IMG/VR virus record: IMGVR_UViG_3300010392_000311
Coordinates: 1-38,278 of that record
From: a virus
Reading direction: 5' to 3' (one strand)
Length of the DNA: 38,278 nt
The translations under genes were made by a program, and so were the position numbers. Positions 1 to 38,278 of this stretch are shown here, one piece after another (positions within the stretch are counted from its first letter, which is position 1; each line of letters starts with the position of its first letter). The notes under the pieces are model-generated. The model was not told the origin of the DNA, did no database searches, and saw nothing but the letters and a program-made list of their open reading frames with translations.

Positions 1-4
1 CCAA

Positions 5-20
5 GCCACCGGACGGTGGC
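5..20. other. Short hairpin in host flank
   Basis: GCCACC-GGAC-GGTGGC forms a perfect 6-bp stem with a 4-nt loop just upstream of the tRNA gene. No T-run follows. It could be the tail of an upstream transcription unit or a leader structure; the window starts too close to decide. Confidence 0.35.
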
Positions 21-50
21 GCTGGCGATTGAAGCTAGCAAACAAGGTAT

Positions 51-1720
<1,670 letters not shown>

Positions 1721-1724
<4 letters not shown>

Positions 1725-1873
1725 GTGCGGGGCGAATCGGCCTTTCGATCCGCCATCATGGCGCGAACCTGCCGCCGTGCCAAATACCGCGCGAATTCGA
1801 CCGCTTCAGCCGTGGCTGGCTGGCGGTCATGATCGCGGCAGTTGATCAGGGCAAGGGCAGGGCGCGATGCCAT
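1721..1873 (-). CDS. Small basic 50-aa protein coupled to dam and int
   Basis: A short frame fits exactly between the methylase and the integrase: its ATG shares a base with the dam stop (TGATG, 1871-1875) and its TGA overlaps the int start (ATGA, 1721-1724). The product begins MASRPALALINCRDHD and contains an Arg/Ala-rich segment (EFARYLARRQVRAMMADRK) predicted to be helical and positively charged. The position, the coupling at both ends and the lack of any other reading in the gap argue that it is translated. It could be a small DNA-binding or excisionase-like accessory protein, but I do not recognise the family, so that role is only inferred from its position next to int. Confidence 0.65.
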
Positions 1874-2724
1874 CAGGCGAACAGCTGCTGCTGTGATGGA
1901 AGGTCGAGAGCCGCACTTGCGGCCGGGTTGATCCAGAGAACTTCCGTTCTTGGGCTGTTGCGGTGCGCCCTGGCTGCGCTTTCCTCCCGTCGCCAGCCTT
2001 TCAGTGCAACATCATACAACGGGTTGGGATAGCCAGAAAGCACGATCATCGCGGTACTTGACGCAATTGCATCCAGCAGTGCGCAGTGATCGTCGTGGGT
2101 CAATTCATAGGAATAGGTGTGGTATCCATGCCCATCGTTTTTTACCTTAGAACGAGTTGATGGCAGATATGGTGGGTCAAGGTATATTAGAACATTGGGG
2201 GAATTGTAGTCTTTAATCAGGTCGAGTGCAGGTTTGTTTTGGATCGACACGCCGCGGAATCTCTCAATGATAGGCAGGATGTCAGATGGAAATTTGGCCC
2301 ATTCGGAAGCTACATTTGTTGTGCCCGATACCCCGTCAATCCTGAAACCAGCCTCACGATCGATCCTCGCCCCGCCAGTTCCGTGTGCCATGTGAGAGCG
2401 AACAAGCATTCGCCTTGCACGTTCAACGGGTTCTGAAGTCGGTTGTAGGGCCAGTTTGTATTCGGCGCGCGCATAAGGGGTGAGTGCTAGAAGCCGCAGC
2501 AGTTCTTCAGATTGGTCGCTGCGCAAAATTTGGAAGAGATTGACAAGTTCACCATCCAAATCATTGTAAATTTCGTTATATGATCGCTCTTTTCGCAAGA
2601 GTACGGATGCAGCGCCACCAAAGGGTTCTACATAGATTCGATGCGCGGGAAAATGTTCGATCACCCAGGGGGCCAATCGCCATTTACCGCCTAGCCAGCG
2701 GAGAATTGGCCTAGTCGGTTTCAT
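1873..2724 (-). CDS. dam: DNA adenine methylase, D12 (Dam) class
   Basis: This 283-aa enzyme should transfer a methyl group from SAM to N6 of adenine, probably protecting phage DNA or marking regulatory sites. It opens with the class-typical RPILRWLGGKWRLAP, followed by motif I in VEPFGGAASVLLRK (about 31-45). The catalytic DPPY sits in VLIYLDPPY (about 177-185). The order FxGxA...DPPY is that of the alpha (D12) class, and the length matches Dam proteins. The start overlaps the stop of the next methyltransferase gene (ATGA, 2721-2724). The stretch 2100-2640 is visibly more AT-rich than its neighbours, suggesting recent acquisition. The target sequence cannot be read from the protein. Confidence 0.9.
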   Translation of the reverse strand: MKPTRPILRWLGGKWRLAPWVIEHFPAHRIYVEPFGGAASVLLRKERSYNEIYNDLDGELVNLFQILRSDQSEELLRLLALTPYARAEYKLALQPTSEPVERARRMLVRSHMAHGTGGARIDREAGFRIDGVSGTTNVASEWAKFPSDILPIIERFRGVSIQNKPALDLIKDYNSPNVLIYLDPPYLPSTRSKVKNDGHGYHTYSYELTHDDHCALLDAIASSTAMIVLSGYPNPLYDVALKGWRREESAARAHRNSPRTEVLWINPAASAALDLPSQQQLFA

Positions 2725-3455
2725 AATGCCGCCACCGCTTCGCTGATGCGTTCGACTGCGACATCAAACCATTTCGGGTCACGTTCGATGCCATAGAACC
2801 GCTTGCCTGCCTTGATCGCGGCAACGCCGGTGCTGCCGGTTCCCATGAAGGGATCACACACGGTTTCACCGGCCACATTGCGCATGATCTTGTCCATCAC
2901 GGCGGCAGGTTTGATGGTGGGGTGCCCATATTGCCTGCGCAGCTTGCGATCACTGCTGGCGGTGATCGATCGAGCCTTGTCCGCCAGTTCACCCTGCGGG
3001 TGATAGCCACGGTCCCATGCGTGAATGTAGAATTCCCGATCTGGCCGATAATGCTTGTTCGCCATTGGCGTGGGGTTTGGCTTCGTCCAGTCCAGCAGGG
3101 CAAAGCGATGAAACTGACCGCTCACCAGCGGCAGCAGACCGGGCAGCTGATCATTGCTGCAAAAGCATATCAGCGCGCCGCACAGCAGCGGGTTGATGAT
3201 GGAATGATCAAAGCCCTTATCGATCCCGGCTTCTGTGATCTCTTCCAGCATGGTGCGGCTTTTGCGAAAGCGCCCGCCGCCGCTGGTGTTGAGGATATAG
3301 GGCGGGTCCATGCAATCGCAGTCCATCCAGCCCAGGCGGGGCCGGATGGCATAGGCATCACCCAGATAGAGCGTGGCCAGAATCGTATCGCCGTGGCGGA
3401 TTTGAGCGATGTGCTGATCTGGCCCGCTGGCCATGTCGAGGGCGGGGGCGATCAT
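2721..3455 (-). CDS. DNA methyltransferase, beta class (N6-A or N4-C)
   Basis: In this 244-aa methyltransferase the catalytic motif comes first (CDCMDPPYILNTSG, DPPY at 50-53) and the SAM-binding motif last (VCDPFMGTGSTGVAAIKAG, about residues 200-218). That permuted order defines the beta class, which modifies adenine N6 or cytosine N4. HPTIKPAAVMDKI before motif I is also typical. There is no restriction endonuclease beside it, so it is probably an orphan phage methylase used against host restriction. It overlaps both neighbouring genes by four bases (ATGA). Confidence 0.88.
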   Translation of the reverse strand: MIAPALDMASGPDQHIAQIRHGDTILATLYLGDAYAIRPRLGWMDCDCMDPPYILNTSGGGRFRKSRTMLEEITEAGIDKGFDHSIINPLLCGALICFCSNDQLPGLLPLVSGQFHRFALLDWTKPNPTPMANKHYRPDREFYIHAWDRGYHPQGELADKARSITASSDRKLRRQYGHPTIKPAAVMDKIMRNVAGETVCDPFMGTGSTGVAAIKAGKRFYGIERDPKWFDVAVERISEAVAAL

Positions 3456-3745
3456 GCTGACACTTTCTTCCGTTCGCCATAGCCCATTCCTGACAATGCC
3501 TTCGCAACCAGGTTCCAGACGTGTTCGCGTAGACGCGGGTGACTAAGCACCTTCCCCTCGCGCTGTACCAATGGCCCCATCGTTAGCATGGCGCGGTCAA
3601 GTGCTTCTTTTGACCGCCCGCGCAAGGTGCGTGTACGGTAATTGCCATGCTGTGTGGTGCCACCGATGTTATCGATTACCATGCGGGCCAATTCGGTCTG
3701 TTCGCCTGTGATGGCTGAGTGAAGTTCAACGCGAACGATAATCAT
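3452..3745 (-). CDS. Conserved-type phage protein of unknown function
   Basis: This 97-aa soluble protein begins MIIVRVELHSAITGEQTELA and has a basic middle (NYRTRTLRGRSKEALDRA). The N-terminal beta-strand followed by short polar segments resembles small hypothetical proteins of alphaproteobacterial phages, but I assign no function. It is translationally coupled on both sides and lies between two methyltransferase-like genes. Confidence 0.75.
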   Translation of the reverse strand: MIIVRVELHSAITGEQTELARMVIDNIGGTTQHGNYRTRTLRGRSKEALDRAMLTMGPLVQREGKVLSHPRLREHVWNLVAKALSGMGYGERKKVSA

Positions 3746-4398
3746 GCTGCGATCCTTTCCATTGCTGCATCGCCCAGCTGGCGCGCGATGGCAGCGGCCA
3801 GACCGGGATAGGTTTCACTGCGCTTGCGCGCGCGATCGGGGCCGGGCGGTTCGCGGTGAACCGCGCTCCATGCCTTGTGTTCGGCGGTTCCGGCCTTGGG
3901 CGGGGTCAGTTTGTTGGTGGGTTTCAGCCTGGGCAGGTTGATCAGTTCCAGCCCGGTGGCCTTGAAATAGGGATCGCCAAACCACCACGGCTGCACGAAT
4001 TGGGTTTCACCGCGTCGTGTCTTTTCGATGGCATGGCGGTGCATCACCGGGTTTTCGACAACGCGGCAGGGTATCTGGCTGGCATCGCGCAGTGCGGTGT
4101 AGAATGCTGCTGCCTTGTCCAGTTCGGCCCAGCGCGCCGGATCTGGCCCGTTCACCTTCTTCCCGCCGATATAAAGCCATCTGCCGCCAGAATTGCACAG
4201 GATGGTGCAGGGCGGGTGCATCACCGCCATCAAATCCCAGCCATCATCCAGATGGTTCAGAACATCGTCCCTGATATGATGGTTGCTGCCATCATCCGCC
4301 GGTTCGATGTCACATGACCATGCTTCATGGCCCAATGCGGCAAAGGCACGGCGCATGACGCCGGAACGCTCGCAAGCGATCAGAACGCGCAGGCTCAT
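3742..4398 (-). CDS. Cytosine-methyltransferase-like phage protein
   Basis: This 218-aa protein begins MSLRVLIACERSGVMRRAF and has HPPCTILCNSGGRW, with a Pro-Pro-Cys at about 62-64 like the catalytic PC motif of C5 methyltransferases, and VVENPV further on, resembling the ENV motif. The canonical FxGxG motif I is not obvious, so it may be a diverged or non-catalytic member. I chose the ATG at 4398 over an upstream start at 4416 because it overlaps the preceding stop as ATGA, the rule in this operon. It is the third methyltransferase-like gene within 2.5 kb. Activity is uncertain. Confidence 0.7.
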   Translation of the reverse strand: MSLRVLIACERSGVMRRAFAALGHEAWSCDIEPADDGSNHHIRDDVLNHLDDGWDLMAVMHPPCTILCNSGGRWLYIGGKKVNGPDPARWAELDKAAAFYTALRDASQIPCRVVENPVMHRHAIEKTRRGETQFVQPWWFGDPYFKATGLELINLPRLKPTNKLTPPKAGTAEHKAWSAVHREPPGPDRARKRSETYPGLAAAIARQLGDAAMERIAA

Positions 4399-4595
4399 TG
4401 AGTATCCTCCGGCCAAGCCTCATGCATCATGAAACTTGCACCGCATTTGCAACCAGCAGAGTGGTCAGAGAGCGGACCTTCGATGATAAATCTCATGCGC
4501 CATTCGCCGCGCGACCATTCAACTTCGCACCCGGCTTCTGACCAGATGCCTTGCGAATTTCCACAATAGGGGCACACGGGTTTGACAATGCCCAT
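4395..4595 (-). CDS. Small cysteine-rich (zinc-ribbon-like) protein
   Basis: This 66-aa protein has CPYCG near the N-terminus and GCKCGASF near the C-terminus, two Cys pairs that could hold a zinc ion in a rubredoxin-like knuckle. The ATG at 4595 is preferred over an in-frame GTG at 4622 because it overlaps the stop of the upstream small gene as TGATG. It may bind nucleic acid or a protein partner; no family is recognised. Confidence 0.65.
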   Translation of the reverse strand: MGIVKPVCPYCGNSQGIWSEAGCEVEWSRGEWRMRFIIEGPLSDHSAGCKCGASFMMHEAWPEDTQ

Positions 4596-4714
4596 CAGCC
4601 CGCCCCCAAGATCAGTGCCCACAGGTACAGGCTAACGGGCAGAGCGAAGATCAGGCCACGCGCAAATGAGCGGCGGGGTGGATTGGCTGTTAAAATCTGG
4701 ATTGGCATGATCAT
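4595..4714 (-). CDS. 39-aa single-pass membrane protein
   Basis: A short frame starts with MIMPIQILTANPPRRS and ends with one hydrophobic segment (about residues 20-39, LIFALPVSLYLWALILGAG). Two arginines before the segment suggest the N-terminus stays in the cytoplasm. Its start overlaps the upstream stop (ATGA, 4711-4714) and its stop overlaps the next start (TGATG, 4593-4597), which supports translation despite the small size. Function unknown. Confidence 0.55.
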   Translation of the reverse strand: MIMPIQILTANPPRRSFARGLIFALPVSLYLWALILGAG

Positions 4715-5127
4715 TCACCTGACCCATCTGGAAAGTAGGAAACAAAGGTGCCGTCGCGCCGGGTCCATCCTGCTCCAATGATCATGCCCCTAAGCGTGCG
4801 TTCAAGGTGGAAATCCGCGAACCCATCAAGGTGATCGGCAACACCCACTTCAAGGTCTTCAATGGGCAATACTGACAGCGCATAGCTGGCCGCCCGGCGC
4901 GATAGTTCGACCGCAGTTTCTGGCGGGTATGGGATCATCTCTTCCAGAATGGCAGCGAGGCAATCCCGAATGACGTTCTGTGCCACATTGATCTTGGCCA
5001 GATCGGCCGGGAAACCGGATAGCATTTCGGCCATCTCTTTTTCGCTCCGCTGAAATTCGCTTTGGACCGCTTCGATCATGCGTTTTCTGATCGGATTGTT
5101 GGGCTTTCTGAATCGTCCCATGATCAT
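4711..5127 (-). CDS. Hypothetical phage protein, helical
   Basis: This 138-aa soluble protein starts MIMGRFRKPNNPIRKRM; the N-terminal 20 residues are strongly basic and the rest is mostly helical and acidic. The start at 5127 overlaps the previous stop as ATGA; a second ATG two codons in is also possible. No catalytic motif or known family is visible. Confidence 0.7.
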   Translation of the reverse strand: MIMGRFRKPNNPIRKRMIEAVQSEFQRSEKEMAEMLSGFPADLAKINVAQNVIRDCLAAILEEMIPYPPETAVELSRRAASYALSVLPIEDLEVGVADHLDGFADFHLERTLRGMIIGAGWTRRDGTFVSYFPDGSGE

Positions 5128-5459
5128 TTCCCCCGCAGCTTAGTGATGGCGGCGATGGCCATTGCGGCTGTCAGTTCGAGTTGTTTGATCGCTTCGGCGC
5201 GGTCGCCATCCTCTTTCAGCGCGCTGGATGCATTGAGGGCGTAACAGGCCGCGTCCCTTGACCAGTTCATGCCCAGCTGGACCTGATTGCCCTTTTCGGG
5301 CCATGCGGTGTTGACTTCGATCATCTTTTCGCGGGCGGCAATCACGCCCAGAAAGGCGGGCCGATCATCATCCCGAACGGCCAGGTTCGACACATCGTAA
5401 TCAACCATCTGGCTGTTGCGGCCAATGCGTAGCTGCGGGATTTTTACCGGTGCGCCCAT
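5124..5459 (-). CDS. Hypothetical phage protein
   Basis: This 111-aa protein has a short N-terminal strand region (KIPQLRIGRNSQMVDYDV) and an Ala-rich helical C-terminus (KQLELTAAMAIAAITKLRGK). It overlaps its upstream neighbour as TAATG at 5457-5461. Only its membership of the early operon can be stated. Confidence 0.7.
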   Translation of the reverse strand: MGAPVKIPQLRIGRNSQMVDYDVSNLAVRDDDRPAFLGVIAAREKMIEVNTAWPEKGNQVQLGMNWSRDAACYALNASSALKEDGDRAEAIKQLELTAAMAIAAITKLRGK

Positions 5460-5683
5460 TATGCGAAGCCCAGCGGCTGAACGCGCCGCTGCCCCTGCTG
5501 AATTTGCGCCAGGCGCTGGCTTTGTTCGCGCATCGCCCCGCGATAGGTGCGGGTATAGAGCGCCTTTTCCAGACGTTCTTCTTCCCGCAATTCGGCATCT
5601 GTCAGCCTGCGTTGCAGGCGGATCGATGTCAGTTCATCGCGGCGGCGATCCTGAACTGCGACAGGGATATTGCGGAGGGTCAT
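5459..5683 (-). CDS. Small basic helical protein
   Basis: This 74-aa product is rich in Arg, Glu and Gln (LRRLTD-type and REEERLEKAL segments), consistent with one long charged helix, possibly a coiled coil. Its start overlaps the stop of the P-loop gene. No family is recognised. Confidence 0.65.
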   Translation of the reverse strand: MTLRNIPVAVQDRRRDELTSIRLQRRLTDAELREEERLEKALYTRTYRGAMREQSQRLAQIQQGQRRVQPLGFA

Positions 5684-5925
5684 GGTTCAATCCCCGCGTT
5701 GGCCATGGCCGACGCAAATGGGATGATCTGGTCTGCTGAAGCGAATTTCTTCAGGTCATCCCATTGATGATTGCTCAAATGAAGATGGCCGGGCTTCAGC
5801 GTATCCCGTGATGGATAAGGGAAATCATCAACAATACCGATGCAGCCATAATGTTTGCGCAGGGCATCCGCATTGCGGGTTTTACCGCAAGCCATCGGGC
5901 CATAAATGATTATTGTATTGGTCAC
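5680..5925 (-). CDS. Small P-loop NTPase-like protein
   Basis: This 81-aa protein begins MTNTIIIYGPMACGKTRNAD, with a perfect Walker A motif (GPMACGKT, residues 9-16) after a hydrophobic strand, as in small kinases. A possible Walker B-like strand is IGIVDDFPYP (about 29-38). It is far shorter than a normal nucleoside or nucleotide kinase, so it is either a minimal ATP-binding protein or a reduced kinase. It lies beside the HD phosphohydrolase gene, suggesting shared work on nucleotides, which is inference. Confidence 0.7.
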   Translation of the reverse strand: MTNTIIIYGPMACGKTRNADALRKHYGCIGIVDDFPYPSRDTLKPGHLHLSNHQWDDLKKFASADQIIPFASAMANAGIEP

Positions 5926-6701
5926 GCTGCCATCCTTTCGGGTTGAGAGAACAATTCATCGAAGGCGCGCAGGAAGTGTTCCTCTGCCTCGTCCGGGTGC
6001 CATGCGCGGGTGATGCGGATGGCGGTCAGGGCTTCACGGTCCACATTGGCCAGAACCGGCCAGGGGTCTTCAATGCCCTTCAGATCGCGCTGTTCGATGG
6101 CCAGCGCCTGCATATCGGCGCGCTTCACGATTTCGTGCCGGCCGCCAGTCCATTCCACGCCGAACCGGGCGCACAGCCGCTTGTCCAGCACCGCTTCCAC
6201 CCGGCGATAATCCGGCAGGATGATCTTTAGCGGGCGGGTGATGTCATGAATGAAGGCTTCGGGCGCATCGTGCATCAGGGCGCAACGGCGCAGGGCCAGC
6301 CCACGTTCACCGCCGATCTGGCGGGCCACAGGGCTGACCAGGCGCAGAACCAGCAGGCAATGCTGGGCGATGGTGTAAAACTGTCTGGTCTGCCCGCTGA
6401 AGCGCCCCTGGCGCAGACCGGCGGCAATATCCATTGGCTGGATGATGCTGCAATCAGGATCGGCCAGATCAAGATAGCCGCCTGACAGCAGGCGAATGGC
6501 CGTGGGGCAGGTATGCGGCACGGTGGCGGCGCTGGCCGGTTCGGACAGGTCCAGCTGCGGTGCCGGGCTTTGATTGCCGGAAGCGGTGCAATCATCGCAC
6601 AGCAGCTTGCCATCGCGCCATTCCCATCCGGGTGGCGGGGCGGATGCCATGCCGCCATGGGATTTGCCGCAGTCACAGGTGTAGGTAGATGTATCCATCA
6701 T
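5922..6701 (-). CDS. HD-domain phosphohydrolase with N-terminal Cys-rich segment
   Basis: This 259-aa protein has the HD signature: a first histidine in TIAQHCLLV and the metal-binding pair in MHDAPEAFIHD, followed by ITRPLK. That arrangement is typical of 5'-deoxynucleotidase (YfbR-like) and related nucleotide phosphohydrolases. The N-terminal 60 residues carry TCDCGKSHGG and LLCDDCTASG, a likely zinc knuckle. The start at 6701 (MMDTSTYTCDCG) is preferred because GAAAGGGG lies 7 nt upstream; longer frames run into the neighbouring gene. It may trim dNMP pools or a signalling nucleotide during phage growth; the substrate is unknown. Confidence 0.8.
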   Translation of the reverse strand: MMDTSTYTCDCGKSHGGMASAPPPGWEWRDGKLLCDDCTASGNQSPAPQLDLSEPASAATVPHTCPTAIRLLSGGYLDLADPDCSIIQPMDIAAGLRQGRFSGQTRQFYTIAQHCLLVLRLVSPVARQIGGERGLALRRCALMHDAPEAFIHDITRPLKIILPDYRRVEAVLDKRLCARFGVEWTGGRHEIVKRADMQALAIEQRDLKGIEDPWPVLANVDREALTAIRITRAWHPDEAEEHFLRAFDELFSQPERMAA

Positions 6702-6751
6702 GGTGAAACCCCTTTCAGATAATGAGGGTGAAAAGTGCCTGGTTACCCCGC

Positions 6752-6982
6752 TCACCACGGCAGCATGCCAGTGCGAGCCAGCCCTTCCAGAACGCGCCAT
6801 GCGATCCAGGCCATGCCGGGGATGATGATGCAGAGTTCGACCTTCAGGACGATGGCATTGATGCGCCTGACGCGTTCCCGCAGCTGCTGATCATGCAGAG
6901 AGATGATTTCTTCAGGCGTGATCGGTACGGGCCGATGGCTGTCTGCAATGATGCGTGCGCGGGGTTTTGACGAGAGTTTCAT
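6752..6982 (-). CDS. Small membrane-anchored protein
   Basis: This 76-aa protein has a charged N-terminal half (LRERVRRINAIV) and one hydrophobic segment near residues 45-66 (ELCIIIPGMAWIAWRVLEGL). Its start overlaps the preceding stop (ATGA, 6979-6982). A 50-nt gap follows, so the HD gene downstream uses its own ribosome-binding site. No function can be assigned. Confidence 0.65.
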   Translation of the reverse strand: MKLSSKPRARIIADSHRPVPITPEEIISLHDQQLRERVRRINAIVLKVELCIIIPGMAWIAWRVLEGLARTGMLPW

Positions 6983-7509
6983 GCCGCGATCCTTTGTGTG
7001 TCGGCAGGTGCCTGTGATTGTCGGGAACGCTGTTTTTCACCCAGCGTGGGCTGCCCATTTTCGGCGCGCCAGCTGTGGCCGATATTGGCGAAAAAGCGTG
7101 CGTGGCTGGTGATGCAGTGGCCCATGCGTTCGCGCTGCGCCCACCAGCGCATGGCACAGAGCAATGCGCCCTGCCGCGCTTCATCATCGGTCAAGCGCCC
7201 ACCATGTTCCGCTGCCTGTTCCAGAAAGCGTTCAATGGCAGTATCCAGCGCAGCGATGCGGCCTGCCAGAGTTTCACCCGTTGCAGGCTGGCCATCACCC
7301 AGGGCGATCCAGCGCCAATCGCGCGCGATTTCACGCCATGCGGCCAGATCGGCACGGGCATCATCTTCGGAGATGGCACCTGCCTTCACATGGTCAGGGT
7401 ATGCCGCGCGGCGGCGGTTGAAGGCGGCCAGCGCCTCTGCTGCGATGTCAGCGCGATCATGGATGGCTGCATCGGGGTTTTCGATGGCGGGATGCGTCCA
7501 GTCCATCAT
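6979..7509 (-). CDS. Hypothetical early phage protein
   Basis: This 176-aa soluble protein starts MMDWTHPAIENPDAAIHDRA and is Ala/Arg/Glu-rich and predicted helical, with a Trp-rich middle (LAAWREIARDWRWIALGD). It is coupled to the GapR-like gene upstream (ATGA, 7506-7509). No motif allows a functional call. Confidence 0.7.
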   Translation of the reverse strand: MMDWTHPAIENPDAAIHDRADIAAEALAAFNRRRAAYPDHVKAGAISEDDARADLAAWREIARDWRWIALGDGQPATGETLAGRIAALDTAIERFLEQAAEHGGRLTDDEARQGALLCAMRWWAQRERMGHCITSHARFFANIGHSWRAENGQPTLGEKQRSRQSQAPADTQRIAA

Positions 7510-7886
7510 TCCATCCCCAGCGCGGATTTATAGGCATCCAGCAGCATTTCTGCTTCCATGCGCAGATCAGGGTTCATCTTGCGCAGACGAATGATCGCAT
7601 CGATCGTTTTGTTATCGAAGCCGATGGCCTTGGCTTCGGATGCGACATCGCGCAGATCATCATTAATGCCTTGCCGTTCTTCCAGCAGGCGTTCCTTGCG
7701 TTCGATTATGATCTTCAGCCGCTGGGCTGATTCATCAGGATTGGCATGAATATCCGCCGGTTGGATGCGCGTTTTCTTCTTCCCCTTGGCCGGGGGCAGG
7801 GGCCGGAATTCGTGTCGGATACCGCCCTGGCCATCTGGCACGGGGACAAGGCCCATGCGGACGCCATCGCCTGATTTATCGCTCAT
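7506..7886 (-). CDS. gapR-like: GapR-like (DUF2312) DNA-binding protein
   Basis: The C-terminal ~80 residues match the GapR family: NPDESAQRLKIIIERKERL, then EERQGINDDLRDVASEAKAI, then KTIDAIIRLRKMNPD and a closing LLDAYKSALGM. GapR is an alphaproteobacterial nucleoid protein that binds overtwisted AT-rich DNA ahead of replication and transcription forks and stimulates topoisomerases. This copy has an extra ~45-residue N-terminal tail with a Lys-rich patch (KGKKKTR). It lies directly downstream of the primase-helicase gene, so a role in phage replication is plausible. Confidence 0.87.
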   Translation of the reverse strand: MSDKSGDGVRMGLVPVPDGQGGIRHEFRPLPPAKGKKKTRIQPADIHANPDESAQRLKIIIERKERLLEERQGINDDLRDVASEAKAIGFDNKTIDAIIRLRKMNPDLRMEAEMLLDAYKSALGME

Positions 7887-10681
7887 ATCGGCAATCCCTT
7901 TTCAGCGGGTTGGAAGGCTTGTTCGGGTGGCTTCTGGAACACCCAGCAATGGCGCGCCTTGCCATCGCGGCAGTTGACGACGCTCTGCCCCAGAAACTTT
8001 CTGGATTTGCTGGTGGGCAGCAGCTTCTTCAGTTCGAGGATCGACCCGCCCGGCATGGTCATGCGGTGGGCGGCGAATTGCTGTTCAATTTCCGCCATGC
8101 GGAAGGCGATCAGCGATTCCTTGCGATGGTGGTTCAGGCCATCCGCCTCCACCGCCAGCTTGCCTTCGGTCATCTTCTGATCGATGAAATCGAAGGTTTC
8201 CCAGAACTGCTGCACAATCGGGTGATCGGCACCCAGCGCGCCATGTTGTGACAGGCACATCTGGCGGATCAGCGCGTGCCCTTCTGCCAGTTCGGCCACG
8301 GAAAACAGCGATTTGCCATCCAGCGTCATGGCTTTTGACAGGCAATCCAGAGCGGTCGCCAGCTGGGCATGGTTGAAGGCAAGCCGGTCATTCTGCACTT
8401 CAGGTTCGGCCATCAGCGCAGCCTCGTGGACAGGGAAGCGATTGTTGAAATATTCGATGATCTGGGCTTCCTGCCGGATCATGGCCACGATCCAGTGGGA
8501 CACCTGATCAACGTCCAGCTTCTTCAGTCGTTCACCTGCTGCCTTGCCCTCTGCCGTGAAGCGGCTTTTATCGACAAACAGGGGCAGGATGCGTTCCAGC
8601 ACCGCATCTTCTGCATCGCGCACAGGGTGATTCTGGGCGATGACGATGGAGCCACGGAAGGGCGGGCTGAATGTGTCGGTGCCCGCATTGGCCACGCCGC
8701 GCGTGCGGGGGCTGTGGCCGTTGTAAATCTTTTTGAGTTCTGACCAGTTGAAGCGGCGGGCCGCTGGCTGATCCTTGTCCCGGTCCCCTTCCAGCAGAAC
8801 CACGGGCAGATTGCCATATTTCACCAGTTCGCGGCTGATACCGGCGGCGGTGGCGCTGGCAGGGTCAAACCCTTCATAATTGTGGCGGCGGCCCACCAGC
8901 TTCCACAGGAAAATCAGCATGGTGGATTTGCCCGATCCGGGCGGCCCCGCGATTTCCAGAAAGCCCAGGCTTTGCTGATCGCGCCTGATCTGTTCGGCAA
9001 AAAGCGAGAGGAAGAACCACGCCAGCGAGACAAGGCCCAGCGAACCGAATGCGGTATGGAAATCTTCCCACCATGAATAATCCAGCGTGTTCGGATCATA
9101 ATCGATGGCGAATTCGGCAGTGGCGCTGTGCGGCTTCACCCCCACCTTGCCGATTTCAAAATAGTCTTCGTCATTCAGCTTGACGACGCGGCCCTGTGTG
9201 ACGGCGATATCATCAAACATCCATGCGCCGTGTTCGATCGAATAGCCGGAGAAATAGAGGGCATCGACGGTGCGAATGCCGTCCAGCTGGCGTTCCATCA
9301 GCCTGTCCAGCTGGTATGTCGTGCCGGTGTAGATGCCGCCGGGGGCAACCGATATCAGGCGTTTTTTGAATTCTGCGGAACCGGCGATTGCGGGGCCGGG
9401 AAAGTTGGCCTTTACCGTGTCCTGTTTGCCGGGGAAATCGACGCGGACGTAATAGCTGCTGTCATTGATCGCGGCATCACGCTGGAAATACAGGGCGCGA
9501 AACACGCAATTGGCGATTTCGAGAATTTCCACCGCTTCACGCGCGGCCAGATCCCACTTTTCCTCATTCGACAGGGCGGCCAGCGTCTTGTCTTCATCAT
9601 AGGACTGGATCAGTTCATTGATCCGCTGGACAGAGAATTTGGCCCAAAGCTGGCGGGTCTTGAAGGTCAGCGGGAATTCTGCCCGCCTGCTGCGGCGATA
9701 GAGCAGGAACGCCTTTTCCGCCGCGCTTTCAGCAATGGTGATGTCACCATTTTCCAGATAGGAATCCAGTTTTTCGGCGGTCAGCTGGCCCAGCTGGAAC
9801 AGATCATTCCAATCCTGTTTCGCGCCTTCGCCATCGGGGCGGACCTGTGCGGCGCGCGCGGTCCACCCTTCATCGCGCGCCTGCGCCACCCATTTGCGGG
9901 TATAGCGCACACCCGCTGCGCCGACATCAAAGGCAAAGACAAGGGTGGGTCGCTTAGCCCCCACACCCCGTTTCGCCACCGCCTCTGCCAGCTGGGCCAT
10001 CCATTTGGCAGGATAGAAATTGGTGGACATGCTGGCTGCGGCGCGCGCCCGTGGCCGCACCTTTTCAAACGCCTCCCCCAGCGCGATGGCATCAAAGATG
10101 CCCTCTGCGATCCAGATTTCATCGGCGGTGGCCAGATCATCAAATGTCAGCGATGGGTGGTGCCAGGCGTGGCCTGATGCCTTGTACCCATATTTGAAAT
10201 TCGCCTTCTTCTTCCCGAAGCGATAGGGGCGATCAATGATCCGCTCCCACCAGCCATCATCGGGCAAGGGAAAGCGGACAGTGGCCGAACCGTGGCCGAT
10301 CTTGCGGTCCTGATACCATTCCTGGGTGTAGGCACCGCCCAGCTTAACTTCGTTAAATCCGCGCCCATCGCGCAGATATGCCTTGGCGGCGGCGTGCGGG
10401 TCTTTTTCGGATTGCTTGTGCCGGTCTGACCAATTGTCAAACAGATCATCATACAGTTCCTTGACCGGCCATTCCTGCCCGCATTTGCTTTCGCGCCCGC
10501 AGCGCAGCACCCACGGTTTTTGCGAATGGATATAGAGCGATTTGTCCCGGCATGCCGGGCACTTGCCGCCGCGCAGCCATTCGCCACCTGTGGACGTGAA
10601 TTTGTAATCGTCCTTCAGGCGTTTGATAATGTCTTGGCGAAGCCGGTCTTGCATGAATGGGTTGCTTTGTTCTGGATGCAA
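7883..10681 (-). CDS. Toprim primase / AAA-type helicase (replication protein)
   Basis: This 932-aa fusion has three parts: a zinc-binding module (C41, C44, C61, C67) typical of phage primases; a Toprim-like core with EIWIAEGIFDAIALGEAF near residue 187 and TLVFAFDVGAAG; and a C-terminal ATPase with Walker A GPPGSGKST near residues 575-583, VVLLEGDRDKD as probable Walker B, and IVIAQNHPV. It should prime and unwind DNA at the phage origin and takes the place of the rolling-circle gpA of classical P2. The start is uncertain: a TTG at 10681 with GGCGGA close upstream, or an ATG at 10654 without a clear ribosome site. It overlaps the GapR gene by four bases. Confidence 0.87.
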   Translation of the reverse strand: MHPEQSNPFMQDRLRQDIIKRLKDDYKFTSTGGEWLRGGKCPACRDKSLYIHSQKPWVLRCGRESKCGQEWPVKELYDDLFDNWSDRHKQSEKDPHAAAKAYLRDGRGFNEVKLGGAYTQEWYQDRKIGHGSATVRFPLPDDGWWERIIDRPYRFGKKKANFKYGYKASGHAWHHPSLTFDDLATADEIWIAEGIFDAIALGEAFEKVRPRARAAASMSTNFYPAKWMAQLAEAVAKRGVGAKRPTLVFAFDVGAAGVRYTRKWVAQARDEGWTARAAQVRPDGEGAKQDWNDLFQLGQLTAEKLDSYLENGDITIAESAAEKAFLLYRRSRRAEFPLTFKTRQLWAKFSVQRINELIQSYDEDKTLAALSNEEKWDLAAREAVEILEIANCVFRALYFQRDAAINDSSYYVRVDFPGKQDTVKANFPGPAIAGSAEFKKRLISVAPGGIYTGTTYQLDRLMERQLDGIRTVDALYFSGYSIEHGAWMFDDIAVTQGRVVKLNDEDYFEIGKVGVKPHSATAEFAIDYDPNTLDYSWWEDFHTAFGSLGLVSLAWFFLSLFAEQIRRDQQSLGFLEIAGPPGSGKSTMLIFLWKLVGRRHNYEGFDPASATAAGISRELVKYGNLPVVLLEGDRDKDQPAARRFNWSELKKIYNGHSPRTRGVANAGTDTFSPPFRGSIVIAQNHPVRDAEDAVLERILPLFVDKSRFTAEGKAAGERLKKLDVDQVSHWIVAMIRQEAQIIEYFNNRFPVHEAALMAEPEVQNDRLAFNHAQLATALDCLSKAMTLDGKSLFSVAELAEGHALIRQMCLSQHGALGADHPIVQQFWETFDFIDQKMTEGKLAVEADGLNHHRKESLIAFRMAEIEQQFAAHRMTMPGGSILELKKLLPTSKSRKFLGQSVVNCRDGKARHCWVFQKPPEQAFQPAEKGLPI

Positions 10682-10741
10682 AAATCCGCCCGTTCGCGCG
10701 CGCGGCGCGATCGGTTGGACCTTTTGTGTCGGAAGTTCGGA

Positions 10742-11095
10742 TCAGTCCCTTTGGCTGGCGCTGATCATGTCGAAGATGGATGTCTGGCCAAAATCATGGC
10801 CCGGCGGGCGTTCCTGATCGACCTTGGCCGGTCTGAATTCCTCACCCAGCCCGCTGGGGGACAGGGTTTTTTCAAATGCCAGGCTGGCCACCCAGGTCAT
10901 GCCGCATTTGATATTCTGGCAGACGTAATAAAGCCGCCTATAGGTGGGTGAAATTTCTTCGGAACTGCGGGTCAATGCCTTGTGATCGCACACAGGGCAG
11001 CGGCAAACAGGTGCCTTGCCATGATGGCGTTCTGCCACTGGCGTTTCCGCGCCATTGTTCTTGTGCGTTGCAGGCAGGGACATGGGCATGTTCAT
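10742..11095 (-). CDS. ogr: Ogr/Delta-type zinc-finger late transcription activator
   Basis: This 117-aa protein carries the exact Ogr/Delta zinc pattern C-X2-C-X22-C-X4-C (Cys33, 36, 59, 64), with CPVC, then RRLYYVCQNIKCG and MTWVASLAFEKTLSPSG, all typical of P2 Ogr and P4 Delta. These proteins recruit host RNA polymerase to late promoters through a dyad about 55 bp upstream of the start site. The 50-residue tail after the finger is longer than the short tails of classical family members. Unlike P2, where ogr follows D, the gene is third in the early operon. Three matching 21-bp dyads in the late region are its likely targets. Confidence 0.9.
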   Translation of the reverse strand: MNMPMSLPATHKNNGAETPVAERHHGKAPVCRCPVCDHKALTRSSEEISPTYRRLYYVCQNIKCGMTWVASLAFEKTLSPSGLGEEFRPAKVDQERPPGHDFGQTSIFDMISASQRD

Positions 11096-11556
11096 GCTGT
11101 TTCCCCCTGGTGTGCGGAAAGATTGGTGAGCGTGGCCAGCCCATCGGTCAGAACATCAATTGCCTCTTCAATTTCCTTGCGCGCGGCGCGCTGGGTGGCG
11201 GGGCAATCGGCATTCAGGCCCGCATCAATCATGGCGGACAGGGCTTCGCCCGTTTCCTTGGCGGCCAGCTTTGCCACATTGGTCAATTCGCGGGCGGCAG
11301 CTTCGCGTGATGCGATATCCTGTCGCAGCCCCATCAGGCGATGGAATGGTGCGTGGTTGCCGCCATGTTCCACATAGGCGCGATCCAACCGTTCGGCATC
11401 GATCATGCGAATTTCGATTTCGCAATCATGATCTGACCAGTTTCGCACTGACCGTTCTGACACCCCGCAAATCGCGCCGCAGCGATCCCACCCGATCAGG
11501 GCGGCCACCACGGTCAGCGTGTGCTGATAGGTCAATGGTTCGCGGCGCTTGGTCAT
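11092..11556 (-). CDS. Phage HTH regulatory protein (CII-like)
   Basis: This 154-aa protein has an N-terminal helix-turn-helix (ALIGWDRCGAICGVSERSVR, about 19-38) and a long Ala/Glu-rich helical remainder, possibly for oligomerisation. The layout resembles phage CII-like or early regulators located just after cro. It overlaps both neighbours by four bases. Target and direction of regulation are unknown. Confidence 0.7.
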   Translation of the reverse strand: MTKRREPLTYQHTLTVVAALIGWDRCGAICGVSERSVRNWSDHDCEIEIRMIDAERLDRAYVEHGGNHAPFHRLMGLRQDIASREAAARELTNVAKLAAKETGEALSAMIDAGLNADCPATQRAARKEIEEAIDVLTDGLATLTNLSAHQGETA

Positions 11557-11855
11557 GCGCCACCCCGCTGCATTTCGTCCCCATTATTGAAGGGGACGCG
11601 GGTGGCATGGTGATCTACACCGATGAAACGGTTCGCATGAACAGGATGGTGAATATCAGGCCGCAACCAGTAACGTGAAACACCAGTGGCAGCTTCCACT
11701 GACAAGATGTGTTCCGCCGGAAGGCGCTTGGAACTTTGCAACCATTTCCAAACGGCAGTCTGCGAAACTTCACAGATCGCCGCCAGCTTTGCCTGACTGC
11801 CTGCTTTTTCAACCGCCAGTTGTAGTGCCTCGAAAGGTGTTGGTGCTGCGTTCAT
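11553..11855 (-). CDS. YdaS/Cro-like DNA-binding regulator
   Basis: This 100-aa protein has a single HTH typical of YdaS-like Cro proteins: ALQLAVEKAGSQAKLAAICE followed by VSQTAVWKWL and LPAEHILSVEAATGVSRYWL. It is divergent from the CI-like repressor and is the first gene of the early operon, which is the Cro position. It probably opens the lytic programme by blocking repressor transcription. The putative promoter (-35 TTGACG) and two operators lie immediately upstream. Confidence 0.85.
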   Translation of the reverse strand: MNAAPTPFEALQLAVEKAGSQAKLAAICEVSQTAVWKWLQSSKRLPAEHILSVEAATGVSRYWLRPDIHHPVHANRFIGVDHHATRVPFNNGDEMQRGGA

Positions 11856-11863
11856 GGGTGACG

Positions 11864-11891
11864 AAATAACAACCTATGTTGTTATCGTCAA
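11864..11891 (-). promoter_or_regulatory. Putative early leftward promoter
   Basis: On the minus strand TTGACG (11886-11891) is followed after 16 bp by TTATTT (11864-11869), just ahead of the Cro-like start at 11855. The first operator dyad lies between the two boxes, which would let the repressor block polymerase directly. The -10 is a weak match, so the exact start is uncertain. Confidence 0.5.
11868..11883. promoter_or_regulatory. Operator dyad 1 (AACAAC-N4-GTTGTT)
   Basis: AACAACCTATGTTGTT has 6-bp perfect arms around a 4-bp centre. It lies in the immunity region between divergent cro- and cI-like genes and shares its arms with a second copy 47 bp away. Confidence 0.75.
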
Positions 11892-11915
11892 CACCCAAAA
11901 GTCACGCGCACAAAA

Positions 11916-11929
11916 ACAACCAAAGTTGT
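11916..11929. promoter_or_regulatory. Operator dyad 2 (ACAAC-N4-GTTGT)
   Basis: ACAACCAAAGTTGT repeats the arms and 4-bp spacing of operator 1. The centres are 47 bp apart. It ends 12 nt before the proposed repressor start at 11942, so it could serve autoregulation. Confidence 0.72.
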
Positions 11930-11941
11930 AGGTTGATGAGA

Positions 11942-12613
11942 ATGATTATCGGTGAACGCATCGAAACTCTGTTGAATGAGCGAGGCTGGTCCCAGGCGGA
12001 ACTGGCTAGGCGTGTGGGCGTAAGCCAGCAAACCATCTGGAAGTTGATTTCTGGCGGATCACGGCAATCGAAATATCTGGTTCCCATCGCTCGCGCGCTT
12101 CGCACTACGCCTGAATATCTGATGGGAGAGACTGACGATCCAGCATCGAATAAGGTTGGCGAGGCGCAGCAGACGTGGAACGGGCCGCCTGCCGAAAAAT
12201 CGGATGTGGTGGAATTGCCGCAATTCGATCTGGCATATGGCATGGGCAGCAGCTTTATCCATGATGTGCCGGTTACAGGTGTATCGCGCAGCTTTTCCCG
12301 CGCATGGCTGCGCCAGTTTACAGAATCGCCTATCCGCAATCTGTTCTGGGCCAGTGGCATTGGCGATTCGATGATGCCCACCATACAGGATGCCGATGTG
12401 GTGCTGGTGGATACGGCCATCCGCACGCCAGAGATGTGGGATAAAATCTGGGCGCTGGAAATGGGCGGCATGGGCATGATCAAACGGCTGCGCCCCACAA
12501 AGGATGGCACCGGCATTCGCCTGTTATCCGATGGTGGTCAGCCTGAAGAAATCGCCTATGACGGGGAAATGAATGTCATTGGCCGCGTCGTGGCCATTGC
12601 CCGGAAGATTTGA
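11942..12613 (+). CDS. cI: CI-like repressor (XRE HTH plus S24 peptidase fold)
   Basis: This 223-aa protein has an XRE-type HTH (residues 1-60: RGWSQAELARRVGVSQQTIW, then a YLMGE close) and a LexA/CI-like C-terminal domain with GDSMMPTIQDADVVLVDT. The catalytic dyad would be Ser143 and Lys181 (MIKRLR). An Ala-Gly cleavage pair in the linker is not evident, so induction by self-cleavage is possible but not shown. I chose the ATG at 11942, with AGG 9 nt upstream; ATGs at 11936 and 11876 are in frame, but 11876 lies inside operator 1. It should maintain lysogeny by binding the two dyads upstream. Confidence 0.9.
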   Translation: MIIGERIETLLNERGWSQAELARRVGVSQQTIWKLISGGSRQSKYLVPIARALRTTPEYLMGETDDPASNKVGEAQQTWNGPPAEKSDVVELPQFDLAYGMGSSFIHDVPVTGVSRSFSRAWLRQFTESPIRNLFWASGIGDSMMPTIQDADVVLVDTAIRTPEMWDKIWALEMGGMGMIKRLRPTKDGTGIRLLSDGGQPEEIAYDGEMNVIGRVVAIARKI

Positions 12614-12645
12614 TTGTCACTTAATTTGCAACAGGAGCAATCCGA

Positions 12646-13065
12646 ATGAAGAAACTGATTTGCCTCGCACTTTTGTCAGGTGTTGCCGCGTGTGATGTTC
12701 CGGCGGAAACGTCTGGCGGGATGGCCGAAAGCAATGAAGAAGTGGCAAGCAATCTGACCGGCCCACAGAAAAATGCTGTCAGGTCGGCAAAGCAATATAT
12801 CAGTATGTCAGGCTTTTCGCGCAGTGGTTTGATTGACCAATTGTCATCCGAATATGGCGATGGCTATGAAGTGGCAGACGCCACCGCAGCGGTGGACAGC
12901 CTGACTATCGACTGGAATGAACAGGCTGCCCGGTCTGCCAAGCAATATCTCGATATGTCGGGCTTCTCATGCAATGGCCTGATTGATCAATTGTCATCGG
13001 ATGCAGGCGATAAATACACGGTGGAACAGGCCACCTTTGGGGCTGAACAGGCGGGTGCCTGTTAA
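12646..13065 (+). CDS. ltp: Ltp-family lipoprotein, probable superinfection exclusion
   Basis: This 139-aa lipoprotein has a signal peptide (MKKLICLALLSG) and lipobox VAAC, with Cys16 as the lipidated residue. The mature part holds two tandem Ltp repeats: NAVRSAKQYISMSGFSRSGL then IDQLSSEYGDGY, and AARSAKQYLDMSGFSCNGL then IDQLSSDAGDKY. Ltp of Streptococcus phage TP-J34 carries such repeats and blocks DNA injection by related phages. The gene follows the repressor on the same strand after 32 nt, with AGGAG 8 nt before the ATG, so it is probably expressed in the lysogen. That placement supports a superinfection-exclusion role, inferred here from the domain and context. Confidence 0.82.
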   Translation: MKKLICLALLSGVAACDVPAETSGGMAESNEEVASNLTGPQKNAVRSAKQYISMSGFSRSGLIDQLSSEYGDGYEVADATAAVDSLTIDWNEQAARSAKQYLDMSGFSCNGLIDQLSSDAGDKYTVEQATFGAEQAGAC

Positions 13066-13080
13066 GGGCCCCTCCGCCGT

Positions 13081-13437
13081 TCAGATCAGATCATCAACCG
13101 TGATGGCCAGCGCATCGGCCAGCTTTTTCAGCGTGTCGATCGATCCGCTTTTCTGTCCCGCTTCGATATTGGCGATCTGAACACGGTTCACGCCGGATGC
13201 ATCACCCAGCGCCACCTGCGTCAGCCCGCGATATTCGCGCCACACGCGCAGGGGCCGTTCCCCGGCAATCATGCGGGCTGCAATTTCGGCAGGGACCAGT
13301 TCTTCATCCCCGTGGCGGATCGCCGCCATCGCGCGGTCATAGCTGCGCAAATCTTCCAGATCCACGGCGGCCAGTTTCAATGCCTCATATTCGTCCAGGG
13401 GAATGGTGATCATTTCGCCCATTGTCATCTCCATCAT
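13081..13437 (-). CDS. Xre-family antitoxin
   Basis: This protein of up to 118 aa has an acidic N-terminal segment (IPLDEYEALKLAAVDLEDLR) that probably neutralises the toxin and a C-terminal HTH (YRGLTQVALGDASGVNRVQI, then IDTLKKLADALAITVDDL) that probably represses the pair. Several in-frame ATGs crowd the start: 13437 overlaps the toxin stop as ATGA, while one at 13422 has GGAG 6 nt upstream. The toxin-first order matches HigBA-like systems. Confidence 0.85.
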   Translation of the reverse strand: MMEMTMGEMITIPLDEYEALKLAAVDLEDLRSYDRAMAAIRHGDEELVPAEIAARMIAGERPLRVWREYRGLTQVALGDASGVNRVQIANIEAGQKSGSIDTLKKLADALAITVDDLI

Positions 13438-13682
13438 TCGTAAACACCGCCACGCGGGCCAATTTCCAGCACGGCCAGCACCGCGCCATCATCCATAATA
13501 ACGCGCCAGTCACCCACCCGCAGGCGGATGCCGGTGCGCCCCTTCAGCGCGGTGACATTGTTGGCCTGCGCCGCCGGATTGGCGGCATATTCTTCCACCT
13601 TCGCCACGATGCGCTGTGCCGTATTCGCAGGCATCCGGCGCAAGGTCTTGATGGCAGAACGGGTGTAAGTGATCGGCTTCAT
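13434..13682 (-). CDS. RelE/ParE-superfamily toxin
   Basis: This 82-aa protein starts MKPITYTRSAIKTLRRMPAN and continues with LKGRTGIRLRVGDWRVIMDD and VLEIGPRGGVYE, the standard beta-sheet order of RelE-type toxins. Such toxins usually cleave ribosome-bound mRNA; a ParE-like gyrase target cannot be excluded. The ATG at 13682 is preferred over a TTG at 13700. It is coupled to the downstream antitoxin. Located between the immunity region and tail gene D, it would stabilise the prophage or act in defence. Confidence 0.85.
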   Translation of the reverse strand: MKPITYTRSAIKTLRRMPANTAQRIVAKVEEYAANPAAQANNVTALKGRTGIRLRVGDWRVIMDDGAVLAVLEIGPRGGVYE

Positions 13683-13688
13683 GCGAAT

Positions 13689-13728
13689 GATGTAGCCCAA
13701 AGTTACAATGTAGTCAATAGTTACATTG
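13689..13728 (-). promoter_or_regulatory. Toxin-antitoxin promoter with overlapping dyad
   Basis: The inverted repeat CAATGTA-N9-TACATTG (13706-13728) overlaps a candidate -35 TTGACT (13712-13717). A -10-like TACATC lies 17 bp downstream (13689-13694). The start site would fall at or next to the toxin ATG, leaving almost no leader. Autoregulation by the antitoxin is the usual arrangement. Confidence 0.5.
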
Positions 13729-13742
13729 ACAGAATGTGCAGA

Positions 13743-14777
13743 TTATTTCGTGGCTTCCAGTGTCAGGCCGGTGGTCAAACCGCCGCTGCCATCCATCGTG
13801 TGGCTGCATTCGGCCACCACCCATTGCCGCGCATCGATTTCCGCCTTGAAGCCGGTCAATTCCATCGGGCGTTCCGGGAAAATGTCGGGGCGGCCATAGG
13901 CCAGTTTGGTGCTGAACTTTGCCACCTGCCGTGCAAGGCGACTGTTTTCTGCCTTGGCGGCCTGTTTTGCATCCGCCTCATTCGCGTAAACCTTGCGCAG
14001 CCGCTTGGCCTTGCCGGTGCCGCTGCCTTTCACCGTCACTGTTTTGCGGGTGCCACTGGCCTTGTCATGCCAGCGGGCCGTCACCCCGGCGCGGTCATTC
14101 TGGTCAATCCGCGTGTAATCGCCGCTGCCATCGGTCTGCCTGCGTTCGATTGTTTCGGTGGGCAGATCACTGCCGCCTGCGGATTTGCCACTGCCGATCG
14201 GCGCGAAGATCAGCGTGGCCGCCTTGATCGTGGCCACCGCATCAAACCGTTTGCCCAGCGCGCGCAGCAGCGCGGCATCGCTTTTCGCGCCATGCCCCAG
14301 CGCGGGAACCACATTGCCACCCAGCGTATCATCCACCTTTGCTGCCAGCCCGTTGGCGGCGGCTATGGAGCCAATGATATCCGCCACCGTCTGCCCCACA
14401 AAGCTGCGTTCGCGCCGCACCTTCAATGCGTCAGTCATATCAGCAGAACGTGCCCGGATGGTGATTGTATCCGGGTTGCCGCGCCAGCTGGCTTCATCCA
14501 CCTTATACGTGCCCTTGTCCACCAGCCCGGTGGGCAGGCCGGTGCCCTGTTTCCAGCCCAGCTGCACCTTCAGCGTGGCACCTTTGGGCGGGATTTCCAC
14601 CATGCCATCTGCATCGGACAGGGTGATATCCAGCTGATCGGCTTCATCACCGCGCTTTTCACTGATGGTCAGCGCGATCAGCACGGGGTCAATCGTTTCG
14701 GTCAGGTCTTTGCCATCCAGCGTCACCTTCCACGCTGCAATGGGCATTTTCAGCGCCTGCCGTTCAGTATCAGCCAT
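13743..14777 (-). CDS. D: P2 gpD-like tail protein (late control / tail hub)
   Basis: This 344-aa protein begins MADTERQALKMPIAAWKVTL. P2-type D features include an early DLTETIDPVLIALTISEKRG, the ADQLDITLSDADG segment and a basic middle with KVYANEADAKQAAKAE. In P2, D forms the hub at the tail end that links tube and baseplate. It is the last gene of the F-T-U-D block. The start at 14777 overlaps the U stop by 8 nt and gives a family-like length; the frame stays open upstream inside U but is not expected to be used. Confidence 0.85.
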   Translation of the reverse strand: MADTERQALKMPIAAWKVTLDGKDLTETIDPVLIALTISEKRGDEADQLDITLSDADGMVEIPPKGATLKVQLGWKQGTGLPTGLVDKGTYKVDEASWRGNPDTITIRARSADMTDALKVRRERSFVGQTVADIIGSIAAANGLAAKVDDTLGGNVVPALGHGAKSDAALLRALGKRFDAVATIKAATLIFAPIGSGKSAGGSDLPTETIERRQTDGSGDYTRIDQNDRAGVTARWHDKASGTRKTVTVKGSGTGKAKRLRKVYANEADAKQAAKAENSRLARQVAKFSTKLAYGRPDIFPERPMELTGFKAEIDARQWVVAECSHTMDGSGGLTTGLTLEATK

Positions 14778-15150
14778 CGGCGCGTTCCAGCGCCAGCGTG
14801 AAATCGCTCTTGCGCGCGGCCCCATCCACGAAAAACAGTTCCTGCCGCAGATCCAGCTTGCGAATGAAGAAATCGCCCAGCACTTCACCCACGCCGGAAA
14901 CCAGCGTGTATGCCTCCCCCTTGTCCGCCATTTCGCGGATGGTGTCGATCGATGAATAGGCACCGATCCCCTCACCGGGGTAAAGCGCGCCCGACAGGTT
15001 GATTGTTTCTGCGCCGGGGCCAATGAACTGGCTGGCCGGGCGGGCCATGAACCGTTCGGATTGGGCGTGCCGCCATTCCCAGCTGCGCTGCAATTCCTGA
15101 TAGGGCAGGGTGCCGATTTCAAAGGCGAACATATCCAGGGCCATCAGCAT
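14770..15150 (-). CDS. U: P2 gpU-like tail protein
   Basis: This 126-aa protein opens with MLMALDMFAFEIGTLPYQEL and SWEWRHAQSERF, followed by FIGPGAETINLSGALYPG, the typical gpU pattern. U is required for tail tube assembly and completion. It lies two bases after the tape-measure stop, in the canonical T-U-D order. Confidence 0.88.
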   Translation of the reverse strand: MLMALDMFAFEIGTLPYQELQRSWEWRHAQSERFMARPASQFIGPGAETINLSGALYPGEGIGAYSSIDTIREMADKGEAYTLVSGVGEVLGDFFIRKLDLRQELFFVDGAARKSDFTLALERADG

Positions 15151-15152
15151 AT

Positions 15153-17351
15153 TTATTCGTCCTGATAGGATGATCGTTTCGCCGCAGCGGCCATTGCGCT
15201 TTGCCGCTGCAATTCAGCGGCCACGGCCTGTGCGATGCTTTCTGCGCTTTGCCCCGGCGCGGCATGGATGGTGATGCTGACCTGGCCAAACTGCATCCCG
15301 CCGGAATGTCCACCGCCGCCGCCGGTGGCGGCCATTGCCATTGTGGCACTGGCCATGCTGGCCCCGGCCACACCCTTTGCCATTGAACGCGCGGCGCGGA
15401 TGGGGGAACCAGCCCCGCCATCGATCCCACGCGCCAGCCCATCGGTGATGTAACCGCCCATGCCCATCATCAGGCGGGATGGGCTTTTGATCCCGAAGAA
15501 GTTCTTGAACGCGCTGATTCCGCCCTTGGCAATCTGGATCAGGCGCGTTGCCAGAACCGCAGGGTTCAGCGCGGATAGCAGGCCGGTCATCATCATGCCG
15601 CCCAGATTTTTCAGCCAGTCTGGCAGGCCACCAATCGCGCCTTTCACCCACGCCACGCCGGAATGGAAGGCAGCAGAAATCTTGTCCCAGTGTTTGTAGA
15701 TCATGTATCCGGCAAAGGCGACAGCGGCCACGATGGCGGCGATCACCAGAACGATGGGATTGGCCAGCATCATTGCGCCTGCCTTCATCATCCCGCTGCC
15801 CATCAGCAATGCCGCCGTGCGGATGCCGCTGAAGACTTTCATCAGCATTGGCCCATTGGTCAGCGCCAGACGGAACACGGTGGAAAATGGCCCCAGAATC
15901 GCGCCGAATGCAAATTTCAGTGCGCCCATGCCGATCACCAGCCCGGAAACGGCCATCCAGGTCATCAGCAAACCCTTTGCCAATGCAGGATGTTCCTTTG
16001 ACCAGTTCCGTACCGTGTTGGCGATCGAAACAATCTTTTTGGAAGCTGCGGTGACTGTGGGCAGCAGCATGGTGCCCAGCGTGATATTCACCGCCTTCAG
16101 CGCATTGATGGCCAGCCCTGTGGCCCCTTCCGTGGTGGCGATGCGGGAAAGATATTCCTTCTGCATCGATCCGGCATATTGCGCCTTGTCACCCACCAGC
16201 GCGAAGTTCGCCTGAAGCTGGTCAAAACTGGCAAGAAGGGGGGCGATTGCCGCCACGCTTTCCGATCCGAACAGCTGGGTCAGCATACTGGCCTGCTGGG
16301 CCTTGGGCAATTCGCGGATGCGCGCCAGCAGATCGGTGATCGCGCCAGCTGCATCCTTTTGCATGGCTTCTGCCAGGTTCCCGGCATCCAGCCCCAGCGC
16401 GGCGAATGCCTGTTGCTGTTTCTTTGTGGCAGCTTCACCCTTTGTCATGGCCAGCATCATGTTCTTGATGCCGGTGGCGGCGATTTCTTCCTCCACACCC
16501 ACCGAATTCATCAGCTGGCCCATTGCGGCAATTTCCGGCGCGGCAAGCCCTGCCACCTTACCCAGCGCGCCAATCCGCGTGGTGATGCCAGCCACGGCGG
16601 TCACATTGCCGCCATAGGTGTTGGTCAGCGCGTTGATCTTGTCCGCCAGCGATCGAACTTCACCCTGGCCCATGCCAAAGGCTGTGCGCCATTTGGCCAT
16701 CATCGCGCCTGCATCTTCAGCCGTGCTGTCAAAGGCGATGCCCATCTGCGCCGCATCTTCTGCAAAGGTCAGCAATTCTTTTCGCGCCACGCCAGCGCGG
16801 CCAGCTGCGGCCACGATCTGGGCCAACCCTTCTGCCGCCATCGGAATCCGGGTGGACATATCGGTGATGTCTTCACCCATCTGGCGGTATTGATCCGGCG
16901 TGTCGAAATTCACCACCTTGCGCACATCGGCCATCGCGCTTTCAAATGTCATGGCCTGTTTTGCCGCCAGCACGCCCGGTGCCGCCATTGCCACGCCTGC
17001 CATGATGTTGCCGGTGCCCGAACCGCGCAGATCCTCGCCACGCTGGCGCATGGCATCCGCCTGGGCATTGATCTTCAGCAGGCGCACCTGCCGTTCCATC
17101 CGGTCATTGGTGCGATCGATGCGGTCTGCCAGATCGCGTTCGCGCTGGATCAGCTGGGTCACATTGCCGCTGGTTCGGCCAATTTCGCCGCGCACATCGC
17201 GCAGTTCGCGGTCCAGATCGCGCGCCTCTCGCTTCATCGCGGCCAGTTTTTCACTGCCGCTCTGGCCCAGCCCTACGATTTTCTTCAGCGGGCCGGAAAG
17301 CTTGTCTGAACTGGCGAAGGAAACCAGCAGGCGCAGATTTTTGGTGCTCAT
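15153..17351 (-). CDS. T: Tail tape measure protein (P2 gpT-like)
   Basis: This 732-aa protein scaffolds and sets the length of the tail. The N-terminal 110 residues are coiled coil (REARDLDRELRDVRGEIG), followed by the conserved tape-measure region (FESAMADVRKVV, MAAEGLAQIVAAAGRAGV, then GAMMAKWRTAFGM). Hydrophobic segments follow near residues 455-490 and 530-560, then a Gly/Ala-rich C-terminus. The ATG at 17351 is chosen because GAAGGG precedes it and because it overlaps the E' stop as ATGA. It lies directly after the E/E' chaperone genes, as in P2. Confidence 0.9.
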   Translation of the reverse strand: MSTKNLRLLVSFASSDKLSGPLKKIVGLGQSGSEKLAAMKREARDLDRELRDVRGEIGRTSGNVTQLIQRERDLADRIDRTNDRMERQVRLLKINAQADAMRQRGEDLRGSGTGNIMAGVAMAAPGVLAAKQAMTFESAMADVRKVVNFDTPDQYRQMGEDITDMSTRIPMAAEGLAQIVAAAGRAGVARKELLTFAEDAAQMGIAFDSTAEDAGAMMAKWRTAFGMGQGEVRSLADKINALTNTYGGNVTAVAGITTRIGALGKVAGLAAPEIAAMGQLMNSVGVEEEIAATGIKNMMLAMTKGEAATKKQQQAFAALGLDAGNLAEAMQKDAAGAITDLLARIRELPKAQQASMLTQLFGSESVAAIAPLLASFDQLQANFALVGDKAQYAGSMQKEYLSRIATTEGATGLAINALKAVNITLGTMLLPTVTAASKKIVSIANTVRNWSKEHPALAKGLLMTWMAVSGLVIGMGALKFAFGAILGPFSTVFRLALTNGPMLMKVFSGIRTAALLMGSGMMKAGAMMLANPIVLVIAAIVAAVAFAGYMIYKHWDKISAAFHSGVAWVKGAIGGLPDWLKNLGGMMMTGLLSALNPAVLATRLIQIAKGGISAFKNFFGIKSPSRLMMGMGGYITDGLARGIDGGAGSPIRAARSMAKGVAGASMASATMAMAATGGGGGHSGGMQFGQVSITIHAAPGQSAESIAQAVAAELQRQSAMAAAAKRSSYQDE

Positions 17352-17853
17352 GGTCCCTTCACCCTGTTCATCAGTTTCCATCGTTCCACGGCCAGTCCGT
17401 GCCAGCGCATCAGTTCATCCAGTTCCATCGCCAGCAATTCAGACAGTGGCCAATGGAAGATGGCGGCCAGATCAGCGATCAGGCTTTCAGCACCTGCTCC
17501 ATCCGCTTCCGCTTGGCCGCCGTCAGAAAAAAATCAATGATTGCCTCGGCGCACACCACCAGGTCTTCCGGCTCAAGATTGTCTGCCTCTGGCTGGGTGA
17601 TTGGCGGGATAGAAATTCTTGGCAGAACATCCAGCACCGCCGATCCATCGCCATTCGTCAGCGATGCCAAATTCATACCTCGCAATTCGCCCGCCTTGGG
17701 CTTGCGCAAGGTGATTTCGGTGATGGTGGTATCCCCGCGCACAATCGGTTCTGACAGCGCAATCGGATCAGACATCTTGCGGGCATTGCCAGCAGCAGGT
17801 GCAGGTTCGGTGGTTGGGGTTTCTGGTTGAAGAGCGGATTTGTCAGCCATCAT
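17348..17853 (-). CDS. E': E+E' tail assembly chaperone by -1 frameshift
   Basis: Reading E to the heptamer T-TTT-TTT (17533 down to 17527) and slipping back one base opens a 59-codon extension ending at 17348. It contains LIADLAAIFHWPLSELL and AMELDELMRWHGLAVERW, the signature of the P2 GpE family, so the extension is clearly coding. The full product would be 168 aa. No suitable start codon lies near the beginning of the extension. Its stop overlaps the tape-measure ATG. In P2 the E and E+E' proteins guide tail assembly in a fixed ratio. Confidence 0.82.
17479..17853 (-). CDS. E: Tail assembly protein E (P2 gpE-like, unshifted)
   Basis: This 124-aa protein has a Pro/Ala-rich N-terminus, a core with VRGDTTITEITLRKPKAGEL (residues 39-58) and ends IIDFFLTAAKRKRMEQVLKA. 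It corresponds to the short tail assembly chaperone of P2-like phages. Two adjacent ATGs (17853 and 17850) follow AAGGA. The codons for FF at 108-109 form the slippery site that yields the longer product. Confidence 0.83.
   Translation of the reverse strand: MMADKSALQPETPTTEPAPAAGNARKMSDPIALSEPIVRGDTTITEITLRKPKAGELRGMNLASLTNGDGSAVLDVLPRISIPPITQPEADNLEPEDLVVCAEAIIDFFLTAAKRKRMEQVLKA
17527..17533 (-). other. -1 ribosomal frameshift site T TTT TTT
   Basis: Seven T residues in phase X-XXY-YYZ with gene E, a canonical slippery heptamer resembling T-TTT-TTG of P2. Frame -1 opens into the conserved GpE domain. I did not identify a firm stimulatory hairpin downstream. Confidence 0.75.
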
Positions 17854-17888
17854 CTATCCTTCAGGGAATGGAGCGGATCGGGTCTTCA

Positions 17889-17919
17889 CCCCGGCGCGTC
17901 CGCTCATTGCACGCCGGGG
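17889..17919. other. Strong hairpin between FII and E
   Basis: CCCCGGCG (17889-17896) and CGCCGGGG (17912-17919) form an 8-bp GC stem with a 15-nt loop in the 84-nt gap between FII and E. There is no T-run on either strand. It may attenuate read-through or protect the abundant tube and sheath messages from decay. Confidence 0.5.
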
Positions 17920-17937
17920 CGAAGCTTATTGGCGGGA

Positions 17938-18447
17938 TCAGATGCCCAGTGCGGCGCGCTGCTGCGCCAGGCGGTCAATGCCGTTGACGATGAAGATCAG
18001 GTTTTCTTCATCCTTTTCGATCAGCACGCGGCCATCCACCGTCAGCTTGTAATAGCTGCAAATGGTCTTCACGCCCTGTTCGGTATCATCGCCGGGCTTG
18101 CCAGTGCCGGGGTCAATTTCCTGATGGCGCCCGCGCACCACGATTTCGACGGATTTATAGGTGCCGGTGCTGTCATCCTGATAGGCACCCACCCAGCGCA
18201 GCTGAACCGCGTCATGGGTGATTGCGCCGAACTGGGCGAACACCTGGTCAATATGGCCGCCAGCCTTCCATTCGAATTCGATGGTTTCACCGCCCAGATC
18301 GATCTGGATTCCGGCATCCATGCCGCCGCCACGGTAACCTTCCAGCTTGCGGGCCAGCTTGGGGATAGACACTTCAGGAATCAGCCCGATGAAGCTGACG
18401 CCATCGTTATAAAGGTTCATGTTCTTCAGTTTGGAAGGCAGGGCCAT
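17938..18447 (-). CDS. FII: Major tail tube protein (P2 gpFII-like)
   Basis: This 169-aa protein begins MALPSKLKNMNLYNDGVSFI, a hallmark of P2 tube proteins, and contains VSIPKLARKLEGYRGGGMDA and VEIVVRGRHQEIDPGTGKPG. It polymerises to the inner tube of the contractile tail. GGAG lies 9 nt before the ATG. It directly follows the sheath gene, as in P2. Confidence 0.92.
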   Translation of the reverse strand: MALPSKLKNMNLYNDGVSFIGLIPEVSIPKLARKLEGYRGGGMDAGIQIDLGGETIEFEWKAGGHIDQVFAQFGAITHDAVQLRWVGAYQDDSTGTYKSVEIVVRGRHQEIDPGTGKPGDDTEQGVKTICSYYKLTVDGRVLIEKDEENLIFIVNGIDRLAQQRAALGI

Positions 18448-18489
18448 GACGGGTTACTCCAAAGGAAAAGGGAAGGGGGTCAGCGGGGA

Positions 18490-19623
18490 TCAGGCCGCCA
18501 GCAATTCGGCATAGAATTTATCGGTGATGCGCTGGTTCAGCGTGATCGCTTCAGCAGGGGCGACAGGGGTATAGCTGTAATCGAACACCAGCTTGCCCGC
18601 TGCCATGTCAGCTGCGCTGTTATCCGTATCGCGGAATGTCGCTTCTGCCCCGATGATGCGGCCCTGCGCCTTCAGCGAACGGAATTTGGCGTTGATGGTT
18701 TCAAGGATGTCATTGATCAGCCCCTTGGTGATCGGTTTGTCGATCGCCCACACCAGCCCTTCTGCAATGGCATCCTGCAAAATCTGCGCGGTGCGGGTGG
18801 CGCTTTCAAAGGCGAACAGCGGTTCATCTGAACAGGTGCGGTTCCCCCAGAAGCGATAGCCATCAAGGCGCGCCAGCGTGGTCACATCGGCATCATTCAG
18901 CAGCCCGGCATCGGTGGTTTCACTGGCCAGGATGGAGAAGGATACCCCCTTGCTGATGCCAGTCACGCCGTTCACCGCCATGTTGGACAGCGTTTTGTGC
19001 CAGCCAACCTGCGTATCAATCTTGGCGCGCAGGCCCATTGCACGGGCGATGGCAGAGCCGGTGAAATCGCTGAAGTCGGGCCAGATCAGCATCAGTTCGC
19101 GCGCGGCGAAATTGGCGCGATATGCGGTCACTTCCGCCACTGTGTCACCCACAGCCGCTGCATAGGCAAAGGCGCGCAGTTTTTCGGCAATGGTGGCGAG
19201 TTCCGTGGCAACAGCCTGCGTATCGTAACCCGGAACACCCAGAATGCGCGGGCGCAGGCCCACCAGCGATTCTGCGGCCAGCAGAGCCTGCAAGCCGGTG
19301 CGGTCACCACCAGCAGTCACCGTGCCGATAATATTGGTTTCGGTGGCGGCGGCATCCACACCCTCTGCCACGCGCACAACCACCAGCGGCGGGCTGGCCT
19401 GATCGGCAATCGCCTTCAGCGCATTGGCAAAGTTCCCTTCCGTTCCTGCAACGGCAATCGCGCCGGTCACATCGGTGACCAGCACCGGCGTATCCAGCGG
19501 GAAAGCGGCGGCATTGGCATCATCTGCAACAACGACAATGCCGATAACGGATGTGGCGATATCGGCAATCGCGCGGACGCCGGTGTTGATCTCATTGACC
19601 GTGATACCGTGGTAATATGGCAT
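18490..19623 (-). CDS. FI: Tail sheath protein (P2 gpFI-like)
   Basis: This 377-aa protein begins MPYYHGITVNEINTGVRAIA and carries the typical TSVIGIVVVADDAN and FPLDTPVLVTDV segments and the late WGNRTCSDEPLFAFESA. It is the contractile sheath, so the virion should be a myovirus. The length is close to P2 FI. No 21-bp late dyad precedes it, so it is probably transcribed from the V promoter through W. Confidence 0.93.
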   Translation of the reverse strand: MPYYHGITVNEINTGVRAIADIATSVIGIVVVADDANAAAFPLDTPVLVTDVTGAIAVAGTEGNFANALKAIADQASPPLVVVRVAEGVDAAATETNIIGTVTAGGDRTGLQALLAAESLVGLRPRILGVPGYDTQAVATELATIAEKLRAFAYAAAVGDTVAEVTAYRANFAARELMLIWPDFSDFTGSAIARAMGLRAKIDTQVGWHKTLSNMAVNGVTGISKGVSFSILASETTDAGLLNDADVTTLARLDGYRFWGNRTCSDEPLFAFESATRTAQILQDAIAEGLVWAIDKPITKGLINDILETINAKFRSLKAQGRIIGAEATFRDTDNSAADMAAGKLVFDYSYTPVAPAEAITLNQRITDKFYAELLAA

Positions 19624-19638
19624 GGGGCGGGCCTTTCG

Positions 19639-19977
19639 TTAAAACGGGATGGAAAGCTGCAAGCGGTTGTTGAGCGGCAAATCTGTGCGCCGGCCGATCA
19701 GGGTCAGGATGATCTGGCCAGTGGCGGAAAGGGCGAGCGATACGCGTTCCAGCGCGATGCGCGGTTCCCAGCGGCGGATGGCCCCGGCGGTGGCGGCAAT
19801 CCACAGCAGGCGTGTGGCGGGCGTCAGCGGGGCATCCACCAGTTCAAACAGGCGCGAACCATAATCACGCCGCATCACGCGCGTGGTCAGGGGCGTGGTC
19901 AGGATATCGGCGATCGACTGCGCAATATGCGCTTCATCCGCCCATGCCGCGCCGGTTTGCCGGTTCATCCCACTCAT
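19639..19977 (-). CDS. W: Baseplate protein W (gp25-like)
   Basis: This 112-aa baseplate protein contains HIAQSIADILTTPLTTRVMR followed by RDYGSRLFELVD, the core of the gpW/gp25 family, whose members act as wedge and sheath initiator. It overlaps V as ATGA (19974-19977). In P2, W lies next to J; here it feeds directly into FI. Confidence 0.92.
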   Translation of the reverse strand: MSGMNRQTGAAWADEAHIAQSIADILTTPLTTRVMRRDYGSRLFELVDAPLTPATRLLWIAATAGAIRRWEPRIALERVSLALSATGQIILTLIGRRTDLPLNNRLQLSIPF

Positions 19978-20519
19978 TGCGGTGCCCCGGTGTTCGATCC
20001 GCCAGACTGCACGCCGCCATGCGTGTGCGATTTCAGGCTGATGCTATCGGCCACAACATCTGTGTCAGCGGTGACGGTGCCGGTAACATTCACGTCACCC
20101 GTGATCTGCACATTGCCGGTGATTTCCACATCGCCGGGGGCCACGATTTGCAGGCCGTCATCAGTCAGCGTGATGACCAGACCGGCAGCGCCGTGGATCT
20201 GATGGGTGGCATCATTCGCCGGGGCGGGAAAGGCATTGGAATAGATCCCGCGCAGGATCACACCGCCTGCAATATCCCCTTCCGGGCACAGCAGTATAAC
20301 CTGTTCGCCTGCGCTGGGCGGGGTCCATGTGCGGAACGAACCCGCCCATTCCATCCAGGGCAGCGGCGGAGACAGCACATCACCCCCACGGAACACAGCC
20401 GTGGCGCTGCCCAGATCGACACTTTCAACAGTGCCGATGCGCAGTAAATCGCCAAGCTGGCCGGGGATATCGTCTTCATCCATTGGGGCAACATCGCGGG
20501 GGCGGGCGGGTGCATCCAT
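19974..20519 (-). CDS. V: Baseplate spike protein V
   Basis: The spike of P2-like phages. An OB-like N-terminal region includes LLRIGTVESVDL, then LSPPLPWMEWAGSFRTWTPP and GEQVILLCPEGD. A beta-helix-type stretch follows (VEITGNVQITGDVNVTGTV). The end SHTHGGVQSGGSNTGAP carries the HxH motif that binds iron at the tip. The start is uncertain: ATG 20519 (MDAPARPRD, 181 aa) or ATG 20483 (MDEDDIPGQ, 169 aa). The latter is favoured if transcription starts about 55 bp from the dyad centred at 20539, since 20519 would then be untranscribed. Confidence 0.88.
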   Translation of the reverse strand: MDAPARPRDVAPMDEDDIPGQLGDLLRIGTVESVDLGSATAVFRGGDVLSPPLPWMEWAGSFRTWTPPSAGEQVILLCPEGDIAGGVILRGIYSNAFPAPANDATHQIHGAAGLVITLTDDGLQIVAPGDVEITGNVQITGDVNVTGTVTADTDVVADSISLKSHTHGGVQSGGSNTGAPQ

Positions 20520-20528
20520 GCTGCGCGC

Positions 20529-20549
20529 TTGTGATGTGGTGCACCACAA
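20529..20549. promoter_or_regulatory. Late-activator dyad, copy 1 (V-W-F block)
   Basis: TTGTGATG-TGGT-GCACCACAA; 17 of 21 positions are shared with two other copies. It lies at the head of the V-W-FI-FII-E-T-U-D run, centred 56 bp upstream of the V start at 20483. The inverted half-sites are TTGTGRTG. It is proposed as the Ogr-like activator site. Confidence 0.72.
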
Positions 20550-20564
20550 GTGCGCAGCATGGCG

Positions 20565-20795
20565 TCATTCTGCCGGTGATTCCTGCGGGGGCGGGTTGGT
20601 GATCACGCCCAGCGCAATCTTCTGTTCAACGCCCTGCGCCACTTCATCCACGCGCGCCTGCGTTGCAGCTTTGTCATATGCGCCCTTGGAATTCAGGCAC
20701 GCATTCACATTGCGGCGATGCGTCACGCCATCATGGGTGAAGGTGACGGGCACGGTGCGGGTGTCCGCATCAAATTTGCCGATGGTGGTTTTCAT
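20565..20795 (-). CDS. Small tail-fibre-associated protein
   Basis: This 76-aa protein begins MKTTIGKFDADTRTVPVTFT and contains HDGVTHRRNVNACLNSKGAY. It looks like the small proteins that follow tail-fibre genes in alphaproteobacterial phages. The ATG at 20795 has GGAG 8 nt upstream and is preferred over a TTG two codons earlier. Function unknown. Confidence 0.7.
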   Translation of the reverse strand: MKTTIGKFDADTRTVPVTFTHDGVTHRRNVNACLNSKGAYDKAATQARVDEVAQGVEQKIALGVITNPPPQESPAE

Positions 20796-20797
20796 GG

Positions 20798-21205
20798 TCA
20801 ATTCTCCTGTCCTGATGGGGCGGTCTGGTTGGGTGCAATGGGCCAGACCACGGATGCCGGATCATCCGCCCACAATGCGGGTATGTCGCGCAGCTGCTGG
20901 CGATAGGTGGCCCATGCTTCCCGCTGGGAATCGGTAAACTGGATATCGGGCATCTGGCTGAAATCGGATGCGGCCAGCAGCCGGTCCCGTTCCCGCCGCA
21001 GACGTTCCATGATTTCTTCCTTGGGTGGCGGTGGCGGATCGGCGGCAATGGGGCGGCCATCATCCCCTGCCACAATCATCTTTCCCTGTGCCTGCTGGTT
21101 CAGCAGGTCTTCAAATTCCGCCATTGTCAGATCAACGGCATCAGCTGGCGGCGGAACGTCTGCCGCCTGATGGTAAAATCCGCCGGTCGATGGGCTGAAT
21201 TTCAT
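20798..21205 (-). CDS. Tail fibre assembly chaperone-like protein (G position)
   Basis: This 135-aa protein has an N-terminal MKFSPSTGGFYHQ, a Pro-rich middle (ADPPPPPKEE) and a C-terminal region with RERDRLLAASDFSQMPDI and REAWATYRQQLRDIPALWAD. That last segment is the conserved mark of phage tail fibre assembly chaperones. It follows the fibre gene H with AGAGGAAG upstream. It should help fold or trimerise the fibre. Confidence 0.78.
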   Translation of the reverse strand: MKFSPSTGGFYHQAADVPPPADAVDLTMAEFEDLLNQQAQGKMIVAGDDGRPIAADPPPPPKEEIMERLRRERDRLLAASDFSQMPDIQFTDSQREAWATYRQQLRDIPALWADDPASVVWPIAPNQTAPSGQEN

Positions 21206-21236
21206 GGTCGCTTCCTCTATCAGAACGGGTCAGGGA

Positions 21237-22823
21237 TCACCGCCCAAAGGCGATGTATTTGAAACTTGTGGTGGTGCTGCCGGAATTGATCACGCTGACG
21301 GATGTCAGCGAATTGCTGGTATCGTGAACGTCACCTTCCACATTGGTGGAAGTGCCGCCGCCTGATGCCAGGGCAAGTGCGCGCCCGGCATAGGCTTGCG
21401 CAAATGTGACCGATGCACTGGAATTGCCATTGCAGGAACCTGTGCCCATCTGGAAATACCAGGGCGTGCCGCCAATTTCGATGCGCAGCACCAATGCTGA
21501 TGCTGTATCCACCAGAATGGACAGGCCCTTTTGAAAATAGGATGCGTGCTGGCCATCCAGCAAATCCGCATCCAGACCGGAACCGGAACCATCATTACTG
21601 GGGTGGTAATAAGGGCTTCCCTGCTTTGCCACATCCGCGCTGGCACCGATATAAATTCCAGCTTCAAAATATGTTGTTGTGGGCGACCCATTGTCGCGCG
21701 TCATCACCTCGTTACCGTCAAACACGGTATTGACCCCATCATCCGGGCCAATCTGAAGGGCGTGAAGCGTGCTGGCGGCGGAAAGATCATCCGTTGCTGT
21801 CAGGCGCAGGCGCTGCATGATCACATCGCCCAGGCCCGAATAGTCCCCCGACAAGCGGCCATCAGGCAAAATTCCCGTGGCGTTGGCCAGATCACGGAAG
21901 AAACTGCCATGCTGGCCATCCAGCAAATCCGCATCAATGCCAGACCCGGAACCATCCACGGCCAGCAGTTTGGTCAGCACATCAGCATAATAGCTGCCCT
22001 GCTGGCCATCCAGCAAATCCGCATCCAGACCGGAACCTGCGCCATCCACCGTCAACAATTTGGCCAGCAGCGCAGCAGCCGTAACCAGATTGTCTATATA
22101 GGTTTTGGTGGCGGCATGGTTTGCCGCAGTGGGCGCGCCAGAAAGGGTCAACAGGCCCGTCATCACATCACCCGCCCTGTTTACAGGCGTGTATCCAAGG
22201 CGGGCGATAATATTGGCGTAGTAACCCCCATCCTGCCCATCCAGCAAATCCGCATCCAGACCGGAACCGGAACCATCTACGGCCAGCAGCCACGGCAAAA
22301 TCGCTGAAACGGCTGCTGCAACTGTCAAGGCGCGCACGGAATCAGTTCCCGCCTGTGCCTCTGCATTGGTGGTCAATTCAACCACGCCCTGGCGTTCTGT
22401 GGTGGCGGGCGGATTGGTGAAATTGGCATTGCCAAAGGTCAGCAGGGCGGCGGCAATATCGGCAAAGATGGCATCAATCGACAGTGCACCAATGCTCTGC
22501 ACTGTCTTTTCCAGAATGGGGTCGACCTGCCCATAAATGGCAAACATGGTGCCATCATCCAGATAGAGGGCAAATGACCGCAGAGAGTAAACGTCTGCGG
22601 TGCTATCCACCATATTGATGTGGATTGTATCATCCGCCACCACTTCACCGGCAACGCCAGCCACACGCTTGAATTCACCGGCCAGGGCAATGTCCGTTAC
22701 CGCAGGCACCACCGCCGTTTGCGACAGACCAACTTCGGTAATGGTCACCGGATCAGTGCCGGTGTTTTGCGCATTGACCAGGGCGGCCCGGCCCGCGTTG
22801 GTGACGGTAATATCCAATGGCAT
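21237..22823 (-). CDS. H: Tail fibre protein (P2 gpH-like)
   Basis: This 528-aa fibre probably determines host-surface binding. The N-terminal region (MPLDITVTNAGRAALVNAQN) is a baseplate-attachment module, and TTERQGVVELTTNAEAQAGT is the common fibre motif. Four repeats of SGSGLDADLLDGQ (one with AGSGL, one with SGSGID), most followed by aromatic SYY or SFF, alternate with linkers. The C-terminal ~130 residues differ and probably bind the receptor. It lies after J and I in standard order. Confidence 0.88.
   Translation of the reverse strand: MPLDITVTNAGRAALVNAQNTGTDPVTITEVGLSQTAVVPAVTDIALAGEFKRVAGVAGEVVADDTIHINMVDSTADVYSLRSFALYLDDGTMFAIYGQVDPILEKTVQSIGALSIDAIFADIAAALLTFGNANFTNPPATTERQGVVELTTNAEAQAGTDSVRALTVAAAVSAILPWLLAVDGSGSGLDADLLDGQDGGYYANIIARLGYTPVNRAGDVMTGLLTLSGAPTAANHAATKTYIDNLVTAAALLAKLLTVDGAGSGLDADLLDGQQGSYYADVLTKLLAVDGSGSGIDADLLDGQHGSFFRDLANATGILPDGRLSGDYSGLGDVIMQRLRLTATDDLSAASTLHALQIGPDDGVNTVFDGNEVMTRDNGSPTTTYFEAGIYIGASADVAKQGSPYYHPSNDGSGSGLDADLLDGQHASYFQKGLSILVDTASALVLRIEIGGTPWYFQMGTGSCNGNSSASVTFAQAYAGRALALASGGGTSTNVEGDVHDTSNSLTSVSVINSGSTTTSFKYIAFGR
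21549..22272 (-). repeat. Four intragenic DNA repeats in tail fibre gene
   Basis: A unit containing CCATCCAGCAAATCCGCATC on the plus strand occurs near 21553, 21917, 22007 and 22237, encoding LDADLLDGQ. Flanking bases vary. Such repeats could allow recombination that lengthens or shortens the fibre shaft. Confidence 0.8.
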
Positions 22824-22849
22824 CGGTCAGGCTCCGAAAAATAAATTGA

Positions 22850-23395
22850 TCATGCGGCAGCACCCCAGATGCGCGCCGCGACAACCGGACGGGCCACGGC
22901 GCGCAGGCCGACACGGGCACGGGCGGTCTGGGAAACTGTGAAGGTGAAATGGCTGCGCACCGGCTTTGTTCGGGCGACTTCCGATATGACCGCGTCGATA
23001 AATTCCTGTTCCGGCGCTTCGGCGTTTTCCCCACCCAGCGTCACAGTCAGGTCAAAGGTGTGCGGTGTACCGATCGGGTCTTGCTGGAACCATTCGCGCA
23101 CCACCACGCTGCCACCAAAACTGTCCACCACATCGATAACCGATTGGGCCGTTCCCTTGATCCTTTGAATTTCAATGGCGGTTGCCACGCGGGCACGGCG
23201 GATATGCAGGGGCCAATCGGCAGACCATTGATCGATCGACAATGCCCAGGCCAGCCAGGGCAGCAATTCTTCCGGGCAGGTTTGCGCAGACCACAGATCG
23301 CGATAGGGCGTATTGATTGCGCCGATCCGTGCGCCCAGCAGCTGTTCCAGCGCCAGTTCCATTTCGGTGGAATTGGGGGGCAGAAGCGTTGTCAT
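22850..23395 (-). CDS. I: Baseplate / tail protein I (P2 gpI-like)
   Basis: This 181-aa protein begins MTTLLPPNSTEMELALEQLL and contains CPEELLPWLAWALSIDQWS and GTAQSVIDVVDSFGGSVVV, diagnostic for the gpI family. It connects baseplate and fibre. It is coupled to J by ATGA overlap (23392-23395). Confidence 0.92.
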   Translation of the reverse strand: MTTLLPPNSTEMELALEQLLGARIGAINTPYRDLWSAQTCPEELLPWLAWALSIDQWSADWPLHIRRARVATAIEIQRIKGTAQSVIDVVDSFGGSVVVREWFQQDPIGTPHTFDLTVTLGGENAEAPEQEFIDAVISEVARTKPVRSHFTFTVSQTARARVGLRAVARPVVAARIWGAAA

Positions 23396-24294
23396 TCACC
23401 AACCCCGGCATCGGTCAGGGTGATACCCGTGCAATATCCGCATTGCTGGCGGGTCAGCACAATGTCTGCGGCGGGTGATACAAGGTCGATATTCTGTACA
23501 CCTTCCGGGTGCAGGGCGGCGATAATCCCGGCGCGCGTCACATCCCGCCCCAGGCGCAATGTGGTTTCCAGATGTTCATCAAGGCGTGATTGCGCCTCTG
23601 CCAGAACCAGCGCCCGATCGGGGCCGGAAAGGAAGGTCAGCGTGGCATCAATGGCAAAATTGACGATGGCGGCAGATTGCACGGTGACATTATCGGTCAG
23701 CGGGCGCACGCTGGTATCGGTCAGCCTGGCATCCACCGCCGCCAGCACCGGCGCGCTGGCCGTGCCATCACCCGTGCGGGAAAGCACGGTAACGGTCACA
23801 TCGCCGGGGGTGGGGCTGATGGCGGACGCATCCAGTACATCGGAATCCGCAGACAATGCGTGGAAGATATAGGCACCTTCCGGCCCAGCGACAGAAAACC
23901 CTTCCGGTGCCAGAACCATGCGCCGCCGCAGGCTGTCATCACTTTCATAGGTGGGGTCTATCCCATTGCCCGGATCGCCCGGATCAAGGATAAATCGTTC
24001 CACACCCACAATCGCGGCCAATGCATCCAGATCAGCGCCCATTGCATAGGCGGGCATCACCGCACGCGCCGCATCATTGGCGCGCTGGCGCAGCAACATT
24101 TCGCGGTAAGCGAACAGCTGGATCAGCTTCACCACAGGGTCACTTTCCAGCGCCGCATCAAAATCAGGGAAATAGGTCTGGAACTGGGCCAGTGCCTGCG
24201 CATAGATTGTTTCGAAGCTTAACGCTTCCACCACATCGGGCGCGGGCAAACGGGACAGATCGACCCCGGTAAAACTGTCTGATGCAATGGCCAT
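23392..24294 (-). CDS. J: Baseplate wedge protein J (P2 gpJ-like)
   Basis: This 300-aa baseplate wedge has LSRLPAPDVVEALSFETIYA near the start, LIQLFAYREMLLRQRANDA and MGADLDALAAIVGVER, the conserved J core. The ATG at 24294 gives the family length; an ATG at 24318 with an AAGGGGGG stretch upstream is the alternative. The late dyad centred at 24351 is 57 bp upstream of 24294. It heads the J-I-H-G unit. Confidence 0.92.
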   Translation of the reverse strand: MAIASDSFTGVDLSRLPAPDVVEALSFETIYAQALAQFQTYFPDFDAALESDPVVKLIQLFAYREMLLRQRANDAARAVMPAYAMGADLDALAAIVGVERFILDPGDPGNGIDPTYESDDSLRRRMVLAPEGFSVAGPEGAYIFHALSADSDVLDASAISPTPGDVTVTVLSRTGDGTASAPVLAAVDARLTDTSVRPLTDNVTVQSAAIVNFAIDATLTFLSGPDRALVLAEAQSRLDEHLETTLRLGRDVTRAGIIAALHPEGVQNIDLVSPAADIVLTRQQCGYCTGITLTDAGVGE

Positions 24295-24340
24295 GCGGCT
24301 GATGAAGCCGCGCCCCATGCTTTGTTGCACCCCCCCTTCC

Positions 24341-24361
24341 TTGTGATGCGGCGCACCACAA
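24341..24361. promoter_or_regulatory. Late-activator dyad, copy 2 (J / lysis divergent)
   Basis: TTGTGATG-CGGC-GCACCACAA lies between the leftward J operon and the rightward lysis cassette, so one site could activate both. It shares 17 of 21 positions with the other two copies. Confidence 0.72.
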
Positions 24362-24432
24362 ATTGCCGCACTGGCCCGCACGCATTGGCGCGCAATGGTG
24401 GGGCAAATTCAACCGGGATTGCGCGACATCAC

Positions 24433-24753
24433 ATGGACAGACTTTTTGAAGCGGCTGCTGCACATTTCTGGTGGATCATCGCCGGAATTTCCGGGCGGAT
24501 GCTGTTCCACACGCGAGAGGCGCAGGCCGGAAACCGCCGGTTCTGGGGGCGCGAATTGCCGTTTGAACTGCTGGTGGCACTGGGAATGGGCCTGATCGGA
24601 TATTCGCTGTGTTCGTGGTTCGAACTGGTTGGCCCGGTGGCCGCCGGGGTGATCAGCGCCGTTGCCTATCTGGGGCCGCGCGCCATCGACACGATGTTTG
24701 ACCGCGCACTGGAAGCTGGCGGCAATTTCTTTGGCAAGGGGAAGGGCAAGTGA
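24433..24753 (+). CDS. Putative holin (LydA-like phage holin)
   Basis: This 106-aa membrane protein has a hydrophobic N-terminus (AAAAHFWWIIAGISG), a polar segment (HTREAQAGNRRFWGRELPFE) and a hydrophobic C-terminal half (LLVALGMGLIGYSLCSWF, then VAAGVISAVAYLG). This arrangement fits LydA-type holins, which release or activate endolysin at the inner membrane. It is the first gene of the rightward lysis cassette, and its stop overlaps the endolysin GTG. Confidence 0.75.
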   Translation: MDRLFEAAAAHFWWIIAGISGRMLFHTREAQAGNRRFWGRELPFELLVALGMGLIGYSLCSWFELVGPVAAGVISAVAYLGPRAIDTMFDRALEAGGNFFGKGKGK

Positions 24754-25217
24754 CCAGGCTGACCCCGCATTTCCAACTGTCCGAATTCACCAGCAGCCAG
24801 ACTGCCCTGCGCCGTGGGCTGGACAATACGCCCCCGCCTGAAGTGATCGGCAATCTCAAGAATTTGTGTGAATATGTGCTGGAACCCGTGCGCAAACATT
24901 TTGGTGCGCCGGTGATTATCAGTTCCGGCTATCGTTCCCCGGCTGTCAATCGCGCAGTGCGTGGGTCTGCCAGCAGCCAGCATTGCATGGGGCAGGCCGC
25001 AGACTTTGAAATCCCCGGCATTTCCAATGTCGATATTGCGGAATGGATACGCGACTGGCTGACTTTCGATCAGCTGATCCTGGAATTCTATACGCCCGGC
25101 GTGCCAGACAGCGGGTGGGTCCATGTCAGCTGGCGAATGCCATTGCGCAGGCAGGCGTTGACTGCGGCACGCCTGGCGCGCGGGAAAACACAATATTTTG
25201 CCGGGATCGTGGCATGA
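24750..25217 (+). CDS. Peptidase M15 endolysin (D,D- or L,D-endopeptidase-like)
   Basis: This 155-aa enzyme begins LTPHFQLSEFTSSQTALRRG and has the M15A zinc ligands: His78 and Asp85 in SSQHCMGQAADFE and His125 in GWVHVSW. Such enzymes cleave peptide cross-links in murein. A GTG start at 24750 overlaps the holin stop. There is no signal peptide, so export should depend on the holin. It replaces the lysozyme-like K of classical P2. Confidence 0.87.
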   Translation: MTRLTPHFQLSEFTSSQTALRRGLDNTPPPEVIGNLKNLCEYVLEPVRKHFGAPVIISSGYRSPAVNRAVRGSASSQHCMGQAADFEIPGISNVDIAEWIRDWLTFDQLILEFYTPGVPDSGWVHVSWRMPLRRQALTAARLARGKTQYFAGIVA

Positions 25218-25540
25218 CGCGGGAAAGCCGCATCTCGCCCTTTGTGCGGCCTGCACTGCTGTTCACCGTGGCGATGGCCTGTTTCGGCGTGGCCTTTCTG
25301 GCCGGGGCCATTGAACTGGTAAAACCGGGCTTGGGCATCCGCTTTGGCAATGCGGTGACGCAGGTGATGCGCAACGTGCCCGATGGATATCTGCAATTGT
25401 TCGGCCTGATGTTTTCCACCTATGCGCTGGGAAAAAGCGGCGAACGCATTGTGAAGGCGCATTCCAGCGCCAAAAATGATCCGGCCAAATCGGACGGTGA
25501 CAATATTCTGGCCGCGCTGGACAAGGCGAAAGAACGATGA
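25214..25540 (+). CDS. Small membrane protein of lysis cassette (holin-like)
   Basis: This 108-aa protein has a clear transmembrane segment (ALLFTVAMACFGVAFLAGAI, about 13-32) and a second moderately hydrophobic region (YLQLFGLMFSTYALG). It ends with a polar Lys/Asp-rich tail. It resembles the membrane part of three-segment holins of alphaproteobacterial phages and gene transfer agents. Lying between endolysin and spanins, it may be a second holin or antiholin. ATGA overlaps occur at both ends. Confidence 0.68.
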   Translation: MTRESRISPFVRPALLFTVAMACFGVAFLAGAIELVKPGLGIRFGNAVTQVMRNVPDGYLQLFGLMFSTYALGKSGERIVKAHSSAKNDPAKSDGDNILAALDKAKER

Positions 25541-25911
25541 ACCCTGTGGCCATCTGGAACGCGCTGATCGGACTGCCGCGATGGGCGCATCTGCTGATGG
25601 GGGCGGTGGCGCTGGCCGGGGCGGCGCTGCTGTGGTTGCAGTTCCATGACCGTGGCGTGGTAAAAAAACATGAAGCCGGTGTTTCTGCCCAGGTGGCTGA
25701 AACCGTTACCCATGCCGATCGAACCGCCATTTCCGCTGATCAGGAACGCGCCAGACAGCGCGCCACCGACAGTGCCGAAACCAAGGGAGCCATTGCCAAT
25801 GCCCAAGCCAAGCACCCCGATGAAGTGCGCCGCGCTGCTGGCCCTGCCACCAATGCTGCTGCTGACAGCCTGCGGAAACGAACGGGTCAGGATCGCGGCC
25901 CCGCCCGCTGA
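25537..25911 (+). CDS. Rz: Rz-like inner-membrane spanin
   Basis: This 124-aa protein has a single N-terminal membrane anchor (AHLLMGAVALAGAALLWLQF, about 17-36) and a periplasmic Ala/Glu/Gln-rich helical domain (VAETVTHADRTAISADQERA). The Rz1 gene is nested in its 3' end in another frame, the classic architecture. It should bridge the two membranes for the last lysis step. Confidence 0.8.
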   Translation: MNPVAIWNALIGLPRWAHLLMGAVALAGAALLWLQFHDRGVVKKHEAGVSAQVAETVTHADRTAISADQERARQRATDSAETKGAIANAQAKHPDEVRRAAGPATNAAADSLRKRTGQDRGPAR

Positions 25912-26116
25912 ATGGACTGATCCCGTAACCTGGCCGGAAATCCCGGCAGGTGAAGCACTATGCGCTGATGAAGGTGGGGCGATGGAACCCTGCCTGTCTG
26001 ACCGGGAAACGGCGGGCCTGCTGGGCGCGCTGGGTGACGCGCTGGATGCAGCCAATGGCCAGCTGCTGAAGCTGAAAGACTGGTTCGTTGCGGCAGGCGC
26101 GGAACCGCAGGACTAA
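25820..26116 (+). CDS. Rz1: Rz1-like outer-membrane lipoprotein spanin
   Basis: This 98-aa lipoprotein starts inside Rz in a different frame: signal MKCAALLALPPMLLLTAC, with lipobox LTAC and Cys18 lipidated. The mature part has Pro-containing segments (APPAEWTDPVTWPEIP), as in Rz1 proteins, plus an unusually long C-terminal helical tail with two more Cys. The frame is open further upstream, but the lipobox fixes the start. Partner of Rz. Confidence 0.82.
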   Translation: MKCAALLALPPMLLLTACGNERVRIAAPPAEWTDPVTWPEIPAGEALCADEGGAMEPCLSDRETAGLLGALGDALDAANGQLLKLKDWFVAAGAEPQD

Positions 26117-26119
26117 ATT

Positions 26120-26461
26120 ATGCCCGCAACCTTCACCTTCCAACGCGGCGAACCCATCATCATTGACCTGGTGATTGATGATGCAGGCTCCATCGATCCC
26201 GTCAATGTGACGGTGGCGATGCGCCTGAAGAAAGGGACGCGTCCCCCGCCACAATCAGACCCTGCCATTGCCGAATTCGTTCTGGCCTATGTTCCCGCCA
26301 GCGGCAGTGACATGGCGTATTGGCGCGGCACCATTGCCGATTCATCGGCTATCGATCCGGGCGATTATGTTACCGATGCTGTGCTGTCACTGGATGATGC
26401 GGTGATCGCCATCACCGATCCGGTGCGGGTGCAGATACGCGGAAGCGTGACCCCGGCATGA
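26120..26461 (+). CDS. Hypothetical virion-associated protein
   Basis: This 113-aa beta-rich protein starts MPATFTFQRGEPIIIDLVID and contains YVPASGSDMAYWRGTIADSS and DPVRVQIRGSVTPA. The Ig-like strand pattern resembles small proteins near fibre genes. It overlaps the next gene as ATGA. No firm assignment. Confidence 0.65.
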   Translation: MPATFTFQRGEPIIIDLVIDDAGSIDPVNVTVAMRLKKGTRPPPQSDPAIAEFVLAYVPASGSDMAYWRGTIADSSAIDPGDYVTDAVLSLDDAVIAITDPVRVQIRGSVTPA

Positions 26462-26811
26462 GTGTGATGCAGCTTTCTTTCCGGCAGGGGCCGCCCCCCA
26501 TCGCCCTGTTCTGGCGCGGGCCGCAGCGCGGCGAATATCGCGCCATTCCGCGCGATGCGACCGGGGCCATCGCCGCCATTATCGGGCCGCGTGGTGCATC
26601 CGGGCCAGCAGGCAATGGCGCGGCGCATGATCAGACCTTCAGCGCCGCAGCCAGCTGGACGGTGAACCACAATCTGGGCCGCCGCCCTGCCGCCGTGCGG
26701 GTGCTGTCCGATGGCGGGATTGAGGTGATCGCAGAGATCATCGAAATTTCGACCAACCAACTGATTGTTCAATTTGCAGTGCCGCAATCTGGCCGCTGCG
26801 TGGTTTTATGA
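26458..26811 (+). CDS. Short collagen-motif fibre protein
   Basis: This 117-aa protein has a collagen-like GPRGASGPAGNG stretch (about 41-52) and a C-terminal module with WTVNHNLGRRPAAVRVLSDG and LIVQFAVPQSG. The same module type closes the next gene. It may be a short trimeric decoration or adaptor protein. Confidence 0.68.
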   Translation: MSVMQLSFRQGPPPIALFWRGPQRGEYRAIPRDATGAIAAIIGPRGASGPAGNGAAHDQTFSAAASWTVNHNLGRRPAAVRVLSDGGIEVIAEIIEISTNQLIVQFAVPQSGRCVVL

Positions 26812-26822
26812 AGAGGTGAAAC

Positions 26823-27614
26823 ATGGGTAAATCTGTTCTGTCCGATCTGGATTTCGGCAATTCGGCACGGGTCACAAACCTGCCAGAACCCGCCAATGCG
26901 CAGGATGCCGCGACCAAGAATTATGTTGACAGCGCGGTGGAAGGGATCGCGTGGAAGGACAGCGTGCGTGTGCATGCACAGGCCAATGTCAATCTGGCGG
27001 CACCGGGTGCGGCGATTGATGGCGTGAATATGGCGGTGAATGATCGCTTTTGCGCACCGGCGCAGACGGCCACAGAAGAAAACGGTATCTATATCTGGAA
27101 CGGGGCTGCGGTGCCCGCCACGCGGGCGGGTGATGCCAGCACCGCAGAGGAACTGGAACAGGCCGTGTTCACTGTGGAGGAAGGCACATCTGCCGGGGCG
27201 ACATTCCGCCAGACGGCGGTCAATTTCATTCTGGATACAGATCCTGTGGCCTTCACCAGTTTCGGCACAGCAGCTGGCGCAGCATCAGAAGGCAGCGCAG
27301 GCACCGCCGAACTGGCAACGCAGGCGGAAGTGGATACCGGAACGGATGATGCGCGCATCGTCACCCCGTTGAAGCTGGCCAATTGGGCAGGCCGCAAACG
27401 CAAGGCAACCGCCACCATTGGCGATGGTGCGGCGACCAGTTTCAACCTGGACCATAATTTCAGCAGCCGCGATGTGAGCGTGGAAGTTTACAAGAATTCG
27501 GGCAATTATGATTCCGTTCTGGTGGATGTGACCCGGCCAAGCGTGAACCGCGTGACATTGACCTTTGCCGCAGCACCGGCGCTGAATTCTTACAATGTGG
27601 TGGTGATCGGCTGA
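26823..27614 (+). CDS. Tail fibre-like protein
   Basis: This 263-aa protein begins MGKSVLSDLDFGNSARVTNL, with ANAQDAATKNYVDSAVEG, a very common phage fibre motif. The middle resembles virion surface modules (ENGIYIWNGAAVPATRAGD). The C-terminal module has FNLDHNFSSRDVSVEVYKNS and VTLTFAAAPALNSYNVVV. It is a second fibre-type protein besides H, transcribed with the lysis genes. It could be an additional receptor-binding protein. Confidence 0.78.
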   Translation: MGKSVLSDLDFGNSARVTNLPEPANAQDAATKNYVDSAVEGIAWKDSVRVHAQANVNLAAPGAAIDGVNMAVNDRFCAPAQTATEENGIYIWNGAAVPATRAGDASTAEELEQAVFTVEEGTSAGATFRQTAVNFILDTDPVAFTSFGTAAGAASEGSAGTAELATQAEVDTGTDDARIVTPLKLANWAGRKRKATATIGDGAATSFNLDHNFSSRDVSVEVYKNSGNYDSVLVDVTRPSVNRVTLTFAAAPALNSYNVVVIG

Positions 27615-27615
27615 T

Positions 27616-28185
27616 ATGGCCAGCCAGTTCCTGTTTCCCGATAGTCTGCTTTCACCTGGTGGGTGGACGGGGGATTACAGCGATCTGGACGAGGTTGCGG
27701 CATCCGATGCCGACTTTGTGTATTCAAAGGACAGGCCCAATGGTTCGGCCATCGAAATTGGTCTGTCCAACCCGGCCAGCACGCCGGGCGGTGGGTTGGT
27801 GACGCTGAATTACCGCCATGCCCAGGTGCAATCCGGGGTGATCGATGGCGGCGGTTCAGCAACCACTTTGGATGTCAGCCTGTACCAAGGTGGAACGCTG
27901 ATTGCATCCGATGTTCAACAGGCACCGGGCGGTGCTTGGGCAACGCGCAGCTGGCAATTTGATCCGGCGGCGGTGACAGACTGGACCGACCTGATATTCA
28001 TTGCGTCTGCGGATGGTGGTGGTGGCGGACCCAGCAGTCGGCGCGGCGTTGCATTGTCATGGATCAGGATGGAAATTCCCGGCGCAGAGACAATCTATAT
28101 AGGTGCAGCGGGGCAGGCCGCACGTTATCTGGGCGCGCGCGCTTCTGCCGATCTGTATCTGGGGGAAAAGGCCATCTGGCCCTGA
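27616..28185 (+). CDS. Putative virion adhesin / fibre tip protein
   Basis: This 189-aa beta-rich protein has a Gly-rich loop (ADGGGGGPSSRRG) and a C-terminus with repeating IYIGAAG, RYLGARA and LYLGEKAIW units. It starts 2 nt after the preceding stop, so the two are co-translated and probably assemble together. The repeats resemble short beta units seen at the ends of phage surface proteins. Exact function unknown. Confidence 0.65.
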   Translation: MASQFLFPDSLLSPGGWTGDYSDLDEVAASDADFVYSKDRPNGSAIEIGLSNPASTPGGGLVTLNYRHAQVQSGVIDGGGSATTLDVSLYQGGTLIASDVQQAPGGAWATRSWQFDPAAVTDWTDLIFIASADGGGGGPSSRRGVALSWIRMEIPGAETIYIGAAGQAARYLGARASADLYLGEKAIWP

Positions 28186-28198
28186 TCCTGCACCGCCA

Positions 28199-28879
28199 TC
28201 AATCGCCCGCCAGATGGGCGATCACTGTATCCAGCAGCTGCGATCTGTCCTTCGCCGTCATGCCCAGCAATTCGCGCCGTTCATATCGGGTTTCCCGTGC
28301 ATGGCGGGCTGGCCTGTCCCGCAGGCCGAACTGGTGAACAGATGCCACTGCGGCAACCCGCCCGGCAAAGCCAATCCATGCTTCATGATCGTTCTGGCCA
28401 GTGTGCAAAATGCCGCTGCGCCGGATCTTGCGAAACATGGCCCGGTCCCGCACGCGGCGGCGATTCCTGATCTTGCCGCCACCGGCATTGTCTTCTTCCG
28501 GGTCAACGCGCAGCCATTTGATCACCTTGTCAAATTCAAAGCTGCGCAATCCGCGCGCTTCCCGGTCATACCCGGTGAAGATTGGCCCCTGTTTCACCCA
28601 GCTTTTCATAAAGACCAGGCGCGGCGGTCCACTGCCGCCCGATGGATAGAGGAATTTGACCGCGTAATTGCCCGGTACAGGTTCCGTGGGTGGTTTGCGC
28701 GCGGCAAAGCCAGACCCATCCGGGTTGCGTTGCGCCGCGATGCGTTGCTGGTTGGACCGGCGCATGGTGGTGGCCACCTGCCGGAACAGGCGGCGGCGCG
28801 CGGGTGCATCCAGCGATTTCAGCATCCCGCCAACGAAACTTTCCAGTTCTGCCAGATCGCCAGTTTCGGCGCGGGCCAT
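28199..28879 (-). CDS. S: Tail completion protein S (P2 gpS-like)
   Basis: This 226-aa protein has LESFVGGMLKSLDAPARRRL and FRQVATTMRRSNQQRIAAQR near the start and HEAWIGFAGRVAAVASVHQF late, all hallmarks of the virion morphogenesis family. It is clearly longer than classical S, mainly through a basic middle (KIRNRRRVRDRAMFRKIRR). It is convergent with the fibre cassette, 13 nt apart. Confidence 0.9.
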   Translation of the reverse strand: MARAETGDLAELESFVGGMLKSLDAPARRRLFRQVATTMRRSNQQRIAAQRNPDGSGFAARKPPTEPVPGNYAVKFLYPSGGSGPPRLVFMKSWVKQGPIFTGYDREARGLRSFEFDKVIKWLRVDPEEDNAGGGKIRNRRRVRDRAMFRKIRRSGILHTGQNDHEAWIGFAGRVAAVASVHQFGLRDRPARHARETRYERRELLGMTAKDRSQLLDTVIAHLAGD

Positions 28880-28882
28880 GCC

Positions 28883-29386
28883 TTAACCCCCTTCGTACCC
28901 GGCCAGCAATTCCTTCAACGGGCCGCCGGGGGCGTAAATCTGGCGCAGCAGGGCCACGGGATCAGTCATGGGTTCCAGATCGGGCATGGGCGGTTCAGCG
29001 CGAAAGCTGGCCTGATAGCGGTCTGCATCATCGGCCAGAATGTCAATTGCCTCACTCAATGGCAGGGAAATCTGCACATCCACCGCCTGATTATCCACCG
29101 GGTCCACTTCAAAAGTAATGCCATCCACCCCGGTCTGATGGTTCTGGATCAATTCGCGCTGGTTGGCGCGTATCCACAGCGCCAGCGGCAGCATGATCTG
29201 GGCGGGGTCACCGCGATAATTCAGCAGCACAATGTCCACTGTGTATCGATATTCAAAGCCCAGATTGTCCCCATCGCGCAGGGCCAGCGTGCCCTTGGTC
29301 ACATACAGCGCCAGCGCATCTGGTTCGCGCGCCAGTTCGGGCAGGGCCGCGGTCAAATGGGTGCGCAGGCTGGCCGGTTTCTGCAT
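28883..29386 (-). CDS. R: Tail completion protein R (P2 gpR-like)
   Basis: This 167-aa protein starts MQKPASLRTHLTAALPELAR and contains DNLGFEYRYTVDIVLLNYRG, typical of gpR, which joins tail to head. It precedes S by 3 nt. Confidence 0.9.
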   Translation of the reverse strand: MQKPASLRTHLTAALPELAREPDALALYVTKGTLALRDGDNLGFEYRYTVDIVLLNYRGDPAQIMLPLALWIRANQRELIQNHQTGVDGITFEVDPVDNQAVDVQISLPLSEAIDILADDADRYQASFRAEPPMPDLEPMTDPVALLRQIYAPGGPLKELLAGYEGG

Positions 29387-29390
29387 CAGA

Positions 29391-29612
29391 TCAATCCCAC
29401 AGCTTTATGATATCGCGTTCCGGGGTGAATGCCTGTGGCAGAACGGGCAGGGTGATCACCTGCCCTTCCACCAGAATTGGCCCCTGATCGGCCAGATCAC
29501 GGTTCAGTTCCAATGCCTGTTCCACAATCCCTTCTGTCCGCCCCATCACGCGCCAGCACAGCGCATCCAGCGTTTCATTCTGGTGGGCAGTGGCGGTAAA
29601 GGTGGCGGCCAT
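29391..29612 (-). CDS. X: Tail protein X (LysM-like, P2 gpX-like)
   Basis: This 73-aa protein is LysM-like: DALCWRVMGRTEGIVEQAL, then NRDLADQGPILVEGQVITLP. It is usually found between L and the lysis genes in P2-like phages. It overlaps the L stop by one base at 29612. Confidence 0.9.
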   Translation of the reverse strand: MAATFTATAHQNETLDALCWRVMGRTEGIVEQALELNRDLADQGPILVEGQVITLPVLPQAFTPERDIIKLWD

Positions 29613-30088
29613 CAGATCAGTTCAACCGCAGTGCGGCCAACGCCCTTGATATCACGGATGGCATGGATGGCGTTACGGCGATGATCCTCTGCGCTCATGT
29701 CCAGCACTTCAGACCGGGTCTGGCCAGTGCCGGTGGCGGTCAAATCACCATGCGTTTCCCGCAAATCTGCCGTGGCGTAAGAATAGATGGCGCGCCGCCA
29801 CAGATGGACTAGGCGGCTTTCCCCGCCAATCTGATCGGCCGGCACATCTGCCAGCGCCGCATAGGTGGCCAGTTCCTGCGCCGCACGCCACAGGGCCAGA
29901 TCGCCATCCACGGCCAGAACCGCGCCCAGCAATGATTGTTTCACCCGATCATCAGGGATCAGCGTGCCGCCGATCCGCTGTGCATCGCGGAAATGGTTCA
30001 CATCCACATCGGGCCAGAACGGCCCGCAGGAAAGCACTGTGCCTGGCGCAGTGGCATCTGGGGTGGGGGAGGATATGAAGCCAGCCAT
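29612..30088 (-). CDS. L: Head completion protein L (P2 gpL-like)
   Basis: This 158-aa protein contains FWPDVDVNHFRDAQRIGGTL, LLGAVLAVDGDLALWRAAQE and VHLWRRAIYSYATADLRETH, the gpL pattern. It seals the filled head. Its start overlaps the upstream small gene as TGATG. Confidence 0.92.
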   Translation of the reverse strand: MAGFISSPTPDATAPGTVLSCGPFWPDVDVNHFRDAQRIGGTLIPDDRVKQSLLGAVLAVDGDLALWRAAQELATYAALADVPADQIGGESRLVHLWRRAIYSYATADLRETHGDLTATGTGQTRSEVLDMSAEDHRRNAIHAIRDIKGVGRTAVELI

Positions 30089-30276
30089 CAGCTATCCAGC
30101 CAGTACAGTTTCTGCTGTTCTGTCAGTTCGATAGCGTCATGGTCATCGAATGCAGCATAGCGGGTGTATCCGGGCGGCATTTTGGCGATGTTCACCTTGT
30201 CGATTTCCGTCAGTTCGATGGCGATAGGCTGGCCCGGTTCGACTTCGTACCATGTGCTTCCGACCTTCACCCGCAT
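30088..30276 (-). CDS. Small protein between M and L
   Basis: This 62-aa acidic protein begins MRVKVGSTWYEVEPGQPIAI and ends EQQKLYWLDS. The ATG at 30276 has a near-perfect AGGAGG 5 nt upstream, so it should be strongly translated. It has no counterpart in classical P2. The place in the operon suggests a minor head protein or a regulator of L by coupling. Confidence 0.75.
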   Translation of the reverse strand: MRVKVGSTWYEVEPGQPIAIELTEIDKVNIAKMPPGYTRYAAFDDHDAIELTEQQKLYWLDS

Positions 30277-30377
30277 TTGATCCTCCTGAAGAAAGTGGGG
30301 GGTGGGGATCGGGATCATCGGCGTGGGCGAACCTGCCTTGATCCGTCACCGCCCCCCGGCGCCGGTGGGCGAGCTGA

Positions 30378-31160
30378 TTATTCTTCTTCGTCCGTCACTT
30401 CGCCTTCCTGGGCGGAAGGCGGATTCTTGTTCATCCATGAAACCAGGCGTTCAATTTCCTTTTTCACGCCGATTTTCGGGGCCAGCGCCAATGCGCGGCG
30501 CAGCGATTCCAGCGCCTGTGTACGGGCATGGCGCTGGGCACCGGCCACGGCGGTTTCGCCTTTGTCAGCCTCGGCATCAGCTTCACGGATCAATTGCAGG
30601 CCAATGGCCTTGTGCAGTTTGGCGCGGGCCACATCGGGCATATCAAATGGTTCGGTCAGCTGGGCGGTGCGCAGCAATGTTTGCAGGTCATAATCCTGAT
30701 CCTGGCCAATCGCGGCAAGGGCCGCAGTGGCGATTTCTTCTGCCACCACGCAGGCGGGTGTTCGCTGGAACCGTTCGGGCATCCGCAGGCCAAAGCGCAA
30801 AACATGTTCGGCAATGTCCAGCGCAGTGACAGTGGCCCCGATATCGATGTGCCACAGCATGATGGTGGCCAGCAGTTCATCCTGCACCGCCTTGCCGGTT
30901 TCAGTCGCGGCTTCCAGCGTGGCGTTCACATGTGGCTGATAGCGGGCGATCATATCCCGTTTCGCCGCAATCTTGGCTTCGGTGGACTGGATATCGCGCA
31001 GGCGGGCCATATCTTCCCCCAGCGCGGCCAGCAGCAATTCATATTCGGTGGCCTCTGCGCCGGAATGCTGGCGATCAGGTGCGACATCACCAGAAGAACC
31101 ACTTTCAACTGCCTTTGCAGCAAGCTTTTTCTGGCGATGGCGTAGAGCGGGACTGAACAT
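30378..31160 (-). CDS. M: Terminase small subunit / endonuclease (P2 gpM-like)
   Basis: This 260-aa protein begins MFSPALRHRQKKLAAKAVES and contains YELLLAALGEDMARLRDIQS then KRDMIARYQPHVNATL, typical of gpM, and LLATIMLWHIDIGATVTALD. It works with P to cut cos and package DNA. GGAGGCAATTCG precedes the ATG, a strong ribosome site. A 59-nt gap separates it from the next small-gene frame. Confidence 0.92.
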   Translation of the reverse strand: MFSPALRHRQKKLAAKAVESGSSGDVAPDRQHSGAEATEYELLLAALGEDMARLRDIQSTEAKIAAKRDMIARYQPHVNATLEAATETGKAVQDELLATIMLWHIDIGATVTALDIAEHVLRFGLRMPERFQRTPACVVAEEIATAALAAIGQDQDYDLQTLLRTAQLTEPFDMPDVARAKLHKAIGLQLIREADAEADKGETAVAGAQRHARTQALESLRRALALAPKIGVKKEIERLVSWMNKNPPSAQEGEVTDEEE

Positions 31161-31312
31161 CGAATTGCCTCCTGAATGGTGCCCGCTCTATCCGGCGGCG
31201 GGCGCTGGCGCTGGCTGATGCGACTGCTTCAGTCGCGGCCTCCCAGCTATGCGTCTGGCTCTTGCCTCACCGCCCCGGATGGCAGGGTCAGGCCGTCAAC
31301 GCCTCTCAAGTA
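31161..31312 (-). other. 152-nt intergenic spacer between N and M with hairpin
   Basis: No gene is seen here. A perfect 7-bp stem GCGACTG-CTT-CAGTCGC lies at 31220-31236. No T-run follows. It may limit read-through after the abundant capsid message; the strong M ribosome site occupies the end. Confidence 0.5.
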
Positions 31313-32428
31313 TTACGGGGCCGGGCGGGCAGCAGCTGCGCCAAGCGTGATGTTTTCGACCAGGACAACAAGTTCGTAGTCTTCAACCACGTAATCCATG
31401 TTGACGCTTTCGTAATTGGCGATCCGGTCATAATCGGGTTCATCCACCAGACGGCGGCGGCGCGTGCCTTCCTGATTGTAGATCGACAGATTATCGAGCC
31501 GGGTGATCAGAACGGCATTGGCCGGGAAGTATGGCACCTGCACAGCGGGCAGGCCGCCCAGCGTTTTGGTGGAACGCAGGATGCGGTCGGTTGCTTCCAC
31601 TTCCGTGGCCGTTGCGCCAGTGTTCTGGGCGATGCTGAAAAGCTTGTCATCCACCAGATCGGCACCGACGATCACAACCAGTTCAGTGTCGCGGCGGTGC
31701 CATTCAGGCATCATCCGCTTGGCATCCAGAACCAGCGCATCCAGCGACGAATAATCGGCTTCGCCGGTGATGGCATTGTCCAGATTGGCGTCATACAGCG
31801 TGGCATCCGCCTTGACGAAAATCGCCTTCAGCGCATCATCATTGCTGCCATCGCTGTGGACGGTCAGATTGCCATCATCGAAAACCTGGGCGGGGGCCGT
31901 GGTGCGAATTTTATGCAGCCAGCCTTCAGCCAAATCCTGCAACAGCGGATAGGTGACGATATCGGTGGTGGCGGCGCGACTTGTGCCGTTCCAGCCAGCC
32001 ATGATCAGATCGCGGCCCTGCTGTTTCAGGATCGCCATTGCCAGCAGGCGTTCAAAATCGGGCTTGTGCCGCCATGCATCCAGCTTGTCATACCGGCGCG
32101 ACCAGTCGAAATTGGTCTGCAAGCAATTGTAAGTGTTGGATTCGCCATTATCGGTCGGATCGGACGGATTGCGGCGCGTGCCGCCAGATGTATCCGTGCG
32201 CGATGCGATAGGGCGGGTGCTTTCCAGCGCCAGCGTCTGGCCGCTTTGCTGCGGCACATTTTCAATGTTGATCAGGCCAAGGAATTCAATGGTTTCCTTC
32301 AGCTTTTCTTCAAAACGCTGTTCAACCACCGGATCGACGGCGAAAGTCTGGGCGGGGACTTCGATCGAGTTCAACAGGGCGATGGTCGAAACATAGCTGT
32401 TGAACAGAACGCGGGTTTTGGGATTCAT
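31313..32428 (-). CDS. N: Major capsid protein (P2 gpN-like)
   Basis: This 371-aa protein begins MNPKTRVLFNSYVSTIALLN, with LINIENVPQQSGQTLALEST, WRHKPDFERLLAMAILKQQG and ALVLDAKRMMPEWHRRDTEL, all hallmarks of P2 gpN (HK97 fold). It is processed after assembly with O in P2; the N-terminal site here is not obvious. GpN-like length. Confidence 0.93.
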   Translation of the reverse strand: MNPKTRVLFNSYVSTIALLNSIEVPAQTFAVDPVVEQRFEEKLKETIEFLGLINIENVPQQSGQTLALESTRPIASRTDTSGGTRRNPSDPTDNGESNTYNCLQTNFDWSRRYDKLDAWRHKPDFERLLAMAILKQQGRDLIMAGWNGTSRAATTDIVTYPLLQDLAEGWLHKIRTTAPAQVFDDGNLTVHSDGSNDDALKAIFVKADATLYDANLDNAITGEADYSSLDALVLDAKRMMPEWHRRDTELVVIVGADLVDDKLFSIAQNTGATATEVEATDRILRSTKTLGGLPAVQVPYFPANAVLITRLDNLSIYNQEGTRRRRLVDEPDYDRIANYESVNMDYVVEDYELVVLVENITLGAAAARPAP

Positions 32429-32474
32429 GGGATTGTTCCTTCAGCGGATATCGATTGCGCGCGGATCGTGATGG

Positions 32475-33314
32475 TCAGAATTCGGCCTTGATGGCGTCAC
32501 CGCCGCCAGTGCCGGTGGGGCGGGTGCGGTAACTGTCAGGCTTCGTTTTTTCGATGGCAGCAGACAGGGTGGAAACGTCTTCAGTCAGCTTGCCGATCTT
32601 GGCCGCTGTGGCATCATTCGATGCCTTGAAGGCGGCTTCCAGCTTGCCCAGACCTTCAGCCATGACAGTGGCAAATTGTGCCATCTGGTCAGTCTGCGCC
32701 GGTTCCGCAGGTGTGGTGGCTGGGGCGGCAGGTTGGGCCGTTTCCGGCTTTGCCATGTCGGTGAAGAATTTCTTCATCGCGGCGAAGGCACCTGCCGCCT
32801 CGCTGGTTGCGGCTGCTTCCTCTTCAAATTCGACCGCGAAGGGATCGGACAGCGCAATCAGGTTTTCCTTGCGCGCTTCATCGCGCGTGCTGAATTGCAG
32901 GATTTCAGTGCCCAGGCTGGCCGGGCTGTCAGTCAGCGCCATGCCCACCAGGTAAGCCTTGCCGGTATTGGCAAAGTTGGGATTGATTTCGACGCTGGAA
33001 AAAACCTTCTGATCAGCCTTTGTCAGTTCTTTCGCCTGATCGTTCACGTCAAAGCTGGCATAGAGGGCCAGGCGTTTTTCATCCTTGCCGCCAATCTTCA
33101 GCGTGATTTCTTCCGTCTTCACCGCATCGATCGATCCATAGGAATTGAAGGGCGGTTCGGGCGAATAGCCGCGCAGATGTTCGCAATTGATGCGCGCGGT
33201 ATAGGTTGCGCGGTCATAGGTGGCGGCCATCTGTTCGATATGGGCGCGTTCGATCTTGCGACCGTCAACGGTATCGCCTTCAACGGCAACGCGGAAGAAC
33301 TTGGATTTGGCCAT
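32475..33314 (-). CDS. O: Capsid scaffold and protease (P2 gpO-like)
   Basis: This 279-aa protein combines an N-terminal serine protease with a C-terminal scaffold. Candidate catalytic residues are Asp17, His46 (INCEHLRG) and Ser106/107 (KVFSSVEINP), matching the Asp-His-Ser order in P2 gpO. LVGMALTDSPASLGTEILQF is conserved. The C-terminal half is Ala/Glu-rich and helical. First gene of the leftward O-N-M-L-X-R-S unit, with AGGAG 10 nt upstream. Confidence 0.93.
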   Translation of the reverse strand: MAKSKFFRVAVEGDTVDGRKIERAHIEQMAATYDRATYTARINCEHLRGYSPEPPFNSYGSIDAVKTEEITLKIGGKDEKRLALYASFDVNDQAKELTKADQKVFSSVEINPNFANTGKAYLVGMALTDSPASLGTEILQFSTRDEARKENLIALSDPFAVEFEEEAAATSEAAGAFAAMKKFFTDMAKPETAQPAAPATTPAEPAQTDQMAQFATVMAEGLGKLEAAFKASNDATAAKIGKLTEDVSTLSAAIEKTKPDSYRTRPTGTGGGDAIKAEF

Positions 33315-33399
33315 GACAGGCAGCTCCTGGGATCAGTTTCGGGTGAGCGTCTGGCACCCATTCCGCACTGAACCGGCCCATTCGGGCAACGCCACCCGC

Positions 33400-33420
33400 T
33401 TGTGATGCCGTGCACCACAA
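33400..33420. promoter_or_regulatory. Late-activator dyad, copy 3 (O / P divergent)
   Basis: TTGTGATG-CCGT-GCACCACAA lies between leftward O and rightward P. In P2 the divergent P and O promoters occupy the same place. It is centred at 33410, 59 bp before a possible P start at 33469 and 74 bp before 33484. Confidence 0.74.
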
Positions 33421-33483
33421 ATGGCGCGCGATGATTGGCTGCACGCGCGCCCGCACCATGCGCGCGATATGCCAGAACCCACC

Positions 33484-35280
33484 ATGCCTGTTCCCATCCC
33501 ATATGACGCGCGAAGGATTGCGCGCGGGTATTACTGGCGGGGCTGGGGCGTCACCGAACTGGCGCGGGAAATGGGGCTGAAACCCACCACGGTGCAAAGC
33601 TGGAAAGAACGCGACGGGTGGGATGATGACCCGGTAATCCGCCGCGTGGAAGACAGCCTGGAAATGCGGATGAACCAGCTGATCTTCAAGGAAAGCAAGA
33701 GCGGCCATGATTTCAAGGAAATTGACCTGCTGGGCCGCCAGATCGAACGTATGGCCCGCGTGCGCCGGTACGAGGCACCGGGCGGCCATGAAGGCGATCT
33801 GAACCCCAAGGTCGCCAATCGCAACGCCGCACCCAAAAAGAAGGCAGCGAAAAACCTGATCACGCCGGATGAAGTGATCCAGCTGCGCGATGCGCTGAAG
33901 GATCTGTGTTTCGGATATCAGGATACATGGTGGCAGAACGTATCGCGCCGCACACGTTTCCTGCTGAAAAGCCGCCAGATCGGCGCGACATTCTACTTCG
34001 CGCTGGAAGCATTGGTGCGCGGGCTGGAAACCGGCAACAACCAGATATTCATTTCCGCCAGCAGGGCGCAGGCGAATAATTTCCGCAGCTATATCATCCA
34101 GTTCGTGTTCAAGGTGCTGGGCAAGGATTTGAAGGGCGAACATCTGACCATCCAGCGCGGGGAAAGCGAGGATGGGGAGGCGCTGGAACCCTTCACCATG
34201 TATTTCCTGGGCACCAATTATCGCACAGCCCAAAGCTATCACGGTGATGTCTATATCGATGAAGTTTTCTGGATTTACGGCTTTGACCAGCTGAACAAGG
34301 TCGCATCTGCGATGGCTTCGCAGAAACGGTATCACAAAACGTATTTTTCAACGCCCAGCACCATCAACCATGAAGCCTATCCCATGTGGAGCGGCGAACG
34401 GTTCAACAAACGCCGCCCGAAGAACGAACAGATCAAGATCGATATCGGGCACAAGGTGCTGAAGGATGGCAAATCCGGCGCTGACCGCATCTGGCGGCAC
34501 ATCGTCAACATTCACGATGCAGAGGAACAGGGCTGTGACCTGTTCGACATTGAAGAACTGAAATTTGAATATTCAGTCGATGAATTCAACAATCTGTTCC
34601 TGTGTGACTTTGTCGATGACAGCCAGTCCAGCTTCCCCTTGGCATTGGTGCAGCCATGCATGGTTGATAGCTGGGATGTGTGGAAGGATTTCCAGCCATA
34701 CGCACTGCGCCCCTTTGCCGATGGCGAAGTGTGGATTGGTTATGACCCCGCCGAAAGCGAAGATGGCGACAATGCCAGCTGCGTTGTGGTGGCTCCGCCA
34801 GCGGGTGGCAAGGGTAAATTCCGGGTGCTGGAAAAGCTGACATGGAAGGGCAAGGATTACGAAGCGCAGGCCGCTGAAATCCGCAAGCTGACCCGCAAAT
34901 ATCGCGTCACCGAAATTGCGATTGATGGCACCGGCATGGGATCGGCAGTCTATCAGCTGGTGTCCAAATTCTTCCCGATGGCGCGGCGGATCGATTATTC
35001 ACCGTTGGTCAAGACGCAGATGGTGCTGAAGGCCAAGAACGTCTTCAGCAAAAGGCGGATCGAATTCGATTCCGGGTGGACCGATCTGGCCCGCGCCCTG
35101 ATGTCGATCCATCCCCAGCTGACCAAGGGTCAAAAGCATATCACCTATGTCGCGCGGCGCAGTGCGGAAACCGGCCACGGCGATCTGGCCTGGGCGCTGC
35201 TGCACGCGCTTTTCTGTGAACCAATGGATGCCACTGATGGTGGCGGCATCCGCAAATCCAGTGTGGAGGTCAACCGATGA
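33484..35280 (+). CDS. P: Terminase large subunit ATPase (P2 gpP-like)
   Basis: This ~598-aa motor protein has an N-terminal HTH (YYWRGWGVTELAREMGLKPT, then TVQSWKERDGW), a Walker A-like LLKSRQIGAT (about 160-169), Walker B VYIDEVFWIYG, and a nuclease domain with WIGYDPAESEDGDNASCVV and EIAIDGTGMGSAVYQLV. The length matches P2 P. Start uncertain (33484 or 33469; neither has a strong ribosome site). It overlaps Q by ATGA. Confidence 0.93.
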   Translation: MPVPIPYDARRIARGYYWRGWGVTELAREMGLKPTTVQSWKERDGWDDDPVIRRVEDSLEMRMNQLIFKESKSGHDFKEIDLLGRQIERMARVRRYEAPGGHEGDLNPKVANRNAAPKKKAAKNLITPDEVIQLRDALKDLCFGYQDTWWQNVSRRTRFLLKSRQIGATFYFALEALVRGLETGNNQIFISASRAQANNFRSYIIQFVFKVLGKDLKGEHLTIQRGESEDGEALEPFTMYFLGTNYRTAQSYHGDVYIDEVFWIYGFDQLNKVASAMASQKRYHKTYFSTPSTINHEAYPMWSGERFNKRRPKNEQIKIDIGHKVLKDGKSGADRIWRHIVNIHDAEEQGCDLFDIEELKFEYSVDEFNNLFLCDFVDDSQSSFPLALVQPCMVDSWDVWKDFQPYALRPFADGEVWIGYDPAESEDGDNASCVVVAPPAGGKGKFRVLEKLTWKGKDYEAQAAEIRKLTRKYRVTEIAIDGTGMGSAVYQLVSKFFPMARRIDYSPLVKTQMVLKAKNVFSKRRIEFDSGWTDLARALMSIHPQLTKGQKHITYVARRSAETGHGDLAWALLHALFCEPMDATDGGGIRKSSVEVNR

Positions 35281-36287
35281 ATGCTCAAGTGAAGAAGGCG
35301 GAGGGCAAAGTCACCGCCTTTGCGCTGGATGATGCCGTCAGCGTGATGGAGCGGCGCGATCTGTTGGGCTATGTCGAATGCTGGTGGAATGGCCGCTGGT
35401 ATGAACCGCCGGTGCGGCCCAAGCACCTTTCGCAGCTGTTGCAGGCCAGCGCCCATCATGGCAGCGCCATCCGCGTAAAGCGGAACCTGCTGGTCAAGCA
35501 TTTCCTGCCGCACAGCCTGTTCATCCGGGATGAATTTGCCCGTTTCGTGCTGGATTTTCTGGTGATGGGCAATGCCTATCTGGAAAACGTGCCGAACATT
35601 GCCGGGCGCACCGCCATGCTGAAGAACAGCCTGGCCATCAACACACGGCGCGGCAAGGATGGGGTTTACTGGTTTGTCGAAAAATTCACCGATCCCCATC
35701 AGTTTGAACCGGGGCGCATCCTGCACCTGACCGAACATGACGTGTCGCAGGAATTGTATGGCAAGCCGGAATATCTTTCTGCCGTTCAGTCGCTGTTGCT
35801 CAATGAAAATGCCACGCTGTTCCGCCGCCGCTATTACCTCAATGGCGCGCATGCGGGCTTTGTCTTCTATCTCTCCGAAACGTCCATGACCGATGCGGAT
35901 ACCGATGCGATCAGGAAGGCGCTGCGCGATGCCCAGGGCAAGGGGAATTTCCGCAACCTGTTCCTGCACGCGCCGGGCGGAAAGAAAGACGGGGTGCAGA
36001 TCATCCCCATCAGCGAAGTCGCGGCCAAGGATGAATTTCTGAACATCAAGAACGTGACGCGCGATGATATTCTGGCCGCGCACCGCGTGCCGCCGCAGCT
36101 GCTGGGCGTGATCCCGCAGACCGCCGGTGGCTTTGGCGATGTGCGCACCGCCAATGACGTGTTCTTCGCCAATGAAATCGAACCGCTGATGGAACGGTTG
36201 AAGGAAGTGAACGAAATGCTGGGGCAGGAAGTGGTTCGGTTTTCCGAATATCAGCCTGCCAATGGCGCTAGTGGCTCCGCGCCCTGA
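35277..36287 (+). CDS. Q: Portal protein (P2 gpQ-like)
   Basis: This 336-aa portal contains WNGRWYEPPVRPKHLSQLLQ, then LVKHFLPHSLFIRDEFARFV, LTEHDVSQELYGKPEYLSAV and HRVPPQLLGVIPQTAGGFGD, a near-diagnostic pattern for the PBSX/P2 portal family. It forms the dodecameric DNA channel. Its last 20 nt overlap the convergent BRO gene. Confidence 0.94.
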   Translation: MNAQVKKAEGKVTAFALDDAVSVMERRDLLGYVECWWNGRWYEPPVRPKHLSQLLQASAHHGSAIRVKRNLLVKHFLPHSLFIRDEFARFVLDFLVMGNAYLENVPNIAGRTAMLKNSLAINTRRGKDGVYWFVEKFTDPHQFEPGRILHLTEHDVSQELYGKPEYLSAVQSLLLNENATLFRRRYYLNGAHAGFVFYLSETSMTDADTDAIRKALRDAQGKGNFRNLFLHAPGGKKDGVQIIPISEVAAKDEFLNIKNVTRDDILAAHRVPPQLLGVIPQTAGGFGDVRTANDVFFANEIEPLMERLKEVNEMLGQEVVRFSEYQPANGASGSAP

Positions 36288-36978
36288 TTGCTTCGGCTCG
36301 GCCCAACAGTAATGCCCGTTCTTCCGGTTCGGCTAGTGTAAGCGCCTCGGCAAGTGTCGTTGCGTTTTCGTTGAACTGGCGGCGACCGTGGATGACATAG
36401 AACAGGTCGATTCCTTGGTTCATCAGGCGCAGCCAGTCACCATTGCGACTGAACCGCTTAACCAGCCCATCGCGCATTAGCTTGATCGCGCGTAGTTGGT
36501 TGTCGCTGAATATACCTGTGGCAGCGAACGCAAACCCTTCATTGCGTTCGTGCCAATGGGCGATTTCTTCCAGCAGGCGTTCGGCCTGTGTTGCGGGAAC
36601 AACCGGCTGCTGCATGGGAGCATTGATGTCATCAAGCAGCGGTTGGGGTGGGGGATACTGCCCCCATTTGCGTATCGATGGCAGGACATCAGTGAACAGC
36701 CAACGTGCAAATGCCTTAGCTTCTGCCTTTCGACTGTTTAGTGTTAATGCATAGACACCAGCCTCATTGATGATGTTCATCCGTCGCCGCTGCCCGGACC
36801 TGCCCTCCCTAATGGTTAGGTCAGCTTTTTGATAATCTTCGAGTCGGTTCGCGAGTTTCGTTGGATTGGATAGCCCAAGGGCTGCCGCAACGTCTGCTAG
36901 CACCCACCATGGTTCACCGTCGCGCATCACCATGCGAACATCCGCGGCCTCGAAATGCAGCGGGATGAGGGCGCTCAT
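36268..36978 (-). CDS. BRO-N domain phage antirepressor-like protein
   Basis: This 236-aa protein has an N-terminal BRO domain: VRMVMRDGEPWWVLADVAAA, LGLSNPTKLANRLEDYQK, then INEAGVYALTLNSRKAEAKA and FARWLFTDVLPSIRKWG. Such proteins act as DNA-binding antirepressors. The C-terminal half (LLEEIAHWHERNEGF, IKLMRDGLVKRFSRNGDW) is not recognised. It opposes Q and shares 20 nt with it, and its codon use is visibly less GC-rich than its neighbours, suggesting a late-acquired moron. The ATG overlaps the stop of an RHH remnant. Confidence 0.88.
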   Translation of the reverse strand: MSALIPLHFEAADVRMVMRDGEPWWVLADVAAALGLSNPTKLANRLEDYQKADLTIREGRSGQRRRMNIINEAGVYALTLNSRKAEAKAFARWLFTDVLPSIRKWGQYPPPQPLLDDINAPMQQPVVPATQAERLLEEIAHWHERNEGFAFAATGIFSDNQLRAIKLMRDGLVKRFSRNGDWLRLMNQGIDLFYVIHGRRQFNENATTLAEALTLAEPEERALLLGRAEAIRARSH

Positions 36979-37082
36979 TTCGACTGCACTGGTTGATTCA
37001 ATCCCTTCTGGATTAGCTGACGGATGGCTTCTGCCCGCGACGCAACGCGATGCTTGAAACGATAATCGTCGATCTTCTCGAA
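36975..37082 (-). pseudogene. Truncated ribbon-helix-helix (Arc/CopG-like) gene
   Basis: The 35 codons beginning FEKIDDYRFKHRVASRAEAI and continuing RQLIQKGLN read as the C-terminal two-thirds of an RHH repressor or antitoxin. A TAG stop (37083-37085) sits immediately upstream in frame and there is no ATG, GTG or TTG before residue 28, so the N-terminal DNA-binding strand is missing. The hairpin at 37102-37123 lies just upstream of the break. Its stop still overlaps the BRO ATG as ATGA. Confidence 0.6.
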
Positions 37083-37101
37083 CTAGTCAGTCAGTATAGC
37101 G

Positions 37102-37123
37102 CCGCCGCCTGAAAAGGCGGTGG
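37102..37123. other. GC hairpin with GAAA loop
   Basis: CCGCCGCCT-GAAA-AGGCGGTGG forms a 9-bp stem (one G-T pair). It lies directly 3' of the 55-aa gene, in the position of a terminator, but no T-run follows on the minus strand. It also marks the point where the RHH gene is cut. Confidence 0.55.
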
Positions 37124-37126
37124 TTG

Positions 37127-37294
37127 CTATGCGCCAGATCGCCGGGGCTTCGGCACCTGCATCTTGGACGCAAGTGCCCGTATCTCTTGCCGCCGCGATC
37201 GGTGGACGAAAACTTGCACCTGAACAACGCCGGATGACGCTTTGCGCGCGCGGTATGCGGCCTGCCGCTGTGCATTGGTGACATCGAATGACAT
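37127..37294 (-). CDS. 55-aa basic protein
   Basis: A short frame beginning MSFDVTNAQRQAAYRARKAS followed by SGVVQVQVFVHRSRRQEIRA. The pattern (RQAAYRAR, one beta strand, then an Arg-rich helix) resembles small RHH-like proteins common in alphaproteobacterial phages and TA loci. GGGAAG lies 8 nt upstream of the ATG. Two 13-bp repeats lie in its upstream region. A role as regulator of the BRO cassette is inference. Confidence 0.6.
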   Translation of the reverse strand: MSFDVTNAQRQAAYRARKASSGVVQVQVFVHRSRRQEIRALASKMQVPKPRRSGA

Positions 37295-37331
37295 AGATCG
37301 ATCTTCCCGAATATGGCGAGCGGCATCACTT

Positions 37332-37379
37332 CGTTACTAGTTGCATCGGCCATGCACAAGAATGACCGTTACTAGTTGC
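37332..37379. repeat. Two 13-bp direct repeats CGTTACTAGTTGC
   Basis: Exact copies at 37332-37344 and 37367-37379, 35 bp apart start to start, both containing the palindrome ACTAGT. A third ACTAGT lies at 37082-37087. They sit upstream of the 55-aa gene and could be its operators. Confidence 0.6.
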
Positions 37380-37416
37380 CCGTAGATCGCCTGCAGGGTC
37401 GCTTTCAGCGCGCCAC

Positions 37417-37620
37417 CTATCCGGCGCTCCCCGGCCTCATTGACCTGCCGTATTCGCGCCCAGCGCCCGCCCTGATGCCGTTTTCAGGTATCCCCGGCGC
37501 TGAACCCCGCGCGCCGCGCTCTGCTCCCCCCCTCGCCTGCACGCTTTGTGTATCGAAATTCATGCAGTTGCCCAGATATCGCGCAGCCGCAGCATCCCTG
37601 GCTTTGCGCAGGTTATTCAT
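37417..37620 (-). CDS. Doubtful 67-aa frame over the cos candidate
   Basis: A frame starting MNNLRKARDAAAARYLGNCM, then Gly/Arg-rich low-complexity sequence. The ribosome site is weak and the 3' half is composition-driven. It overlaps the cos-like sequence. I list it because 37380-37700 otherwise holds no gene; it may not be translated. Confidence 0.25.
   Translation of the reverse strand: MNNLRKARDAAAARYLGNCMNFDTQSVQARGGAERGARGSAPGIPENGIRAGAGREYGRSMRPGSAG
37519..37537 (-). other. cos: Candidate cos (packaging) site
   Basis: On the minus strand GGCGAGGGGGGGA (37537 down to 37525) matches 12 of the first 13 bases of the P2/P4 cohesive end (GGCGAGGCGGGGAAAGCAC as I recall it); the rest diverges. 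Its strand and its place between portal gene Q and the attachment site agree with P2. Nothing else in 36988-38150 looks like cos. Confidence 0.4.
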
Positions 37621-37717
37621 AACGCTTGGAAAAATGCGAAATTCAGCACGGAAGTTCTAATCCGAAGCCGTGTTTCGAACATTCGCTTGTCGACCTGATG
37701 ATGGGGGAGGGGTTCAG

Positions 37718-37968
37718 AAACCCTAACATTCCTATTGTGCCTTCTGAAGTTGCGCTGAAACCCGCAGAAATCCGCCATTTTTTTGTGATGATCGCAGGCT
37801 AATATCAACCTTACATGTCCAACACCAAAACCTTATGTCATTGAATTTATTATGTAATAAATTTCAAAATGTTAGGTTTCAAAAAGCTAATCAGGTAAGG
37901 ATCGGGTAAGGTCAAATGTTAGGCCGCAAACCCGCAGAAATCCGCCAATGTTAGGAATGTTAGGGTTT
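37718..37968. other. ori: Candidate replication origin with nested repeats
   Basis: No gene is supported in 37660-38150. This segment has a 17-bp perfect inverted repeat at its borders (37718-37734 and 37952-37968), a 20-bp direct repeat (37758-37777 and 37928-37947), and five ATGTTAGG iterons (37869, 37916, 37948, 37957, and inverted at 37722). An AT-only core carries a palindrome with arms AATTTATTA/TAATAAATT (37844-37863). Iterons plus an AT-rich unwinding element are the usual signs of a theta origin. Confidence 0.55.
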
Positions 37969-38061
37969 TTCAGCCCCCCCCCTAGGGCTTCCGGCATTGC
38001 GCCGGTGTGCTGAAGTGATCCATTCATTCTGCGCAATCCTACAAGGAATGCTCAAAAAAAT

Positions 38062-38089
38062 GGCTGGCGCACTGTGACGTGGGCCAGCC
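38062..38089. other. Inverted repeat near attR
   Basis: GGCTGGC (38062-38068) and GCCAGCC (38083-38089) lie 63 bp before attR. It could be an arm site or simple structure; nothing further is seen between the origin-like region and attR. Confidence 0.3.
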
Positions 38090-38151
38090 TGGTTGGTCGA
38101 TGCAGGATTATGCGAAGGGCTATGCGGCGATCAAAAGCTTATGACATTGAC

Positions 38152-38172
38152 CAAATCCAACCCCCGCAACCA
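38152..38172. repeat. attR: attR core (21-bp direct repeat)
   Basis: An exact copy of 107-127, the 3' end of the initiator tRNA including CCA, without the rest of the tRNA. It marks the right end of the prophage; 38173-38278 is host flank without a recognisable gene. Confidence 0.9.
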
Positions 38173-38278
38173 GTTGGTTGTCTCCAAATAGCGCTTTCGG
38201 GTGGTTTGCCGTGCGGTTTCCGCTGCTCGCCTTGCTGCGAGATTCTGCGCAACAGCAGCATATCCAATGCCCTAGAAA

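Follow-up and report, generated by a model that had tools for sequence, protein, structure and literature searches.

The role of the Ogr/B activators is established in phages P2 and 186 (PMC3931495, PMC5694545). In the P2 record, one activator site lies midway between the O and P start sites, which are 111 bp apart (55.5 bp on either side), and V transcription starts at the A of the V ATG, the gene's first base. Stenotrophomonas phage Smp131 has one site shared by P and O, a J site, and a V site, with a consensus given as TGT-N12-ACA (PMC3931495). The Ralstonia phages RSA1 and RSY1, which also encode an Ogr homologue, carry TGTTGT-N13-ACAACA before their late units, centred -50 to -90 from the start codons (PMC5694545).

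The DNA analysed here (the window), 38,278 bases long, is a virus record from IMG/VR rather than part of a host chromosome and, judged from its sequence, is a P2-like phage of sphingomonad bacteria. PHROG and Pfam matches identify a large serine integrase, a CI-like repressor, a YdaS-like regulator, Ogr, and a primase, followed in order by D, T, E, FII, FI, W, V, tail-fibre genes, I, J, lysis genes, S, R, L, M, N, O, P, and Q. The large serine integrase (84-3455) stands in place of the P2 tyrosine integrase and is adjoined by two DNA methyltransferases. A lipoprotein with Lipoprotein_Ltp repeats (12646-13065; PHROG "superinfection exclusion") adjoins the repressor, and a BRO-N domain protein is found at the right end (36268-36978). 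Listed here are the regulatory genes and the gene that heads each late unit:

10742..11095, minus strand: Ogr/Delta-like C4 zinc-finger protein (PF04606, phrog_603)
11553-11855: YdaS-like protein
11876-12613: CI-like repressor
13081-13437: helix-turn-helix (HTH) protein
19974..20483, minus strand: V, baseplate assembly (phrog_9992 and alignment with relatives)
23392..24294, minus strand: J, baseplate wedge, heading J-I-H-G (phrog_4226/phrog_6)
24433..24753, plus strand: holin, heading the lysis unit (PF16083; lysis genes phrog_126 and phrog_894)
32475..33314, minus strand: O, scaffold/protease, heading O-N-M-L...R-S (phrog_73)
33484..35280, plus strand: P, large terminase, heading P-Q (phrog_3746)

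By homology, the late units thus begin with V (ATG 20483, minus strand), J (24294, minus), the holin (24433, plus), O (33314, minus), and P (33484, plus). V heads the unit V-W-FI-FII-E-T-U-D, and the holin is followed by the endolysin, from 24750. The start codon of P is most likely ATG 33484 rather than the dyad-abutting ATG 33421, since the terminase homology begins downstream of the latter. A preliminary description of this DNA had reported three copies of a 21-bp dyad among these genes, and all three are present where it placed them:

20529..20549, minus strand: dyad copy 1, TTGTGGTGCACCACATCACAA on the minus strand, centre 20539, for the V-W-FI...D unit
24341..24361, no strand assigned: dyad copy 2, TTGTGATGCGGCGCACCACAA, centre 24351, common to J-I-H-G (minus) and the lysis unit (plus)
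33400..33420, no strand assigned: dyad copy 3, TTGTGATGCCGTGCACCACAA, centre 33410, common to O...S (minus) and P-Q (plus)

In correction of the N4 form given before, the symmetric form is TTGTGRTG-N5-CAYCACAA, with ends TTGT-N13-ACAA. Likewise, 18 of the 21 positions are invariant instead of the 17 counted before, and variation among the three copies is confined to positions 9, 10, and 12. A pattern search of the whole window with up to three mismatches returned six strand-matches, which correspond to three places because the site is a dyad, and the absence of a fourth copy was confirmed at this threshold. None of 100 dinucleotide-preserving shuffles reached the observed six matches (mean 0.29, maximum 2). 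TTGT-N13-ACAA is found ahead of every late unit, with one shared site between the divergent O and P units, and the copies cover, as had been proposed, the heads of all five units assigned by homology (P-Q, O to S, J-I-H-G, lysis, and V-W-FI to D).

We consider it very probable, on sequence evidence, that an Ogr-family zinc-finger activator encoded by the phage itself binds the three dyads, and that these make up its late regulon. The Ogr homologue noted at 10742-11095 is borne out by a PF04606 match of 59 bits (cut-off 26.3) and by the C4 finger spacing of the 117-aa protein, CX2C-X22-CX4C; its gene belongs to the leftward early operon, where it is flanked by those of the YdaS-like regulator and the primase. 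PF04606 is present in 31 of 40 viral records (window included) and in six of seven host genomes. The nine viral records without it are all fragmentary (6 to 29 kb), and every record of at least 29,992 bases has one. The case for Ogr as the binder rests on this presence throughout these phages, together with the established role of Ogr/B in P2 and 186 (PMC3931495, PMC5694545). In the proposed mechanism, CI would repress the leftward early operon containing ogr; once the operon is on after induction, Ogr would be made and accumulate, and would bind each dyad, probably as a dimer. Bound Ogr would then recruit the host RNA polymerase from about -55, with transcription starting about 55-56 bp from the dyad centre. 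Being symmetric, one site could serve the two divergent units at each of the O/P and J/lysis junctions, and three sites would thereby drive five units. Beyond the zinc finger, sphingomonad Ogr proteins have in common a PGxDFGQM(S/T)IF-like stretch at the C-terminal end, a candidate RNA polymerase contact.

The geometry of the promoters was examined by aligning sequences on the dyad centre; gene starts and core elements served to infer the start sites. The element at the -35 position, centre +21..+23, is TTG/TNG: all 19 O promoters have TTG there, and 80 of 86 promoters have G at +23. A -10-like element ends in a T near +48 to +49 (at +49 in 63/86 promoters). This footprint spacing places the start at about +55 to +56 from the dyad centre. 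In the window, the elements are:

33387..33389, minus strand: TTG of the O promoter, -35 position, at centre +21..+23
24372..24374, plus strand: TGG of the lysis promoter, -35 position, at centre +21..+23, from direct reading of the aligned sequences
24394-24399, plus strand: AATGGT of the lysis promoter, -10 position, from direct reading of the aligned sequences

A scan for the sigma-70 consensus gave no excess over shuffles, and thus speaks neither for nor against the core-promoter reading. The distance from the dyad centre to the start codon is 56 bp for V and 57 bp for J; copy 3 has its centre 96 bp upstream of O and, on the other side, 74 bp upstream of P. We infer that the V ATG (20483) lies at the transcription start; a leader is probably absent or very short in the V and J messages, as in the annotation of P2 V. 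Overall, a dyad lies about 55 bp before each inferred late start, with one site per late-unit head.

This geometry also bears on the possibility that the dyads are operators of the CI-like repressor, the YdaS-like protein, or the HTH protein, silencing late genes in the lysogen. The phage does encode three HTH-type regulators, and dyads of about 21 bp are common targets of helix-turn-helix proteins. However, the dyads are outside the core promoter, separated from the inferred starts downstream by a near-constant distance of about 55 bp. This is the position of an activator, and the P2 and 186 records annotate their activator sites at the equivalent place. Moreover, no dyad is found near the CI or YdaS genes, whereas Ogr is found throughout the relatives. 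We therefore regard silencing by one of these regulators as unlikely.

The V copy forms the core of a near-perfect 45-bp inverted repeat (20517-20561) directly downstream of the stop codon of an upstream minus-strand ORF (20565-20801), with an RNA fold of -41.4 kcal/mol (z -5.6). This repeat may act as a terminator or attenuator coupled to the V promoter. Such a fold would suit a reading of the repeats as inter-unit hairpins (terminators or RNA elements) rather than protein-binding sites, which is nevertheless very improbable: the extended stem is not general in the relatives and is absent at the J and P copies of the window, no T-tract terminator was called at the copies, and two copies lie between divergent promoters, where a terminator is not needed. 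The V hairpin was accordingly rejected as a general, terminator-based explanation.

Relatives of P were found in seven bacterial genomes, all from sphingomonads save Asticcacaulis, and the motif search covered whole genomes of 2.9-3.9 Mb. All four motif matches in the Sphingobium genome and all three in the Altererythrobacter genome are inside the prophage. The Croceicoccus prophage contains three sites (two exact, one with one mismatch), and three matches with one mismatch each lie outside it, compared to a reversed-pattern background of two. The prophage sites are located at the P/O, J, and V starts, and the prophages bear Ogr. Many copies away from phage genes had been named as an outcome that would count against the regulon; instead, host genomes contain few copies of the motif, clustered in the prophage. 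Dyad-binding regulators are numerous in Alphaproteobacterial hosts, but a host transcription factor exploited by the phage is an extremely unlikely binder, given the concentration of the motif in the prophage, with other matches having one mismatch or being near background, the near absence of matching sites at host promoters, and the variation of half-sites from phage to phage. The Sphingobium prophage (G044) carries a fourth dyad exactly 56 bp before an ORF that is followed by endolysin and Rz-like genes. Together with the TGG and AATGGT elements of the window itself, this copy supports a lysis unit that belongs to the putative regulon.

Variability of the dyad became apparent in a wider sample of J relatives from viral contigs and prophages (31 phages), in which a blind search was made for a dyad, 17 to 24 in length, that the upstream regions of V, J, and P have in common. 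A score of at least 7/8 half-site positions was reached jointly in the V, J, and P regions of 20 of the 31 phages, compared to none of the 31 for control regions upstream of W, I, and Q and one in 93 for shuffled regions. Half-sites differ by 0.89 per 16 bases within a phage vs. 5.06 between phages (permutation p = 0.0005; shared descent not removed). They are phage-specific: TTGTGRTG in the group of the window, TTGTAGAA or TTGTAGAG in a large group, and TTGTAACC/G, TTGTGTCG, TTGTCAGG, and others elsewhere. A few phages have even dyads, either of the TTTGGACAG type (20-24 bp) or GTTCTG-N12-CAGAAC, and one phage (G012) has an extra copy 56 bp before an ORF. The blind search gave no clear dyad in the Ogr-bearing relatives G003, G016, G017, G018, and G020, a point against the Ogr-regulon reading. 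A scan of IMG/VR with a relaxed motif was set aside as evidence, as it yielded one site per stretch among the matches listed and many chance matches are expected with such a loose pattern.

Several individual phages deserve mention. In G010 and G011 (L231-L234), even TTTGGAYAG-type dyads occur with an Ogr whose second zinc pair is CX5C, not CX4C, so that dyad spacing and finger spacing are altered together. GTTCTG-N12-CAGAAC precedes V and P in G031, G033, and G035 (L263-L266, L279-L280), where V-W-J are contiguous, as in P2. Three related phages have a degenerate extra dyad of the TTGGCGAAACGCTTTCTACAA type about 1.4-1.5 kb past ogr (G026:1885, G034:36398, and G039:23865).

Mantel tests were used to compare half-site distances with protein distances. 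The correlation with Ogr distance is significant (r = 0.46) and persists after correction for most other proteins. That with the tail-sheath protein, however, is higher (r = 0.65), indicating that shared descent explains much of the signal and that Ogr is not singled out. The partial correlation for Ogr is 0.22 given the sheath protein (p = 0.017) and 0.15 given terminase P (p = 0.059). We therefore dropped the Mantel correlation as proof of Ogr binding; these co-variation statistics agree with Ogr as the putative binder, short of proof. Half-site distance does not follow J-protein distance (r = 0.11), so that the dyad ahead of J is a property of the phage rather than of the J module. One phage (G003, L126) has a J 71% identical to that of the window, lacks a matching dyad ahead of it, and encodes an Ogr only 40% identical; on the basis of this pattern, J modules seem to move without their dyad.

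Nearly all computational tests thus agree with the Ogr regulon proposed in the preliminary description, including the clustering in host genomes, the dyads of relatives, the 55.5-bp geometry, and the distribution of PF04606. For P2-like sphingomonad phages, this would amount to a clean and complete late regulon of three sites, five units, and one activator. Across the survey, the sequence of the dyad is re-set phage by phage, and its position and the gene content are largely fixed; this wider pattern, in which numerous Ogr phages each have a half-site of their own while the positions stay fixed, is the part worth pursuing. Tentatively, and with a chance that we put somewhat below even, Ogr-family fingers may have diversified into many mutually exclusive DNA specificities, with the dyad-Ogr pairing being a readable recognition code and a source of orthogonal activators. 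The half-sites behind this idea are TTGTGRTG, TTGTAGAA, TTGTAGAG, TTGTAACG, TTGTGTCG, TTGTCAGG, TTTGGACAG, and GTTCTG, with odd N13 or even N12 spacing. If it holds, the dyad set of each phage and its own Ogr would yield a recognition code and orthogonal phage activators. As no solved protein related to this Ogr came up in a phmmer search, paired Ogr/dyad sets would be a practical route to understanding how the finger reads DNA, and they could show whether co-resident P2-like prophages cross-activate late genes.

Compared to known systems, the putative late regulon is a lineage-specific version of the Ogr system, of modest novelty and with a new half-site. It resembles the Ogr/B-dependent late promoters of P2 and 186 in having a C4 zinc-finger activator and sites centred about 55 bp before the start and, as in P2, one site is common to the divergent O and P. 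The P2/186 sites, TGT-N12-CCA (TGT-N12-CAA at PV), are weakly symmetric, whereas the window phage has a near-perfect odd dyad of 21 bp, TTGT-N13-ACAA, in which the P2 spacing TGT-N12-ACA is not found; the gene order also differs, with J-I-H-G apart from V-W. The P2 and 186 sites were taken from their annotation, and a blind dyad search in Wphi, P2, PSP3, 186, KL3, FLC5, Acica, Smp131, and ENT90 gave no clean shared dyad; the only phage with one in that search was Pseudomonas phage Dobby, in which N13 dyads of the TTGTAG type precede V, FI, and O. The promoter layout of the window phage is that of Smp131, which lacks a separate lysis unit divergent from J and has its lysis genes within the O unit. 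N13 had been put forward as a departure from P2; the spacing is indeed present, but its novelty is ruled out by RSA1 and RSY1 (PMC5694545), so that the spacing distinguishes sub-types without being a defining feature of the family at large. Relative to RSA1 and RSY1, only the inner half-site (GRTG in the window) is specific here, and the host group differs as well. The closest Ogr proteins, and equal or nearly equal half-sites at the same gene starts, are found in the sphingomonad prophages G040, G041, G043, G044, and G046 (hosts: Aurantiacibacter, Croceicoccus, Altererythrobacter, Sphingobium, and a Sphingomonadales MAG), which show slight half-site drift (TTGTKRTG, TTGTGGTK) and, in G044, the additional copy for lysis.
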